From Bradyrhizobium sediminis (GTDB lineage: Bacteria; Pseudomonadota; Alphaproteobacteria; Rhizobiales; Xanthobacteraceae): a stretch of 64,000 nucleotides of DNA. Below, one piece after another: positions 1-64,000 of the stretch. A program made the position numbers and the translations under genes. Below the pieces are notes generated by a model. The model had not been told where the DNA came from and searched no databases. It worked only from the letters and a program-made list of their open reading frames with translations. Position 1 is the first letter of the stretch. The number at the start of each line of letters is the position of its first letter. The DNA lies in assembly GCF_018736105.1 (NCBI RefSeq), contig NZ_CP076135.1, positions 806,001 through 870,000 on the forward strand, in the 5' to 3' direction.

Positions 1-283
1 CCACGACGTCGCCGCGCTTCGGCGTGCCTGCGAACACGCGTCCGGTCTCGGGCAGGTTGACCCTGATCGGCAGCGAGGCGGTGCCGTAGCCGTAAGGAAA
101 TTTCGACGCCAGCAGCGCGTCGCCGATCAACAGCGTCGGCTCCATCGAGCCTGACGGCACATAAAACGGCTCGGCGAGCGCGCCCTTGGCGACGAACACG
201 ACCATCACGATCGCCGCGAGCTGGACGGCTTGGGCGCGCCAGCCGGCCGTCTTCGGCATGACCGATTGCTTGTTGATGCTCAT
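1..283 (-). CDS. lepB: Signal peptidase I (N-terminal part, cut by window edge)
   Basis: Removes signal peptides from exported proteins at the outer face of the inner membrane. Only the first 94 or so codons are in the window, reading from ATG at 283 toward position 1. The N-terminus holds one hydrophobic segment (around residues 18-35), followed by the S26 box PSGSMEPTL, which carries the catalytic serine. The next conserved box, with the general-base lysine, would lie off the window. The ATG overlaps the tldD stop in an ATGA arrangement, so the two genes are probably co-transcribed. The family call is firm. The missing C-terminus reflects the window edge, not a defect. Confidence 0.9.
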   Translation of the reverse strand, partial: MSINKQSVMPKTAGWRAQAVQLAAIVMVVFVAKGALAEPFYVPSGSMEPTLLIGDALLASKFPYGYGTASLPIRVNLPETGRVFAGTPKRGDVV

Positions 284-1707
284 CGGCCGGTACCACCGAC
301 CGTGATGCGCTCCATCCGCAGCGTCGGCTGGCCGACGCCGACCGGCACGCCCTGGCCGTTCTTGCCGCAGGTGCCGATTCCGGAATCCAGCGCCAGATCG
401 TTGCCGACCATGGTGATGCGATGCAGGTCGGTCGGCCCGTTGCCGATCAGCATCGCACCCTTCAGGGGCGCGCCGACCTTGCCGTTCTCGATTCGATAGG
501 CCTCGGTGCACTGGAACACATATTTGCCCGAGGTGATGTCGACCTGGCCGCCGCCGAAATTGGCGGCATAGACGCCGTTCTTGACGGAGGCGATGATCTC
601 GGCCGGATCGCGATCGCCCGCCAGCATGTAGGTGTTGGTCATGCGCGGCATCGGCACATGGGCATAGCCCTGGCGGCGGCCGTTGCCGGTCGGCTTCATG
701 TTCATCAGCCGGGCGTTCTGGCGGTCCTGCATGTAGCCGACCAAGATGCCGTCCTCGATCAGCACGGTGCGGCTGGTCGGCGTGCCCTCGTCGTCGATCG
801 TCAGCGAGCCGCGCCGCGAGGCAATGGTGCCGTCATCGACCACGGTGACGCCCTTGGCCGCGACCTGCTGGCCCATCAGGCCGGCGAACGCCGACGTCTG
901 CTTGCGGTTGAAGTCGCCCTCGAGCCCGTGGCCGACCGCTTCATGCAGCATCACGCCCGGCCAGCCGGCGCCCAGCACCACGTCCATTTCGCCGGCAGGC
1001 GCCGGCACCGATTCCAGATTGACCATGGCCTCGCGGATTGCGCCATCGGCGGCCTCGCGCCAGGCCTTGGTCTCGATGAAGCGGGCATAGCCCTCGCGGC
1101 CGCCATAACCCTTGCTGCCGCTTTCCTGCCGGTCGCCTTGCCCTGCGACCACGGAAATATTGACGCGCACCAGGGGCCGGATATCGCGATAGCTCTCGCC
1201 GTCGGGGCGGAGGATTTCCACCACCTGCCAGGTCGCGCCCAGGCTGACCGTCACCTGCCGCACCCGCGGATCCCGGTCGCGGACATAGGCGTCGATCTCG
1301 GCCAGCAGCTTCACCTTGGATTCGAAGCCCGGCGCATCCAGCGGATTTTCGTCGCCATAGAGCCGCACATTGGTGTGGGCCGGGGCGGCGGCGAAACTGC
1401 CGCTATAGCCGCCGCGCACGGCATGAACCGCGTCCGCGGCGCGGATCAGCGCCGGCAGCGAGACGTCGGAGGAGTGTGCGTAGCCGACCGCGTCGTCCTT
1501 CACGGCGCGCAAGCCAAATCCCTGCGAGGTGTCGTAGGTGGCCTGTTTCAGCCGGCCATTGTCGAACATCAGCGCTTCGGTCTGGCTGTATTCCAGGAAC
1601 ATCTCGCCGTCGTCGGCCCCCTCCAACCCGCGGGCGACCTGGTGGCGCACCTGGTCGCGGTCGAGATTGGCGCGGTCGAGCAGGGAGGTTGTGGGAGGAT
1701 TGGTCAT
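280..1707 (-). CDS. tldD: Metalloprotease TldD
   Basis: TldD normally pairs with TldE/PmbA as a zinc metalloprotease (U62 family) that processes modified peptides and antitoxins in the cytoplasm. The 475-aa length is typical. The zinc-binding helix HEAVGH is visible mid-protein in VMLHEAVGHGLEGD, and the C-terminal region has the expected CGKNGQGVPVGVGQPTLR motif. The start is ATG at 1707. It is translationally coupled to lepB. No tldE/pmbA is in the window; in most proteobacteria the partner lies elsewhere. The order tldD beside coxBA is familiar from Bradyrhizobium-type genomes. Confidence 0.95.
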   Translation of the reverse strand: MTNPPTTSLLDRANLDRDQVRHQVARGLEGADDGEMFLEYSQTEALMFDNGRLKQATYDTSQGFGLRAVKDDAVGYAHSSDVSLPALIRAADAVHAVRGGYSGSFAAAPAHTNVRLYGDENPLDAPGFESKVKLLAEIDAYVRDRDPRVRQVTVSLGATWQVVEILRPDGESYRDIRPLVRVNISVVAGQGDRQESGSKGYGGREGYARFIETKAWREAADGAIREAMVNLESVPAPAGEMDVVLGAGWPGVMLHEAVGHGLEGDFNRKQTSAFAGLMGQQVAAKGVTVVDDGTIASRRGSLTIDDEGTPTSRTVLIEDGILVGYMQDRQNARLMNMKPTGNGRRQGYAHVPMPRMTNTYMLAGDRDPAEIIASVKNGVYAANFGGGQVDITSGKYVFQCTEAYRIENGKVGAPLKGAMLIGNGPTDLHRITMVGNDLALDSGIGTCGKNGQGVPVGVGQPTLRMERITVGGTGR

Positions 1708-1999
1708 GCAGGCTCCGATGCAAATTTCTTTTCCTGTCGTCCCAGCTCGCGCCTAGGGCAGGACGACGATGATTGAAGATAGGCACTATAGCGGCAAATG
1801 GGGAGGGTCTGTGACGTGGAGGGTTGGCTCTCACGGCAACTTGTCACACCCTCGCCGATCCCGTCCAAACTGTGGGAGATATTGTCGAGCTCGATGGAGC
1901 CTGCCCTTCCTTCACGGAATGTTTATTCCGGCGACCTAACTAGTTCCCATAATGCCGGCGCCACTGGTGCCGCTTCGTCCAAAAGGACAGGGGGATCAT
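1708..1999. other. Intergenic region between divergent tldD and esterase, with an ialB 3' remnant
   Basis: These 290 bases must hold promoters for tldD (leftward) and the esterase (rightward), but I cannot place either with confidence. The one recognisable element is a relic at 1830-1872 of an ialB-type gene end, listed separately. AGGGGG at about 1989-1994 is a strong ribosome-binding site six bases before TTG 2000 and decides the esterase start. Confidence 0.6.
1830..1872 (-). pseudogene. Remnant of the 3' end of an ialB-family gene (direct repeat of 3628-3671)
   Basis: About 43 bases match the last 14 codons of the intact ialB gene at 3628-3671 with a few substitutions and one deleted base. 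Read on the minus strand it still spells S-L-D-G-I-G-E-G before the frameshift, and then the bases for D-K-L-P-stop. The intact gene reads S-L-N-G-I-G-E-G-Y-D-K-L-P-stop. No similarity remains upstream of it. It is either the last trace of a second ialB copy or one arm of a duplication that brackets the esterase gene. Confidence 0.65.
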
Positions 2000-3619
2000 T
2001 TGCGCGAGATAATTTCGATCGGCCGGCTTCAGGCCATTGCCGCCGCTTCCTTGATGCTGTGCGGGACAGTACAGGCTGCTCCGACATCAGCGGATCCCAC
2101 GGTTGTGGTGACTGACAAGGGCGTTGTTCGCGGCGCCATCCGCAATGGCGTGCGCGAGTTCAAGGGCATCCCCTACGCCAAGCCGCCGGTCGGCGAGTTG
2201 CGATGGAGCATTCCCGAACCGGCGACGGCATGGAGCGGCACGCTGGATGCCACCAAGTACAAGAGCTCCTGTCCGCAGGCCGAGCGCTACGGCATTCCCG
2301 AATCGAGCGACAACGAAGACTGCCTCCATCTCAATGTCACGGTACCCAATTCTAAGACCTGGCGTGGCCGCAAGCGCGCGGTGATTGTCTGGATTCATGG
2401 CGGCGCATTCGTCGGCGGCTCCAGCGCGCTGTATCCGCTCGACACGCTGGCGAAGTCCGGCGACGTCATCGTGGTGTCGATGAATTACCGGCTCGGGGTC
2501 TTCGGCTTCACCGCGCATCCGGCTTTCGAGGCCGGCCACAATGGCGGATATGGCTTGGAGGACCAGCGCGCGGCGCTGCGCTGGGTGAAGCAGAACATCG
2601 CCGCCTTCGGCGGCGATCCGGAAAACGTCACGGTGGCCGGCGAATCAGCGGGCGCGGCCGGCGTGTGCATGCACATCCTGGCGCCGGACGAGACCGCGGG
2701 TCTGTTCCAGAAGGCGATCGTCCAGAGCGCCGGCTGCGCCACGCCGCTTCCGACCGTCGAGCAAGGCAGCAAGACCGGGCAGAAGATCGCAGCATTGGTG
2801 GGCTGCGGCGATGACGCGGCCGCGCTGACGTGCCTGCGCGGCAAGCCGGTCAAGGAACTGCTTGCCGCCGCTGCGACCGTCGCGGGCTCCAGCATCGTCA
2901 CCTTCCTGCCCGTGACCGGCACCAAGACCCTGCCGCTACCGGGGGCGCAGGCCCTCAAGGCCGGAAAATTCGTCAAGGTACCGATGATCATGGGCGGCAC
3001 CCGCGACGAACTCAGGCTTTACGTCGCCTACGCCGTCCAGGGCGGCCAGTCGATCACCAAGGACAATTATTCCGTACTCTTGAAGGATACCTACGGCAAG
3101 AATGCCGACAGTGTGGTCAAGAAATATCCGCTGCGCAGCTATTCATCCGCCCCGTCGGCCCTCGGCACGGTCTGGTCCGACTTCCGCTCCGACGTCGGGA
3201 TCAACAACTGCATCTATCTCGAAACGTCCAAGCTGATCAGGAAGTCGGCTCCCGTCTATGCCTTCGTGTTCGGCGACCGCGACGCGCCGCCGGTCACCAA
3301 GGATCCGGGCTTCGAGATGGGGGCGGTCCATTCCTCGGAATTGCCCTATCAGTTCCCGCATTTCGACAACACGGCCAGGATCGCCGGACCGGATTTGAAG
3401 CCGGCCTCGCAGAAACTGGCCGACCGGATGCTGGCCTACTGGACCAGCTTTGCAAAAACCGGAAAGCCGAGAGCGCCCCGATCGCCGGCCTGGCATCCGT
3501 TCAGGGCCGACTTCATGGTGATGAATCTCGCTCCGAGGAAGCTCGGCTACTTCAACGCCAGCAGCGCCCATAACTGCAAGTTCTGGAAGACGCTCTATCC
3601 GGAGGTGCTTACGCAGTGA
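2000..3619 (+). CDS. Secreted type-B carboxylesterase
   Basis: An alpha/beta-hydrolase of the type-B carboxylesterase family (PF00135), which hydrolyses carboxylic esters. Visible are the N-terminal GIPYAKPPVGELRW block, EDCLHLNV, the oxyanion-hole HGGAFVGG, and the nucleophile elbow GESAGA. A late VHSSELPYQF supplies the expected His region. A hydrophobic stretch ending in VQAA looks like a signal peptide, so the enzyme is probably periplasmic or secreted. An upstream ATG at 1952 is in frame, but the strong AGGGGG site places the start at TTG 2000. The gene stands alone, divergent from tldD and convergent with ialB. It is bracketed by an intact ialB end and a decayed ialB end. Confidence 0.9.
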   Translation: MREIISIGRLQAIAAASLMLCGTVQAAPTSADPTVVVTDKGVVRGAIRNGVREFKGIPYAKPPVGELRWSIPEPATAWSGTLDATKYKSSCPQAERYGIPESSDNEDCLHLNVTVPNSKTWRGRKRAVIVWIHGGAFVGGSSALYPLDTLAKSGDVIVVSMNYRLGVFGFTAHPAFEAGHNGGYGLEDQRAALRWVKQNIAAFGGDPENVTVAGESAGAAGVCMHILAPDETAGLFQKAIVQSAGCATPLPTVEQGSKTGQKIAALVGCGDDAAALTCLRGKPVKELLAAAATVAGSSIVTFLPVTGTKTLPLPGAQALKAGKFVKVPMIMGGTRDELRLYVAYAVQGGQSITKDNYSVLLKDTYGKNADSVVKKYPLRSYSSAPSALGTVWSDFRSDVGINNCIYLETSKLIRKSAPVYAFVFGDRDAPPVTKDPGFEMGAVHSSELPYQFPHFDNTARIAGPDLKPASQKLADRMLAYWTSFAKTGKPRAPRSPAWHPFRADFMVMNLAPRKLGYFNASSAHNCKFWKTLYPEVLTQ

Positions 3620-3628
3620 GCACGGGCC

Positions 3629-4198
3629 TCACGGCAACTTGTCGTAGCCCTCGCCGATCCCGTTCAAGCTGAGCGGGAAACCGATCCCCTCTTCCGGGGT
3701 CTCGAAGATAATGAAGGTCGCGGTCTTGGCGGTGCGGAGCTGGCCGAGCAGCTTGTCGTCCATCACCACTTCGGCGACGCAGCCGTTGGGCAGGCAGCGG
3801 ACAAACCCGGCGCGGCCGACATCGACATTGTCGAGTTTCAGGCCGAGGCCGGAGGGCAACAGCACGCCGAGCGGCGCCACCACCCGCATCAGCTTGCTCT
3901 TCTGGTCGGCGGTCTTCAGCACGATCACGGTGAGGCCGGCATTGGAGCGGTCTTCCGCCACCACGCTCTGGATCAGGGCGCATTGCTCGCCTTGCGCGCC
4001 CGGCGGGGTGTCGCAGCGGATCTGCCAGTCGCCATGGACCGAGCGCACCGCGCCTTGCGCGCCGGCGGCTGCAGTCAGGCCGAGCAGAACTGCGGCGGCG
4101 AGGCCTGCGGCGCGCAGCCCGCTGAAGGCGGCCGGAAATATATTGCCGAAGCTTGCCGCGCTTCTCGCCCTGTGTTTCGAAAGCCCCATCCGGGTCAA
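3629..4198 (-). CDS. Invasion-associated locus B (IalB) family protein
   Basis: A small exported protein of the IalB family, named after the Bartonella invasion locus but common in free-living Hyphomicrobiales, where its role is unclear. The 189-aa product has a basic start, a long hydrophobic segment ending in AGAQGAV (signal peptide), and then the family signature HGDWQIRCD. Paired cysteines (GEQCALIQ, FVRCLPNGC) probably form disulfides in the periplasm. A second ATG three codons in (4189) is possible. It converges on the esterase, and its last 14 codons are repeated in decayed form at 1830-1872. Confidence 0.85.
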   Translation of the reverse strand: MTRMGLSKHRARSAASFGNIFPAAFSGLRAAGLAAAVLLGLTAAAGAQGAVRSVHGDWQIRCDTPPGAQGEQCALIQSVVAEDRSNAGLTVIVLKTADQKSKLMRVVAPLGVLLPSGLGLKLDNVDVGRAGFVRCLPNGCVAEVVMDDKLLGQLRTAKTATFIIFETPEEGIGFPLSLNGIGEGYDKLP

Positions 4199-4630
4199 TC
4201 CCTTGTTTCCCTTAAGGCTCGGTCCGAGCCATGGACTGATACGGCAATGACGGCGCCTTGAAGGCGATCTTCGAGGCCTCCGCGCCGGACAGGCCGCTCC
4301 GAGGCCAGCGAATCAGGTTTCTGTGGAGCATCCCGTCTGTGCCTACATCGGGCAATCCGGCTGTCAAGCGCCGTCGGGGTGCAAAAATGGGACTTTGGCC
4401 TGATTTCACGGGAAAATGCGACGCCGTCAGAATCGCTGGTGATGCCTCGCAACTGCATTGCGAGAGGCTGAGAATTATGGTTTGAGAGGCTGGATTTCGA
4501 CGCGTTCTAGCGATCTGGCCCCGGTGCTTCTAAAGTACCTTCCAAGGCCGTTTGTCAGGGGGCGGATCGTGCAGCATTTCCCGCCATCCGGCGGAATGCT
4601 TTGGGGATTTATCAAGGGAGCGCGAGCGGC
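4199..4630. promoter_or_regulatory. Intergenic region upstream of the cox operon
   Basis: This 430-base non-coding stretch lies between ialB (leftward) and coxB (rightward) and must carry the promoter of the oxidase operon. I see no clear minus 35/minus 10 pair. The only structured element is a perfect 7-bp inverted repeat, CTCGCAA-N5-TTGCGAG, at 4446-4464, which could be an operator or the base of a short RNA hairpin. Short open frames on both strands here lack plausible composition and were left out. Confidence 0.4.
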
Positions 4631-7185
<2,555 letters not shown>

Positions 7186-7242
7186 TGTGGGAAAGCGCGG
7201 CGCGTCGATCGCGCCGCGTCTGTCAGGGAAGCGAGACCAGTC

Positions 7243-8181
7243 TTGTCGGTTGTCGATCACAACGCCATCGAACTATCGCCTCGGATTTCGGAGGCCGATG
7301 TCGCCGACTACATCGCGCTGCTGAAGCCGCGGGTGATGTCGCTGGTGATCTTCACCGCGCTGGTCGGCCTGATGATCGCGCCCGGCCATGTGCATCCGGT
7401 GCTGGCTTTCACCTCGATCCTTTGCATCGCGGTCGGCGCTGGCGCCTCCGGCGCGCTGAACATGGCCTATGAGGCTGACATCGACGCCAAGATGTCGCGC
7501 ACCGCCAACCGGCCGATCCCGCGCGGGCGCGTCACGCCGGCTGAGGCGACGGCGTTCGGCATGACGCTGGCGTTCTTCTCGGTGATGACGCTCGGCATCC
7601 TGGTCAACTGGCTCGCCGGGGCGTTGCTGGCGTTCACGATCTTCTTCTACGTCGTGATCTACACCATGGCGCTGAAGCGCTGGACCGCGCAGAACATCGT
7701 GATCGGCGGCGCCGCCGGCGCGCTGCCGCCCGTCGTGGCGTGGGCGGCGGCGACCGGCTCGCTGTCGATGGAGCCGGTGCTGCTGTTCCTGATCATCTTC
7801 TTCTGGACCCCGCCGCATTTCTGGGCCTTGGCGCTGTTCCGCAGCGACGACTATGCCCGCGCCGGCATCCCGATGCTGCCCGTGGTCGCCGGGCCCGACG
7901 CGACCCGGCTGCAGATCCTGCTTTACACCATCGTGCTGGTCGCGGTCGCGGTCGCGCCGTGGCCGCTCGGTTATTTCGACGCGGTCTATGGCGTGACCTC
8001 GCTGGTGCTCGGCGCCGGCATGCTGGCGCTCGCGCTCAATGTCTACCGGCACCGCACCGGAAGCCGGGCGCTGCGCGCCACCCGAAAGCTTTTCGCGTTC
8101 TCGATTTTTTATCTGTTCGCGCTGTTCGCGACCTTGCTGCTCGAGGTTGTCGCCCATGCCGTCGCGCCATCGATCTGGTAG
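7243..8181 (+). CDS. ctaB: Protoheme IX farnesyltransferase (heme O synthase)
   Basis: Transfers a farnesyl group to heme B to make heme O, the precursor of heme A for the aa3 oxidase. It is a UbiA-family integral membrane protein of the expected length (312 aa, about nine helices). The first prenyl-diphosphate/Mg motif is visible as [19 protein letters not shown] and the second region as [15 protein letters not shown]. The start is TTG at 7243; the N-terminal sequence before [11 protein letters not shown] needs this codon because no ATG is close. It sits between coxA and the small assembly gene in the cox operon. Confidence 0.95.
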
Positions 8182-8199
8182 GGGGCGCATGGCGAGGCG

Positions 8200-8364
8200 A
8201 TGGATGACCAACAAAAGCCGGACGGAATCGTCCTCACCGAGGCGCAGCAGAAAAGCCGCCGTCAACGTTCGATCGCCATCGCGCTGGCGCTCGGCGTCCT
8301 CGTCGTGCTGTTCTTCGCGGTCACCATGGTCAAGGGGACCGGCGTTCTAGTACGGCCGGCGTAA
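8200..8364 (+). CDS. Small single-helix membrane protein of the cox operon (CoxF-like)
   Basis: A 54-aa open frame reading [13 protein letters not shown], a basic stretch (QKSRRQRS), one hydrophobic helix ([15 protein letters not shown]) and a short tail ending in VRPA. Small proteins of this layout sit between ctaB and ctaG in many alphaproteobacteria and are annotated as cytochrome oxidase assembly or CoxF proteins. It starts 18 bases after ctaB and ends five bases before ctaG. Position, helix and charge pattern support it as real. Its biochemical role is not established. Confidence 0.8.
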
Positions 8365-8369
8365 TCGAC

Positions 8370-9026
8370 ATGGAGACCAAACCGACAATGCCGCAGGCGC
8401 AGACCACGAGCCACAGGGCGAATCCGCGCCGGGCCGCGCTACGCGGCCTTGGGCGCGACGCGGCAGTGGCTGCGGTCTGCGGTCTGGTCGTGGTGCTGAT
8501 GGTCGGTGCGTCCTACGCCGCGGTGCCGTTCTACAACTGGTTCTGCCGCACCACCGGCTTCAACGGCACCACCCAGGTCGCGACCTCGGCGCCGGCGGGC
8601 GCGCCGCTGACGCGCAAGATCGCGGTGCGCTTCGACGCCAATGTCGGGCCCGGGCTGCCGTGGAAGTTCGAGCCGGAGCAGACCGAGATCGAGGTCAGGA
8701 TCGGCGAAGTCGTCACGGTGTTCTATAAAGTGACCAATCAATCGGCGCGGACAACAACCGGGCAGGCTGCCTATAATGTGGCGCCGCTGACGGTCGGGTC
8801 GTATTTCCAGAAGCTCAACTGTTTCTGCTTTACCGATCAGACCATGGCTCCGGGCGAGAAGCGCGAGATGCCGGTGGTGTTCTACGTCGATCCGGCGCTT
8901 GCCGCGGACAGCGAGAACGACGGGCTGGGCACCATCACTCTGTCCTACACCTTCTACCCCGTGCGTGAACCGACGCCGAAGCCGCTGGCGGCGAGCGAAC
9001 TGGACAAACGCAAGGGCAACCTCTGA
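8370..9026 (+). CDS. ctaG: Cytochrome c oxidase assembly protein CtaG/Cox11
   Basis: Copper chaperone that delivers Cu to the CuB site of subunit I. The 218-aa protein has a short cytoplasmic start, one membrane anchor (about residues 30-50, ending in [12 protein letters not shown]) and a periplasmic immunoglobulin-like domain. The copper-binding CFCF motif is present ([10 protein letters not shown]), as is the third cysteine near the membrane (WFCRTTGF). A downstream ATG at 8388 is an alternative start. It lies within the cox operon, directly before coxC. Confidence 0.95.
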
Positions 9027-9119
9027 TCGCCGGGGTCCCCCAGCAATGAGGATCCCGGGATTTGATTTTTGAGACGAATACGTGCCGAATGGCACGGCAC
9101 CGCTAACGGAGAGACCGCA

Positions 9120-9977
9120 ATGGCTACGGCGCACGTCAAGCACCACGACTACCACCTCGTCGATCCGAGCCCGTGGCCGGTCGTCGGCTCGGTATCGGCC
9201 TTCATCATGGCCGTCGGCGCGGTCACCTGGATGCATCATATGTTCGCGGCCGCCCCGATCGTCTTCGGCGTCGGCACCATCGGCGTGCTCTACACCATGG
9301 TGAGCTGGTGGGCGGATGTGATCCGCGAAGCCCAGTACAAGGGCGATCACACCCGCGTGGTGCAGATCAGCCATCGCTACGGCATGATCCTGTTCATCGC
9401 TTCCGAAGTGATGTTCTTCGTCGCCTGGTTCTGGGCCTTCTTCAACTCGGCGCTGTTCCCCGGCGATCCCGTTCACGCCACCCGCGAGGCGCTGTTCGGC
9501 GGCGTGTGGCCGCCCAAGGGCATCGAGACCTTCGATCCCTGGCACCTGCCGCTGTTGAATACGCTGATCCTGCTGACCTCCGGCACCACGGTCACTTGGG
9601 CGCATCACGCGCTCTTGGAGAACGACCGCCAGGGCCTGAAATACGGCCTGATCCTGACGATCTTGCTCGGCGCGGCCTTCACCTGCGTGCAGGCTTATGA
9701 ATATGGCCATGCCGCGTTCTCGTTCGCCGGCAACATCTACGGCGCGACCTTCTTCATGGCGACCGGCTTCCACGGCTTCCACGTGCTGGTCGGCACCATC
9801 TTCCTGATCGTCTGCCTGATCCGCGCCTATGCCGGGCATTTCACGCCGAAGCAGCATCTCGGCTTCGAATTCGCCGCATGGTACTGGCATTTCGTCGACG
9901 TGGTGTGGTTGTTCCTGTTCATCTGCATCTATGTCTGGGGCGGCGGCGCGGAAGCCATGGCCCACGCCGCGCACTGA
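9120..9977 (+). CDS. coxC: Cytochrome c oxidase subunit III
   Basis: Structural subunit of the aa3 oxidase with seven membrane helices. It stabilises subunit I and helps keep proton uptake through the D-channel going. The family signatures are visible: the [12 protein letters not shown] start, [13 protein letters not shown], and [17 protein letters not shown], with the conserved Glu in [14 protein letters not shown] just upstream supports ATG 9120 rather than an earlier in-frame codon at 9069. A factor-independent terminator follows the gene at 10002-10025. Confidence 0.96.
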
Positions 9978-10001
9978 TCGCTCACCGATATGCTACAAGG
10001 A

Positions 10002-10025
10002 GGGCGGCCGCAGGGCCGCCCTTTT
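10002..10025 (+). terminator. Rho-independent terminator after coxC
   Basis: A perfect 8-bp stem GGGCGGCC / GGCCGCCC with a GCAG loop is followed by TTTT. It probably ends or attenuates the oxidase transcript before the DUF983 and surf1 genes, which may therefore be expressed at a lower level or from a separate promoter. Confidence 0.8.
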
Positions 10026-10053
10026 GCTATCCGAATGACGAAAGACCAGACCC

Positions 10054-10443
10054 ATGCCCGATGAGACTTTGCCCACGCTGGCGCAGAGCGCGATGCGCGG
10101 CCTTGCCTGCAAATGTCCGCGCTGCGGCAAGGGCAAACTGTATGCCGGGTTCCTCAACCTGCGGCCGAACTGCGAGGCCTGCGGGCTCAACTATGCCTTC
10201 ATCGACGCCGGCGACGGGCCGGCGATTTTCATCATCATGATTGCCGGCGCCATCGTCGTCGGCTGCGCCTTGATCGTGGAAGTGAAATACCAGCCGCCGT
10301 TCTGGTTGCACGCCGTGCTTTGGCTGCCGTTGATTCTCGCGACCACGCTGCTGCCGCTGCGCGCGATGAAATCGCTGCTGATCGCGCTGCAGTTTCATCA
10401 CAAGGCGGCGCCGGGCCGGCTGATCGACCGCGAGCCGAAATGA
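10054..10443 (+). CDS. DUF983 family membrane protein
   Basis: A 129-aa protein with an N-terminal zinc-ribbon-like pair CPRCGKG and CEACGLNY, then two hydrophobic helices (IFIIMIAGAIVVGCALIV and LHAVLWLPLILATTLLPL). DUF983 proteins commonly sit between coxC and surf1 in alphaproteobacteria and are presumed to help oxidase biogenesis, but no defined activity is known. The stop overlaps the surf1 ATG (ATGA at 10440), so the two are translationally coupled. Confidence 0.88.
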   Translation: MPDETLPTLAQSAMRGLACKCPRCGKGKLYAGFLNLRPNCEACGLNYAFIDAGDGPAIFIIMIAGAIVVGCALIVEVKYQPPFWLHAVLWLPLILATTLLPLRAMKSLLIALQFHHKAAPGRLIDREPK

Positions 10444-11207
10444 CCGGGATGACGGCGCCCCGGCGCAATGTCGCCGGCCTGGGTATCTTCACGCTCGCGG
10501 TGGTGGCGCTGCTGGTCGGCCTCGGGCTGTGGCAGCTGCAGCGCCGGGCCGAGAAGCACGCCTTGATCGCGGCCCTGACCGAACGTCTGGCTGCCGCACC
10601 TGCGGCGCTGCCGCAGCCTTCGCAATGGAGCGCGCTGACGCCGGAGCGCGACGAATTCCGCCGCGTCCGTTTCCCGGCAACCTATCAGTCCCGTCCGGAT
10701 GCGATGGTCTACAGTTCCGGCTCGGCGGTGCGCGACGACGTCACCGGACCCGGCACCTGGGCTTTCCTGCCCGCGAGCCTGCAGACCGGCGAGACCGTCG
10801 CGATCAATACCGGCTTCGTGCAGAACACGATGCAGGACCGCGCCCAGCAGGATCGCGCGGTGACGCGGCTGGTCACGGGCGCGCCGGTCACGCTGACCGG
10901 CTACCTCCGTTTTCCGGAAACCGCGGGCGCGCTGACGCCGCCGGAGAATCCCGCCAAGCGGCTGTGGTTCACCCGGGATCATCTGGCCATGGCGCATTCG
11001 CTCGGCTGGACTGAGGGCGGCAGGCCGATCGCACCCTTCTACATCGACCTGGAAGCGCCGGTGCCGGAGAGCGGCATCCCGAAACCCGGCCCGCTCACGG
11101 TCCATCTCAAGGACGACCACCTGCAGTATGCCATCACCTGGTTCGGACTGGCGGGCGCGGTGGCGTTCGCATTCGCCGCGTGGCTGCGCGCGCAACGGCG
11201 GACCTAG
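10440..11207 (+). CDS. surf1: SURF1 family oxidase assembly protein
   Basis: SURF1/Shy1 binds heme A and helps insert it into oxidase subunit I. The 255-aa sequence has the expected two flanking helices (around residues 12-30 and 230-250) and a large periplasmic domain. The diagnostic LGLWQLQRRAEK follows the first helix. The C-terminal HLQYAITWFGLAG is also typical. The ATG overlaps the DUF983 stop. It ends the oxidase-related block; thrC begins 137 bases later. Confidence 0.93.
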   Translation: MTGMTAPRRNVAGLGIFTLAVVALLVGLGLWQLQRRAEKHALIAALTERLAAAPAALPQPSQWSALTPERDEFRRVRFPATYQSRPDAMVYSSGSAVRDDVTGPGTWAFLPASLQTGETVAINTGFVQNTMQDRAQQDRAVTRLVTGAPVTLTGYLRFPETAGALTPPENPAKRLWFTRDHLAMAHSLGWTEGGRPIAPFYIDLEAPVPESGIPKPGPLTVHLKDDHLQYAITWFGLAGAVAFAFAAWLRAQRRT

Positions 11208-11344
11208 AGCGGTCCGCGACGGAAAGAAGCGGTTTCCACTTGAGCTGAAAACGCTTTATGGTGCCGCTCGATTTCGCCGCAGGCGATATAAATTATCAAT
11301 TAAAATCAAAGGCTTGGCGCAGGGTCGGGCTTTTGGAGGGTGGT

Positions 11345-12763
11345 TTGACGCGGTACATTTCGACGCGAGGGGAAGCCCCCACGCTAGGTTTCTGCGATGT
11401 GATGCTGACCGGGCTCGCCCGCGACGGCGGCCTCTACGTGCCCGAAACATGGCCGCAGCTTTCGCCGGAAACCATCGCCGCCTTGTTCGGCCGGCCCTAT
11501 TGGGAAGTCGCGGTCGAGGTGATCCGCCCCTTTGTCGGCGGCGAAATTTCCGATGCCGATCTCGGGCGGATGGCGAACGAGGCCTACGCCACGTTCCGCC
11601 ATCCCGCGGTGGTGCCGCTCGACCAGATCGGTCCCAATCAATTCCTGCTGGAGTTGTTTCACGGGCCGACGCTCGCGTTCAAGGACGTGGCGATGCAGCT
11701 GATATCGCGGCTGATGGATCATGTGCTGGCCAAGCGCGCCCAGCGTACCACCATCGTGGTCGCGACCTCCGGCGATACCGGCGGCGCCGCGGTCGACGCC
11801 TTCGCCGGCCTCGAAAATGTCGATCTGGTCGTGCTGTTTCCGCACGGCCGCATCTCCGACGTGCAGCGGCGGATGATGACGACGACGGCTGCGTCCAACG
11901 TCCATGCGCTGGCGATCGAAGGCACCTTCGACGATTGCCAGGCGATCGTGAAGGGGCTGTTCAATCATCACAGCTTTCGCGATTCGGTCGCGCTGTCGGG
12001 TGTCAACTCCATCAACTGGGCGCGGATCGTCGCGCAGGTGGTCTATTATTTCACCTCGGCGGTCGCGCTCGGGTCGCCGGCGCGGACGGTGGATTTCACG
12101 GTGCCGACCGGGAATTTCGGCGACATCTTCGCCGGCTACGTCGCCAAGCGGATGGGCTTGCCCGTCCGCTGGCTGCGCATCGCCGCCAACATCAACGATA
12201 TCCTGCCGCGTACGCTCAAGACTGGCATCTATGAAGTGCGCGAGGTCCATGCGTCGGCCTCGCCGTCGATGGACATCCAGGTCTCCTCGAATTTCGAGCG
12301 TTTGCTGTTCGAGGCAAGCGGCCGCGACGCAGCCAGCGTGCGCCGGCTGATGGCGTCGCTGAAGCAGTCCGGACGTTTCGTACTGCCCGATGCGACCCTG
12401 GCGGCGATCCGCGAGGAATTCGACGCCGGCCGCGCCGACGAAACCGAAACCGCGGCCGCGATCCGCGCCGCCTGGCGCGAGGCCGGCGATCTCGTCGATC
12501 CGCATACCGCGGTGGCGCTGGCGGTGGCTGATCGCGACACCCCGGATTCGAAGATTCCCAACATCGTGCTGTCGACCGCGCACGCGGCGAAGTTCCCCGA
12601 CGCGGTGGAAGCGGCCTGCGGCGTCCGGCCGGAACTGCCGGCCTGGCTCGAGGGTTTGATGACCAGGCCCGAGCACATCACGGTCATGAAGAACGATCAG
12701 GTCGAGGTCGAGCGGTTCGTGCTGTCGGTCAGCCGTGCCGCGAAGCAAGGAGTTGCCGGATGA
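11345..12763 (+). CDS. thrC: Threonine synthase
   Basis: PLP enzyme converting O-phosphohomoserine to threonine, the last step of threonine synthesis. The N-terminus T-R-Y-I-S-T-R-G matches the family, and the PLP lysine lies in HGPTLAFKDVAMQ. The phosphate-binding region ATSGDTGGAA is intact. The start is set at TTG 11345, directly after GGAGGG (11335-11340). An upstream in-frame ATG at 11258 would add 29 residues unlike the family. The 472-aa length fits the long gamma-proteobacterial/yeast-like ThrC type. The stop overlaps the next ATG. Confidence 0.95.
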   Translation: MTRYISTRGEAPTLGFCDVMLTGLARDGGLYVPETWPQLSPETIAALFGRPYWEVAVEVIRPFVGGEISDADLGRMANEAYATFRHPAVVPLDQIGPNQFLLELFHGPTLAFKDVAMQLISRLMDHVLAKRAQRTTIVVATSGDTGGAAVDAFAGLENVDLVVLFPHGRISDVQRRMMTTTAASNVHALAIEGTFDDCQAIVKGLFNHHSFRDSVALSGVNSINWARIVAQVVYYFTSAVALGSPARTVDFTVPTGNFGDIFAGYVAKRMGLPVRWLRIAANINDILPRTLKTGIYEVREVHASASPSMDIQVSSNFERLLFEASGRDAASVRRLMASLKQSGRFVLPDATLAAIREEFDAGRADETETAAAIRAAWREAGDLVDPHTAVALAVADRDTPDSKIPNIVLSTAHAAKFPDAVEAACGVRPELPAWLEGLMTRPEHITVMKNDQVEVERFVLSVSRAAKQGVAG

Positions 12764-14049
12764 GCGTCGACGTCACCAAGCTTCCCTCCGGCCTCACGGT
12801 GATTACCGACACCATGCCGCATCTGGAAACCGCCGCGCTCGGGGTATGGGCCGGGGTCGGCGGGCGCGACGAAAAGCCGAACGAGCACGGCATTTCGCAT
12901 CTGCTGGAACACATGGCTTTCAAGGGCACCACCCGGCGCAGCTCGCGGGAAATCGTCGAGGAAATCGAGGCGGTCGGCGGCGATCTCAACGCCGGCACCT
13001 CGACCGAGACCACGGCCTATTACGCCCGGGTGATGAAAGCCGACGTGCCGCTGGCGCTGGACGTGCTCTCCGACATTCTCGCCAATCCGTCTTTCGTGCC
13101 GGATGAACTCGAGCGCGAGAAGAGCGTCATCGTGCAGGAGATTGGCGCCGCGCAGGATACGCCCGACGACGTGGTGTTCGAACACCTCAACGAGCTGTGT
13201 TTCCCGGATCAGCCGATGGGCCGCTCGCTACTGGGAACGGCCAAGACCCTGAAGGGTTTCAATCGCGATACGCTGCGCGGCTACCTGTCGACGCATTATC
13301 GCGCGCCGGACATGGTGGTGGCGGCCGCCGGCGCGGTCGATCACAGGCGGGTGGTGGAGGAAGTGACGCAGCGCTTCGCCAGCTTCGAAGGCCCGGCTGC
13401 GCCCAAGCCGCAAGCCGCGATGTTCGGCAAGGGTGGCTCCCGCGTGGTGCATCGTGACCTCGAGCAGGCGCATCTGACGCTGGCGCTCGAGGGGGTGCCG
13501 CAGACCGATCTGTCGCTGTTCTCGCTGCAGGTGTTCACCAACACGCTGGGCGGCGGGATGTCGTCGCGGCTGTTCCAGGAAGTGCGCGAAAAGCGCGGGC
13601 TGTGCTATTCGATCTACACCTTCCATGCGCCCTACGCCGACACCGGCTTCTTCGGGCTCTATACCGGCACCGACCCGGGCGATGCGCCCGAGATGATGGA
13701 AGTGATCGTCGACGTGATCAACGATGCCGTCGAGACGCTGACCGAAGCCGAGATCGCGCGCGCCAAGGCGCAGATGAAGGCGGGGCTGTTGATGGCGCTG
13801 GAAAGCTGCTCTTCTCGCGCCGAGCAGCTGGCTCGCCACGTTCTGGCCTATGGCCGCCCGCTGACGGTGGAGGAGCTGGTGGCCCGGATCGACGCGGTCA
13901 GCATGGAATCGACGCGAAACGCCGCCCGCGCCCTGCTGTCGCGCAGCCGGCCGGCGGTGGTCGCACTCGGCAGCGGCAGGGGTCTGGACACGGCGGTGGG
14001 TTTTGCGGAAGGATTGACCCGGTCGAAGGCCAAGGCGCTGCTGCATTAG
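12760..14049 (+). CDS. M16 family zinc peptidase (processing-peptidase-like)
   Basis: Zinc metallopeptidase related to mitochondrial processing peptidase and pitrilysin. The inverted zinc motif H-L-L-E-H is present at residues 47-51, and the downstream glutamate region is in NAGTSTETTAYYARV. The glycine-rich loop LGGGMSSRLFQEVREKRGLCYSIY is typical of MPP-like proteins. The 429-aa length fits a single-chain bacterial form. It is translationally coupled to thrC (ATGA), a linkage seen in related genomes without a known functional reason. Confidence 0.93.
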   Translation: MSVDVTKLPSGLTVITDTMPHLETAALGVWAGVGGRDEKPNEHGISHLLEHMAFKGTTRRSSREIVEEIEAVGGDLNAGTSTETTAYYARVMKADVPLALDVLSDILANPSFVPDELEREKSVIVQEIGAAQDTPDDVVFEHLNELCFPDQPMGRSLLGTAKTLKGFNRDTLRGYLSTHYRAPDMVVAAAGAVDHRRVVEEVTQRFASFEGPAAPKPQAAMFGKGGSRVVHRDLEQAHLTLALEGVPQTDLSLFSLQVFTNTLGGGMSSRLFQEVREKRGLCYSIYTFHAPYADTGFFGLYTGTDPGDAPEMMEVIVDVINDAVETLTEAEIARAKAQMKAGLLMALESCSSRAEQLARHVLAYGRPLTVEELVARIDAVSMESTRNAARALLSRSRPAVVALGSGRGLDTAVGFAEGLTRSKAKALLH

Positions 14050-14103
14050 CCCGTTGTTTTGACGCTTGCGGCGTCGGGGTTCGGGCAGGGGGGGTTTTGA
14101 GGC

Positions 14104-14691
14104 ATGGCCCTGTTTCGTTTGCCATCCAGCGGACCGCCCGCGCTTGCCCCGCGCGGCCATGGCCTGTTGCTCCGGGCGCCGCAAATGTCCGATTTCCCGC
14201 AATGGGCGCAACTGCGCGAATCGAGCCGGGCCTACCTGACGCCGTGGGAGCCGATCTGGCCGTCCGACGATCTGACCCGCTCCGGCTTCCGGCGAAGGTT
14301 GCGCCGCTATGCCGAAGACATTGCGGCCGACCGTTCCTATCCCTTTATCGTGTTCCGGGAGTCCGACGGCGCCATGATCGGCGGCGTGACGCTGGCGAAT
14401 GTGCGGCGCGGCATCGTGCAGGCTGGCACCATCGGCTACTGGGTCGGAGAACCCCATGCCCGTCGCGGCTACATGACGGCGGCGCTGCGGGTGCTGCTGC
14501 CGTCGCTGTTCGGAGAACTCAATCTGCACCGCATCGAGGCCGCCTGCATCCCCTCCAATGCGCCGTCGATCCGGGTGCTGGAGAAATGCGGCTTCACCCG
14601 CGAAGGCCTGGCGCGGCGCTATCTCTGCATCAACGGTGTCTGGCAGGACCACCTTCTGTTCGGCCTGCTGCATGAGGATTTTCGCGGCTGA
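14104..14691 (+). CDS. GNAT acetyltransferase, RimJ/RimL-like
   Basis: N-acetyltransferase fold resembling RimJ, which acetylates a ribosomal-protein N-terminus. The acetyl-CoA region is readable as GTIGYWVGEPHARRGYMTAAL, and the family C-terminal motif as HRIEAACIPSNAPSIRVLEKCGF. The 195-aa length matches the family. It follows the M16 peptidase by 54 bases on the same strand and is followed by a terminator-like hairpin. The actual substrate cannot be read from sequence. Confidence 0.88.
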   Translation: MALFRLPSSGPPALAPRGHGLLLRAPQMSDFPQWAQLRESSRAYLTPWEPIWPSDDLTRSGFRRRLRRYAEDIAADRSYPFIVFRESDGAMIGGVTLANVRRGIVQAGTIGYWVGEPHARRGYMTAALRVLLPSLFGELNLHRIEAACIPSNAPSIRVLEKCGFTREGLARRYLCINGVWQDHLLFGLLHEDFRG

Positions 14692-14702
14692 CCCCCCGGT
14701 TC

Positions 14703-14725
14703 AGGCGCCTCTTGGGCGCCTTTGG
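14703..14725 (+). terminator. Probable terminator after the GNAT gene
   Basis: A 7-bp stem AGGCGCC / GGCGCCT with a five-base loop is followed by a short T-rich run (TTGGTT), 12 bases after the GNAT stop. It is a reasonable but not strong factor-independent terminator. Confidence 0.55.
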
Positions 14726-14757
14726 TTCGCCGCCATTGCCCTGCTATAAGGCGGGGC

Positions 14758-14848
14758 GTTTACGAGCGAAGTGGCTGCCGGTTCGCGTCAGGAAGACGCG
14801 TCAGAAACAGAAACCAGAGCCGCGGTTCTGATCCGGTCAGGACCGAGG
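14758..14848. repeat. Dispersed intergenic repeat, copy 1 (pairs with 33630-33715)
   Basis: About 90 bases beginning near GAGCGAAG, containing GACGCGTCA, and ending in a CGGTTCTGAT / GTCAGGACCG hairpin. The same arrangement occurs at 33630-33715 with scattered substitutions. This is a short palindromic repeat of the kind spread through Bradyrhizobium-type genomes. It also forms the apparent N-terminal coding extension of the next gene, which argues for that gene starting downstream. Confidence 0.75.
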
Positions 14849-14893
14849 CTCGGGGACGAAGGTCAGAACACGGAATATGCCAGGGGACGTCGC

Positions 14894-15562
14894 ATGGAGG
14901 ATAAACCTGTGATCATGACGGCCGCGCGGCCAGGAAGGTCTCGCCGGATCGCGATCGTGGCTGCGATATCATTCTCGATGGGCAGCAACATGCTCGCCTC
15001 GCCGGCATCGTCGCAGTCGCTGACCGATCGCTTCAAGAGCCTGTTCGGCGGCAAGTCGGAGGAGGCCCCCGCCGAGGGAGCCCCGCCGAAAGCGGATGAA
15101 GTCCCGAGCGATCTCTTCTGTCCCCCGGTCAGCATTCGCGCCGGCGCTTCCACCTATCAGGTAGGCATGCCGGGCAAGCAGCCGGTCGGCAACGACCTGC
15201 GCTTCCAGGCGACCATCACCCGTACCGCGCGCGATTGCAGTTATAACAGCGGCGAGATCACGGCACGGATCGGCATTCAGGGCCGCGTCATCGCCGGTCC
15301 GGCCGGGGCGCCTGCCAGCGTCGAAATCCCGCTGCGTGTGGCGGTGGTGCAGTCCGGCGTGCAGGAAAGGACGATCGCCACCAAGGCCTACCGGACCTCG
15401 GTGTCGATGTCCGAGGACGGCAGCGTGCCGTTCACTCTGGTGGCCGAGGATATGGTCTATCCGGCGCCATCGGGCGCAGTCGGCGACACCTACGTCTTCT
15501 ATATCGGCTTCGATCCGCAGGCGCTGAAGCCCGAGCCGAAGCCGCGGGCGAAGAAGAAGTAG
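14894..15562 (+). CDS. Secreted protein of unknown function
   Basis: A 222-aa protein with a basic N-terminus, a hydrophobic segment (IAIVAAISFSMGSNMLASPASS) that looks like a signal or lipoprotein-like leader, and a beta-rich body with two cysteines (LFCPPVS, RDCSYNS). The C-terminus is a lysine/proline-rich tail. ATG 14894 follows AGGGGACG. GTG 14909, which follows GGAGG, is equally possible. A longer frame from 14771 would be translated from the intergenic repeat and is unlikely. I do not recognise the family. It converges on the F0 operon across a strong shared terminator. Confidence 0.8.
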   Translation: MEDKPVIMTAARPGRSRRIAIVAAISFSMGSNMLASPASSQSLTDRFKSLFGGKSEEAPAEGAPPKADEVPSDLFCPPVSIRAGASTYQVGMPGKQPVGNDLRFQATITRTARDCSYNSGEITARIGIQGRVIAGPAGAPASVEIPLRVAVVQSGVQERTIATKAYRTSVSMSEDGSVPFTLVAEDMVYPAPSGAVGDTYVFYIGFDPQALKPEPKPRAKKK

Positions 15563-15603
15563 GCCCGGGTGGCGGGCGATGACAGGAAGACAATGACGAA
15601 ACA

Positions 15604-15638
15604 AAAAAGCCGGCGCGATCATCTCGCGCCGGCTTTTT
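15604..15638. terminator. Bidirectional Rho-independent terminator
   Basis: A perfect 15-bp stem (AAAAAGCCGGCGCGA with its complement) around a TCATC loop gives a U-run on both strands. It serves the secreted-protein gene from the left and the atpF end from the right. Confidence 0.9.
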
Positions 15639-15655
15639 GCTGCGATTGAAACCCG

Positions 15656-16147
15656 TCAGTTCAGCTTGGCTTTGACTTCGGCGATGCCCTTGGCCAGGAG
15701 ATCGTCGGCGACCTGGCCCTTGACCGACTGCGACAGGATGGTGGAAGCCGCGGTCACCGCCGCGTTGGCCGCCGCGGCACGCACATCAGCGAGCGCCTGG
15801 GCTTCGGCGAGCGCGATCTTGCTCTCGGCGGTCTTGGTGCGTCGGGCGACGAAATCTTCCATCTTGGTCTTGGCCTCGGCAGCGATGCGCTCGGCCTCGG
15901 CCTTGGCGGAAGCGATGATCTCCTGCGCCTCGCCTTCCGCCTTGGCGTGGCGGGCCTTGTATTCCGCCAGCAGTTTGGCGGCCTCGTCCTTGAGCCGGCG
16001 GGCGTCGTCGAGTTCGGCCTTGATGCGCTCGCCGCGATGATCGAGCGACTTCAGCACCGTGCGGTGAATGCCCAAATAGGCGAACAACGCCATCAGGATG
16101 ATGAAGGCAATGGCGACCCAGGTTTCCGGTTCGGCGAACATGGACAT
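15656..16147 (-). CDS. atpF: ATP synthase F0 subunit b
   Basis: One of the two peripheral-stalk subunits that hold F1 against the rotor. The 163-aa product has a single N-terminal helix ([18 protein letters not shown]), followed by a long charged coiled coil rich in A, E and K. It is last in the operon atpI-B-E-b'-b, and its ATG (16147) overlaps the stop of the b' gene. Related alphaproteobacteria also carry b and b' as adjacent genes. Confidence 0.94.
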
Positions 16148-16704
16148 TATCCCTTCAACGACGCGTCTACGGCCGAGCCGACGGTCTTGCCGTCGGGCAG
16201 CACGCCGGTGAGCCGCTGCACGATCGCGGCGGCAGCGTCGGCGGCAATGCCGCGGACGTTGCCCATCGCGGCCGCGCGCGTCGAGGCGATGGTCTTTTCG
16301 GCCTCGGCGAGCTTGACCGAGAGCTTGTCTTCCAGCGACTTGCGCTCGGCTTCCGATGCCGCGTTCAGCTTCTCGCGGGTCTCGGCGCTGATCGCCTGTG
16401 CGCGCGAACGGGCCGCGGCCAGCTCGCTTTCATAGGCCTTCAGGGCGTTGTCGGACTCGTCCTTCAACTTCTGGGCCGCCGCCAGATCGCCCTCGATCGC
16501 GTTCTGACGGTCGTCGATCGTCTTGCCGACGCGCGGCAGGGCGATACGCGAGACGATCAGGTAAAGCGCGACGAACGCGACCAGCAGCGAAACCAGTTGC
16601 GAAGCAAAGGTGTCCTTCTGGAACGGCGGAAACGGGGCCTTGTGGCCGCCATCTGCCGCGGTATGGGCCGTCGCGCCCTTGGCGTTGCCATGACTCTCAG
16701 CCAC
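16147..16704 (-). CDS. atpG: ATP synthase F0 subunit b'
   Basis: Second peripheral-stalk subunit, forming a heterodimer with b. The 185-aa product has an extended polar N-terminus ([21 protein letters not shown]), one helix ([20 protein letters not shown]) and a long coiled coil. The N-terminal extension and the [18 protein letters not shown] motif are typical of b'. The gene symbol is used as in alphaproteobacterial annotation; atpF2 is a synonym. It lies 65 bases downstream of atpE. Confidence 0.93.
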
Positions 16705-16769
16705 GGGCTTCTCCTGTTCGGCCGATCGAGGTCCGGGTCACGGACCTCACCGGCCAGATCGGTGATGGA

Positions 16770-16997
16770 TCAGAGTGCGAACAGCAGCAACAGCGCGATC
16801 AGCAGCGAGAAGATGCCGAGCGCTTCGGTCACGGCGAAGCCGAAAATCAGGTTGCCGAACTGGCCCTGAGCGGCGGAGGGGTTGCGCACCGCAGCGGCGA
16901 GATAGTTGCCGAAGATGATGCCCACGCCTGCGCCTGCGCCACCCATGCCAATGCAGGCAATACCAGCGCCAATGTACTTCGCGGCAATCGGATCCAT
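16770..16997 (-). CDS. atpE: ATP synthase F0 subunit c
   Basis: Forms the proton-driven rotor ring. The 75-aa hairpin has helix one with the glycine repeat [14 protein letters not shown], the polar loop RNPSAAQGQ, and helix two with the proton-carrying glutamate in [16 protein letters not shown] eight bases before ATG 16997 is a strong ribosome-binding site, which suits the high copy number of subunit c. Confidence 0.97.
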
Positions 16998-17036
16998 GAA
17001 ACGAACTCCTTCTTGAGGTTTGGTAGTGAGGCCGGA

Positions 17037-17783
17037 TCAGTGGCCCGGATGGATAGCATCGTTGAGATAGATGCAGGTGAGGATGGTGAAGACGTAGGCC
17101 TGCAGGAACGCGACCAGCAGCTCGAGCGCGGTCAGCGCGATGGTCAGCCCGAGCGGCAATATGGCGCCGGCCCATCCGAGAACTCCCAGGGCGCCGAGCA
17201 TGCCGACGAAGCTCGCGAACACTTTCAGCGCGATGTGACCTGCCAGCATGTTGGCGAAAAGCCGAACCGAATGCGAAACCGGCTTCAGGAAGAACGATAT
17301 CACCTCGATGAACACGACCAGCGGCAGGATGTAGATCGGAACACCCGACGGCACGAACAGCTTGAAGAATTTCAGGCCATTCTTGTAGAGGCCGTAAAAC
17401 AGCACGATGAAGAACACCAGCAGTGCCAGCGCGACGGTGACGATGAGGTGGCTTGAAACCGTGAAGGTGTAGGGAATGATCCCGATCAGGTTCGAGACCG
17501 CGATGAACATGAACAGCGAGAATACCAGCGGGAAGAATTTCATGCCTTCCGAGCCGGCGGTGCTTCGGATGGTGTTTGCCACGAATTCGTAGCTGATTTC
17601 GGCCATCGACTGGAAACGGCCCGGGACCAGCTGCCGGCCGGCGCCCAGCATGAGCACCGAGATCACCGCCACCGAAAGAAACATGTAGGCCGATGAATTG
17701 GTGAACGCGATTTCCTGCCCGCCAATGTGACCGATGGTGAAGAGCTTGGTGATCTGGAACTGATGAATTGGATCGGCGGCCAT
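17037..17783 (-). CDS. atpB: ATP synthase F0 subunit a
   Basis: Stator channel subunit that passes protons to the c-ring. The 248-aa product has the expected five or six helices. The essential arginine lies in [19 protein letters not shown], and the C-terminal helix has [22 protein letters not shown]. It sits between atpI (75 bases upstream) and atpE (39 bases downstream) on the same strand. Confidence 0.97.
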
Positions 17784-17858
17784 TCGTCTCTCGGTCTATC
17801 GGTTTCGCGATCTCTCGCGGATCGTGTCCAACGTTCAGTTGCGCTTCGAATGCCCGCG

Positions 17859-18236
17859 TCAGAGCCGGTCAGACTGCTTCGCCATCACGCCCGCCGTCCG
17901 CATCACATTGATCACGCCGGCGGTGAAGCCGAGCAGCAAGAATACGATGAGGCCCCAGGGCGAAGTCGACAGCAAGCGATCGAAACCCCAGCCGAGACCC
18001 GCTCCAACAAGAACGCCCGCAACCAGTTCGGAGGAGAGGCGAAGCCCCATGGCCATGGCAGATGCCTTGGCCTGAGCCGCGTCCTGCTCGTTTCCGGACT
18101 GGCCAGTCCCGATTTTGCGGCCGTCCCGAATTTCGGACAACCGCTGATCCAGACTTCCGAGCCTTGCGGAAAGCGCGGCTTCGTCGGACGATTTCTCGCG
18201 ACTTCCATTTCCCTTGTCGTTCGTGCCTTCAGCCAT
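17859..18236 (-). CDS. atpI: ATP synthase protein I (AtpI)
   Basis: Accessory protein at the head of F0 operons, thought to aid c-ring assembly or Mg supply. The 125-aa product has a charged N-terminal half (EGTNDKGNGSREKSSDEAA) and two hydrophobic helices (SELVAGVLVGAGLGWGFDRLL and WGLIVFLLLGFTAGVINVM), the hallmark of AtpI. ATG 18236 is chosen because it begins M-A-E-G-T. A frame extending to 18308 would run almost into the promoter at 18304-18332. Confidence 0.9.
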   Translation of the reverse strand: MAEGTNDKGNGSREKSSDEAALSARLGSLDQRLSEIRDGRKIGTGQSGNEQDAAQAKASAMAMGLRLSSELVAGVLVGAGLGWGFDRLLSTSPWGLIVFLLLGFTAGVINVMRTAGVMAKQSDRL

Positions 18237-18303
18237 GCTGTGGAGCTCAAACGATGCTGTGGTGGATGGAAATAACGCCCCGTCACCCTCAAAAGCCGCG
18301 CGG

Positions 18304-18332
18304 ACCATACTTACCGCGTCTGATCAAGTCAA
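18304..18332 (-). promoter_or_regulatory. Sigma-70-type promoter of the F0 ATP synthase operon
   Basis: On the minus strand TTGACT, a 17-base spacer and TATGGT lie about 68 bases upstream of the atpI start. Spacing is optimal and both hexamers match the consensus at four or five positions. The location upstream of the first gene of the operon makes it a good candidate. Confidence 0.6.
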
Positions 18333-18511
18333 GATTGCGTCGTAACCAGTTAGTGCGTTGATTTATTTGAGTTTATTCCACGGCGCGGGAATGCGGCGCC
18401 ATGCCGCCATCGCAGTGCAGCAGCACGCTTTGTGCGACGACCCAACTTGCACGCCAAGGGCGGGTCTGTTGGGATGGGCAACCGATATCCCCTATCCCTT
18501 CCGGAGCCCGC

Positions 18512-19135
18512 ATGCCGCGTCAGGTCGACTATTATTTCTCGTTCCAGTCGCCGTGGGCCTATATTGGGCACAAGGCGTTCCTTGAGGTCGCAAGTGCCTA
18601 CAATCTCAAGATAAATTACAAGCCGGTGGTGCTGGTCGACCTGTTCTCGGAGACCGGCGGACTGCCACTGATGAAGCGTCATCCGGTGCGGCAGCGCTAC
18701 CGGATGGTGGAGTTGCAGCGCTGGCGCGACAAGCGCGGGTTGAATTTCCATCTGCAGCCGGCCAACTGGCCATTCAATGCGCGGCTGGCCGACGGCGTGG
18801 TGATCGCGGCGATCGAGGCCGGCCTCGACCCCGAGCCGTTCATGCGGCGGGCTTTCGCGGCGGTGTGGGAAGACCAGCTCAATCTGACCGACCCTGCGAC
18901 CCTGGTCAGGCTGGCGGACGAATCGGGGCTTCCCGGCAAGCAACTGGTCGAGCGTTCCGGATCCGACGAGATCAGCGCGGCCTATGAGCGGAACCGCCAG
19001 GATGCGCTGGCCGCTGATGTGTTCGGATCGCCGGTCTATGTGCTCGACGGCGAGGTGTTCTGGGGACAGGACCGGATCGAATTGCTCGCCGACGCGTTGA
19101 AATCAGGCCGCGCGCCCTATAGGTCGCAGGTGTAG
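18512..19135 (+). CDS. DsbA-fold 2-hydroxychromene-2-carboxylate isomerase family protein
   Basis: Kappa-class glutathione-transferase-like protein of the HCCA isomerase family (DsbA superfamily), which uses glutathione in isomerisation during aromatic breakdown. The start reads V-D-Y-Y-F-S-F-Q-S-P-W-A-Y, with the serine replacing the thioredoxin cysteine as in HCCA isomerases. The C-terminal FGSPVYVLDGEVFWGQDRIELL is also diagnostic. GGAG ten bases upstream supports ATG 18512. No naphthalene-pathway neighbours are present, so the substrate is unknown. Confidence 0.87.
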   Translation: MPRQVDYYFSFQSPWAYIGHKAFLEVASAYNLKINYKPVVLVDLFSETGGLPLMKRHPVRQRYRMVELQRWRDKRGLNFHLQPANWPFNARLADGVVIAAIEAGLDPEPFMRRAFAAVWEDQLNLTDPATLVRLADESGLPGKQLVERSGSDEISAAYERNRQDALAADVFGSPVYVLDGEVFWGQDRIELLADALKSGRAPYRSQV

Positions 19136-19186
19136 GCTTGAAGCGCAGGGACCGGGACGGCCTATCGGTTTGAGGCGGAGCGACCC

Positions 19187-19744
19187 ATGAGCACAGCGAC
19201 ATCGCCCTCGAAATTCTCCACAGCAATTATGGCCGCGGCGCTGGTTGTTTCCATCGGCGGCACTGGCGCCGGGTTCACGCAATCGATGCCGGACACCGAG
19301 AACGGCCGCTATGCGCTGTCGCCGGTCGCCGACGGCGTGCTCAGGCTCGATACCCGGACCGGCGCCGTTTCGACCTGCACCAATGGCGGTGCGGGCTGGG
19401 CCTGCTACGCCGTGCCTGACGAACGCACGGCGCTCGACGCCGAAATCGGCCGACTGCAGGCCGACAATGAAAGGCTGAAGGCGGAGCTGGCGGCGCGCGA
19501 GCCTGCCGTCAGCGGCAAGATCGAGGAAGCCTTGCCCAAGGAAACGTTGCCCAGGGAAACCTTGCCCAAGTCGGATTCGCTGAAGAAGCCCGAGCCGAAG
19601 GTGGCCGAGGGCGAGCGCAAGATCGAGATTCCGCTGCCGAGCGACCGCGACATGGATCGCGTGTTTTCATTTCTCGAGCGGGCGTGGAAGCGGCTGATCG
19701 AGATGGCCAACCGGGTGCAGAAAGACGTCAGCGGCAAGATTTGA
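19187..19744 (+). CDS. Exported coiled-coil protein of unknown function
   Basis: A 185-aa product with a signal-like start (TAIMAAALVVSIGGTGAGFTQS). A short domain follows with GVLRLDTRTGAVSTCTNGGAGWACYAVPD, which resembles a surface loop with paired cysteines. Next come a leucine/glutamate heptad stretch (LDAEIGRLQADNERLKAEL) and a small tandem motif K-E-T-L-P-R-E-T-L-P-K. The C-terminal half is amphipathic and charged. The family is not recognised. It starts 51 bases after the isomerase gene and may share its transcript. Confidence 0.75.
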   Translation: MSTATSPSKFSTAIMAAALVVSIGGTGAGFTQSMPDTENGRYALSPVADGVLRLDTRTGAVSTCTNGGAGWACYAVPDERTALDAEIGRLQADNERLKAELAAREPAVSGKIEEALPKETLPRETLPKSDSLKKPEPKVAEGERKIEIPLPSDRDMDRVFSFLERAWKRLIEMANRVQKDVSGKI

Positions 19745-19747
19745 ATA

Positions 19748-19896
19748 AAGCCTCATGGTGAGGAGCGCGGCGGAGTTTATCATCGGGCCGCGCTTCGCGC
19801 GGACCCGTTGGCGCGTCTCGAACTATGAGCCTCTACGGTTACTGGTACCCCGAACTCATCCTTCGAGACGGCGCTTTGCGCCTCCCCAGGATGAGG
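19748..19896. repeat. Pair of palindromic intergenic repeat units
   Basis: The first unit runs from CCTCATGGTGAGGAGC to GCGTCTCGAACTATGAG and the second from CTCATCCTTCGAGACG to CCCCAGGATGAGG. Each folds on itself through CTCAT/ATGAG ends and GC-rich arms. These are the CCTCAT...ATGAGG class of extragenic palindromes common in Bradyrhizobium. They lie between the coiled-coil gene and yjbQ. Confidence 0.75.
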
Positions 19897-19919
19897 ACTT
19901 TTCCCGGATTTGAGGCCGT

Positions 19920-20390
19920 ATGTCCCAACCCAAATCGCTGTCCCGTTCCGCGCCATCCACCGTCAGCGCCACCACCATCGTCTCATCGCTGCTGACGGTT
20001 CAAACCTCGGGACCCGGCTTCGTCGATCTCACCGCCGAGGTGAAAAAATTCGTCAGCGAGGTCGATGCGAAAGAAGGCGCGGTGATGCTGTTCATCCGCC
20101 ATACCTCGGCGTCGCTGACGATCCAGGAAAATGCCGATCCGTCGGTGCTGGATGATTTGACGACGGTGCTTGACCGGCTCGCGCCCGAGCACGCCGGATG
20201 GACCCACGACACCGAAGGCCCCGACGACATGCCGGCGCATATCAAGACCATGCTGACGGCGACCTCGCTGCATGTTCCAGTCCTCAAGGGCCGGCTGGCG
20301 CTGGGAACCTGGCAGGCGATCTACCTGATCGAGCATCGCAGCGATCCGCACCGCCGCGAGGTCGTGCTGCAGTTTGTGGGCGCTATCTAG
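19920..20390 (+). CDS. YjbQ family protein (UPF0047)
   Basis: Small conserved protein whose E. coli relative YjbQ has a weak thiamin-phosphate-synthase-like activity. Its true role is unsettled. The family block FIRHTSASLTIQENADPSV is intact, as is HDTEGPDDMPAHIKTML followed by GTWQAIYLIEHR. The 156-aa length includes about 20 extra residues ahead of the usual start; ATG 19920 is the only near start. It stands alone between a repeat pair and a terminator. Confidence 0.9.
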   Translation: MSQPKSLSRSAPSTVSATTIVSSLLTVQTSGPGFVDLTAEVKKFVSEVDAKEGAVMLFIRHTSASLTIQENADPSVLDDLTTVLDRLAPEHAGWTHDTEGPDDMPAHIKTMLTATSLHVPVLKGRLALGTWQAIYLIEHRSDPHRREVVLQFVGAI

Positions 20391-20404
20391 ATCCATGCTC
20401 CAAA

Positions 20405-20440
20405 ACAAAACCGGCCGCGGAGCGATCCGCGGCCGGCTTG
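20405..20440. terminator. Bidirectional terminator between yjbQ and the MHS transporter
   Basis: An 11-bp perfect stem, CCGGCCGCGGA with its complement, around a GCGA loop. On the minus strand it is followed by TTTTGTTTTG, a strong terminator tail for the transporter gene. On the plus strand the tail is CTTGTTG. Confidence 0.85.
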
Positions 20441-20481
20441 TTGCGTGCGTCCTGCGGCTGCTGCCGCCGGACGAGTTCAGG

Positions 20482-22143
20482 CTACCTGGTGATATCGACG
20501 TCCTTGGTTTCCGGCATCAGGAAGAAGCCGACGACCGCGGTGATCGATGCGAAGATGATCGGATACCACAGGCCCGCATAGATATCGCCGGTCGAGGCCA
20601 CGATCGCGAACGAGGTCGCGGGCAAGAGTCCGCCGAACCAGCCGTTGCCGATGTGATAGGGCAGCGACATCGAGGTGTAGCGGATCTTGGTCGGGAACAG
20701 TTCGACCAGCAACGCCGCGATCGGCCCGTACACCATGGTGACGTAGACCACCAGGATGAACAGCAGTCCGATAATCGCCGCAACCTGCGGACGGAAGATG
20801 TCGAACGGGTTCGACATCTTCACGACGCCCGTCGCCCCCGCCTTCGGATAGCCCGCGGCCTGCACCGCCGCCAGTACCTGCGGATTGCTGGTCTTTGCGT
20901 CGGTGTAGGGCACTTCCTTGCCATTGACCGTGATCTTCACACCCGAGCCTGCGGGGCCATAGGTGGTCGAATACTTGACCGACGACTGGGCCAGGAAGGC
21001 GCGGGCGGTGTCGCAAGGAGCGGTGAACACGCGGGTGCCGACCGGGTTGAACAGATCGCCGCAGCCTGCCTTGTCGGCGACGACTTCCACCTTGGTCGCC
21101 TCGATCGCCTTTTCCAGCGCCGGGTTGGCGTTGGAAGAGATCATCCGGAAGATCGGGAAGAAGGTCAGCGCCGCGATCAGGCAGCCGGCAAGGATGATCG
21201 GCTTGCGGCCGATCTTGTCCGACAGCCAGCCGAACACGATGAAGAACCCGGTGCCGAACACCAGCGACCACGCGATCAACAGGTTGGCGGTGTAGCCGTC
21301 GACCTTCAGGATCGATTGCAGGAAGAACAGCGCGTAGAACTGGCCGGTGTACCAGACCACGCCCTGACCCATGGTGCCGCCGATCAGCGCCAGGATAACG
21401 ATCTTGGCGTTGCTCCAGTTGGCGAAGGCTTCCGTCAGCGGGGCCTTGGAGCCCTTACCTTCGTCCTTCATCTTCTGGAAGATCGGCGATTCGTTGAGGC
21501 GCAACCGGATCCAGACCGAGACCCCGAGCAGGAGGATCGACACCAGGAACGGAATACGCCAGCCCCAGGCGGCGAATTCGGCTTCGCCGATTGTCGTGCG
21601 GGTAAACAGGATCACCAGCAGCGACAGGAACAGGCCGAGCGTGGCCGTGGTCTGAATGAACGAGGTGTAGTAGCCGCGCTTGCCGTGCGGCGAATGCTCG
21701 GCCACGTAGGTGGCGGCTCCGCCGTACTCGCCGCCGAGCGCGAGGCCCTGCGCCAGGCGCAGCGCGATCAGGATGACCGGCGCCGCAAAGCCGATCGTTG
21801 CCGCGTTGGGCAGCAGGCCGACGATGAAGGTCGACAGACCCATGATCAGGATGGTGACGAGGAAGGTGTATTTGCGTCCGACGATGTCGCCGACGCGGCC
21901 GAACACGATGGCGCCGAACGGGCGCACCAGGAAGCCGGCGGCGAAGGCGAGCAGCGCGAAGATGTCGCGGGTTGCCGGCGGATAGGCCGAGAAGAACTGC
22001 GCGCCGATGATACCGGCGAGCGATCCGTAGAGATAGAAATCGTACCATTCGAAAACGGTACCAAGCGATGACGCAAGGATGACGAAACGTTCGTCCTTCG
22101 TCATTCCCGCGGACTTCGCGGAAGTCACAGCCATTGTGGACAT
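20482..22143 (-). CDS. MHS-family MFS transporter with a periplasmic insert
   Basis: Major-facilitator permease of the metabolite:H+ symporter group (relatives carry citrate, proline/betaine, alpha-ketoglutarate or shikimate). Signatures include FEWYDFYLYG in helix one, GRVGDIVGRKYTF between helices two and three, and LALGGEYGGAATYVAEH in helix four. At 553 aa it is about 110 longer than usual, because a soluble segment (residues about 334-452, Cys 361 and Cys 377) interrupts the second half, probably on the outer side. AGGGAGCG precedes the start; M-A-V at 22131 is an alternative. The substrate is unknown. Confidence 0.9.
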   Translation of the reverse strand: MSTMAVTSAKSAGMTKDERFVILASSLGTVFEWYDFYLYGSLAGIIGAQFFSAYPPATRDIFALLAFAAGFLVRPFGAIVFGRVGDIVGRKYTFLVTILIMGLSTFIVGLLPNAATIGFAAPVILIALRLAQGLALGGEYGGAATYVAEHSPHGKRGYYTSFIQTTATLGLFLSLLVILFTRTTIGEAEFAAWGWRIPFLVSILLLGVSVWIRLRLNESPIFQKMKDEGKGSKAPLTEAFANWSNAKIVILALIGGTMGQGVVWYTGQFYALFFLQSILKVDGYTANLLIAWSLVFGTGFFIVFGWLSDKIGRKPIILAGCLIAALTFFPIFRMISSNANPALEKAIEATKVEVVADKAGCGDLFNPVGTRVFTAPCDTARAFLAQSSVKYSTTYGPAGSGVKITVNGKEVPYTDAKTSNPQVLAAVQAAGYPKAGATGVVKMSNPFDIFRPQVAAIIGLLFILVVYVTMVYGPIAALLVELFPTKIRYTSMSLPYHIGNGWFGGLLPATSFAIVASTGDIYAGLWYPIIFASITAVVGFFLMPETKDVDITR

Positions 22144-22492
22144 TTCAGATCGCTCCCTGTTTTTATTGAATCACGCACATGTGCGTTGCGTCAGATCGAC
22201 GCGTAGTTAAGAGCCTCCTACATGTTGGGGGAGCATGCCCCAATAGTACTTTCGGCTGGCATCGCTTCGTTGCGCGTGCGATCGCCTTGTCCGGCGCGAC
22301 TGCACGCTCGCATGGTCTCACTTGCTCAATCGGTGAGTAGTGCCGATTTTATCGGGAAAAAACGACCTTCGCGTTCGAAGCCGGGGCCTTTGAAAGAGCC
22401 TCTACCCACCGCCGCATTGATCAAATCCATTAAACGAAAGTTGGGGCCTTGCTGCATGCGGGAATCCCGCCGGCTGCCGGCGCAGTCTCGAA
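22144..22492. other. Intergenic region with a 14-bp palindrome
   Basis: About 350 bases upstream of the MHS transporter. It holds a perfect 14-bp palindrome (ACGCACATGTGCGT, 22173-22186) 30 bases before the transporter ATG, well placed to act as an operator. The rest shows no coding signal I trust: the 108-codon frame at 22222-22548 has no family resemblance and overlaps the end of the next gene. Confidence 0.45.
22173..22186. promoter_or_regulatory. Perfect 14-bp palindrome upstream of the MHS transporter
   Basis: ACGCACATGTGCGT equals its own reverse complement and lies in the leader of the transporter gene. A dimeric repressor or activator could bind it. No matching regulator is adjacent. 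Confidence 0.35.
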
Positions 22493-22861
22493 CTAAAGTC
22501 CAATGGCGGAGAAGAAAAGCGCAATGGACCACATCACAATCGAGATGAGGGCGGTCCAGCGCGCGAACAGCAAATAGGTCTCGCGCATGACCGTTGAGAT
22601 CATCTTCTGCGCGAATGCCTGGGGCGGACGGTTTTCCTTGGGAAGATAGAGCCACATCTCGGTGCGGCGGTGATCCTTGGTCCGGGCTTCATGGGCCTTC
22701 AGCACCAGAACCAGCGTCATCGCCATGCTCAGGAAGCCTCCGGCCTGAAAGGCGGAGCGCGGAAGGAAGGACAGGCCGATCATGACGCAGAAGATCGCCA
22801 GCGACGCAAATCCGCACGCGCGCAGCACCGTTTCATAGGCAATACGGCGCATCTCTTCCAT
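22493..22861 (-). CDS. Membrane protein of unknown function (three helices)
   Basis: A 122-aa product with three predicted helices (ACGFASLAIFCVMIGLSF, AGGFLSMAMTLVLVL, ALISIVMWSIALFFSAIGL) separated by a charged cytoplasmic-type loop (KAHEARTKDHRRTEMW). It lies on the same strand as two further small membrane proteins but 74 bases downstream of them. I do not recognise a family. Codon use looks like its neighbours, so it is probably a real resident gene. Confidence 0.7.
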   Translation of the reverse strand: MEEMRRIAYETVLRACGFASLAIFCVMIGLSFLPRSAFQAGGFLSMAMTLVLVLKAHEARTKDHRRTEMWLYLPKENRPPQAFAQKMISTVMRETYLLFARWTALISIVMWSIALFFSAIGL

Positions 22862-22935
22862 GAGCCGCCAGCTCCGTCGTTCGGGAGGCCCAGCGTAGCG
22901 CCAAGGCCCCGCGCCCTCAACCTCGGGCTGTCCGG

Positions 22936-23259
22936 CTAGAGGCCGATCTTGAGAAAATTGCCGGCGGCGGGCAACGTCAGAATCGCGGTTCCGGCAAGCC
23001 AGATCCAGAGCGATACGTTGTTTGATTCCGAAGCACCGGTGACCCGCTCGTAGATGGCCGCCGGAATTCCGCCCAGAATCACAGTGGCGGTCGAGACCAT
23101 CAACGAGGCGAGCATCAGCGTCAGCGACAGGCTTCCAAACAGCAGCGGTCCGGCGAGTATCTGGACGTACAACAGCGCGAAGATCAGCCAGAGCTGGTTG
23201 AATATGCCATTGATCATTCCGAAGAACGCAATCCCGATGAAATAGAAATTGCGATTCAT
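22936..23259 (-). CDS. Small membrane protein of unknown function
   Basis: A 107-aa hydrophobic protein with three helices (YFIGIAFFGMINGIFNQLWLIFALLY, LFGSLSLTLMLASLMVSTATVILGG, VSLWIWLAGTAILTLPA) and very little loop. ATG 23259 overlaps the stop of the gene upstream (ATGA), so the pair is translationally coupled and probably works together. No family is recognised. Confidence 0.7.
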   Translation of the reverse strand: MNRNFYFIGIAFFGMINGIFNQLWLIFALLYVQILAGPLLFGSLSLTLMLASLMVSTATVILGGIPAAIYERVTGASESNNVSLWIWLAGTAILTLPAAGNFLKIGL

Positions 23260-23576
23260 GATGCCGCTCCGCCGAGCCGGGGGGCGAGGTTCAACAACAG
23301 CAACGTGTAGTGGAGCGCGACGCGCAGCCAGAACAGCCAGACGAATCCGAACAGCCAAACCACCACCGGAGGAGCCGCCTTCGGCGTTGCAATCGCGATC
23401 AGCGCGATGACGGGATCGGTGACCCGGCAAAAGAAACGCCAGATGTAATTCGGCGAGTCAGCGTCGACCATCAGGCCGAGCAGGACGCGCCCGAGCATCG
23501 TGTACATCAACGCCGCCAGAATGAAATTCGGCAGGTGGAAGTACCAATAGGGAGCCAGCGACGTTGCAAAGTCCAA
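23256..23576 (-). CDS. Small membrane protein, possibly YggT-like
   Basis: A 106-aa protein with a short hydrophobic start (ILAALMYTMLGRVLLGLM), the segment N-Y-I-W-R-F-F-C-R-V-T-D-P-V, and a longer hydrophobic pair of helices. The pattern of an aromatic/Arg stretch before T-x-P resembles YggT-family proteins, but the match is loose. The start is TTG 23576, eight bases after AGGAGA; no ATG is available. It is coupled to the gene below and lies upstream of the symporter terminator. Confidence 0.65.
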   Translation of the reverse strand: MDFATSLAPYWYFHLPNFILAALMYTMLGRVLLGLMVDADSPNYIWRFFCRVTDPVIALIAIATPKAAPPVVVWLFGFVWLFWLRVALHYTLLLLNLAPRLGGAAS

Positions 23577-23701
23577 AGTTCGATTCTCCTGTCGGGCTTC
23601 GGCAATCGGCGAACCGGGACGCGTGACGAGATCACGATCGCGCCCAACAATGGCAAGCGGCGACTTGCCCGGCAAGGGCGGACGCGAGGTCGTGGAAAAG
23701 A

Positions 23702-23727
23702 AAACGGGGCCCCGAAAGGCCCCGTTT
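23702..23727 (-). terminator. Rho-independent terminator of the symporter operon
   Basis: A 10-bp perfect stem AAACGGGGCC / GGCCCCGTTT with a six-base loop. On the minus strand it is followed by TTCTTTTCC, 22 bases past the symporter stop. Confidence 0.8.
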
Positions 23728-23749
23728 GCCGAGATGTGTCGCAGTGCTC

Positions 23750-25729
23750 TTAAGTGGTCTTTTCTTCGAGCACCGTCCTGCCCCGCGGCTTGCGGATATC
23801 GTCGACGTAGGCCTGCATCTCCTTCGAAGGCTCCTTGCCCAGCTTGCTGACGATGTAGATGACAGCAAAGCCCAACGGAGTTCCCAACAATCCGCAAGCG
23901 ATATTGTTGAGGTCGAACCAGCCGACCTTGTTGGCCAGCGGATGCGCCAGTGTCGGGAAGCTCTCCATGGCGTTGGGCAACGTCATGGCCTTGGCGACAT
24001 CGGCCAGCGGCGCTCCCGTCAGCGGGTTGAGCAGCGAGGTCATGCCGAAATACTTCACACCGGCGCCCGGGAAGTAGCGGGATGTCACGAGGTAGAACAG
24101 GCAGAGTCCGAAGCCGGCAATGATGCCGCAGACCGCGCCTGTCGCCGTCGTGCGCTTCCACCAGACGCCCATCACGAGCGCCGGGAAGTTGCCGGCCATC
24201 GCCAGCGAAAACGCCCAGCCGACCATGGCCAGGATATCGCCGGGTTTGGTTGCGGCAGTCGCGGCTGCGATCACGGCAACGACGACCAGAAGACCGCGCG
24301 CCACGGTGAGCCGGCGCATGGTCGGGGCGTTGGGGTCGATCATCTTGTAGTAGACGTCGTGCGACAGCGCGTTGGCGATGGCGAGCAGCAGCCCGTCAGC
24401 GGTGGACAGCGCGGCGGCGAGACCGCCGGCGGCGACCAGACCCGAGATCACATATGGAAGTCCCGCGATCTCCGGGGTGGAGAGCACGATCACGTCGGTG
24501 TTGATCACGAAGTCCTGCAGCCTGACGACACCGGGATGACCGGCGATCGCCTTGCAGGCCGCGACGATGGCATCGATGCTGCCGGCGTTCTTGCCGCAGA
24601 TCTGGATCAGGCCGAGTTCGCCCCAATTGAAGATCCACGGTTTGAGCGCGCTGACATTGGCCCCGATGATGTTGGTGTAGACCTCCAGCTTCGAGAACGC
24701 CGCGTAGGCCGGCGCCGAGAAGTACAAGAGGAAGATGAACAACAGCGACCACGCCACCGACTGACGAGCCTCACGCACCGACGGTGTCGTGAAGTAACGC
24801 ATCAGGATATGCGGCAACGAAGCGGTGCCGACCATCATGCACATGATGATCGCAAAGAAGTTCAGCGGGCTGTAGTTGATGAACGGCGAGATGTGCGGCT
24901 TGAGGCCTGCCACGGTCGCAAGCCCGGTCGCCAGCATCTGCTGTTCCCGTGCCGTGATATCGGCAATCGCCTGTCCATAAGTGAGTTCCGGAATCGGAAA
25001 TCCGTACTTCTTGGTGGAAAGGATAACGATCGGGGTCAGATAGGCGATGATCAGCACGACGTACTGCGCGATCTGCGTCCAGGTCACCGCCCGCATGCCG
25101 CCCAGCATCGCGCAGAGCAGAATGCCGACCAGGCCCGCAAACACCGCGACCTCGAACTGCATCCCGAGGAATCGCGAGGCGATAATGCCGGTGCCGTAGA
25201 TCTGCGCCGTCACATAGGTGAAGGAACAGGCGACCAGCACGATGACGCCGAGCGCGCGCGCGAAGTTTCCGCCGTAGCGGAACGACAGGAAGTCAGGCAC
25301 GGTGTAGGCGCCGAACTTGCGCAGGTACGGCCCGATCAGGATCGACACCAGAACGAAGCCGCCGGTCCATCCGAGCACCCAGGCGATGCCGTCGTAGCCG
25401 AGCAGGAACAGGGTGCCGGCCATGCCGACAAAGGACGCCGCCGACATCCAGTCGGCGCCCGTCGCCATGCCGTTGTAGAAAGCCGGGACGCGCCGTCCGG
25501 CGACGTAATACTCCGAGACTTCAGCGGTTCGCGTCATTACGCCGATGATGGCATAGACCGCGAGCGTGAAGAACACGAAGAGGTAGCCGAGGATCTTGTT
25601 CGGAACACCCATCTGCTCCATGACGGCAAGCAGGAGGATGAACCCGATGAAGCCGCCGGTATAGGTACCGTACATCTTGCCCAGATTCTTGATGAAGTCC
25701 GAGCTGCTGGCAGAGCTTTGTGTAGCCAT
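23750..25729 (-). CDS. Sodium:solute symporter, acetate/short-carboxylate type (VC_2705-like)
   Basis: SSS-family permease (about 13 helices) of the subgroup that works with a DUF4212 small subunit and is related to ActP acetate permeases. Motifs include the early EYYVAGRRVPAFYNGMATGADWMSAASF and GYDGIAWVLGWTGGF, and the sodium-site region ALSTADGLLLAIANALSHDVYYK. The 659 or so residues include a soluble segment with Cys (LIQICGKNAG, VAACKAI) between helices. ATG 25729 follows GGGAGGAAG. It lies 14 bases after the DUF4212 gene. Which acid it carries is not shown by sequence. Confidence 0.9.
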   Translation of the reverse strand: MATQSSASSSDFIKNLGKMYGTYTGGFIGFILLLAVMEQMGVPNKILGYLFVFFTLAVYAIIGVMTRTAEVSEYYVAGRRVPAFYNGMATGADWMSAASFVGMAGTLFLLGYDGIAWVLGWTGGFVLVSILIGPYLRKFGAYTVPDFLSFRYGGNFARALGVIVLVACSFTYVTAQIYGTGIIASRFLGMQFEVAVFAGLVGILLCAMLGGMRAVTWTQIAQYVVLIIAYLTPIVILSTKKYGFPIPELTYGQAIADITAREQQMLATGLATVAGLKPHISPFINYSPLNFFAIIMCMMVGTASLPHILMRYFTTPSVREARQSVAWSLLFIFLLYFSAPAYAAFSKLEVYTNIIGANVSALKPWIFNWGELGLIQICGKNAGSIDAIVAACKAIAGHPGVVRLQDFVINTDVIVLSTPEIAGLPYVISGLVAAGGLAAALSTADGLLLAIANALSHDVYYKMIDPNAPTMRRLTVARGLLVVVAVIAAATAATKPGDILAMVGWAFSLAMAGNFPALVMGVWWKRTTATGAVCGIIAGFGLCLFYLVTSRYFPGAGVKYFGMTSLLNPLTGAPLADVAKAMTLPNAMESFPTLAHPLANKVGWFDLNNIACGLLGTPLGFAVIYIVSKLGKEPSKEMQAYVDDIRKPRGRTVLEEKTT

Positions 25730-25743
25730 GGTTTCTTCCTCCC

Positions 25744-26022
25744 TCAATCTTCCTCGGCAAAGCCGAATTCGCGGTCAATCTTGTCCTGCTGTTTTGCGAA
25801 CATGAACAGCATGACCACGAACACGATGAGCGAGCCTTGCGCGGCCATGTAGAAGCCGAGCGGGAAGTTGAGAATCGGAATCGTGATCTTGTTGAGGGGA
25901 TTCACGAACATGTGGATGATGAAGCCGAAGAAGAACCAGACACCGAGATGCGCAAACATCAGGCGCGACGTCTTGCGCCAGTGGGCTTCTTCCTTCTCTT
26001 TCATGCTTGTCGAGTCGGCCAT
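25744..26022 (-). CDS. DUF4212 small subunit of the sodium:solute symporter
   Basis: A 92-aa protein with a charged cytoplasmic N-terminus (KEKEEAHWRKTSRLM) and two helices (LGVWFFFGFIIHMFVNPL and LGFYMAAQGSLIVFVVMLFMFA). It ends in the family signature QQDKIDREFGFAEED. DUF4212/DUF485-type proteins precede their SSS permease and are thought to be obligate partners. GGAGG before ATG 26022 fits. It is the first gene of the symporter operon, divergent from the 207-aa unknown and the exonuclease-nucleotidyltransferase fusion. Confidence 0.92.
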   Translation of the reverse strand: MADSTSMKEKEEAHWRKTSRLMFAHLGVWFFFGFIIHMFVNPLNKITIPILNFPLGFYMAAQGSLIVFVVMLFMFAKQQDKIDREFGFAEED

Positions 26023-26312
26023 GGGTTGCAAATCCTCCCTCAAAGCGCCGGTCAAATACGCCGGCATTGAATGATCGAGGGGAATGCAAATCCCTTCAGT
26101 GCGGCGTCCCCCCTTGCCGCTGTTCCAACCGGTCTTTGCCGGTTTGGAAACAATCAAGGCTAACACTACAGTTGGCCGGTCCTAATTATACTTTTGGTGG
26201 GGTGTAGATTGCTGCAGTTGCTAACAGCGATGCCGCTTTGAGAACATTGAGCTTGGCAGACGGCCGATAAGCTGGCGAACTGGCCTGCGTCCATTTCGAG
26301 GATAAGACCGCG
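26023..26312. promoter_or_regulatory. Divergent control region between the symporter and its putative regulators
   Basis: This 290-base spacer separates leftward DUF4212/symporter from the rightward unknown/fusion operon. An inverted repeat TTCCAACCGG-N6-CCGGTTTGGAA (one-base bulge) lies at 26123-26149. A/T-rich sequence (CTAATTATACTTTTGG, 26181-26196) could hold a promoter. No single promoter can be assigned with confidence. Confidence 0.45.
26123..26149. promoter_or_regulatory. Inverted repeat, candidate operator for the symporter locus
   Basis: TTCCAACCGG and CCGGTTTGGAA face each other across six bases, with one unpaired T. It is centred about 115 bases upstream of the DUF4212 start, in the shared divergent region. 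A target of the nearby LuxR-type regulator is plausible but unproven. Confidence 0.35.
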
Positions 26313-26936
26313 ATGAAGCTGTTCGAAAAGTTGTTTCGCCCCCGTCCGCCGATTCGCGGCCGGGAGGCGCTGGCGGACTTCATCGACGCGCAATCGGCCT
26401 TCATCGTGCAAAAGGGAATCTATGAATATTCGCGCGCGCGTGCGGGTCACTACGCCAAGGTACTGTTTGCCGAGGAGGGATTTGCCCAATCCGTCGAGCA
26501 TGCGCGCTGGCAGGCCTTCCCGCTGGGCCTTTCGATGGTAGGCGAAATGGTCAATGGGGTGCTGACTTCCCAAGCCGACGGGATGCAGCGCCGGGAAATA
26601 CTCGACCGGCTGATCGTCGTCGTTCTCTCGGTTTTCGACCGCTATCCGGTTCCTCCATCGATCGGAGAAGAAGCCTGGCATGCAGCGCGCAACGATCTGG
26701 CGCATCGGCTCGATCTGGCCGGCGGGCACGCGCCCAAGCGCGTGATGGACATTCCCGATCCGCTGGCGGAAGCCTATTTCGCCATGATGCCGATCCACGA
26801 AAAGCTGCGCGGACGGGATTTTCAGACCACGCGCAACTATCTTCGGGTCAGCCTCTGCAACATTCATGACGAATTTGTTGCGCGCATGGACAGGGCCGTT
26901 CTGGAACGGGCTTTGACCGCGGGTGCTGCGGCATAA
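26313..26936 (+). CDS. Conserved-looking 207-aa protein of unknown function
   Basis: A soluble protein without signal or membrane segment. It is alpha-helical in character with several conserved-looking aromatic and acidic clusters (YEYSRARAGHYAKVLFAEEGF, WHAARNDLAHRLDLAGGH, YFAMMPIHEKLRGRDF). It begins MKLFEKLFRPRPPIRG, a basic-amphipathic start that could associate with membrane. It sits 14 bases upstream of the exonuclease-CBS-nucleotidyltransferase gene on the same strand and opposite the symporter. Its function is not recognised. Position suggests it belongs to the symporter control module. Confidence 0.8.
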   Translation: MKLFEKLFRPRPPIRGREALADFIDAQSAFIVQKGIYEYSRARAGHYAKVLFAEEGFAQSVEHARWQAFPLGLSMVGEMVNGVLTSQADGMQRREILDRLIVVVLSVFDRYPVPPSIGEEAWHAARNDLAHRLDLAGGHAPKRVMDIPDPLAEAYFAMMPIHEKLRGRDFQTTRNYLRVSLCNIHDEFVARMDRAVLERALTAGAAA

Positions 26937-26950
26937 TCGCGCATGAGGCG

Positions 26951-29095
26951 ATGGGAGGGGCGATGGACAGGACGAGTGGTGGCGCCCCGCTTTTGTCGCT
27001 CGACGCTGTTGTCATCGATAGCGAGACCACCGGGCTCGATCCGCGCAAGGCGCGGGTAATCGAGCTTGCCGGCGTGCGACTGACCGGCGGCAAGCTTGCC
27101 GGCGACAACTCGTTTCGCCGATTGCTGCGGCCAGCCGGCGAATTGATACCCGCCGAGACGACCCGCGTTCATGGCATCGACGACGCCATGGTCGCGGAAT
27201 CGCCGCTGTTTGCGGACGTCTGGCCGGATTTCAAGGCGTTTCTCGGCAAGGCCGTGGTGATCGGGCATACGGTCGGGTTCGACCTTGCCGTGCTGAAGCG
27301 CGAATGCGATCTCGCCGGCCTGGCCTGGACGCGTCCACGCACGCTCGACACACGGCTCTTGGCGCAGATCGCCGCGCCGGAACTGGCCGGCTATACGCTG
27401 GAGACGCTCGCCGCCTGGCTGGGTGTCGAGGCTGCCGAGCGGCATTCCGCCCTCGGCGACGCGAAGACGACCGCGCGGGTGTTTCTGGCGCTGGTGCCGA
27501 AGCTGCGCAACCACGGTATCCGGACCATCGCCGAAGCCGAACGGGCCTGCCTCGCGCTGACGTCCGTACTCGACGACCAGATGCGGATCGGCTGGATCGA
27601 TGCCGTCGAGGCTCCGGCGCGTGCCGATGCGGAACGAACTCTGGAACGCTTCGACAGCTACGCCTATCGGCATCGCAATCGCGACATCATGCGGACGCCT
27701 CCGGTCTTCGTGGAAGCCGGCATTTCGGTTCACGACGCCCTCGCGCGGCTGGCGAGAGCGAAAATATCGTCGGTTTTCGTGCGGCCGCATGCCGGTTCCG
27801 GCGGCGTCAAGGCGGCGGAGGCAGGCATTGTCACGGAACGCGATCTGCTGCGCGCGGTCGCCCGGCACGGCGCCGCCGCGCTCGACTTGCCGGTCGGGCA
27901 GATCATGAGCCGGCCGCTCGCAGCGGTATCAGCGGATGCTTTCGTCTATCGCGCAATCGGCCATATGAGCCGTCTCAAGACCCGCCATCTCGGCGTCGTC
28001 GACGAAGCCGGCCGCGTGGTCGGCGCGATGTCCGCGCGAGACCTGCTGCGGCTGCGCGCCGGCGAGGCCATATCGCTCGGCGACGAGATCGACGATGCGG
28101 CGGACGCGCACGCCCTGGCGATCGCCTGGGCCAAGCTGCCGCGGGTTGCGCAATCGCTGCTGGCGGAGGGGCTGTCCGGCCGCGACATTGCGGAAGTGAT
28201 TTCCCGCGAACTCGGCGCGCTCACCGGGCAGGCCGCGGTGATCGCCGAGCGGATCATGCGGGAGCGTGGCGAAGGCGCGCCCCCGTGCGGCTATGCCATG
28301 GTCGTGCTCGGATCCGCCGGACGCGGCGAAAGCCTGCTGGCCATGGACCAGGACAATGCCATCATTTTCGAACAAGGCGAGCCGGACGGCGACGAGGATC
28401 GCTGGTTCGCGGCGCTCGGGGCCCATGTCGCCGATATCCTGCACGAGGTCGGCGTGCCCTATTGCAAGGGTGGCGTGATGGCGAAGAACGCGGCTTGGCG
28501 CGGCTCGGTCGCAACGTGGCGAAATCGTATCGACCACTGGATCATGCGCTCCAGTCCCGGCGATCTGCTGTCGGTCGATATTTTCTTCGACCTGCGGGCC
28601 GTCCACGGCGACGGCAGCCTCGCCGTCACCGTGAGGCAGGCTGCGTTCGATGCGGCCGAGGGCCAGACCGCGTTCGCCAAGCTCCTGGTCGAGGACATCC
28701 GCACGCCTTCCAGCCTGAAATTCTTCGGCGGTATCCGCACCGTGGGTGGCCGCATCGACCTCAAGATGGCTGGACTGTTCGGCCTCGTCGCCGCGGCCCG
28801 CGCCATCGCGATCCGCCATCATGTGATGGACCGGTCGACGCCGGCGCGACTGGGCCGCGTCAAGGAGCTCGTTCACGTCAGCGAGACCGACCTCGATGCG
28901 CTGGGCGAGGCCCAGGGCGTGTTTCTGGATCTTATCGCGTCGCAACAGGTCGAGGATATCGCCCACGGGACACCGCCCTCCAACGCCGTCGCGGTGAAGC
29001 GGTTATCAGTCCGCGACCGTGATCGATTGCGCGTCGCGCTTGAAGCGGTCGCGGCCATCGATGATCTGACCCGCGATCTCCTGTTCAAGGATTGA
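26951..29095 (+). CDS. Fusion of DEDDh 3'-5' exonuclease, CBS pair and DUF294 nucleotidyltransferase
   Basis: A 714-aa three-part protein. Residues about 15-185 form a DnaQ-like exonuclease with all five DEDDh residues (D23, E25, D111, H165, D170). Residues 245-372 form a CBS pair (V-T-E-R-D-L-L-R and M-S-A-R-D-L-L-R ends), which usually senses adenine nucleotides. Residues about 435-710 are the DUF294 nucleotidyltransferase and C-terminal domain, related to GlnD, with GSAGRGE and the metal site D-Q-D (466-468) intact. In other bacteria these are commonly two neighbouring genes next to the same symporter. ATG 26963 is an alternative start after GGGAGGGG. Substrates are unknown. Confidence 0.9.
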   Translation: MGGAMDRTSGGAPLLSLDAVVIDSETTGLDPRKARVIELAGVRLTGGKLAGDNSFRRLLRPAGELIPAETTRVHGIDDAMVAESPLFADVWPDFKAFLGKAVVIGHTVGFDLAVLKRECDLAGLAWTRPRTLDTRLLAQIAAPELAGYTLETLAAWLGVEAAERHSALGDAKTTARVFLALVPKLRNHGIRTIAEAERACLALTSVLDDQMRIGWIDAVEAPARADAERTLERFDSYAYRHRNRDIMRTPPVFVEAGISVHDALARLARAKISSVFVRPHAGSGGVKAAEAGIVTERDLLRAVARHGAAALDLPVGQIMSRPLAAVSADAFVYRAIGHMSRLKTRHLGVVDEAGRVVGAMSARDLLRLRAGEAISLGDEIDDAADAHALAIAWAKLPRVAQSLLAEGLSGRDIAEVISRELGALTGQAAVIAERIMRERGEGAPPCGYAMVVLGSAGRGESLLAMDQDNAIIFEQGEPDGDEDRWFAALGAHVADILHEVGVPYCKGGVMAKNAAWRGSVATWRNRIDHWIMRSSPGDLLSVDIFFDLRAVHGDGSLAVTVRQAAFDAAEGQTAFAKLLVEDIRTPSSLKFFGGIRTVGGRIDLKMAGLFGLVAAARAIAIRHHVMDRSTPARLGRVKELVHVSETDLDALGEAQGVFLDLIASQQVEDIAHGTPPSNAVAVKRLSVRDRDRLRVALEAVAAIDDLTRDLLFKD

Positions 29096-29299
29096 GGCCG
29101 ACTCACCCGGCGCCCAATCCCCGTTTTTTGCGCTGCACAATGCCCCAGCCGTTCCCAGCCCGATTAACTGCCTTGGCGCATGCCGGGAATGTTGCCTTGC
29201 AAGAAGCTTCCTGTCAGTGGACAATCACTTTGAAAAACTCGCTTGGCAGGCCTTCTACAAAGCGGTCAAGGGTTTGCCGCAACGCTTTGCCGGAAATCA

Positions 29300-29977
29300 A
29301 TGACTGCTCCTGCCAGCACCCACCTCGTCATCGCCGATGATCATCCGCTGTTTCGCGATGCCCTGCGACAGGCGGTCGCAAGCGTCGTAGCCTCGGCGAA
29401 GGTCGACGAAGCCGGCACCTTCGATGAACTGACCGCGCTGCTCGAGCAGGATTCCGATGTCGACCTGGTGCTGCTCGATCTGACGATGCCGGGCATCTCG
29501 GGCTTCTCCGGCCTGATTTACCTGCGCGCGCAATATCCGGCGATCCCCGTGGTGATCGTCTCCGCCAGCGACGATGCCGGTACGATCCGCCGCTCGCTGG
29601 ATTTCGGCGCCTCCGGTTTCATTCCCAAGCGGTTCGGGATCGAGACGCTGCGCGACGCGATCAAGAAGGTCATGGACGGCGACGTCTGGATACCGCCGGA
29701 CACCGATCTCTCATCCACCGCCGACCCCGACATGACCCGCCTGCGCGACCGGCTGGTGACGCTGACCCCGCAGCAGGTGAGGGTGCTGATGATGCTGTCG
29801 GAAGGTTTGCTCAACAAGCAGATTGCCTATGAGCTCGGGGTGTCGGAAGCGACCATCAAGGCGCATGTGTCGGCGATCCTGCAAAAGCTGGGCGTCGAGA
29901 GCCGCACCCAGGCCGTTATCGCAGCGGCAAAAATTTCCGGCGGCCAGTGGCGGCAGGGCACGCCGTCGGCGCAGTAG
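29300..29977 (+). CDS. LuxR-type response regulator (CrbR-like)
   Basis: Two-component output protein of 225 aa. An N-terminal receiver has the acidic pair IADDHP, the phospho-acceptor aspartate in LVLLDLTMPG, and the switch lysine in GFIPKR. The C-terminal helix-turn-helix reads LTPQQVRVLMMLSEGLLNKQIAYELGVSEATIKAHVSAILQKLGV, quoted here only as the span from about residue 155. ATG 29300 begins M-T-A-P; an upstream frame to 29243 lacks a site. It faces the hybrid kinase end to end, a layout that fits the CrbS/CrbR acetate-switch pair. Confidence 0.9.
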   Translation: MTAPASTHLVIADDHPLFRDALRQAVASVVASAKVDEAGTFDELTALLEQDSDVDLVLLDLTMPGISGFSGLIYLRAQYPAIPVVIVSASDDAGTIRRSLDFGASGFIPKRFGIETLRDAIKKVMDGDVWIPPDTDLSSTADPDMTRLRDRLVTLTPQQVRVLMMLSEGLLNKQIAYELGVSEATIKAHVSAILQKLGVESRTQAVIAAAKISGGQWRQGTPSAQ

Positions 29978-29989
29978 ATCAGGCCAGCG

Positions 29990-32900
29990 CTACTCCGCGG
30001 CCACCATCTGCTGGGTGCGCCACTGACCGAGCAGCGCGCGTAGCGATGCCGGCTTGACCGGCTTGTTGAGCACCGCAATTTTCTCCTCCCGCGCCGCAGC
30101 CTGCACATGCGGACTGCGATCGGCGGTGATCAGGATCGCCGGAATGTTGTCGCCGAACCGGCGGCGGATTTCCCGGATCGCGGCGACGCCGTTGCCGCGG
30201 TCGAGATGATAATCGACCAGAAGGCCGGTGACCCTCCTGCCGGCGGCTTCGATCGCCTCGATCGCGGCATCGGGGTCGGCGACCGCGATCACCTCGGCGT
30301 CCCAGGCCGTCAGCAGCGTCTTCATGCCGTCCAGGATCGCGGGATCGTTCTCGATGCAAACGATCAGCGAGCCGCTCATCGGAGTCCGCGATAGCGGCGT
30401 CGCGCTGGTGACCGCCGCGGTGTGATTGACGGCGCTGGCGATCGGCACCGTCACCGAAAAGCACGAACCGCCGCCGGCATTGGAGTCGAGCGCGAGGCCG
30501 TGGTTGAGCACGCGCGCCAGGCGCTCGACGATCGACAGTCCGAGCCCGAGGCCGCGCGCGATCCGCGCGCCCTGTTCGAGCCGGTGAAACTCCTTGAAGA
30601 TCTCGCCGCGCTTGACGAAGGGAATGCCGACGCCGGTGTCATAGACGGCGATCTGAAGCGACTGGCCGTGACGCCGGCAGCCGACCAGCACGCGCCCGCG
30701 CGGGGTATATTTGATGGCGTTGGAAATCAGGTTCTGCAGCAGCCGGCGCAGCATCAGGCGATCGGATTCGACCGGCAGCGAACACGGCATGAAGGTCAGC
30801 TTCAGCGCCTTGGCCCTGGCAATCGGCGCAAATTCGATCTCGAGCGAACGCATCATGTCGCCGATCTTGAAGCTCGAGATCGATGGCGTCATGGCGCCGG
30901 CGTCGAGCCGCGAGATGTCCAATAGCGCGCCCAGGATCTCCTCGATCGCCTCCAGCGAATCGTCGATGTTTTCCACCAGCCGGGAATCCTCACCGCCGTT
31001 CTGGCGCTCCACCAGGCTCGTCACGTAGAGCCGCGCCGCATTGAGCGGCTGCAGGATGTCGTGGCTCGCCGCCGCCAGGAAGCGGGTCTTCGAGATGTTG
31101 GCGTCCTCGGCGGTGCTTTTCGCCAGCGCCAGTTCCGAATTCAGCCGGGTGAGTTCCTCGGTGCGGTCGCGCACGCGCTTTTCGAGGGTCGCATTGGCGC
31201 GTTCCAGCGCTTCGGCCGCTTCGAAGGAGGGGGTGACGTCGGAAAAGGTGATGACCAGCCCGCCGCCGGGCATCCGGTTGGAGCGCACCTCGATCACCAT
31301 GTGACGGTCCGGCAGCCGTTCCAGGTAGGATTCGCCTTCGGTGGTATAGGCGGCCAGGCGCTTCTCCACGAGAGCCTCGTCGTAGCCGGAATCCGGGAAA
31401 CTGATCGATCCCATGAATTCGAGGATTTCCCGCAACGGAATTCCGATCTGCACGAGGTGCAGCGGCAACCCGAGGATTTCGCCGAACTGCCGGTTGGAAC
31501 AGATCAGCTGCAGCTCGGCGTCGAACACCGCGATGCCCTGCCGCACATGGTTGAGCGCGGTCTGCAGGATCTCGCGGTTGAAATGCAGCGCGGCGTGAGA
31601 ATCGTCGAGCAGCTTGAGCGCGGCCTTGGCGGAGACGGTGCGCTTGCGCAACAGCAGCGACATCACCAGCCGCGAGGAGGCCGCCCCGATCGACGAGGCG
31701 ATCAGATGCTCGGCATGCTGCAGCAATTCGAAGTCGGCCGTCGCGGCCGGATCGAGAATCGTGTTGCGGGCGACGGCGAAGGCCTCGAACGAATGGCGGG
31801 CGCGCTCGGGGCCGAGATACTGCGCCACCGTGCTCTGGATGTCCTGCACGGTCACGGTGGTGCGCCAGCGCCGGAACGTCGGCGTCATCGGCGCCAGCGC
31901 GTTAGGCGCAAACAGGTCCGCCTGCAGCCGCTCGATCGAGGACGGCTGGCGCGCCAGCGACAGCACGAGATAGGCCAACAGGTTGAGCGAGAGCGACCAC
32001 AATACGCCATGCAGCAGCGGCGGCAGGTCGGCGCCGAACAAGGCCCGCGGACGCAACGCCTCGATGCCGAACGGACCGTGCTGCAGCAGCAGCATGCCGG
32101 CGGTGTTGCCTTCCAGGAAGCTCGGAAGGAACAGCGTGTAGGTCCAGACCGCGGCGCCGACCAGCATGCCGCCCATGGCGCCCCGCGCGGTGGCGCGGCG
32201 CCAGAACAGCCCGCCGAAGAACGACGGTGCGAGCTGCGCGACGGCCGCGAATGACAGCAGTCCGATCGACGCCAGCTGGGCGTTACCCAGCGCGCGATAG
32301 TAGAGATAGGCCATCACCATGATGGCGAAGATCGCGAGGCGGCGGACCCTGAGCAGGAAGTCGCCGAAATCCTTGCGGCCCGCACGCGACTCCGGGCTTC
32401 GCTGCAACACCAGCGGCACCACGATATCGTTCGAGACCATGATCGAAAGCGCGACGCATTCCACGATCACCATGGCGGTCGCCGCCGACAGGCCTCCGAT
32501 GAAGACGACGACGCTGAGCAAGGGAGAATCCGCCTTCATCGGCAGCGCAAGCACGTACATGTCGCTGTCGACGGCGCCGAACGGGAAGGTCACAAGCCCG
32601 GCGATCGCGATCGGAATCACGAACAGGTTGATGGCGACCAGATACAGCGGAAACAGCCAGCGCGCCCGGCCGACCTCGGCGTCGCTGGAATTCTCGACCA
32701 CGCTGACGTGAAACTGCCGCGGCAGCAGCATGATCGCGAAGAACGACAGCAACGTCATGGTGGCGAAATTGCCGATCGATGGCGTGTACTCGATGGCTCG
32801 CACCGCCTCCGGGCTCTTCATCGCGCGTTCGATCAATTCCACCGGGCCGAACATCCAGAAGGTGACGAAGGCGCCGGCGGCGATAAACGCCACCAGCTTG

Positions 32901-33499
32901 ACGATGGATTCGGTGGCGACCGCCAGCATCAGGCCGTGCTGATGTTCGGTCGCGTCGGTCTGGCGGGTGCCGAACAGCACCGCGAACACCGCCATCGCCA
33001 GCGTGACGATCAGGGCGATATCGCCGATCAGCGGCATCGAGGAGAAGATCTGGTCTTCGCTCAGGATCGTTCCGAGCGAGGAGGCCACGGCCTTGAGCTG
33101 CAGCGCGATGTAGGGCACCGAGCCGACGATCGCGATGGCTGCGACGGTGGCGGCGACCGCCTGGCTCTTGCCGTAGCGCGCGGCGATGAAGTCGGCGATC
33201 GAGGTGATGTTCTGCGATTTCGCCAGCTTGATGACGCGGCGCAGCAGCGGCGTGCCGAGCGCGATCATCAGCACCGGGCCGATGTAGATCGCGAGAAAAT
33301 CGACGCTGGTGCGGGTGGCGAATCCGACCGAGCCGAAGAAGGTCCAGGACGTGCAGTAGATCGCCAGCGACAGCGGATAGATCAACGCGCTGGCGCGGCC
33401 GCGCTGGGTCGGCGAGAGGCGGTCGCCGTAGCTGGCGACGAGGAACAGGAAGCCGATGTAGCCGAACGCGGCTGCGATCACGCCCCAGTCATGCAGCAT
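29990..33499 (-). CDS. SSS-STAC-PAS hybrid sensor kinase (CrbS-like)
   Basis: A 1169-aa membrane sensor. The first 480 or so residues are a complete SSS-transporter-like domain (GYIGFLFLVASYGDR start, about 13 helices). A STAC linker follows (from TFRRWRTTVTVQDIQ). A PAS domain (AVFDAELQLICSNRQFGEILG) and a coiled coil come next. Then come HisKA with the phospho-histidine in AAASHDILQPLNAARL, HATPase_c (NLISNAIKYTPRG, DTGVGIP), and a C-terminal receiver with its aspartate in LLVDYHLDRG. Relatives (CrbS, CbrA) couple substrate sensing by the transporter domain to acetate or histidine regulation. It converges with the response regulator, 12 bases apart. Confidence 0.92.
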   Translation of the reverse strand: MLHDWGVIAAAFGYIGFLFLVASYGDRLSPTQRGRASALIYPLSLAIYCTSWTFFGSVGFATRTSVDFLAIYIGPVLMIALGTPLLRRVIKLAKSQNITSIADFIAARYGKSQAVAATVAAIAIVGSVPYIALQLKAVASSLGTILSEDQIFSSMPLIGDIALIVTLAMAVFAVLFGTRQTDATEHQHGLMLAVATESIVKLVAFIAAGAFVTFWMFGPVELIERAMKSPEAVRAIEYTPSIGNFATMTLLSFFAIMLLPRQFHVSVVENSSDAEVGRARWLFPLYLVAINLFVIPIAIAGLVTFPFGAVDSDMYVLALPMKADSPLLSVVVFIGGLSAATAMVIVECVALSIMVSNDIVVPLVLQRSPESRAGRKDFGDFLLRVRRLAIFAIMVMAYLYYRALGNAQLASIGLLSFAAVAQLAPSFFGGLFWRRATARGAMGGMLVGAAVWTYTLFLPSFLEGNTAGMLLLQHGPFGIEALRPRALFGADLPPLLHGVLWSLSLNLLAYLVLSLARQPSSIERLQADLFAPNALAPMTPTFRRWRTTVTVQDIQSTVAQYLGPERARHSFEAFAVARNTILDPAATADFELLQHAEHLIASSIGAASSRLVMSLLLRKRTVSAKAALKLLDDSHAALHFNREILQTALNHVRQGIAVFDAELQLICSNRQFGEILGLPLHLVQIGIPLREILEFMGSISFPDSGYDEALVEKRLAAYTTEGESYLERLPDRHMVIEVRSNRMPGGGLVITFSDVTPSFEAAEALERANATLEKRVRDRTEELTRLNSELALAKSTAEDANISKTRFLAAASHDILQPLNAARLYVTSLVERQNGGEDSRLVENIDDSLEAIEEILGALLDISRLDAGAMTPSISSFKIGDMMRSLEIEFAPIARAKALKLTFMPCSLPVESDRLMLRRLLQNLISNAIKYTPRGRVLVGCRRHGQSLQIAVYDTGVGIPFVKRGEIFKEFHRLEQGARIARGLGLGLSIVERLARVLNHGLALDSNAGGGSCFSVTVPIASAVNHTAAVTSATPLSRTPMSGSLIVCIENDPAILDGMKTLLTAWDAEVIAVADPDAAIEAIEAAGRRVTGLLVDYHLDRGNGVAAIREIRRRFGDNIPAILITADRSPHVQAAAREEKIAVLNKPVKPASLRALLGQWRTQQMVAAE

Positions 33500-33629
33500 C
33501 GCTGCTTACCTCCCTCACGATCGCGGCGCCGCCGCCGGCGGCAGCCCTCGCGGCAGGCACTATAAACGGATTGGGCCGGCAGCGCATCGCGCCACCGGCC
33601 CAAATTTCCGATTTTGGCGGGCTGAAGTG

Positions 33630-33715
33630 TTTTCGAGCGAAGCGGTTACCGCTTCGCGGAAAGAAAACGCGTCAAAACAAAGAATTGAGCCCGGTTCTGA
33701 TCCAATCAGAACCGA
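33630..33715. repeat. Dispersed intergenic repeat, copy 2 (pairs with 14758-14848)
   Basis: Contains CGAGCGAAGCGG, an AACGCGTCAAAAC core, and a CGGTTCTGAT-CCA-ATCAGAACCG hairpin (33692-33714). It matches copy 1 along its length. The terminal hairpin may also end hemA transcription on the minus strand, since it lies just past that stop. Confidence 0.75.
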
Positions 33716-33727
33716 TAAGGCTCAGCG

Positions 33728-34957
33728 TTACTCGGCCGCCAGCGATTTCTCGTTGAGCGGCAGGCCGAGACGCTCCCAGACCTGCAACAGCGCCTCGGCG
33801 AGCTGATCGACCAGACCGTCGTCGTGATAGGGCGAGGGGGTGATCCGCAGCCGCTCGCTGCCCTTGGCGACGGTCGGGTAGTTGATCGGCTGGATGTAGA
33901 TGCCGTGCTCTTCCAGCAGGATGTCGCAGGCCTGCTTGCACTTCTCGGGGTCGCCGACGAACAGCGGCACGATATGGGTGTCGCTCGACATGACCGGCAG
34001 GCCGGCGGCGGTGAGGATCGCCTTGACGCGGGCGGCGCGGTCCTGGTGGCGCTCGCGCTCCCAGTTCGAGGTCTTGAGGTGGCGGATCGCGGCGGTGGCC
34101 GCCGAGCAGATCGCCGGCGGCAGCGCGGTGGTGAAGATGAAGCCGGGGGCGTAGGAGCGGACGGCATCGATGATGTCGGCGCTGGCGGCGATATAGCCGC
34201 CGAGGCAGCCGAACGCCTTGGCGAGCGTGCCTTCCAGAATGTCGATCCGGTGCATCACGCCGTCGCGCTCGGCGATTCCGCCGCCGCGCGGGCCGTACAT
34301 GCCGACCGCATGCACTTCGTCGACATAGGTCATCGCGCCGTAGCGCTCGGCGAGATCGCAGATCTTCGCCAGCGGTGCGACGTCGCCGTCCATCGAATAC
34401 AGGCTCTCGCAGGCGATCAGTTTCGGCCGGTCGGGACCGGCGGCAATCAGCAGTTCTTCCAGATGCGCCATGTCGTTGTGGCGGAAGATCTGGCGCTCGC
34501 AGCCGGCCTGGCGGACACCTTCGATCATCGAATTGTGGTTGAGCGCATCCGACAGGATCAGGCAGTCCGGAATGAGTTTGGCGATCGTCGAGATGCCGGT
34601 CTGGTTCGAGACGTAGCCCGAGGTGAACAGCAGCGCCGCTTCCTTGCCGTGCAGGTCGGCCAGTTCGGCCTCAAGCTGCACCAGCGGATGATGGGTGCCG
34701 GCAATGTTGCGGGTGCCGCCGGCGCCGGTGCCGACCCGCGTGGCGGTCTCGACCATGGCGCCGACCACCTTCGGATGCTGCCCCATCCCGAGATAGTCGT
34801 TGGAGCACCAGATCACGACGTTGCGCGGCCCCTTCGGAGAATGCCACACCGCGTGCGGGAACCGGCCCGCGATCCGCTCGAGGTCGGCGAATACCCGGTA
34901 GCGCCGCTCGTCATGCAGGCGGCTGAGAGCGGTGCTGAAGAACTTGCTGTAATCCAT
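33728..34957 (-). CDS. hemA: 5-aminolevulinate synthase
   Basis: Condenses glycine and succinyl-CoA to 5-aminolevulinate, the first step of heme synthesis in alphaproteobacteria (Shemin route). The 409-aa protein has the PLP lysine in [10 protein letters not shown] (K247), the cofactor aspartate in YVDEVHAVG, and the glycine-rich [15 protein letters not shown]. The conserved N-terminus M-D-Y-S-K-F-F fixes the start at 34957. It stands alone and supplies heme for the oxidase block upstream, among other uses. Confidence 0.97.
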
Positions 34958-35146
34958 CGCAAAACCTGAAACGGAAGCTGGCCGGAGCGGCGCCCCCTTT
35001 TTAGAGCGTTTCCAGGTTTGCTGTCGAGCCGAATCGAGCCTTCAGCCGCTCGACGGGCAGGGGCCGGGTTGCTTCCAGCGCGGACCAGAACTTGATCCTG
35101 ATCAACGCGCTGAGCGGGTTTTACTGTCGTCGGTTGGCAGCGGACG

Positions 35147-36208
35147 TCAGGTCGTCCTGAACCGCAGCACGCCGTCGGTTACCTCGGCGGTCAGCCGGCC
35201 CTCGACCAGCATGTAATTGACATGGGCGATCAGTTCGCCGGCGGCAAAGCCCATCTGGTGCACGTCGAGCACGTGCTTGTGGAACACCACCGGCACCAGT
35301 TCCTTGGAGGTCTGCGGGATTTCCCGGCAGGCGTCGGCGATCAGCCCGCAACGCTCCTCGTGATGATCGGCCAATTGCTTGATCCGGGTCTTCAGGCCGT
35401 AAAACGGCACGCCGTGGCCGGGCAGCACCAGCACGTCATAGGGCAGCGTGGTGGTCAGGCTGGCCAGCGAGGCCAGATATTCGCCGAGCGAATTCTGGTC
35501 GGGCTCCACCGCCCAGACGCTGACATTGGGAGAAATCTTGCTGAGCACCTGATCGGCCGACAGGAACAGCTTGTCGGCGGCGCAATACAGCATCACCTGG
35601 TCGAGCGCATGACCGCCGCCGGTGATGACCTTGAAGCGCCTGGTGCCGATGGAAACCTCGTCGCCATGCGAGATGCGGCGATAGGACGGCGGCAGGGTGG
35701 ACACCCGCTTCAGGTAATCCTGGCCGCGGCCGAGCAGCTTGTCGGTCAGGTTCTCGTCCATGCCGTGACGGCGGAAGAACAGTCGCTGCGCGTTGCGGCG
35801 CTCCTCGGTGCCGCGGTTCTGGTGATAGACCGACTGCAGGTATTCCACCTGCGACATCTCGAGCGGGCAGTCGAAGCGCTCGACGATCCATCCCGCGAGC
35901 CCGACATGGTCGGGATGCGAATGGGTCACGATCAGCCTTGTGACTTTCACGTGGCTGAGCGGGCCCTCGAACAAGGCGGTCCAGGCCGCGATGGTTTCCT
36001 CGTTGCCGAAACCGGAATCCACCATCGCCCAGCCGTCACCGTCGGCGAGCAGGTAGATGTTCACGTGGTTGAGGCGGAACGGCAGCTTGAGCCGGACCCA
36101 CAATACGCCCGGTCTCACCTCGACCACCTGATCGTGGCCGGGATGATTTTCCCAAGGGTAACGCAACGCCTCGGCAGAGGACTGAACCGTGTTTGTCTTT
36201 GAATGCAT
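35147..36208 (-). CDS. Metallo-beta-lactamase-fold hydrolase
   Basis: A 353-aa metal hydrolase. The metal-binding motif HSHPDHVG (T-H-S-H-P-D-H) is intact, with the downstream histidines in GGGHALDQV and LPGHGVPFYG and an aspartate in LSADQVLS. A C-terminal winged-helix-like segment (HKHVLDVHQMGFAAGELIAHVNYM) is typical of the MBL subgroup that resembles LACTB2/ribonuclease-like proteins. The exact substrate cannot be read. It is flanked by hemA and an MCP with no clear operon partner. Confidence 0.88.
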   Translation of the reverse strand: MHSKTNTVQSSAEALRYPWENHPGHDQVVEVRPGVLWVRLKLPFRLNHVNIYLLADGDGWAMVDSGFGNEETIAAWTALFEGPLSHVKVTRLIVTHSHPDHVGLAGWIVERFDCPLEMSQVEYLQSVYHQNRGTEERRNAQRLFFRRHGMDENLTDKLLGRGQDYLKRVSTLPPSYRRISHGDEVSIGTRRFKVITGGGHALDQVMLYCAADKLFLSADQVLSKISPNVSVWAVEPDQNSLGEYLASLASLTTTLPYDVLVLPGHGVPFYGLKTRIKQLADHHEERCGLIADACREIPQTSKELVPVVFHKHVLDVHQMGFAAGELIAHVNYMLVEGRLTAEVTDGVLRFRTT

Positions 36209-36403
36209 CGTCCGCTTTTCGCAATTGTGGCTATCGGCTTAACCGCACAAGTGGCGCGGCGCCAGCCGAAAAACAATCGCGATTTTCACAAACGCGGGGA
36301 ACGCGGGCCCAAAGGCCCGCAAAATCCCGGCGCCAACCATGCGCCGGACGCGCAGGCCGCAGCCTGCGGCGCATGGCGAAGGCCTCCTTCGCCGGAGGAC
36401 CGC

Positions 36404-38551
36404 TCAGGCCGCCCGTATGCTTCCGAGGAACACGTCGATTTCCGAGCGCAGCATGTCGGCCTCGCGGCGCAACGCGTCGGACGCGCCCAGCACTTCGCTG
36501 GCGGCGGCTCCGGCCTCGGCGGACGCGGTGGAGACGCCGACGATGTTGCTGGAAACCTCGGATGTTCCGCCGGCGGCGTGCTGGATGTTGCGGGCGATCT
36601 CGCGCGTCGCAGCACCCTGCTGTTCGACTGCGGCCGCGATCGCGGTGGTCACCTCGTTGATCTCGCTGATCGTCGTGGAGATGTTGCGGATGGCGCCGAC
36701 CGCGGAAGTCGTCACCGTCTGCATGCTGGCGATCTGCTGACGGATTTCATCGGTCGCCTTCGCGGTCTGGTTGGCGAGGCTCTTCACCTCGGAAGCGACC
36801 ACGGCAAATCCCCGGCCGGCTTCGCCGGCGCGCGCGGCCTCGATGGTGGCGTTGAGCGCGAGCAGGTTGGTCTGCGAGGCGATGGTCTGGATCAGGTCGA
36901 CCACGACGCTGATGCGGGCGGCGTTGTCGGCGAGTCCCTGCATGGTGGCGTCGGTTGTGCCGGCATCATCGACCGCCTTGCGGGCGATTTGCGTCGAAAC
37001 TATCACCTGGCGGCTGATTTCGGAGATCGATGACGACAGTTCCTCGGTGCCCGCGGAGACCGTCTGCACGTTGACCGAAGTTTCCTCGGCGGCGGATGCT
37101 ACCGCGCTCACCAGCGCGCTGGACTGATCGGCGGTCGCCGACATGCTTTGCGCCGTGGTCTGCATGGAGTTGGCCGAGGCCTGCAGGGCATCGAGCGCGG
37201 TGCGGACGGTGGCCTCGAATTCGACGATCCGGGCCTCCATGCGCGAGGTGCGCTCGGCCTTGGCGACGCGGTCCTTGTCCTGATCGGCGGAGAGCGCGCG
37301 GGCCTCGATCATGCTCTCGCGGAACACCTGCAGCGAATTGGCCATCGCGGCGATCTCGTCGTGCTGCTTGGAGCGATAGATTTCGGTCTCCAGATCGCCG
37401 TCGGACAAAAGCTGCATCGAGCGCTGCAGATCGCGGATCCGGCGCAGGATGTTGCGGCCGACATAGAGCCAGACGAACAGAACCGATCCGATCAGGGTCG
37501 CGGCGCCGAGTGCAACCATCGCCATGGTCGCCCGCGAGATCTCCTTGCGCGCTTGCCCGGTCGCGGCATCGGTCTCGCTCCGCACGCCGTCGACGAGCTG
37601 CTGCACGCTGATGCCGAGGCCGACATTGAGCTTGCGGGTTTCATCGAGAACGGTCTGGCCGTAATCGGTGGCGTCCAGTTCCTTCTGGCGGATCTTGAAG
37701 ACGCCGGTCTTGCCCTCGCCCAGCGCCATCAGTCCGGAGGCCGCGGTGTGAAGCGCGGTGGTCGCGGAGCTCTTGGGCAACAGGTCGAGCGTCTTCTTGA
37801 CGCGTTGCTGCGCGCTGCGGAATTCCTTGTCGATTGCTTCCAGCGTGTCGCCGCTGTCGGACGACAGCGCGGATATCAGGTTGAACGCCATGAGGTTGCC
37901 GCTGGCGACGACGTCGCCGATCTGGTCGACGACCTGCTCCGCTTTGGTGGCTTCATCCTGGTTGAAATCGGCGGCGCCGAAGATGCCGGAGAGCTGGGTT
38001 TGGGCGCCGATCATCGCGGGAGCGGCGGCTTTGACGAAAGCGGCCTGGGCCGTGCGCACGGCGCCGTAGAGTTTTTCGTGCTGGGCGCCGGCCTCCAGGC
38101 GCTCGCGCGCCGCATTGCCGAGGCTCTGGATCGTCTCGTCGATGTTCTTGATGGTCTCGGCGAGGGCTTCGACCACCGCCTTGTCGGCGCCGAGCTGGGT
38201 GATCTCGCTGAGCTTGGCCAGCGTGACCGCCTGAGTTTCCTTCATCTTGTTGGAGCGCTCTTTCAGCATCTCCTCGTTCGAGGAGGCCAGCAGCGCCGGT
38301 CCCTGGCTGGCCAAGGTGGCGCTCTGGGCGGAAAGCTGCAGGCTGGCCGCAAGACGGGGAATGTCCTTGCTGCTCAAATCGACCATCGCCTTGCCGAGAT
38401 GGTCCAGCACCATGCCGGCACCGGCGCTGATGACGATGGCCATGGCGGCGATCACCGCGAAGGCGGCAAACAGGCTGCCCCTGACTCCCCATCGCGGACG
38501 CAGCAAGCCGAACAATCTGCCGAATCTAGGAATCGTGAATCGTATCGCCAT
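36404..38551 (-). CDS. Methyl-accepting chemotaxis protein
   Basis: A 715-aa transducer. A first helix ([21 protein letters not shown], about residues 27-47) is followed by a large helical periplasmic sensor rich in A/S/Q. The second helix ([25 protein letters not shown], about 340-365) leads into a HAMP domain. The cytoplasmic signalling hairpin includes the tip sequence from [21 protein letters not shown]. There is no C-terminal methyltransferase-tethering pentapeptide. No che genes are nearby, so it is an orphan receptor. The ligand is unknown. Confidence 0.92.
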
Positions 38552-38729
38552 GCCGTGCTCGCCCGCTACCTTGGGATGAATCGTCGGCCGGCAGTATCGC
38601 GATACCAGGTTAATAACTCGCGATGATTTGGGGGGCGGCGGGATTTTTGCGCACAGGCAAACAACAGCCGGCTCGCGAATATTCCGCGATCCGGCATTTC
38701 CGCTGCGCTTGGTTGCCGGTCGGTGAAGA

Positions 38730-39449
38730 TCAGTATCGCGCAGCCACCGGGCTCGCCCAGTTGAAGCGATAGTTCAGGCCGGCCTTCAGGGTGTGTTCGT
38801 CGTTGTTGAAAGTGCCGAACGGCACCAGCGCGGCCGGGGTGATGAACCGGCTGCGGCCGAAATCGTAATATTGATACTCGGCCCTGGCCGACCAGTTCGG
38901 CGTGAACAGATATTCGACGCCGGCGCCGACGGTGTAGCCGTTGCGGTGATTGCGATCGAGCGTGAAGGTGACTGGCGCGCCTCCGAATGTCAGGGTTTCG
39001 CGACTGTCGGAATAGGCGTAGCCGCCCTTGGCGTAGAACAGCGCCGGTCCCCAGGAGTAGCCGATGCGGCCGGTGATGGATCCTAGTCCGCGCTGGTTGT
39101 TGCTGTAGACGAAGCCTGCGGGAAAAATCGTGCCGATCTGGTTGCTGCCGAGCCAGCTGTACTGGCCTTCGATGCCGGCGACAAAGCTGCCGGCGAACTG
39201 AAGGTCGGCGCCGGCCTGTACGCCGCCGAGGAATCGGGCGTCGTAGTTGCTCAGAACCAGTCCGTTGAAACTGTTATCGCCGATGAAGGCGCCGCCGGCG
39301 TGACCGCCGACATAAATGCCGGTCCAGTTGTAGATCGGCGCCGCATAGGCCGGCGCCTTGCCGTAAGGGCGGGCGCCGAGATCGGCGGCAACGGCCGGCA
39401 CGCTCGCGCCGATGACGATGAGGGCGACGAGAGCGGGAACACGCTTCAT
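38730..39449 (-). CDS. Outer-membrane beta-barrel protein (Omp25/31 family), copy A
   Basis: A 239-aa exported protein. A signal peptide ([20 protein letters not shown]) is followed by a short proline-rich segment ([16 protein letters not shown]), then an eight-stranded barrel of alternating aromatic and polar residues ending in A-A-R-Y. Barrels of this family are abundant in Hyphomicrobiales and help keep the envelope intact. ATG 39449 is chosen because the frame upstream is an untranslated leader containing the promoter. It is a tandem paralogue of the gene at 39657. Confidence 0.9.
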
Positions 39450-39504
39450 GGATGGGTCTCCAACGGATTCTGGCGGGCCGCATGCCGGCGCCGTCGATGC
39501 CGCG

Positions 39505-39537
39505 GAGTTAGACCGCATTTGAATAAAATGCGGTGAC
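39505..39537 (-). promoter_or_regulatory. Promoter/operator of outer-membrane gene A
   Basis: On the minus strand a GTGAC box (weak minus 35) and TCTAAC (minus 10) surround a perfect 8-bp inverted repeat CCGCATTT-N5-AAATGCGG. The same layout occurs upstream of copy B at 40465-40497. The start codon is 56 bases downstream. Confidence 0.55.
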
Positions 39538-39601
39538 TTGCCGGTCGAGGCGAACCGTGCCGGGGAAGCAACCGCTTGCCGTGCTTAATGGAGTCCTAAC
39601 G

Positions 39602-39630
39602 AAAAAAGGCCGGCGTGAAGCCGGCCTTTC
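39602..39630 (-). terminator. Rho-independent terminator of outer-membrane gene B
   Basis: A 10-bp perfect stem AAAGGCCGGC / GCCGGCCTTT with a GTGAA loop. On the minus strand the stem is followed by TTTTTT. It lies 27 bases past the stop of copy B. Confidence 0.85.
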
Positions 39631-39656
39631 GTCTCAGGTTGCGTGCGCGAAGCTAC

Positions 39657-40391
39657 TCAGTACTTCGCGACCACCGGGCCGCCCAGGTTGAAGCGATAGT
39701 TGATGCCGGCCTTGAAGGTATGCTCGTCGTTGCGGGTGCTGCCGAAGCCGGTCAGCACGGCCGGCGTCACGAAGTTGGTCTTGCCGAAGTCGTAGTACTG
39801 ATACTCGATCTTGCCCGACCAGTTCTGCGCGAACATGTATTCCAGGCCGGCGCCGACGGTGTAGCCGTCGTGATGGCCGCTGTTCATCGCGAATACCTGC
39901 GGCACGCCGCCGAACGTCAGAGACTCCGTGTAGTCGGAGTAGGCATAGCCGCCCTTGACGTAGAGCAGGCCCGGACCCCAGGTGTAGCCGATGCGGCCGG
40001 TCACCGAGCCGAGGCCGCGCTGGTCATGGGTGTAGACGTAACCGGCGCCGGCGCCGGTAAAGCTAACGCCATTGTTGTTGCCGCCGAGCCAGCTGTACTG
40101 ACCTTCGATACCAACCACCCAGTTCGGAGCGAACTGGTAGTCGGCGCCGGCCTGCAAACCGCCGAGGAAACGGCCGTCATTGCCGCTGTTGGTGGTGCCG
40201 GCGAAGCCGTTGTCGCCGCTGAACGCGCCGCCGATGTGACCGCCGATGTAGAATCCGGTCCAGTTGTAGATCGGCGCATAGGCCGGCGGAGCCTTGGTGT
40301 AGGCGGTGCGGGGGCCGAGATCGGCTGCAAGTGCTGGCACGGTCGCGCCGAGAGCGACGAGGGCCACAGTAGCGAGCAGAAACTTCTTCAT
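39657..40391 (-). CDS. Outer-membrane beta-barrel protein (Omp25/31 family), copy B
   Basis: A 244-aa paralogue of the neighbouring barrel. It shares the signal peptide type (ATVALVALGATVPALAADLG), the PIYNWTGFYIGGHIGG opening, the QYSWLGGN strand, [22 protein letters not shown], the EYQYYDFGK strand, and a C-terminal V-A-K-Y. Its own terminator and promoter show it is transcribed separately from copy A. The pair is a tandem duplication, with divergence greatest in the predicted outer loops. Confidence 0.92.
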   Translation of the reverse strand: MKKFLLATVALVALGATVPALAADLGPRTAYTKAPPAYAPIYNWTGFYIGGHIGGAFSGDNGFAGTTNSGNDGRFLGGLQAGADYQFAPNWVVGIEGQYSWLGGNNNGVSFTGAGAGYVYTHDQRGLGSVTGRIGYTWGPGLLYVKGGYAYSDYTESLTFGGVPQVFAMNSGHHDGYTVGAGLEYMFAQNWSGKIEYQYYDFGKTNFVTPAVLTGFGSTRNDEHTFKAGINYRFNLGGPVVAKY

Positions 40392-40464
40392 TCGTTCTAG
40401 TCTCCAGAGAGTCGTTTTCGATTTTCAGATGAGCCGCGAGAGTCGGCGTCTTCCATGGGCAGCG

Positions 40465-40497
40465 CAGTTAGACTGATTTTGATTAAAATGCTGTCAC
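40465..40497 (-). promoter_or_regulatory. Promoter/operator of outer-membrane gene B
   Basis: On the minus strand GTGACA and TCTAAC flank an AT-rich inverted repeat (ATTTT-GATT-AAAAT). Together with 39505-39537 this gives a shared consensus G-T-G-A-C, then C-A-T-T-T-T-A-N-T-C-A-A-A, then G-T-C-T-A-A-C-T. Confidence 0.55.
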
Positions 40498-40628
40498 CCA
40501 TCGGTCACACCGAGCGACTTACTAACCTATTGGGGAACAACAATTTTCCGTGATTTATGGCGCCTCAATGAAAGCCAAAAGAAGCCATAATTGCGGGCCG
40601 TATCCGAAAACTGGATAGCGCGCCGCGC

Positions 40629-40940
40629 TCAGGCTTCTTTCAGCGCCCGATGCAATTGCGCGACCGCGTCGGTGAGCTGGTCGCGATGCAGGATGTCGTC
40701 TTTCGGAATCTTTCCGACGGTCGCGGCGAGTTCGCCGAGAATGCCGGCGAGCAGGCCGAAGGAGATGTGCATGTGGATCGATTTACGGACGTCTTCGGCG
40801 CCGGGCCGCTCCAGCACCAGCGCAAAGCCGGTCGGGTCGAGATGCGCCTCGAATCGCGACGAGTGTTCGAAGGTCCCGACATAGAATTTATCCGGATATT
40901 CGAGTGCGATCTCAGCCTTGCCGGGAACAGGTCTCGTCAT
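40629..40940 (-). CDS. Small soluble protein of unknown function
   Basis: A 103-aa protein without signal or membrane helix. It is acidic, with a beta-rich first half (IALEYPDKFYVGTFEHSSRFEAHLDPTGFALVLER) and a helical C-terminus (LTDAVAQLHRALKEA). The composition and size suggest a conserved housekeeping-type hypothetical. I do not recognise the family. ATG 40940 follows AAGGG; ATG 40970 is a possible earlier start. Confidence 0.75.
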   Translation of the reverse strand: MTRPVPGKAEIALEYPDKFYVGTFEHSSRFEAHLDPTGFALVLERPGAEDVRKSIHMHISFGLLAGILGELAATVGKIPKDDILHRDQLTDAVAQLHRALKEA

Positions 40941-41104
40941 GGGTAGCCCTTGGCCATTGTCGAACGGCATTCTGGCAGGAGCTGCGACCGCCGCTTTGCG
41001 CCGGGTAAGAAAGCCATGCGATCGGCTTGAGTTTTTGCAGGTATCGCAATTCATGGCGGCGGGGTCAGAGAGCGACGGCACGGCGGCTGTCACTGTGCTG
41101 CGTC

Positions 41105-41539
41105 CTACTCCTCCATAAATGATTTAACCAACACTCTCCACTCGGCTTCCGAGCTGCAAGGCGTGTCTTGCACCTTGCAGACGTGCAACGGCGCAGCTTC
41201 GATGAACGTACCGTATTGCTTGTTTTCGTTCAGATCGTAGAGACGCAGGGTGTTGAAGTTCGTCTTGTCGAGCGCCGCGCGCGGAACGGTTGTGCTGATT
41301 TCCAGATAGAAACACTTGTCGAAGCGAGGGCTGTAATGGCTCTCGTAATTTGCAACTACATGAGCTTTGTTCGTGCTCACTGCGTTTCCGCCCCATTCCT
41401 TTTGAAACGTTTGTGCCGCTTGCCTGGCGCAACGCTCTTGCAACTCGTAAGGCGCATTATCCGGTTGTGCGTGCGCAGCGACGATCAAGAATGGTCCGGC
41501 AACCCAAGGCACGATTTTGCGAAGCGCCACCCGGATCAT
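41105..41539 (-). CDS. Exported protein of unknown function
   Basis: A 144-aa product with an N-terminal signal (VPWVAGPFLIVAAHAQ). The mature part has four cysteines (QERCARQ, DKCFYLE, HVCKVQDTPCSS), suggesting two disulfides in the periplasm. The body reads like a small stand-alone domain rather than a fragment. Base composition is slightly less GC-rich than flanking genes, which may indicate recent acquisition. The family is not recognised. Confidence 0.7.
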   Translation of the reverse strand: MIRVALRKIVPWVAGPFLIVAAHAQPDNAPYELQERCARQAAQTFQKEWGGNAVSTNKAHVVANYESHYSPRFDKCFYLEISTTVPRAALDKTNFNTLRLYDLNENKQYGTFIEAAPLHVCKVQDTPCSSEAEWRVLVKSFMEE

Positions 41540-41654
41540 ATTTCAACCTTCCCACGGTCCTTCAGCGCCTCATAGCATGCGCGGTGCATGGGTGTGGCGT
41601 TGGACGCGAGTTTGCTTCGGTTGATCAACAGGCGGTTGATTTTTCAGGGAAAAC

Positions 41655-41730
41655 TGGTGCTGCCAGACAGGATTGAACTGTCGACCTCTCCATTACCAAT
41701 GGAGTGCTCTACCACTGAGCTACGGCAGCA
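41655..41730 (-). tRNA. tRNA-Thr (anticodon GGT)
   Basis: On the minus strand the acceptor TGCTGCC pairs with GGCAGCA (7 bp). The D-arm carries GCTCAGTGGTAGAGC, and the anticodon stem CTCCA/TGGAG encloses the loop TTGGTAA, giving anticodon GGT. The T-arm has the GTTCAATC loop. The CCA end is encoded at 41655-41657. Confidence 0.96.
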
Positions 41731-41848
41731 TGCCCCGGATTGGGAGAATCGGCCAAAAGGCCCCTACAGAGCGGGCCGATCCTTGCCACAAGGCCCCCGT
41801 CTGCGCAAGCGCGGGAGGGGGCTATCAGACCCTCAAAAACGGCCGAAA

Positions 41849-42112
41849 TCAGTGTGGAGCGTCCGCGGCGGCCTTCAACTGGGCCAGTTGCGGGCCGATC
41901 CGGTTCCCGATTTCCTCCGCCAGCGCCTGCAGCGCCTTGAGCGGGCGGACCATGACCTCGAATTCGACCATTTCGCCCGCCTCGTTGAATTTGACGAGAT
42001 CGACGCCCCTGAGCTGCCATTTGCCGATATTGGCGGAAAATTCCAGGATGGCCCCGTGGGGCCGGTCCATTCTCCGGCGCTTACGCTTTGCGAGAAGCAT
42101 TCGAACAGGTCC
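41849..42112 (-). pseudogene. Decayed NTF2/SnoaL-like gene (truncated and frameshifted)
   Basis: The open frame at 41849-42100 spells G-A-I-L-E-F-S-A-N-I-G-K-W followed by GVDLVKFNEAGEMVEFEVMV and a helical tail, which looks like the C-terminal half of an NTF2-like protein. The upstream residues that should precede it (S-A-G-E-W-T-G-P) are in another frame. A one-base shift near 42062 and loss of the N-terminal half therefore leave no plausible start. The family assignment is from memory of similar proteins. Intact expression is unlikely. Confidence 0.5.
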
Positions 42113-42115
42113 ACG

Positions 42116-42310
42116 ATGAAGAATGACAAGGACAAAGGCGAGGGCCAGCCGGCGAAAAACGCGCGGCAGAACCGGCTGAAGCTGGCGCTGCGTGAAAATC
42201 TCAGGCGACGCAAGTCGCAGGCGAGGGGGCGCGGCGAGGTGACGGCCGCCCCTCGCGATGACGCCGGCGCCTCCCTACATGACGGGCTCGGAAAAAAGCC
42301 GGGCGAATAG
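42116..42310 (+). CDS. Small basic protein of unknown function
   Basis: A 64-aa lysine/arginine-rich protein starting MKNDKDKGEGQ, with the helical segment RQNRLKLALRENLRRRKSQA and a disordered acidic-to-basic tail. Short proteins with this KxALRENLRRRK motif are widespread in alphaproteobacteria and unassigned; nucleic-acid or ribosome binding is a guess from charge. The frame is clearly preferred over its antisense. Confidence 0.65.
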   Translation: MKNDKDKGEGQPAKNARQNRLKLALRENLRRRKSQARGRGEVTAAPRDDAGASLHDGLGKKPGE

Positions 42311-42476
42311 CTGCTGCTCTTGCCCTGATATTTTTTCGACCGCGCGCGGTGTGGCCCGGAACCTGCCTTCCACGCCGCGTCTGTCGACGGATTTCAGGCG
42401 CAGCTCGCGGCCGGCTTGCTCAATGTCCGCTCATCGCTTGAGTGCGACAGGAGAGCGGGACCCCGCTTCCGGGAAT

Positions 42477-43367
42477 TTATCCGGTCAGGATGGATTTCAG
42501 CGACTCGCGCTCTTCGATGATGAAGTCGAAGAAAGCCGCAATGCGGGGAACGCGCCTGAGGTCGGGATGAGTCAACAGGCGCCAGCTTCGAGCCAGTTCG
42601 GGAATTGGTCCGAGCACGCGCACCAGATCCGATTCCGCGTCCCCCAGGGCGGTCGGGAGCGCGCCCAGGCCGATACCCGATTTCACTGCATAAACAAGGC
42701 CAAGCACGCTGTTGTTCCGCGCCGACATCTTTGCATCTGGCGCAACCTCGCGCAGCCACTTCGCGGCGCGATGCTGGTTCAGCGATTCGTCGAAGCCCAC
42801 CAAGAGATGGCGCGATAGATCCTCCACCCGCTCCGGCTGGCCATGACGATCAATATAGGTTCGGCTGGCATAAACCGCCCAGATCGAGTCCGCGATCTTG
42901 CGGCCGACCAGTTCATCATCGGTATCACCCGAGCGAAAGGCGACGTCCGCTTCGCCCTTCGACAGGTCGAGATAGCGATCGCTGGTCACGAATTCGACGC
43001 GAAGCTTCGGATGGCGGGCGTGAAAGCGGTCGAGCAGCGACGATTTCGTCATGCGGAAGACGATCGGTTCGGGACAGGTCACCCGGATCACGCCTGTCAG
43101 GTCGCGGGCAGTATCGGTCACCCGCCGCTCGACGTCGGTGACGGCATCCTCGACACGCTCGGCAAAAGGCCGCAACTCCTCGCCGAATTCAGTCAGCCGA
43201 TAGCCGGTCGGGTGCCGCGTCACCAGCTGCCGCCCGATCCGCCGCTCCAGTTCGCTCAACCGCCGATGCACCGTCGACTGGCTGAGTCCTAGCGACTTGC
43301 CCGCCGCGATCGTGCTGTGATGTCGCGCGACGGCAAGAAAATACTTCAAATCGTTCCAATCGAACAT
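42477..43367 (-). CDS. LysR-family transcriptional regulator
   Basis: A 296-aa regulator with an N-terminal winged helix (M-F-D-W-N-D-L-K-Y-F-L-A-V, recognition helix SLGLSQSTVHRRLSELER) and a periplasmic-binding-like effector domain. ATG 43367 gives the family-standard start; 12 extra codons upstream are unlikely. It is divergent from the cupin and methyltransferase genes 130 bases away, so it is the probable regulator of that pair. The effector is unknown. Confidence 0.9.
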   Translation of the reverse strand: MFDWNDLKYFLAVARHHSTIAAGKSLGLSQSTVHRRLSELERRIGRQLVTRHPTGYRLTEFGEELRPFAERVEDAVTDVERRVTDTARDLTGVIRVTCPEPIVFRMTKSSLLDRFHARHPKLRVEFVTSDRYLDLSKGEADVAFRSGDTDDELVGRKIADSIWAVYASRTYIDRHGQPERVEDLSRHLLVGFDESLNQHRAAKWLREVAPDAKMSARNNSVLGLVYAVKSGIGLGALPTALGDAESDLVRVLGPIPELARSWRLLTHPDLRRVPRIAAFFDFIIEERESLKSILTG

Positions 43368-43500
43368 TTGTTGATTATGCACTTCTGCTGCCCGGTCTCG
43401 CAATGTTGCTGCTCCCGCAAGTCGTGGCCTGCGCCTAGGTTTGACGGACCTCGAAAATCGGGGGCGCTGCCCCCGTATGGGTGACGATGGAGAACATCAG

Positions 43501-43911
43501 ATGCGTTTCGCACCCGGCGTCGGCTGCGCGTTCATGGCGATCCTCAGCATTCCCGCCTACGCGCAGGCCCCTGGCTTCGCCAAACCCAATCTGGTCCTGC
43601 AACAGATCGTCGAGGGATTGCCGACGGGCGACAAGCAGGTGGTCCGCGTCCTGACCGCGACGTTCAAGCCGGGTGACAAGACCGTCTACCACAGCCATCG
43701 CTTTCCGGTGACCGTCTATGTGCTGGAAGGCGCCTTCACGCTTGAACTCAAGGACCGCCCTTCGCTCACGGTGAAGGCCGGCGAGGCGATGGTGGAGCCG
43801 CCGAACGTGGCGATGACCGGCTACAATCCGAGCGCCACCGAGTTGACGAAGGTGGTCATCTTTTACGTCAGCGCGCCCGATACGCCGTTTCTCGATCCCC
43901 TTCATCACTAA
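43501..43911 (+). CDS. Exported cupin-domain protein
   Basis: A 136-aa protein with a signal-like start (VGCAFMAILSIPAYAQ) and a single cupin barrel. The first motif reads G-D-K-T-V-Y-H-S-H-R-F-P-V-T-V-Y-V-L-E-G; the second reads AGEAMVEPPNVAMTG with Asn where the usual His stands. Metal binding would thus rest on the two first-motif histidines and the Glu. The start at ATG 43501 follows a GGAG site. It is divergent from the LysR gene and 23 bases upstream of the methyltransferase. Confidence 0.82.
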   Translation: MRFAPGVGCAFMAILSIPAYAQAPGFAKPNLVLQQIVEGLPTGDKQVVRVLTATFKPGDKTVYHSHRFPVTVYVLEGAFTLELKDRPSLTVKAGEAMVEPPNVAMTGYNPSATELTKVVIFYVSAPDTPFLDPLHH

Positions 43912-43934
43912 GGCTGCGCGACAAGGAGCGTCTC

Positions 43935-44798
43935 ATGACTGCCAAGTCTGCCATCGATGGCGAGACCGCCACAGCGGCGGTGCGCGCGCAATGGAATCAG
44001 ATGGCCAAGGGCTGGAGCGACGCTGGCGCCGTCATACGGCCGTGGCTGCTAGAAGCGACGCAGGCGATGCTCGGCATGGCCGGCGTTAAACCCGGTTGCC
44101 GTGTGCTCGATGTAGCCGCCGGCGCCGGCGACCAGACTCTCGACGTCGCCGCGCGGGTCGGTCCGCAAGGCCATGTGCTGGCGACGGATCTGTCGCCGGA
44201 CATTCTGCAGTTCGCGGCGCAGCAGGCTGCCGCGGCGGGCTATCGCAACGTCGAGACACGCGTTTCGGACGGCGAAGACCTTCAGATTGAAGACGTCCAA
44301 TTTGACGCGGTGGTCTGTCGGCTCGGCCTGATGTTGTTCGGCGATCCGTTGCAGGGATTGCGTGAAATGGCGCGGGTGCTCAAGCCCGGTGGCGGCGTAT
44401 GCACCATTGTGTTCGGGGCGCCGCAGGCCAATCCCTGCGTGACGACGTTGATGTCGGTTGCGCTCAGGCACGCCGGCTTGCCACCGCGTGATCCCTTTCA
44501 GCCAGGCGGCCTGCTAAGCCTCGGCAAATCCGGTTTGATCGACGAACTGTTCAGGGAGGCGGGTTTCCGCGAGATCGCGACAACCAGGCTCGCGGCGCCG
44601 TTCAGGCTGCCGACAGTGAAGGACTATATGGACTTCATCCGGACATCGGCTGGGCCGGTCGTACAGATTGTGCAGCGCTTGGAGCCGACCAACGCCGCAG
44701 CGGCCTGGGCCGATATGGAAGAGGCTCTCGGCCGGTATCAGACGTCGACCGGATGGGAGGGTCCAAATGAGCTGCTGCTGACGGCAGCGCGCCGGTGA
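43935..44798 (+). CDS. Class I SAM-dependent methyltransferase
   Basis: A 287-aa UbiE-like Rossmann methyltransferase. Motif I is VLDVAAGAGDQTLDVA, the acidic ribose-binding end of strand two is ATDLSPD, and motif post-I is SDGEDLQIEDVQFDAVVCRLGLM. The catalytic C-terminal half has REMARVLKPGGGVC. The substrate is not apparent. It follows the cupin gene closely, and both are probably controlled by the divergent LysR protein. Confidence 0.88.
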   Translation: MTAKSAIDGETATAAVRAQWNQMAKGWSDAGAVIRPWLLEATQAMLGMAGVKPGCRVLDVAAGAGDQTLDVAARVGPQGHVLATDLSPDILQFAAQQAAAAGYRNVETRVSDGEDLQIEDVQFDAVVCRLGLMLFGDPLQGLREMARVLKPGGGVCTIVFGAPQANPCVTTLMSVALRHAGLPPRDPFQPGGLLSLGKSGLIDELFREAGFREIATTRLAAPFRLPTVKDYMDFIRTSAGPVVQIVQRLEPTNAAAAWADMEEALGRYQTSTGWEGPNELLLTAARR

Positions 44799-44908
44799 CT
44801 TTCCAGGGATTGTCAGTCCGGTCGGCATTCACGGATGTGGGGACGCCCATTGGGAATGACGGGCAAACTCTGCGCAAACCCATCAAATAGCCGCAAATTC
44901 CAGCCCTT

Positions 44909-44938
44909 TTGCCATCGGGGCCTCGTTCGCCCTATACT
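44909..44938 (+). promoter_or_regulatory. Promoter of murA
   Basis: TTGCCA, an 18-base spacer and TATACT lie 29 bases ahead of the murA ATG. It is a plausible sigma-70 promoter with a short leader. Confidence 0.6.
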
Positions 44939-44966
44939 TTATGCATAGCAAAAATCGGGGCTGGGT

Positions 44967-46256
<1,290 letters not shown>

Positions 46257-46277
46257 ACTTCAGGCGCAAGCGATAAG

Positions 46278-46742
46278 GTGTCATCGGTGACGGCCCAGCT
46301 CAAAATGATCGCGCTCGATGCCGACGACCTCGCCGTCATTTCCGCGCATGTGCAGGATGCCCGGGTGCAGGCCGCCGACATCATCTGGCGGCAGGGCGAA
46401 AAGCGCCTGGTGGTCGGCATGAACCGGCTCGACTGGGAGCAGACGCTGGCGGGCGAGACCTCGCCGCGCCGCCTGATCGCGGCGCTGCGCTTCGACCGGG
46501 TATTGGCCTGCAGGTCGCGCAATATCGATCTGCAGGCGCCGCAGGCGCCCCTCGAGCTGCTCGGCATCGAGTTTCATCCCGGCGAAGCCCCCGGCGGCAG
46601 CGCGGTCCTTTTGTTCAGCCAGGGCGGGGCGCTGCGGCTCGACGTCGAATGCCTCGAATGCGAACTCACCGACCTCGGCGCCGAAGACCTCGGGACCGCC
46701 GGCACCGGCCAAGGGGCCGCGCCGTCGGGACAGGGGGCGTGA
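46278..46742 (+). CDS. DUF2948 family protein
   Basis: A 154-aa soluble protein that follows murA in most alphaproteobacteria. Conserved features visible are LKMIALDADDLAVISAHVQDARV, RLVVGMNRLDWE, and the acidic C-terminal LRLDVECLECELTDLG. No biochemical role is known. GTG 46278 or GTG 46287 starts the frame; the upstream spacing favours neither clearly. The last 20 or so residues are low-complexity. Confidence 0.85.
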   Translation: MSSVTAQLKMIALDADDLAVISAHVQDARVQAADIIWRQGEKRLVVGMNRLDWEQTLAGETSPRRLIAALRFDRVLACRSRNIDLQAPQAPLELLGIEFHPGEAPGGSAVLLFSQGGALRLDVECLECELTDLGAEDLGTAGTGQGAAPSGQGA

Positions 46743-46758
46743 GCCGGCGACACCCATC

Positions 46759-46891
46759 CATCGTCGTCCCGGCGAACGCCGGGACCCACAAACACTGATG
46801 CCAGCCGTTAATGGGATTGCCGCCCCGGTGCCCCACGGACAGACGCGGGTGGCTATGGGTCCCGGCTCGCGCTTCGCTTGGCCGGGACGAT
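46759..46891. repeat. Palindromic intergenic repeat (GTCCCGGCGAACGCCGGGAC type)
   Basis: Paired arms read TCGTCCCGGCGAACGCCGGG at the left and GGGTCCCGGCTCGCGCTTCG at the right, with CCACGGACAGACGCGGGTGG between. This extragenic element is found in many copies in Bradyrhizobium-like genomes. A diverged copy lies at 49337-49463. Confidence 0.75.
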
Positions 46892-46987
46892 GAAGATCTT
46901 GCTACCAAGCAAAGGGTTGACGGCGATTGGCCGCCGCGCCATTGAGCAACGGGCCTGTCAACAACGCCCCCTCCGGAAAGCCGTCCC

Positions 46988-48283
46988 ATGCCCGTTCGTC
47001 TCGACCGAAACAGCGCCGATTTTGCCAGGCAGTTCGCCGGCTTCCTTGGCGCCAAGCGCGAGGTCTCGGCCGATATCGAGGCCGCGACCCGCGCCATCGT
47101 CGACGACGTGGCCGCGCGCGGCGACACGGCGCTGATCGAGGCGACGCGCAAGTTCGACCGGCTTGAGCTGGACGCTTCCGGCCTGCAAGTGACACCAGGT
47201 GAAATCGACGCGGCGATCAAGGCCTGCGACGCCGGGACGCTGGAGGCGCTCGCCTTCGCCCGCGACCGCATCGAGCTGTTTCACCGGCGGCAATTGCCGA
47301 AGGACGAGCGTTTCACCGATGCGCTCGGCGTCGAACTCGGCTGGCGCTGGAGCGCCATCGACGCGGTCGGGCTCTACGTGCCGGGCGGCACCGCGGCCTA
47401 TCCGTCCTCGGTGCTGATGAATGCGGTGCCGGCCAGGGTCGCCGGCGTCGCCCGCGTGGTGATGGTGGTGCCGTCGCCGGACGGCAAGCTCAACCCGCTG
47501 GTGCTGGCGGCGGCCCATCTCGGCGGCGTATCCGAAATCTACCGGGTCGGCGGCGCGCAGGCGGTGGCGGCGCTGGCCTACGGCACCGCGACTATCGCGC
47601 CGGTGGCGAAGATCGTCGGCCCCGGCAATGCCTATGTCGCCGCCGCCAAGCGGCTGGTGTTCGGCAAGGTCGGCATCGACATGATCGCCGGCCCTTCCGA
47701 AGTCCTCATCATCGCCGATGAGTCAGGCAATGCCGGCTGGATCGCGGCCGATCTGCTGGCGCAGGCCGAGCACGACGTCAACGCGCAGTCGATCCTGATC
47801 ACCGATTCGAAGGCGCTGGCCGATGACGTCGCGCGCGCGGTCGAATCGCAACTCGCAACCCTGCCGCGGGCCGACATTGCGCGGGCCTCCTGGAACCAGT
47901 TCGGCGCCATTATCCTGGTGAAAAGCCTGGAGGAAGCGGTGCCGCTGGCGAACGCCATCGCCGCCGAGCACCTCGAGATCATGACGTCGGATCCGGAGAC
48001 GCTGTCGGCGCAAATCCGCAATGCCGGCGCGATCTTTCTCGGGTCCCACACCCCCGAGGCGATCGGCGATTATGTCGGCGGCTCCAACCATGTGCTGCCG
48101 ACCGCGCGTTCGGCGCGGTTCTCGTCCGGCCTCGGCGTACTTGACTTCATGAAGCGAACGTCGATCCTGAAATGCGGGCCGGACCAGCTGCGGGCGCTGG
48201 GACCGGCCGCGATGACGCTGGGCAAGGCCGAAGGCCTCGATGCCCATGCGCGCTCCGTGGGACTGCGCCTCAATCTGTCATGA
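46988..48283 (+). CDS. hisD: Histidinol dehydrogenase
   Basis: Catalyses the last two oxidations of histidine synthesis, histidinol to histidine, with zinc and NAD. The 431-aa protein has [37 protein letters not shown], and the zinc/substrate-binding region [20 protein letters not shown]. Other his genes are not in the window, as usual for scattered his genes in this order. The stop overlaps the ATG of the UPF0262 gene. Confidence 0.97.
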
Positions 48284-48774
48284 CCAGACCGTCGCCAGAC
48301 GAGGATTCAAACAATCGCATCGTCGCGGTGACGCTCGATGAGGAATCGATCGGGCGTTCCGGTCCCGATGTCGAGCACGAGCGCGCGATCGCGATCTACG
48401 ACCTGATCGAAAAGAACCTGTTCGCGCCGGAAGGCGCGGGCGACGGGCCGTTCACGCTGCATATCGGCATCACCGGCAACCGGCTGATGTTCGACATCCG
48501 CCGCGAGGACGGCTCGCCCGTGGTGGCGCATCTGTTGTCGCTGACGCCGTTCCGGCGGATCGTGAAGGACTACTTCATGATCTGCGACAGCTATTACCAG
48601 GCGATCCGCACCGCCACGCCGGACAAGATCGAGGCCATCGACATGGGCCGCCGCGGCATTCACGACGAAGGCTCGCGCACCCTGCAGGAGCGCTTGAATG
48701 GCAAGGTGCGGATCGATTTCGAAACCGCCCGCCGGCTGTTTACGCTGATCACCGTTTTGCACTGGAAGGGATAG
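48280..48774 (+). CDS. UPF0262 family protein
   Basis: A 164-aa conserved alphaproteobacterial protein of unknown role, always near hisD. The family segment [40 protein letters not shown], spanning about residues 67-106, is intact, as is [13 protein letters not shown] followed by a helical C-terminus. It is translationally coupled to hisD (ATGA). It has no signal or membrane segments. Confidence 0.92.
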
Positions 48775-48822
48775 GGCATGATCCCGAAAAGTGGGTACCG
48801 GTTTTTCGAAGAGGTCATGCCC
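48774..48822. repeat. Nested palindromic intergenic repeat (GGCATGATC type)
   Basis: Outer arms GGGCATGA / TCATGCCC enclose inner arms CGAAAA / TTTTCG around GTGGGTACCGG. It begins at the last base of the UPF0262 stop, so its hairpin could also act as a terminator. Related elements are widespread intergenic palindromes in Hyphomicrobiales. Confidence 0.75.
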
Positions 48823-48844
48823 AAAATAAAAGAAGCTTAAGCGC

Positions 48845-49312
48845 GTGGAGGCGCCTTCGCGCGTACGCACTCCGCAGGCCGTGCTGTTCGCATGCGGCCT
48901 CAACAGCGTGCGTTCGCCGATGGCCGCCAGCCTGTTGCAGCAGATGTTCCCGCAGGCGCTCTACGTCAGATCCGCCGGGGTTCGGAAGGGCGAACTCGAT
49001 CCGTTCGCGGTCGCCGTGATGGCCGAACTCGGCCAGGATATCTCCGGCCACAAGCCGATGACGTTCGAGGAACTCGATGACTGGGAAGGGCTCAATTTCG
49101 ACCTCATCGTCACGCTGTCGCCGGAAGCCCATCACAAGGCGCTGGAGCTGACCCGCACGATGGCGGCCGACGTCGAGTATTGGCCGACCTCGGATCCGAC
49201 TGGCGCCGAGGGCAATCGCGAGCAGAAACTGCAGGCCTACCGCGAGGTCTGCGACACCCTGCTGTCGCGCATCCGCAAGCGGTTTTCCAGGGCCGGGGCG
49301 GCGAACGAGTAG
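48845..49312 (+). CDS. Low-molecular-weight phosphotyrosine phosphatase family protein
   Basis: A 155-aa protein of the LMW phosphatase/arsenate-reductase fold. The P-loop is C-G-L-N-S-V-R-S (C-x5-R) and the general-acid aspartate is in WPTSDPTG. The gene is a fixed neighbour of hisD and UPF0262 in alphaproteobacteria. Whether it acts on tyrosine phosphate or arsenate cannot be decided; the single P-loop Cys favours phosphatase. The start is GTG 48845. Confidence 0.9.
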   Translation: MEAPSRVRTPQAVLFACGLNSVRSPMAASLLQQMFPQALYVRSAGVRKGELDPFAVAVMAELGQDISGHKPMTFEELDDWEGLNFDLIVTLSPEAHHKALELTRTMAADVEYWPTSDPTGAEGNREQKLQAYREVCDTLLSRIRKRFSRAGAANE

Positions 49313-49336
49313 CTCACGGTTTGGTGGATTGTTCCA

Positions 49337-49463
49337 GATGTCGTCCCTGCCAAAGCAGGGACCTATACGCCGCGGCGGAGCGGGTTGAGCGGTGGCTGTG
49401 GCAAACCCGATTTCAATCGCAAAAGCCGGTGGTTATGGGCCCCTGCGTTCGTAGGGGCGACGA
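49337..49463. repeat. Palindromic intergenic repeat, diverged copy
   Basis: Arms TGTCGTCCCTGCCAAAGCAG and CCCTGCGTTCGTAGGGGCGA flank a GGTGGCTGTGGC-like centre. Similar in layout to 46759-46891. It occupies most of the gap between the phosphatase gene and maf, where related genomes usually carry infA. Confidence 0.7.
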
Positions 49464-49548
49464 TAATGTGTAAGCCGGTTGTCTCACCGGACACCTTCCG
49501 ATAGGTTCCGCGCGCATCCTGCCCGCCCTCCCGCCGACGAAAATCCGC

Positions 49549-50172
49549 ATGCTAGGCCGCCCCAAACTCGTTCTTGCTTCCGGTTCGCCGCGACGGCTCG
49601 CTCTGCTCAACCAGGCCGGCATCGAGCCCGATGCGCTGCGCCCGGCCGACATCGACGAGACCCCGAAACGCGGCGAGCTGCCGCGCGCCTGCGCCAATCG
49701 GCTGGCCCGCGCCAAGGCCGACGCCGCGCTCAAATCGGTGCAGCTCGACGACGAATTGCGCGGCGCCTTCATCATCGCCGCCGACACCGTGGTCGCGGTC
49801 GGCCGCCGCATCCTGCCCAAGGCCAACCTGGTCGACGAGGCCTCGCAATGCCTGCGGCTGTTGTCGGGGCGCAACCACCGCGTCTACACCGCGATCTGCC
49901 TGGTGACGCCGAAGGAGAGCTTTCGCCAGCGCCTGATCGAAACCCGCGTGCGCTTCAAGCGTCTGTCCGAGGATGATATCCAGGCCTATATCGGCTCCGG
50001 CGAATGGCGCGGCAAGGCCGGCGGCTATGCGGTGCAGGGCATCGCCGGATCGTTCGTGGTCAAGATGGTCGGCTCCTACACCAACGTCGTCGGCCTGCCG
50101 CTGTACGAGACCGTGACGCTGCTCGGCGGCGAGGGTTTCCCGATCCGATTCGGCTGGCTGAATGCCGTCTGA
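49549..50172 (+). CDS. maf: Maf-like nucleoside triphosphate pyrophosphatase
   Basis: Hydrolyses non-canonical or modified nucleoside triphosphates to monophosphates. The 207-aa protein has the substrate loop [12 protein letters not shown], the metal-binding [14 protein letters not shown] and the C-terminal [16 protein letters not shown], all diagnostic. ATG 49549 begins M-L-G-R-P. Its 3' end overlaps yacG by 11 bases, a common maf-yacG arrangement. Confidence 0.95.
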
Positions 50173-50356
50173 GCCGCCCAAAGGGGCCGCCCCCGGCAAG
50201 GCGGGCGCCAGGAAGTGCCCGATCTGCGGCAAGCCGGCCACGGACGCCTCCAAGCCGTTCTGTTCCGAGCGCTGCCGGGACGTCGACCTGAACCGCTGGC
50301 TGTCCGGCTCCTACGTCGTTCCGGGCAAGCCGGAAGCCGACGAGGACGCCGACTAG
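50162..50356 (+). CDS. yacG: DNA gyrase inhibitor / zinc-binding protein YacG
   Basis: A 64-aa zinc-finger protein. In E. coli YacG binds gyrase and inhibits its activity. The four zinc cysteines are in CPICGKP and [15 protein letters not shown]. It overlaps the maf stop by 11 bases, so translation is coupled. It ends the conserved block. Confidence 0.93.
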
Positions 50357-50727
50357 CAAAATATCGAAAACAACCCCATGCAAAGTAAGGGTGGCGCCGG
50401 CATGGATGCTTCGAGCGCGAAAACATTTTGACATGTCGGGCAAATCACCGGCACGATTCCATCCTCAGGCAGTTTGTAAAACGGCCGATGGCCCTGCCCG
50501 ACAACGGGCTGGTAGGGCAGGCGGAAGGCTTGCCGGAAGGTCTGGCAGTAGCGTTGCCCCGCCTGGCCTCCATCCAGGTCGCCAGAGGTAAATAGGCCTG
50601 ATTTCCCAGCAGTTTGACGGCAGATGCGAAGCCGGGCCGCGCCCGGCGAAGCCGCAGGCGAAGCCGGGTGGACATGACCGTCCGGCCTGACTATAAACCG
50701 GCGCTCCCTGGCCCCGTGCCGGGCAGT
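50357..50727. other. Intergenic region holding the tRNA-Phe promoter
   Basis: About 370 bases without a gene. The left half includes a TTTTGACATGTCGGGCAAAT segment that resembles a common intergenic element of this group. The right part is rich in GCGAAGCCG repeats and ends in the tRNA-Phe promoter. The frame at 50353-50862 on the minus strand crosses the tRNA and is not a gene. Confidence 0.5.
50669..50697 (+). promoter_or_regulatory. Promoter of tRNA-Phe
   Basis: TGGACA, a 17-base spacer and TATAAA lie 30 bases before the tRNA. Spacing and position are right for a stable-RNA promoter. Confidence 0.65.
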
Positions 50728-50803
50728 GCCCGGGTAGCTCAGTTGGTAGAGCATGCGACTGAAAATCGCAGTGTCGGTGGTTCGATCCCGCCCCCGGGCA
50801 CCA
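50728..50803 (+). tRNA. tRNA-Phe (anticodon GAA)
   Basis: The acceptor stem GCCCGGG / CCCGGGC is perfect. The D-arm reads GCTCAGTTGGTAGAGC, and the anticodon stem TGCGA / TCGCA encloses the loop CTGAAAA, giving anticodon GAA. The T-loop is TTCGATC, and the CCA end is encoded at 50801-50803. Confidence 0.97.
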
Positions 50804-50870
50804 TTTCCCGCACGCTCCTCCCGCCGGCTGGCGGTCCAGGATCGCCGCTGCGCCGGCCGCATCGCCGAAT

Positions 50871-52019
50871 CTATCCCGCGAGAGCTGCCGAGTTCGCGGA
50901 CGCGCTCGGGACGACAGGCGGGCTCGCGATGGTGCGCACGTTGCGGCGCTCATTGTAATAGAATTCAAGCACGCGTTTTGCCGTCCGGGTTTCGAGCCGC
51001 TCGAAGTCTTCGCGCGCCCGGGCGAGATCCTTTTCGGACATCCTGCGGTCCGCCGCCGTCATCAGCAACAGAGCCTTGACCGTAGCCCAGGAGCAGCCGG
51101 CGGCTTTTGCGATGACCTGCACCACGCCGGGGTTTTCATTGAGGATCGCCCGTTCGGCCATCTCGATGGGACAGCAGGCGAGAACCGACAGCGCCATTGC
51201 CGCTTGTTCGAAGTTTTGCAGGCGCGCGGCCGCATGAACGTTGCCTTCGCCGAGTTCATGCCAGTTCTGCAGCCGTTTCACCCTCGACTTGGCTTTGGCG
51301 TGATCCGGCGACTTGTTGCGAATCTCCAGATTGATATCGTCGATCACTTCCGTTACCGCGCTCTGCACGGCATCGGCAAATTGCGGGTTGGCCGCCAGCA
51401 TCTTGGCGCGGACTGAAGCAGAGGCCGTTTCAAGAAGCTTCAGGAAATGATGCCGGGGAATGTCTTGTCGCATTCCAACCTGCAGCGCGAGCTGGGCATC
51501 GTCGCCGGCCCGCGCGACGAGCTCGCGAAAGCTGCCATCCGAAAAGCGGGCGCCGGCGTTGTTCGCGACCGTATGGACCACGATGGGTTCGCCGCGCTCG
51601 ATCAGTATTTCGGTGATCACTTCGCTGATGGTGCGGCGACGCGCGATGGCCTGAAGATGACCCTGGCCCTGGGTGCGGGCGTTGGCGACAAGGTCGGAGT
51701 CGCTGAGTGCCGTCGACTGGCTGAGCACCGGAGCCGCCACAGCGACAGCTTCATCGAAGGCAAATGCCCGAACCAGCGTCGCCGGCGCATCCGGCATGGT
51801 TGCGATGTAACGTGCGAGCCTGACCCGGGTCTCCAGCTCGATGACGGCAACGAGGGCTTTGAATACCTCGTCAAACAGCTCGATCTGCTTCTTCGAATGA
51901 CGACCGGACCCGGCGACAAACAGATTGGCGATGCGCGTGAGTGCCCTCAACTGCCTTTTCGTAAGCCCGGACACCGTTGTGTCCTGAATTTCATTTATCA
52001 GAGAGGAGAACATTGTCAT
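50871..52019 (-). CDS. DUF2336 domain protein
   Basis: A 382-aa helical-repeat-like protein, with DUF2336 across about residues 30-290 (VFKALVAVIELETRVRLARYIATMPDAPATLVRAFAFDE, and ERGEPIVVHTVANNAGARFSDGSFRELVARA). No signal or membrane helices are seen. DUF2336 proteins are common in alphaproteobacteria and of unknown function, often beside signalling genes. It lies between tRNA-Phe and a heme-containing GGDEF-EAL protein, which suggests but does not prove a link to c-di-GMP signalling. Confidence 0.85.
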   Translation of the reverse strand: MTMFSSLINEIQDTTVSGLTKRQLRALTRIANLFVAGSGRHSKKQIELFDEVFKALVAVIELETRVRLARYIATMPDAPATLVRAFAFDEAVAVAAPVLSQSTALSDSDLVANARTQGQGHLQAIARRRTISEVITEILIERGEPIVVHTVANNAGARFSDGSFRELVARAGDDAQLALQVGMRQDIPRHHFLKLLETASASVRAKMLAANPQFADAVQSAVTEVIDDINLEIRNKSPDHAKAKSRVKRLQNWHELGEGNVHAAARLQNFEQAAMALSVLACCPIEMAERAILNENPGVVQVIAKAAGCSWATVKALLLMTAADRRMSEKDLARAREDFERLETRTAKRVLEFYYNERRNVRTIASPPVVPSASANSAALAG

Positions 52020-52484
52020 GGCTATCGTCTCGTCAGACTTCTTCGCGGTTGAGGGGGGAGGACAGGAGGATCACAATCACAGGCTATCGTCCGAGCATGA
52101 AAATAACTGGTTTCAGTTCCCTCGCAGATAATTCAAATTGTTGGGATTTCGGAAACGCCTCCTGCCCATGGCCTCACCCGGGCCGGAAATGCCCAGGCAG
52201 CCCGACCGGCAAAGCATGCGACGCCGGCGAAGCGTCTCAGGCGTGGCCGGGTCTGTTGTGGACGTGCACACGGTCACACGCGGAATGTTGTGATCTTGCG
52301 CTTCGGTGTCGAGTTTCGCGTTCAGAAGTTTTTCCCGCAGCAGATGCGAGCCCTTCCGCGACCCGGACAGTCCATCAAACCGGCGCTGCCGCGCCGTGGC
52401 TCGCGGCAGTGCCCAGGTAGCTCGCCAGCGGGGTTCTATTGCATGCATGCGGCCATCCCGGGACGAATGTCCCCCTCAAGGCGG
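52020..52484. other. Gene-free region with a decayed tRNA-Phe copy
   Basis: Some 465 bases between DUF2336 and the GGDEF-EAL gene. Apart from the tRNA remnant at about 52370-52450 there is no convincing open frame; those present are short, overlap each other and lack family resemblance. The region presumably carries the DUF2336 promoter at its left end. Confidence 0.5.
52370..52450 (+). pseudogene. Partial, decayed copy of the tRNA-Phe 5' region
   Basis: AAACCGGCGCT at 52379-52389 and GGCAGTGCCCAGGTAGCTC (52403-52421) repeat the sequence around the tRNA-Phe start at 50693-50740, with one mismatch in the second block. After GTAGCTC the copy diverges, so no cloverleaf forms. The minus 10 TATAAA of the original is lost. 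It is a remnant of a duplication spanning the tRNA promoter and 5' third. Confidence 0.55.
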
Positions 52485-54605
52485 TCACGCGGCGGAAGTC
52501 GTCAATTCTTCCCGGCGTACGCTCGAGGCGGGGTAGTCAGCCGCCATGTCGATCAGGATATCCGACAGGATAAGGGCCGCGGCATCGACCCGCGGCATGG
52601 GTCGACCGAACAGATAGCCCTGATAATAGTCGCAGTTCAAATTGCGGAAGAAATTCGCCTGCTCCGGCGTTTCGATGCCTTCGACCGTGACTTTCATGTT
52701 CAGATTTCGTCCCAATTTCACGATCGTGTTGAGAACGGGGACGTTGGCATTTTCAGTACCGAGGACGCCGGCGACAAATGATTTGTCGATCTTGAATTTG
52801 TCGAACGGAAGCTTCGAAAGATTCCCGAGGCTGGAATGACCGGTGCCGAAATCATCCATCACGATCGTCGCCCCGACCCGTTTGAGTTCGGCAAGCTGTT
52901 CCACGACCGATTCGTTTGCCTCCAGCAACAAGCCCTCCGTTATCTCGAGCTCCAGCCTGCCGGCCTCCAGACCGCTCTCGACAATAGCGTCACGGACGAT
53001 CACCCCGATCGGGACGGCGCCAAAGAACTGCGCGGGCGACAGGTTGACTGCAATCGTTAGATGCGCGGGCCAGGTCGCGGCGACGTGGCATGCGTGGTGA
53101 ACAACCCAGGCGCCGATCTGGTTGATGACGCCGATTTCTTCCGCCAAGGGAACGAAGTCAGTGGGCGAAATGAATCCGCCTCTTCCGTCCGGCAGTCGCA
53201 AGAGCGCTTCAAAGCCGGCGAGTCTCGAGTTGTTGTCGACCAGCGGCTGGAAGAACATCTCGAATTCACAGGCATCGATCGCCTGTCGGATTCGAAGTTC
53301 GATTTGCCGTTTCTGGTTCAGTTCATGGCGCATGGACGGCGAAAACAGCACATAGCGCCGGCGTCCGTCGTCCTTTGCCCGGTAGAGCGCAATGTCGGCA
53401 TTTTCAAGTAGCTGGCTCGGCGACGAACTGTCGATAGCGACATGAGCCGTTCCGACGCTCGCGGAAATCGTCAGTAGATTGCGCTGAAGCTGGAATGGTA
53501 TGGCCATTGACGCAACAATTCGCGCCGCCATCGAATTGACGTCCGCCGGCTTGCGAACCTGCATCTGGGCCAGAGCGAATTCATCGCCCCCGAGCCGGCA
53601 CAGAATGTCCTCGCCGCTCAGCAAAGTCCGCAACCGCTTGGCCGCCGCACAGATCAATTCATCGCCGACCTTGTGCCCAAGCCTGTCATTGATTTCCTTG
53701 AAGCGGTCGAGATCGATGTAGTGGAGTGCAACGAGGCGCTGCCCGTCTTTGGTGGCGAAGGCCTTGCCAAGTTCCGAAAGGAACGCGTTGCGATTCAGCG
53801 TCCCGGTCATGGTGTCGTGGTGGGCCAGGTATTGAAGGCGCCGCACCGCTTGCAACTTTTCCTGGTTGTAGCGTCTGAACAGCGCCGTACCCGCAAACAA
53901 AATGGCGATGACGATCAGGGTCGGAAAGGCTATCGCCAGCGTGATCATCCTGCCTTTTTCCTCCGCCGAGGCAAGATATGGCTCAATGACCTTGGTCACT
54001 TCCATCACGGCGCGGACATCCCCTAATTTCCAGTTCTTCTTCGGGGAGTCTGCCTGCGCATTGTGACACGACACGCATGTATCGCTTGTCATGCGATCCG
54101 ACACGGCGACGCGCAACACGCGCCTTCCGTTACGCACTTCCTCCCTCGAGAAGACCGCCGAGGGATCCGCCTGAAACGCCTGCCAGGCGTTTCGCTGAAA
54201 ATCGTCCATGACGCGTCCGGCGCGATGGGGCCAGGGATAAGGACTCACCAGCGAGAGCGTGGTATCCTTCTCACGCAGCAGTTCCGAAATGTCCTGAACG
54301 AAGGTTGCCGGCAGCGGTATGGCGTTTGGATCGGAAGCGTGGTCGTGACTCGGCGCCAGCGCGTGGGAGGCCAGCGCCTTCGCCACCACCTGGCGGGTGT
54401 AGTAGCCTCGCGTGATCTTGATCTGATCGGCAATCTCGATGTTTCCGCGATAGGCCGACTCGATTGCTGCCGACTTCATCGCCTGGGGAAGAAAAAAGCA
54501 CATGGCCGCCAGGCCGGAACACAGCACGGCCGCGACAGAGGCAGCGATAACAAGCTCGAGACGAACGCTGTTTCGCCAGTATGAGAGTATTTTTCGCCCC
54601 AACAT
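52485..54605 (-). CDS. Heme-c DUF3365-GGDEF-EAL signalling protein
   Basis: A 706-aa membrane protein. Helices at about residues 17-40 and 219-243 enclose a periplasmic DUF3365 (Tll0287-type) sensor with a c-type heme motif C-V-S-C-H (C177, C180, H181). The cytoplasmic part has a GGDEF domain (R-L-G-G-D-E-F, 339-343; no RxxD inhibitory site) and an EAL domain (E466-A-L). The catalytic positions of the EAL (NLSPAQF, ITEG, M-D-D-F-G-T-G-H, K-I-D-K, VEGIET) are retained. It can probably make and break c-di-GMP under redox or gas control. ATG 54605. Confidence 0.9.
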   Translation of the reverse strand: MLGRKILSYWRNSVRLELVIAASVAAVLCSGLAAMCFFLPQAMKSAAIESAYRGNIEIADQIKITRGYYTRQVVAKALASHALAPSHDHASDPNAIPLPATFVQDISELLREKDTTLSLVSPYPWPHRAGRVMDDFQRNAWQAFQADPSAVFSREEVRNGRRVLRVAVSDRMTSDTCVSCHNAQADSPKKNWKLGDVRAVMEVTKVIEPYLASAEEKGRMITLAIAFPTLIVIAILFAGTALFRRYNQEKLQAVRRLQYLAHHDTMTGTLNRNAFLSELGKAFATKDGQRLVALHYIDLDRFKEINDRLGHKVGDELICAAAKRLRTLLSGEDILCRLGGDEFALAQMQVRKPADVNSMAARIVASMAIPFQLQRNLLTISASVGTAHVAIDSSSPSQLLENADIALYRAKDDGRRRYVLFSPSMRHELNQKRQIELRIRQAIDACEFEMFFQPLVDNNSRLAGFEALLRLPDGRGGFISPTDFVPLAEEIGVINQIGAWVVHHACHVAATWPAHLTIAVNLSPAQFFGAVPIGVIVRDAIVESGLEAGRLELEITEGLLLEANESVVEQLAELKRVGATIVMDDFGTGHSSLGNLSKLPFDKFKIDKSFVAGVLGTENANVPVLNTIVKLGRNLNMKVTVEGIETPEQANFFRNLNCDYYQGYLFGRPMPRVDAAALILSDILIDMAADYPASSVRREELTTSAA

Positions 54606-55112
54606 CTTTGTCCCACCCGTTTAAGTCGGGGCGAACCTAATGTCCTGCACTTAAATGCCGGGTAAGGAAAACGGTTAAGGGGAGGTTTGCGGCGATGCCT
54701 GCCAGGTGCGCCCGAGGGAAAGTGACGGAGCCCGAATTCGCAGGCAGTGACAAAAGGCCCGCCATCGAGTGAGCTTTCGCATGGCCTTGCGCTGGAATGA
54801 GTCGCGAGTTTCCCGGCCCGTATAAATACGGGATTGGCCCATGTGTAGTTCTTTACCGCTGCGCTTTGAGGCGGATGCTTACAAGCTCAGGACGTCAGGA
54901 ACGCCCCCGGTGTCTGCTTTGCGGAGGAGAGCTTGGTCTCGAATCCGTTCCGGCTCGGTAACTCACACTGAGAGAGCGGTTCGACTGCCTTGCAAGTTCG
55001 GAAGTGGACCGGCCCGAAAAGGTCTGGATGCGGCGTAGTAGAAAATCCATCATTCGCCTTCCGTCCGATTCTTCCGCCGAACATCTCGCATCCCGCGATC
55101 GCCGCGTCCAAA
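54606..55112. other. Gene-free region between the GGDEF-EAL gene and the CoA-transferase pair
   Basis: About 500 bases with no gene I can support. A perfect palindrome CCCGTAT-AA-ATACGGG lies at 54817-54832. Short frames at 54841-55038 and 54887-55111 lack starts with ribosome sites and have no recognisable composition. The leftmost part presumably holds the GGDEF-EAL promoter. Confidence 0.45.
54817..54832. promoter_or_regulatory. Perfect 16-bp palindrome
   Basis: CCCGTAT-AA-ATACGGG equals its reverse complement. It lies 212 bases upstream of the GGDEF-EAL start and about 280 bases past the CoA-transferase stop. It may be a protein-binding site; no gene on either side can be tied to it. Confidence 0.3.
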
Positions 55113-55862
55113 CTACGCCGCTTCCATCATCGCGCGCGCGAAGGCGGGATAGGTCTCGGACAGCTCGCCCATGATCCTTCCCCGCAGCAGCGCCAGCGTT
55201 TCGGCATCGGGAGCGGCGGTGGTGGGAACCGTCTGCGGCTCGCGGTAGTCGAAGCCGGTATTGGCGCGGATGTCGGCGGGCGAATAACCCGGATGCACCG
55301 AGCGCAGGGAAAAGCCGGCGCGGCGGTCGAAATCGAACAACGCCATGTTGGTGAGGAGCGCGTGCGGTCCGCCGCGGCGCGCCACTTCGGGCGTCGAGGC
55401 CGCTGCGCTGACGAAGTCGACCGCGGGGACGAAGACGCGCCGCGAGTGGTCCTCGCGGAACAGGATGACGCGTGGGACCAGGTGATAGAGATAGGCCGAG
55501 CCGAACGATCCAGGCCACCGCACGCCGGTTTTCGGGTACGCGCCGGTGCCGACCAGGTTGATGTTGCCGTGGCCGTCGATCTGTCCGCCGCCGAGGAAGA
55601 AGGCATCGACGCGGCCTTGCGCCGCGCAGTCGAACAGTTCCACGCCGCCGTTGGTGAAGAAATTATGCTGTTGCGATCCCAGGATCGAAATCCGGATCGG
55701 CGGTTTGCCGTCGCGCTCGTTGCGCGCGCGCAGCAGCATGGCGCCGGCGGCCGGAATCGGCGACGAGGCGCCGACCGCGACGTGGCGGATGCCGTCGAGC
55801 AGGTCGGCGATGGTGGCAATCAGGATTTCCCGGCGCTCGCGCCCGCTTGCCATGGCGTTCAC
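55113..55862 (-). CDS. CoA-transferase, beta subunit
   Basis: A 249-aa protein of the ketoacid/glutaconate CoA-transferase family (family I), half of a heterodimer that moves CoA between carboxylic acids. Visible are AVGASSPIPAAGAMLLRAR, GGVELFDCAAQGRVDAFFLGGGQIDGHGNINLVGTG and NMALFDFDRRAGFSLRSVHPG. It is read from ATG 55862, overlapping the stop of the alpha gene (ATGA-type). The beta gene itself is intact, but its partner is broken, so a functional enzyme would need another alpha subunit. Confidence 0.88.
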   Translation of the reverse strand: MNAMASGRERREILIATIADLLDGIRHVAVGASSPIPAAGAMLLRARNERDGKPPIRISILGSQQHNFFTNGGVELFDCAAQGRVDAFFLGGGQIDGHGNINLVGTGAYPKTGVRWPGSFGSAYLYHLVPRVILFREDHSRRVFVPAVDFVSAAASTPEVARRGGPHALLTNMALFDFDRRAGFSLRSVHPGYSPADIRANTGFDYREPQTVPTTAAPDAETLALLRGRIMGELSETYPAFARAMMEAA

Positions 55863-56630
55863 GCCACCTGCCTGCGGCGGCCGAGGAAACCGGAGAGATA
55901 GGCGCGAAAGCCTTCCTCGGTCCGCGCCATCGCGGCATAACGCGCGATTTCCGCGTCATCGCCGGGATATTCGTCCCACAGCGGCAGCGGCCAGGCGCCG
56001 CGCTCGGCGACCGCGATCCGGTCGACATAAAGCGAGGGCAGCACTCCCGCGGCCGAGTCTTCCGTCGCCAGGAGATTGCGGTCGACGATGCGCTCCACCG
56101 TGACCAAGGTCCGTTTGGCGGCATAGGCCATCGCCGCAAGTTCGCGGTGGCGGCCGATCCGGATATTGCCGGCGCGGTCGGCCTCGGGAGCGTGAAACAG
56201 CGCGATGTCGGGCGTAATGGCCGGCACCACCACGACCTTGCCCGCCTCGCCGACGGGGCTGTCGATCACCTTCCAGTCCGGCCGCACCCGCAGCAGATCG
56301 CTGCCGACGATGCCGGCGATCGGCATGAAGGGCACGCCTTTCTGGGCGGCCAGCAGCCCGGCAAAGATCGCGGGGCAGGTCGAACCGCGGCGCGCCGCCG
56401 GCCTCGCCCAGCGATACCGCGCTGGTCTCCAGCGCGCCCACCATCTTAGCGCCGATCAGCAGATCGGCCTGCATGCCGCTGATCGGCACGCAGACGACAC
56501 GGAGGTCGGTGACGCCGGCCTCGATCAGCGCCGCGGTCGCCGCCATCGACACGCCCTCGACGGGGATCGCGATCGACTGGCCCGGTTTGACGAGTTCGGT
56601 CAGCGCTTCGAGCGAAACGATCTCTGCCAT
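55859..56630 (-). pseudogene. CoA-transferase, alpha subunit, disrupted by an internal deletion/frameshift
   Basis: Residues 1-83 (ATG 56630 to about 56382) read as a clean N-terminus ending in GEAGGAPRF. The remaining protein continues in another frame from about 56380 as T-C-P-A-I-F-A-G-L-L-A-A-Q, then VPFMPIAGIVGSDLL to the stop at 55859. Comparison with family members suggests about 14 residues are missing at the junction. A deletion of roughly 40 bases thus shifted the frame, which a single sequencing error would not explain. Both halves keep good codon use, so the event is recent. Confidence 0.75.
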
Positions 56631-56771
56631 GGGCTGTTCCTCACCTGTCTGCGTTTCCCGTCATGATATCCGTTTCCGGTTCATGCGAAGGCCGCCCGCG
56701 GCGAGGGGCAGCGATGCGGCGATCGCATCGCTTTGCCGCCTCTCGGGATATGCGAGTGCCGAAGCCTCCGC

Positions 56772-58658
56772 TCAATTCCCGTACAGATAATTCGGCAGCC
56801 ACAGCGTCATGCCCGGCCAGATGTACATGAAGATCATGCAGACGATCACGATCAGCATATAGGGCATCATGCCGGCGAAGATCTGGTTGAGGGTGACGTG
56901 CTTCGGCGCCACGCCCTTCAGGTAGAACGCCGACATCGCCACCGGCGGCGACAGGAACGCCGCCTGCAGGTTCACGAACACCAGGACCCCCCACAGGATC
57001 GGGTCAATGTTGAAGTGCTTCAGCATCGGCAGGAAGATCGGCACGAAGATCACGATGATCTCGGTCCATTCCAGCGGCCAGCCCAGCACGAAGATGATCG
57101 CCTGCGACAGGATCATGAACTGGACCGGCGTCATGTTGAGCGACAGCACCCAGCTCTCCAGCAGCGCCTGGCCGCCGAGGATGGCGAACACCGCGGAAAA
57201 CAGCGCGGAACCGACGAACAGCCAGCACACCATCGAGGTGGTCTTGGCGGTGAGGAACACCGCTTCCTTGGTGCGCTTCCAGTCCAGCGTGCGGGCCTGG
57301 AACGCGAGCAGGAAGGCGCCGGCGGCGCCGACCGCGGCGGATTCCGTCGCCGTGGTGATGCCGAGCAGGATCACCGCCAGCACGACCACCGTCAAAATGC
57401 CGAGCGGCATCACCGAGGAGATCAGGAGCCTGAGCACCTCGAACTGCTCGGCCTCCATGATCCAGTAGTAATAGAGCAGCAGGAGGCCGAAGATGCCGCA
57501 GACGAACGCGAAGTAGATGTAGAACTCCGGCGCCGGCCCGGCCTCCGAAGGCGAGGCCGTGATCTTGCTCCGCAGTTCGGCGCTGCCCATCTGCTGCAGC
57601 GCTTCCGGCTCCTGCTTGGTCGCGGCTCCGGCTTTATGGCCGGCGCCGAGTTCCTCGAGCTTTTCTTCCGCAGGCTGCGTGCTCGCGCCGGCGCCGAGCT
57701 GCTGGGGCGCGGAGTCCATGCGCTGCTGGGTGGCGGCCGCGACCGGCGTCGGGAGGTCCGGCTGCTGGTGGATTACGACATACCACCAGGAGGCCCACAG
57801 CGTCGCCAGCGTCAGCACCAGCGGGATCAGCGCGTAGCCGAGATTCTTCAGCAGCATCGGGTAGCCGATGCGGGTGCCGTCGGCGGTGATGCTCATGGCC
57901 CTGGCCGGCGACAGCACGGCGGCGAACAGCGCCGGCAGCATCTTGCGCGAATAGGCCTGCTGCAGTTCGGTAACCCATGGCCGGACCGGAACCCGGGTTT
58001 CGCTCTCGGGCAGCTTCGGCGCGATCTTCGGGTTCAGCAGCGCCCAGCCGATGACGTAGACGAGATAGAGGAACGCCAGGAAGAAACCCGGAAACATCGC
58101 CGCGGCGTAGAGCTTGACCACCGACTGTCCGGCGACCGCGGCATAGACGATGATCATCACCGAGGGCGGAATCAGGATTCCGAGCGTGCCGCCGGCGGTG
58201 ATGACGCCGGCGGCGAGCTTGACGTCGTAGCCGGCCTTCAGCATCGGGTTGAAGGCGATCACGCCCATCAGCACCACCACGGCGCCGACCAGGCCCGAGG
58301 CGATGCCCCAGAAGGTGCAGACGATCAGGGTCGCCACGGCGAGCGAGGCCGGCACGCGGCGGAACGCGAGCTGGATCGAATAGAACATCTTGTCGACCAG
58401 CGCGCCGCGCTCCATGACGTAGCCCATCAGCACGAACAGCGGAATCGAGATCAGGACGTCGTTGGTCATCGCGCCGTAGGTGCGCTGGACCATCAGGTCG
58501 AAGATGTGATTGTCGGCCCAGGCCTCGCCGCCCCGGTAATAGGCGAAGAAGCCGAAGAACATGCCGAGCCCCATCAGCGTGAACGCGGTGGGGAAGCCCA
58601 TCATGATCACGACCACGATGAGGCCGAGCATCAGGAGCCCGAGTGCCGGATCGCTCAT
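56772..58658 (-). CDS. dctM: TRAP transporter large permease (DctM)
   Basis: Twelve-helix permease of a tripartite ATP-independent periplasmic transporter. At 628 aa it is about 190 longer than a basic DctM. The extra length is a central cytoplasmic or extended segment (from about residue 215 to 400) with two added helices and a proline/alanine/glutamine-rich run. The N-terminal FPTAFTLMGLGMFFGFFAYY and the C-terminal FAGMMPYMLIVIVCMIFMYI are typical. ATG 58658 overlaps the dctQ stop. The substrate is unknown; relatives carry dicarboxylates, keto acids or aromatic acids. Confidence 0.92.
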   Translation of the reverse strand: MSDPALGLLMLGLIVVVIMMGFPTAFTLMGLGMFFGFFAYYRGGEAWADNHIFDLMVQRTYGAMTNDVLISIPLFVLMGYVMERGALVDKMFYSIQLAFRRVPASLAVATLIVCTFWGIASGLVGAVVVLMGVIAFNPMLKAGYDVKLAAGVITAGGTLGILIPPSVMIIVYAAVAGQSVVKLYAAAMFPGFFLAFLYLVYVIGWALLNPKIAPKLPESETRVPVRPWVTELQQAYSRKMLPALFAAVLSPARAMSITADGTRIGYPMLLKNLGYALIPLVLTLATLWASWWYVVIHQQPDLPTPVAAATQQRMDSAPQQLGAGASTQPAEEKLEELGAGHKAGAATKQEPEALQQMGSAELRSKITASPSEAGPAPEFYIYFAFVCGIFGLLLLYYYWIMEAEQFEVLRLLISSVMPLGILTVVVLAVILLGITTATESAAVGAAGAFLLAFQARTLDWKRTKEAVFLTAKTTSMVCWLFVGSALFSAVFAILGGQALLESWVLSLNMTPVQFMILSQAIIFVLGWPLEWTEIIVIFVPIFLPMLKHFNIDPILWGVLVFVNLQAAFLSPPVAMSAFYLKGVAPKHVTLNQIFAGMMPYMLIVIVCMIFMYIWPGMTLWLPNYLYGN

Positions 58659-59323
58659 TTCAACAGGTCTCCGCCCATACCGCGCTGCCGCGCGCTCTCC
58701 TCGATGTCCTGCGCATGCTCGATCGCGACCTTGCGCGACTCCTCATCGACATGTTCGGAGAGCGCCAGTTGCTCCTCGACCACGTCGATTTCGCTGACGT
58801 CCTTGAGCCGGGTAGGCCAGGCGCCGGTCTTGAGGCAGACGACGCAGCGTGTGATTTCGGCGGCGCCCTGCAGCAGCAGAAGCGCACCCGCGAGCGGGAT
58901 CATGAACTTGAAATGATAGACCGGCGGCCCGTTGGCGGTGACGTTGGAATGCTCGTTGATGCGCCAGGAGTCGGAGGCGTAGTCCCAGCCGGCATAGGCC
59001 AGCGCCGCGATGCCGGGCAGGAAGAAGGCGATGTACAGCACGAGATCGAGCCCGGCCTGCGTGCGTGGCCGCATCGAAGAGTAGAGAAAATCGCCGCGGA
59101 CATGGGCGTTCTGCGCCAGCGTGTAGGCGCCGCCGATCATGAACAGGGTACCGTACAGCATATTGGAGGCGTCGAAGATCCACGCCGTCGGCATGTTGAG
59201 GATATAGCGCTTGAAGACCTCGGCGCAGACCAGGGCCATCAGCCCGACGATCAGCCAGGCTGCGGCTTTGCCGGTCCAGGTGCTGATGCCGTCTATCGTG
59301 TGCAGGAAGCGCTGCGCGTTCAT
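58655..59323 (-). CDS. dctQ: TRAP transporter small permease (DctQ)
   Basis: A 222-aa four-helix partner of DctM. The first helices read AAWLIVGLMALVCAEVFKRYIL and TLFMIGGAYTLAQNAHV; the third and fourth are in YIAFFLPGIAALAYAG and FMIPLAGALLLLQGAAEI. The conserved RGDFLY and the C-terminal acidic tail fit the family. Its stop overlaps the dctM start. Confidence 0.92.
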   Translation of the reverse strand: MNAQRFLHTIDGISTWTGKAAAWLIVGLMALVCAEVFKRYILNMPTAWIFDASNMLYGTLFMIGGAYTLAQNAHVRGDFLYSSMRPRTQAGLDLVLYIAFFLPGIAALAYAGWDYASDSWRINEHSNVTANGPPVYHFKFMIPLAGALLLLQGAAEITRCVVCLKTGAWPTRLKDVSEIDVVEEQLALSEHVDEESRKVAIEHAQDIEESARQRGMGGDLLK

Positions 59324-59378
59324 GGGATGTCAGGCCGCAGGTTCGAGTGATTTCGCTACGTCGTCATGACAATACAAC

Positions 59379-59412
59379 GCATCACCCGGGCTTTGGCCAG
59401 CCCGGATGACGC
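59379..59412. terminator. Hairpin between dctP and dctQ
   Basis: GCATCACCCGGGCT and AGCCCGGATGACGC form a near-perfect stem with a TTGGCC loop. It lacks a clear T-run and may be an mRNA-stabilising intergenic palindrome that raises dctP levels above the permease, rather than a true terminator. Confidence 0.5.
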
Positions 59413-59434
59413 GTCGTCGGTACGAATTATACCG

Positions 59435-60571
59435 TCAGGTCTTCTTCTTGGCGTTCGGCCCGAAGTAGTGGTTGTAGGCCATGCGGCGGTTGACCACCGT
59501 GTCCTGTTCCCACTGCGTCGCACGCTTGGCGAACGCCAGCTGGGAAGCGACGATCTCCTTGAACAGCGGGTTTTCCGCCGACTTCTTCTCCACGACCTGA
59601 TCGTAGATATCGAGCTGCTTCTGCAGGATCGCGTCCGGCGTCTTGTAGAATTTGACCTTATCCTTGGTCTGCAGTTCCTCGTAGTCCTTGGAATAGCGAT
59701 CGATCGCCTTCCAGGCCATGTCCTGACCAGCCGCCTCGGTGGCGTTGGCGATGATCGCTTTCATCTTTTCAGGCAGGGCGTCGTATTTGGTCTTGTTGAA
59801 CATGATCTCGAACTGCTCGGCGTTCTGGTGGTAGCTCTGCAGCATGCAGACCTTGGAAACGTCCGCGAAGCCGAGAATGCGGTCCGAGGTGGCGTTGTTG
59901 AACTCGGCGGCATCGAGCAGGCCGCGGTCCATCGCCGAGACGATTTCGCCGCCCGGCAACGCATTGACGGCGGCGCCGAGGCCCGTGAACACGTCAATGG
60001 AGATGCCGACGGTGCGGAACTTGACGCCCTGGAAGTCTTCCGCCTTGGTGATCGGCTTCTTGAACCAGCCGAGCGGCTGGGTCGGCATCGGTCCATAGGG
60101 GAACGAGACGACGTTGGCGCCGATCGAGGCGTAGAGCTTCGCGAGCAGTTCCTTGCCGCCGCCATATTTGTGCCAGGCGAGCAGCATGTTGGCGTCCATC
60201 GCGTAACCCGGACCAGAGCCCCACAGCGCCAGCGCGGTCTGCTTGCCGTAGTGATAGACCAGCACGCCGTGGCCGCCGTCGAGGGTGCCCTTCGACACCG
60301 CATCCAACAGGCCGAAGGCGGGAACGACGGCGCCGGCGGGCAGCACCTCGATCTTGAGGTCGCCGCCGGTCATGTCATTGACCTTCTTGGCGAAGTCCAG
60401 CGCGTATTCGTGGAAGATGTCCTTCGATGGCCAGGTGCTCTGCCAGCGCATGCTGATCGGGCCCTGCGCGCTGACGATGGTCGGCGCCGCGACCGTCGCG
60501 GCGGCGCCCGCGGCGGCCGTTTTCAGAAAGCGGCGGCGGCTGGAAGTGGTGTCCTTCTTGGAAGTCGTCAT
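59435..60571 (-). CDS. dctP: TRAP transporter substrate-binding protein (DctP)
   Basis: Periplasmic solute-binding protein (378 aa). It begins with a twin-arginine-type signal (S-R-R-R-F-L-K-T-A) and a hydrophobic segment ending ATVAAPTIVSAQ. The body has the family features MRWQSTWPSKDIFHEYALDF, GDLKIEVLPAGAV, and FQGVKFRTVGISIDVF with the carboxylate-binding arginine. It is the first gene of dctP-dctQ-dctM, 111 bases from dctQ. The subgroup resembles binders of keto acids, mannitol-like sugars or aromatics. The substrate cannot be set. Confidence 0.93.
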   Translation of the reverse strand: MTTSKKDTTSSRRRFLKTAAAGAAATVAAPTIVSAQGPISMRWQSTWPSKDIFHEYALDFAKKVNDMTGGDLKIEVLPAGAVVPAFGLLDAVSKGTLDGGHGVLVYHYGKQTALALWGSGPGYAMDANMLLAWHKYGGGKELLAKLYASIGANVVSFPYGPMPTQPLGWFKKPITKAEDFQGVKFRTVGISIDVFTGLGAAVNALPGGEIVSAMDRGLLDAAEFNNATSDRILGFADVSKVCMLQSYHQNAEQFEIMFNKTKYDALPEKMKAIIANATEAAGQDMAWKAIDRYSKDYEELQTKDKVKFYKTPDAILQKQLDIYDQVVEKKSAENPLFKEIVASQLAFAKRATQWEQDTVVNRRMAYNHYFGPNAKKKT

Positions 60572-60951
60572 GGTTTTCTCCCCGTTTTGACGGCGATCCC
60601 GGAAGGGTACGCCCTTTATTTTATTGGCAGCGAGACAAAGACCTACGCGGGGCTTTGGCAAGAACGTTCGAAACGATGCGACGCTTCGACGCGGCACCGG
60701 TCAGTAGTTGACCACTCAACTCTGAATTTATTCCCGCGATTGTGCAGTTTAGTTCCCGGCCGGCAAAAATCAATCGCGCCCCGGATTACCTCTGGTCCGA
60801 CGCCGCCACTTGTTGCGCCGCACGCGGCGATCTTGCGAGGCAGTCGCAGCAACTGCCGCAGCCCCCTGGCGCCGTCGCGCCATTCGACTGGTGCGCCGGC
60901 GGGGAATCAGCGCTATCTCCGGCGTCGGAGGCGGAGGGGCCTTCGATCGGG
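60572..60951. promoter_or_regulatory. Divergent region upstream of dctP and the thioesterase
   Basis: About 380 bases. It contains overlapping inverted repeats GGTCA-N5-TGACC (60699-60713) and AGTTGA-N4-TCAACT (60706-60721), which could be the binding site of a FadR/GntR-type regulator of the transporter. I see no convincing minus 35/minus 10 pair. The frame at 60742-60951 lacks a ribosome site. Confidence 0.45.
60699..60721. promoter_or_regulatory. Overlapping inverted repeats, candidate operator for dctP
   Basis: Two perfect short inverted repeats share the TTGA core. They lie about 130 bases upstream of the dctP start. The regulator is not in the window. Confidence 0.4.
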
Positions 60952-61419
60952 ATGATCGAAATGGGCAGCCGGCGGGAAGTCGAGAGCATCGAGGCGGTGA
61001 TCCACCGCATGTTCGAGGATATCATCCCGTTCAACCGCGTGATCGGCCTCAAGATCGACTCGCTCGACCCCAAGGCGCCGCGGCTGCGGTTCGACATGCG
61101 GCCCGAATTGGTCGGCAACCCGGTCCGCCAGATCCTGCATGGCGGCGTGATTTCGGCCACCCTCGACGTGGTCGGCGGCCTTGCCATTGCGCTGGCCTCG
61201 ATCGCCGAGAGGGGCGCGGCGGCGACGGCGCGGCAATTTCCGAACATCGGCACCATCGACCTGCGCATCGATTACCTGCGGCCGGGACGCGGCCAGTATT
61301 TCGTCGCCACCGGTCGCGTCGTCAGGCTCGGCGGCCGCGTCGCGGTGGTTCATATGGAACTCGTCAACGACGCTGAAGAGCAGATCGCGACCGGTTCGGC
61401 GGCCTACATCATCGGCTGA
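60952..61419 (+). CDS. PaaI-type hotdog-fold thioesterase
   Basis: A 155-aa thioesterase of the PaaI/YigI group, which releases CoA from short or aromatic acyl-CoA. The hotdog central helix is H-G-G-V-I-S-A-T-L-D-V-V-G-G, with the usual Asp in that helix. The strand FPNIGTIDLRIDYLRPG is typical, as is VAVVHMELVNDAEEQIATGSAAYII. ATG 60952 (with GGAGG at 60933) is preferred. An unrelated hotdog tail is found at the right window edge. Confidence 0.88.
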   Translation: MIEMGSRREVESIEAVIHRMFEDIIPFNRVIGLKIDSLDPKAPRLRFDMRPELVGNPVRQILHGGVISATLDVVGGLAIALASIAERGAAATARQFPNIGTIDLRIDYLRPGRGQYFVATGRVVRLGGRVAVVHMELVNDAEEQIATGSAAYIIG

Positions 61420-61489
61420 TCGCGGCGGGCGCCGGGCTTGCTGCGCCGGTTGGTAAACCCGGGCGAAGCCGCCCTTGCCTTACCTTGCC

Positions 61490-62578
61490 TTACGGGCCGA
61501 CGGCCACCAGCGCGGCCTTCCTGAAATCCTTGTTCTTCTCCTCGCGCAGCGGGTTCCTGGCTTCTGCGATCCGCAAATTCGCCACCACCGAGAACAGCAC
61601 GAAACCGCCCTTCTTGCGCGGCAGTACGAAATATTCGGAGATGCTGGCGTGCTCGGAATCCTCGCACGAGGACATGCCCCTGAATACCACGTCGCTGTCG
61701 ACCAGTTCGCTGTTGCGGGCCGATGCGAACTTGCCCTTGCAGGCCCGCGCATCGTTGGCGACGACGCCGGAGGCCACGTCGAGGCCCTTCACGCCGGCCT
61801 GCGCCGGAATGATCCTCACGAAGCCGATCGCGTCGTCCGATCGCCAGGCTGCGCCGTTGTTGACCAGCGTGGCCGGCGTTTCCGCCCGGCTGAGCACGCG
61901 CGGGTTGTTGAGCGAGGCCTTCAGGATGAAGTTGGACGCAAACTCCATGGCCTCGAGCTGCAGCTCGGGCGTGGACGGACCCGGGGCGGGCGTGAGGCTG
62001 CCGCCGGTTTGCGGTGGTGCGGCGCGGGCTGCCGTGGCCGGCGCCCGCTGCGGCAAAACGAAATCCTTGGCGCCGGCGATGCCGTCGCGGTTCACGGTCA
62101 CGACACAGTTGACCAGCGCCGGAAGCAGGATGCCGGTCTTGTCGAGATTGAACTGGAACAGGTTGCCCTCGGCGAACGCGCTCATCGTCGTCGAAGCCCT
62201 GAATTGCTTGATCAGATCGGAGGTGTCGGGCATGTCGACGCTGACGGCATGGGTGGAAATGACCCGGCCGTCGACGTTGAACGGGGCGCGGCCGTCGAAG
62301 GTGAGAACGATGGGGAAGGTCGAGCCCGGTTTGAGCGACCAGTTGTTGTGCGAAAAACCGAGGTTCCAGGTGCCGTTGGCGCCCACCATCACGATGACGG
62401 TGATGCCGCTCTTGTAGGGCGCCGATGCGATGCATCCGCTGAACGCGCCGGTCTGGTCGTTGGTGAAAGCGCCGCCGCTCCAGTTGCCGACCTTGACGGA
62501 GCCGTAAGGTCCGCGCGCCGCGACCGATGACGACGAAAGCACCAACAGTGCGATGGCGCCGAAAGCCTTGAGAAACAT
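61490..62578 (-). CDS. Secreted protein of unknown function
   Basis: A 362-aa exported protein. The start reads MFLKAFGAIALLVLSSSSVAAR, a clear signal peptide. The first half has alternating hydrophobic/polar strands (YGSVKVGNWSGGAFTNDQTGAFSGCIAS, WNLGFSHNNWSLKPGSTFPIVLTF). A proline-rich linker (APATAARAAPPQTGG, about residue 175) separates it from a second domain with Cys (DARACKGK, SCEDSEHAS). A frame extending to 62635 adds residues before the signal and is less likely. The family is not recognised. Confidence 0.78.
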   Translation of the reverse strand: MFLKAFGAIALLVLSSSSVAARGPYGSVKVGNWSGGAFTNDQTGAFSGCIASAPYKSGITVIVMVGANGTWNLGFSHNNWSLKPGSTFPIVLTFDGRAPFNVDGRVISTHAVSVDMPDTSDLIKQFRASTTMSAFAEGNLFQFNLDKTGILLPALVNCVVTVNRDGIAGAKDFVLPQRAPATAARAAPPQTGGSLTPAPGPSTPELQLEAMEFASNFILKASLNNPRVLSRAETPATLVNNGAAWRSDDAIGFVRIIPAQAGVKGLDVASGVVANDARACKGKFASARNSELVDSDVVFRGMSSCEDSEHASISEYFVLPRKKGGFVLFSVVANLRIAEARNPLREEKNKDFRKAALVAVGP

Positions 62579-62673
62579 CCGCCTGCCCCTGCCGATCCGG
62601 AAGATATTGATTCCGCAACCTTCGCGTGCAGGCAAGGGCTATTTCGGGCATTTTCTCAGCATATCCGGTGCAC

Positions 62674-63696
62674 TCAGCCCGGCGTCGCTCCCATCCGCGC
62701 CCGCCGTCCCTCGATCGGATAGGCCGGATCGTTGAAGCCCGGCGTCGAGGGATGGCCGCTGGTGACCAGCCGGTCGATCAGCGCCTCGTCCTCGGCGGTG
62801 AAGCGATAGTCGAGCGCGCGGATGTAATCGTCCCATTGCGCCTCGGTGCGGGGCCCGGCGATCACGGCGCTGACAAAGGACGAGTTCAGCACCCACGACA
62901 CCGCGAACTGCCCGGCGGTGATACCTCTCGCTTCGGCATGCCGTTTGATTTCCTGCGCCAGCTTCAGCGATTCCGGCCGCCACTCGGTCTGCATCATGCG
63001 CGTGTCGTTGCGCCCGGCACGGGTGTCCTTGCCGGGCGCGGCATCGGGCGCGTATTTGCCGGTCAGCACGCCGCGCGCCAGCGGGCTGTAGGGCACGATG
63101 CCGAGGCCGTAATAATGGCAGGCCGGGAAATGCTCGACCTCGGGCATCCGGTTCATCGCGTTGTAATAGGGCTGGCTGACTACCGGACGGTCGATGCCGA
63201 GGTCGTCGCAGATGTTGCAGATCTCGGCGACCCGCCAGGCGCGATAATTCGAGAGGCCGAAATAGCGCACCTTGCCCTGCCGGATCAGCTCGCCGATCGC
63301 GCGCACGGTCTCCTGCAGCGGTGTCGAATGGTCTTCCTTGTGCAGATAATAGATGTCGATGTAGTCGGTGCCGAGCCGCTGCAGGCTTTCGTCCGCCGCC
63401 TGCAGCACCCAGCGCCGCGACAGCCCGCCGCGGTTGGGATCGTCGCCCATCGAATTGGCGAGCTTGGTCGCGAGGATCCAGCTGTGCCGGCTGTTGGAAA
63501 TGGCGCGGCCGACCACCTGCTCGGAACCGCCCTTCGAATAGGCGTCCGCGGTGTCGATGAAGTTGACGCCGGCCTCGTGCGCTTTCGCCATGATCCGCAC
63601 CGAGGTGGCCTCGTCGGTCGGGCCGCCGAACATCATGGTGCCCAAGCAGATCGGCGAAATCTTCAGGCCGCTACGGCCGAGGGGGCGGTATTGCAT
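62674..63696 (-). CDS. Aldo/keto reductase
   Basis: A 340-aa NADPH-dependent aldo/keto reductase of the YajO/YghZ (AKR) type. The catalytic tetrad is visible: Asp and Tyr in F-I-D-T-A-D-A-Y-S, Lys in ILATKLAN, His in YYLHKED. The N-terminus M-Q-Y-R-P-L-G-R-S-G-L-K-I-S is the family start. ATG 63696 is chosen over an upstream frame that runs into the palindromic repeat. The substrate is unknown. Confidence 0.92.
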   Translation of the reverse strand: MQYRPLGRSGLKISPICLGTMMFGGPTDEATSVRIMAKAHEAGVNFIDTADAYSKGGSEQVVGRAISNSRHSWILATKLANSMGDDPNRGGLSRRWVLQAADESLQRLGTDYIDIYYLHKEDHSTPLQETVRAIGELIRQGKVRYFGLSNYRAWRVAEICNICDDLGIDRPVVSQPYYNAMNRMPEVEHFPACHYYGLGIVPYSPLARGVLTGKYAPDAAPGKDTRAGRNDTRMMQTEWRPESLKLAQEIKRHAEARGITAGQFAVSWVLNSSFVSAVIAGPRTEAQWDDYIRALDYRFTAEDEALIDRLVTSGHPSTPGFNDPAYPIEGRRARMGATPG

Positions 63697-63730
63697 GGGT
63701 GGAGTCCTCGCAATCGCGATGCCGGATGCT

Positions 63731-63883
63731 CCTCGCCCCGCTCTTGCGGGGAGAGGGTTGGGGTGAGGGGCTCTCTCCACGCACTCGGACTCGCGGATAG
63801 TCCCCCTCACCCGGATTGCACCGGACGATGCTTCGCATCGCCGAGGCAATCCGACCTCTCCCCGCAAGCGGGGCGAGGTGAAG
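63731..63883. repeat. Palindromic intergenic repeat (CTCGCCCCGC...GCGGGGCGAG type)
   Basis: CTCGCCCCGCTCTTGCGGGG at the left end and CCCCGCAAGCGGGGCGAG at the right end are inverted copies. The centre contains CCCTCACCCGGATTGC and smaller hairpins. This is a common repeat in Bradyrhizobium-like genomes and fills the gap between the reductase and the edge gene. Confidence 0.75.
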
Positions 63884-63900
63884 AAGGCAGCTTCGCATCC

Positions 63901-64000
63901 TCATTCGTTCTTCAATATCTTAAACACGCCGCTGGCCATGGCGATACAGCGTTTGTCCACCGTCACCTCGGTGGTGATGAAAATCAGGCTGCGGGTGGAG
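63901..64000 (-). CDS. PaaI-family thioesterase (C-terminal 33 residues, cut by window edge)
   Basis: The minus strand reads S-T-R-S-L-I-F-I-T-T-E-V-T-V-D, then RCIAMASGVFKIL-KNE and stop at 63903-63901. The pattern of a strand followed by ATASGVFKIL is the usual end of PaaI-type hotdog thioesterases. The N-terminal part lies past the window. It differs from the thioesterase at 60952. Confidence 0.7.
   Translation of the reverse strand, partial: STRSLIFITTEVTVDKRCIAMASGVFKILKNE

Follow-up and report, generated by a model that had tools for sequence, protein, structure and literature searches.

The window analyzed here is a stretch of 64,000 nucleotides of Bradyrhizobium sediminis DNA from a 5.45-Mb genome that consists of a single contig. 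Its minus strand encodes the large subunit of a VC_2705-family sodium/solute symporter (SSS; 23750..25747; PF00474, E = 2.9e-57; TIGR03648, 670 bits with a cutoff of 320.75) and the adjacent DUF4212 small subunit (25744..26166 as a mechanical open reading frame, with a likely ATG start near 26022; PF13937, 88 bits with a cutoff of 30; TIGR03647, 81 bits with a cutoff of 26), so that both halves of a two-subunit VC_2705/DUF4212 symporter score above their curated cutoffs. Divergent from these on the plus strand are the genes for U207, a 207-aa all-helical protein outside known families (26313..26936), a 714-aa fusion protein (26951..29095), and a LuxR-type response regulator resembling ErdR/CrbR (29243..29977), followed by a convergent gene on the minus strand for a hybrid histidine kinase (29990..33499). 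The first-pass annotation of this DNA had named all of these parts, and they were recovered in their places, although the likeness of the kinase to symporters is weak. The gap between the divergent genes is about 290 bp when counted from the likely DUF4212 start; gene distances were otherwise measured on stop-to-stop frames. It contains a conserved block, AATTATACTTTTGGTGGGG (26184..26202), that is a candidate promoter or regulator site. The ACTTTYGG within this block is common to 12 of 13 aligned Bradyrhizobium-type intergenic regions, L007 being the exception.

The 714-aa protein joins a DEDDh exonuclease (RNase_T) domain (27008..27484, plus strand; PF00929, residues 20 to 178, E = 1.6e-31) to a DUF294 nucleotidyltransferase core (28133..28558, plus strand; residues 395 to 536) and a helical DUF294_C substrate-binding domain (28673..29056, plus strand; PF10335, residues 575 to 702, E = 1.3e-24), with two CBS stretches between the exonuclease and the nucleotidyltransferase (Pfam). 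All DEDDh residues are present (D23, E25, D111, H165, and D170). Over 166 aligned rows, D23, E25, and H165 were found in 166 and D170 in 165, while position 111 was Asp in 123 and Glu in 42. The Pol-beta core GS...DxD...D is likewise intact (G454, S455, D466, D468, and D547). In 178 rows, which include some genes twice via overlapping loci, G454 and S455 were invariant, D466 and D468 were found in 177, and D547 was found in 169 and replaced by Glu in 7. The nucleotidyltransferase core is followed by its helical domain in a predicted overall GlnE-type fold, and the nearest fold matches to a predicted model of DUF294 were GlnE and another protein AMPylase, which bears out, as GlnE/GlnD-like, the initial description of a GlnD-like enzyme. 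Pfam finds a single PF03445 stretch and no second, opposing nucleotidyltransferase domain in the fusion, which carries the DEDDh domain instead. The protein may therefore work like GlnE, but we do not classify it as GlnE.

The fusion is not an assembly accident, because the same four Pfam domains were found in 120 of 120 fusion homologs among the matches listed (3,265 matched) and relatives were obtained from 35 further loci, with contig ends truncating three of them (L026, L031, and L032). A chance fusion or assembly error was rejected on these grounds, together with recurrence across the genus and the phylogeny: 38 fused DUF294 sequences and the contig-cut L031 form a single clade with a support of 0.991 (FastTree, midpoint rooted). 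The simplest reading of this one clade is that the fusion arose once, and it upholds the view that covalent fusion marks a strong functional link. Among the literature matches listed, no title or abstract opening named the fusion. Judged from the neighboring genes, a defense or toxin role for the locus is unlikely.

DUF294 and its exonuclease were then followed across 249 genomes of Pseudomonadota. True DUF294 gave 137 hits in 96 of these genomes; among the matches listed, hits below 38 bits were dropped as GlnD/GlnE-like, and the next higher score was 112 bits. One locus with an internal stop (L140) was left unclassified. For the remaining 136 DUF294 genes, the exonuclease was fused in 6 cases, lay no more than 1 kb away on the same strand in 112, was more distant or on the opposite strand in 8, and was absent in 10, which makes it fused or adjacent in 118 of 136. 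The exonuclease profile used for this classification gave just 9 hits in 1.54 Mb of farther flank. The 249 genomes were also searched with a profile built from the DUF294-paired exonucleases, and hence biased towards such genes. Among the best matches listed, all 122 hits of at least 150 bits lay in DUF294 genomes, 120 of them within 10 kb of DUF294. Such a hit was present in 93 of the 96 DUF294 genomes, and the top score in a genome lacking DUF294 was 147.7 bits. DUF294 and a dedicated DEDDh exonuclease are one device in near-obligate pairing.

The device goes with sodium-coupled transporters. DUF4212 or DUF485, the small subunit of ActP-type symporters, was found in 94 of the 96 DUF294 genomes versus 28 of the 153 without DUF294 (Fisher, 4e-40); three rows that scored below the cutoff, one for DUF4212 and two for DUF485, do not enter these counts. 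By genus, the association held for 56 of 58, the exceptions being represented by G205 and G008. In 52 of 79 cases, no more than 10 kb separated DUF4212 from DUF294, where about 0.5 would be expected for 4-Mb genomes, and DUF485 was near DUF294 in 28 of 64 cases. Of the 136 DUF294 genes, 83 have an SSS transporter within 6 kb and 12 a BCCT transporter (from seeds chosen by a BCCT signature, Pfam confirming nine BCCT proteins without naming which), one gene being counted under both, and 42 have neither. Those nine came from 93 neighboring proteins examined at 22 of 37 symporter-free loci, which hold 220 neighboring open reading frames in all. DUF4212 was present in all six fused genomes of the phylum survey and in 23 of the 35 fetched fusion loci; of the other 12 loci, 11 have DUF4212 elsewhere in the genome, and the remaining genome, that of L031, yielded none.

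Within the window's genus, 117 genomes were surveyed. A full-length fusion was found in 22 of the 23 with DUF4212 versus 0 of the 94 others, at 74 to 100% identity across almost the whole 714-residue length (lower-ranking hits were partial and at most 37% identical), and the fusion and DUF4212 genes were divergent and 2.2 kb apart. The proposed co-occurrence of fused or split exonuclease/DUF294 genes with DUF4212 symporters thus exceeds chance both in the phylum and inside one genus, and the device is very probably a dedicated regulator of sodium-coupled transporters. The one DUF4212 genome without the fusion, G338, retains the SSS and DUF4212 subunits, U207, the regulator, and the kinase, only the fusion being missing, and in G361 a second copy of the locus showed no fusion within the 18 kb read. 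These loci indicate that the fusion is a tightly linked accessory of the transporter and not a structural part of it.

The other neighbors differ in how closely they keep to the symporter. U207 has no match in Pfam or NCBIfam at an E value of 0.01, and its AF2 model (pLDDT 90) has no convincing fold match in the PDB. An iterated profile, with some members just 15 to 22% identical to the window's U207, found it at every one of the 23 fusion loci with DUF4212, as well as next to 2 of the 5 remote DUF4212 genes retrieved, which suggests that U207 follows the symporter. Of these 23 fusion loci, some of which end at contig edges, 12 have the regulator and 10 the kinase. In the phylum sample, an ErdR-like regulator of similar score occurs in 7 of 7 genomes of the same genus and the symporter and fusion in only 3; because the regulator is present in four genomes without them, the two-component system is a looser partner than the first-pass annotation supposed. 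The window's regulator scores 249 bits (NF041830), below the ErdR model cutoff of 390. The kinase scores 420 bits with NF041832 (cutoff 400) and has PAS_7, HisKA, HATPase, and REC domains in one chain, all above cutoff. By a simple hydropathy script, its first 640 residues contain 13 hydrophobic segments. Its description as an SSS-STAC hybrid kinase holds for the hybrid architecture and many-segment membrane half, but the likeness to symporters is weak: Pfam SSF did not match the N-terminal half at an E value of 0.01, tblastn matches to SSS symporters reached 26% identity (E = 4e-4), and the profile used alongside the hydropathy script may have been built in part from such kinases. The single published gammaproteobacterial ACTU motif used as a query gave no matches in the window with up to three mismatches.

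We propose that the 714-aa protein serves the neighboring sodium-coupled carboxylate symporter as an accessory regulator and would act like a self-contained GlnE. The DUF294/DUF294_C half would modify a protein with a nucleotide, most likely AMP, and turn uptake down; the DEDDh half would cut the phosphodiester bond, remove the nucleotide, and turn uptake back on; and the CBS pair, which at least some of the split relatives supplement with a cyclic-nucleotide domain, would set the balance from the nucleotide state. DUF294 is probably a protein nucleotidyltransferase, while a role for the exonuclease as eraser is possible but more doubtful. The full writer/eraser model is offered tentatively; its reactions, nucleotide, and target are inferred, as are the direction in which it controls uptake and the ligand of the CBS pair. 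We regard as rather doubtful the broadest form of the proposal, in which sodium-coupled transporters (BCCT as well as SSS with small subunits) are switched by reversible nucleotidylation and a DEDDh fold serves as a dedicated protein de-nucleotidylase, fused once to a GlnE-like writer in a lineage seen mainly in Alphaproteobacteria.

The symporter small subunit had been put forward as the specific target. In DUF4212, DUF485, and SSS sequences, no Tyr, Ser, Thr, His, or Lys separated genomes with DUF294 from those without, while four other DUF4212 columns differed between them. Many DUF294/exonuclease pairs, moreover, adjoin DUF485/ActP or BCCT transporters. DUF4212 as sole target was rejected, and the transporter assembly as a whole is the likeliest target. 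The lack of an acceptor residue that tracks DUF294 counts against the writer/eraser model, as do Glu in place of D111 in the exonuclease rows and the DUF294 genes with no SSS or BCCT transporter within 6 kb. It is also a point for the same chemistry acting on another protein, such as the kinase, the regulator, U207, or a metabolic enzyme. U207 stays with DUF4212 and has a tyrosine, Tyr39, that is invariant in 25 of 25 aligned sequences, but in the 137-locus set it also occurs in one locus without the fusion (L137), and the ErdR-like regulator occurs without the module in the four genomes noted above. We consider such a target unlikely.

Published genetics bears on the transporter switch through split homologs in Pseudomonas. 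In P. putida, deletion of pp_0353 (exonuclease) or actP-I slows growth on pyruvate, while deletion of pp_0354 (CBS/DUF294 type) does not (Henriquez 2022, PMC9927547). By analogy, these phenotypes fit a writer/eraser switch: in our reading, without the eraser the mark would accumulate and uptake would fall, and without the writer nothing would be inhibited. The same model predicts that a strain should cope with losing both activities together, which is the situation of G338. Redundancy, or the lack of any role for the gene, could equally explain the pp_0354 null phenotype. Further points count against the model. In other Pseudomonas species, acetate or propionate use did not depend on the transporter or DUF294 genes deleted: in P. 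fluorescens, deleting pflu5625 or actP had a negligible effect on acetate (PMC5715377), and in P. aeruginosa, deleting PA3234 had no effect on propionate (PMC9765439). A nuclease can erase AMPylation, as RNase Z does, but the DEDDh archetype RNase T did not deAMPylate SelO substrates in the same study (PMC12663964).

Two further alternatives assign the enzymes nucleic acid or nucleotide substrates. The exonuclease might degrade or trim transcripts or tRNA of carboxylate metabolism, with the nucleotidyltransferase adding nucleotides at 3' ends. Most DEDDh enzymes are nucleases, which favors this reading, although we think it improbable. Henriquez 2022 (PMC9927547) proposed mRNA decay by pp_0353 and left other mechanisms open. 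A slimmer chance still is that the product of DUF294 is a free nucleotide or short oligonucleotide, which gates the transporter and is destroyed by the DEDDh enzyme. Such a scheme somewhat resembles the mechanism of the Hailong system, and short oligonucleotides are cleaved by the DEDDh oligoribonuclease. HalB was a weaker fold match to the DUF294 model than GlnE, and solved HalB structures are titled with a dATP analog or oligodeoxyadenylate. Least likely is that the genes have no direct mechanism in common and are merely coregulated by the acetate/pyruvate two-component system. In P. putida, ErdR binds the pp_0354 promoter and that of the yjcH-actP-I operon (PMC8402216), which favors this reading. 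Against it, co-occurrence persists when the genes are unlinked (11 of 12), in loci without a kinase or regulator within the fetched flank, and at BCCT transporters.

Because DUF294 comes almost obligately with a dedicated exonuclease and a sodium-coupled transporter, the question of its function is narrowed; the literature passages name DUF294 proteins as putative nucleotidyltransferases and assign no target. The enzyme pair may be an unrecognized on/off switch for nutrient uptake. If the writer/eraser model is true, carboxylate uptake would be controlled posttranslationally in addition to its transcriptional control by CrbS/R, and deAMPylases would include a second nuclease fold. Such a switch had been described as a new way to gate a transporter, a novelty that was partly anticipated: nucleotidylation is cited as the predicted role of the Pseudomonas homolog Pflu5625 (Sepulveda and Lupas 2017, PMC5715377), and the exonuclease and ActP-I are tied to pyruvate use (PMC9927547).

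Several known systems resemble parts of the locus. In the reversible AMPylation of SelO substrates, a nuclease, RNase Z, acts as deAMPylase, but the folds and targets are others and RNase T failed in the same assay. As in CrbS/CrbR and RpuS/RpuR, the window has a kinase with a many-segment membrane half, PAS, HisKA, HATPase, and REC domains and a LuxR-type regulator; it differs in the regulator's score below the ErdR cutoff, in the absence of the one published ACTU sequence, and in the adjacency of the symporter, kinase, and regulator genes. The pp_0354/pp_0353 pair of P. putida and Pflu5625 of P. fluorescens share the combination of a CBS protein and an adjacent RNase_T exonuclease, under MxtR/ErdR (CrbS/R). 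In contrast to the fusion, pp_0354 and pp_0353 are two genes; Pflu5625 has an annotated cAMP-binding domain, where Pfam finds none in the fusion; and the PAO1 and NCTC10783 homologs adjoin actP/yjcH, not DUF4212. GlnE, like the fusion, has a nucleotidyltransferase with a helical C domain, and it also combines writer and eraser in one chain (PMC12663964). GlnE, however, consists of two nucleotidyltransferase domains joined by a nitrogen-responsive part, whereas the second activity of the fusion would be that of a DEDDh domain, with CBS domains between the two enzymes.

The exonuclease and DUF294 domains joined in the 714-aa fusion also occur beside transporters of another kind. Transporters matching a BCCT profile, whose seeds were chosen by a BCCT signature, lie within 1 kb of a DUF294/exonuclease gene pair in loci L055, L060, L061, L063, L066, L067, L083, L085, and L125, which suggests that the DUF294/exonuclease module is not confined to serving SSS symporters. 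In the alignment, Glu replaces the middle catalytic Asp (the column of fusion residue 111) in 42 of the 166 exonuclease rows, several of which adjoin BCCT transporters.

Other domain arrangements were observed. In a separate group (L156, positions 10656 to 12788; L106, positions 13412 to 15568; and similar ones), the exonuclease forms the C-terminal domain of a ∼710-aa protein, with a weak PAS match in L106, and a shorter DUF294 protein is encoded close by; L156 also has a kinase and a stand-alone receiver nearby. Cache and PAS sensor domains are carried by a DUF294 protein in L092 (positions 8750 to 11308), which has no CBS match, and the exonuclease profile gave no matches in the fetched flank. 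L110 contains an 876-aa DUF294 frame, comparable in length to that of L092, with a weaker BCCT-profile match nearby.

Fusion and symporter genes also occur apart. In two Rhodobacteraceae loci (L022 and L028), no symporter adjoins the fusion gene, whose neighbors in L022 include cytochrome bc1 and chorismate synthase genes; both genomes contain a DUF4212 gene, but at another place than the fusion. Within the genus of the window, L219 (genome G338, positions 4297 to 11966) lacks only the fusion gene, a natural loss, and retains the symporter, DUF4212, the 207-aa protein, the regulator, and the kinase. Genome G361 has a second DUF4212/SSS locus (L220, positions 6858 to 9098), in which the SSS gene was matched by tblastn as two pieces, frames apart, and near which the fusion was not found.

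A conserved block at window positions 26184 to 26202, within the intergenic region of the divergent genes, gave no match to one published ACTU sequence, which is Gammaproteobacterial; this block is a possible site for a regulator.
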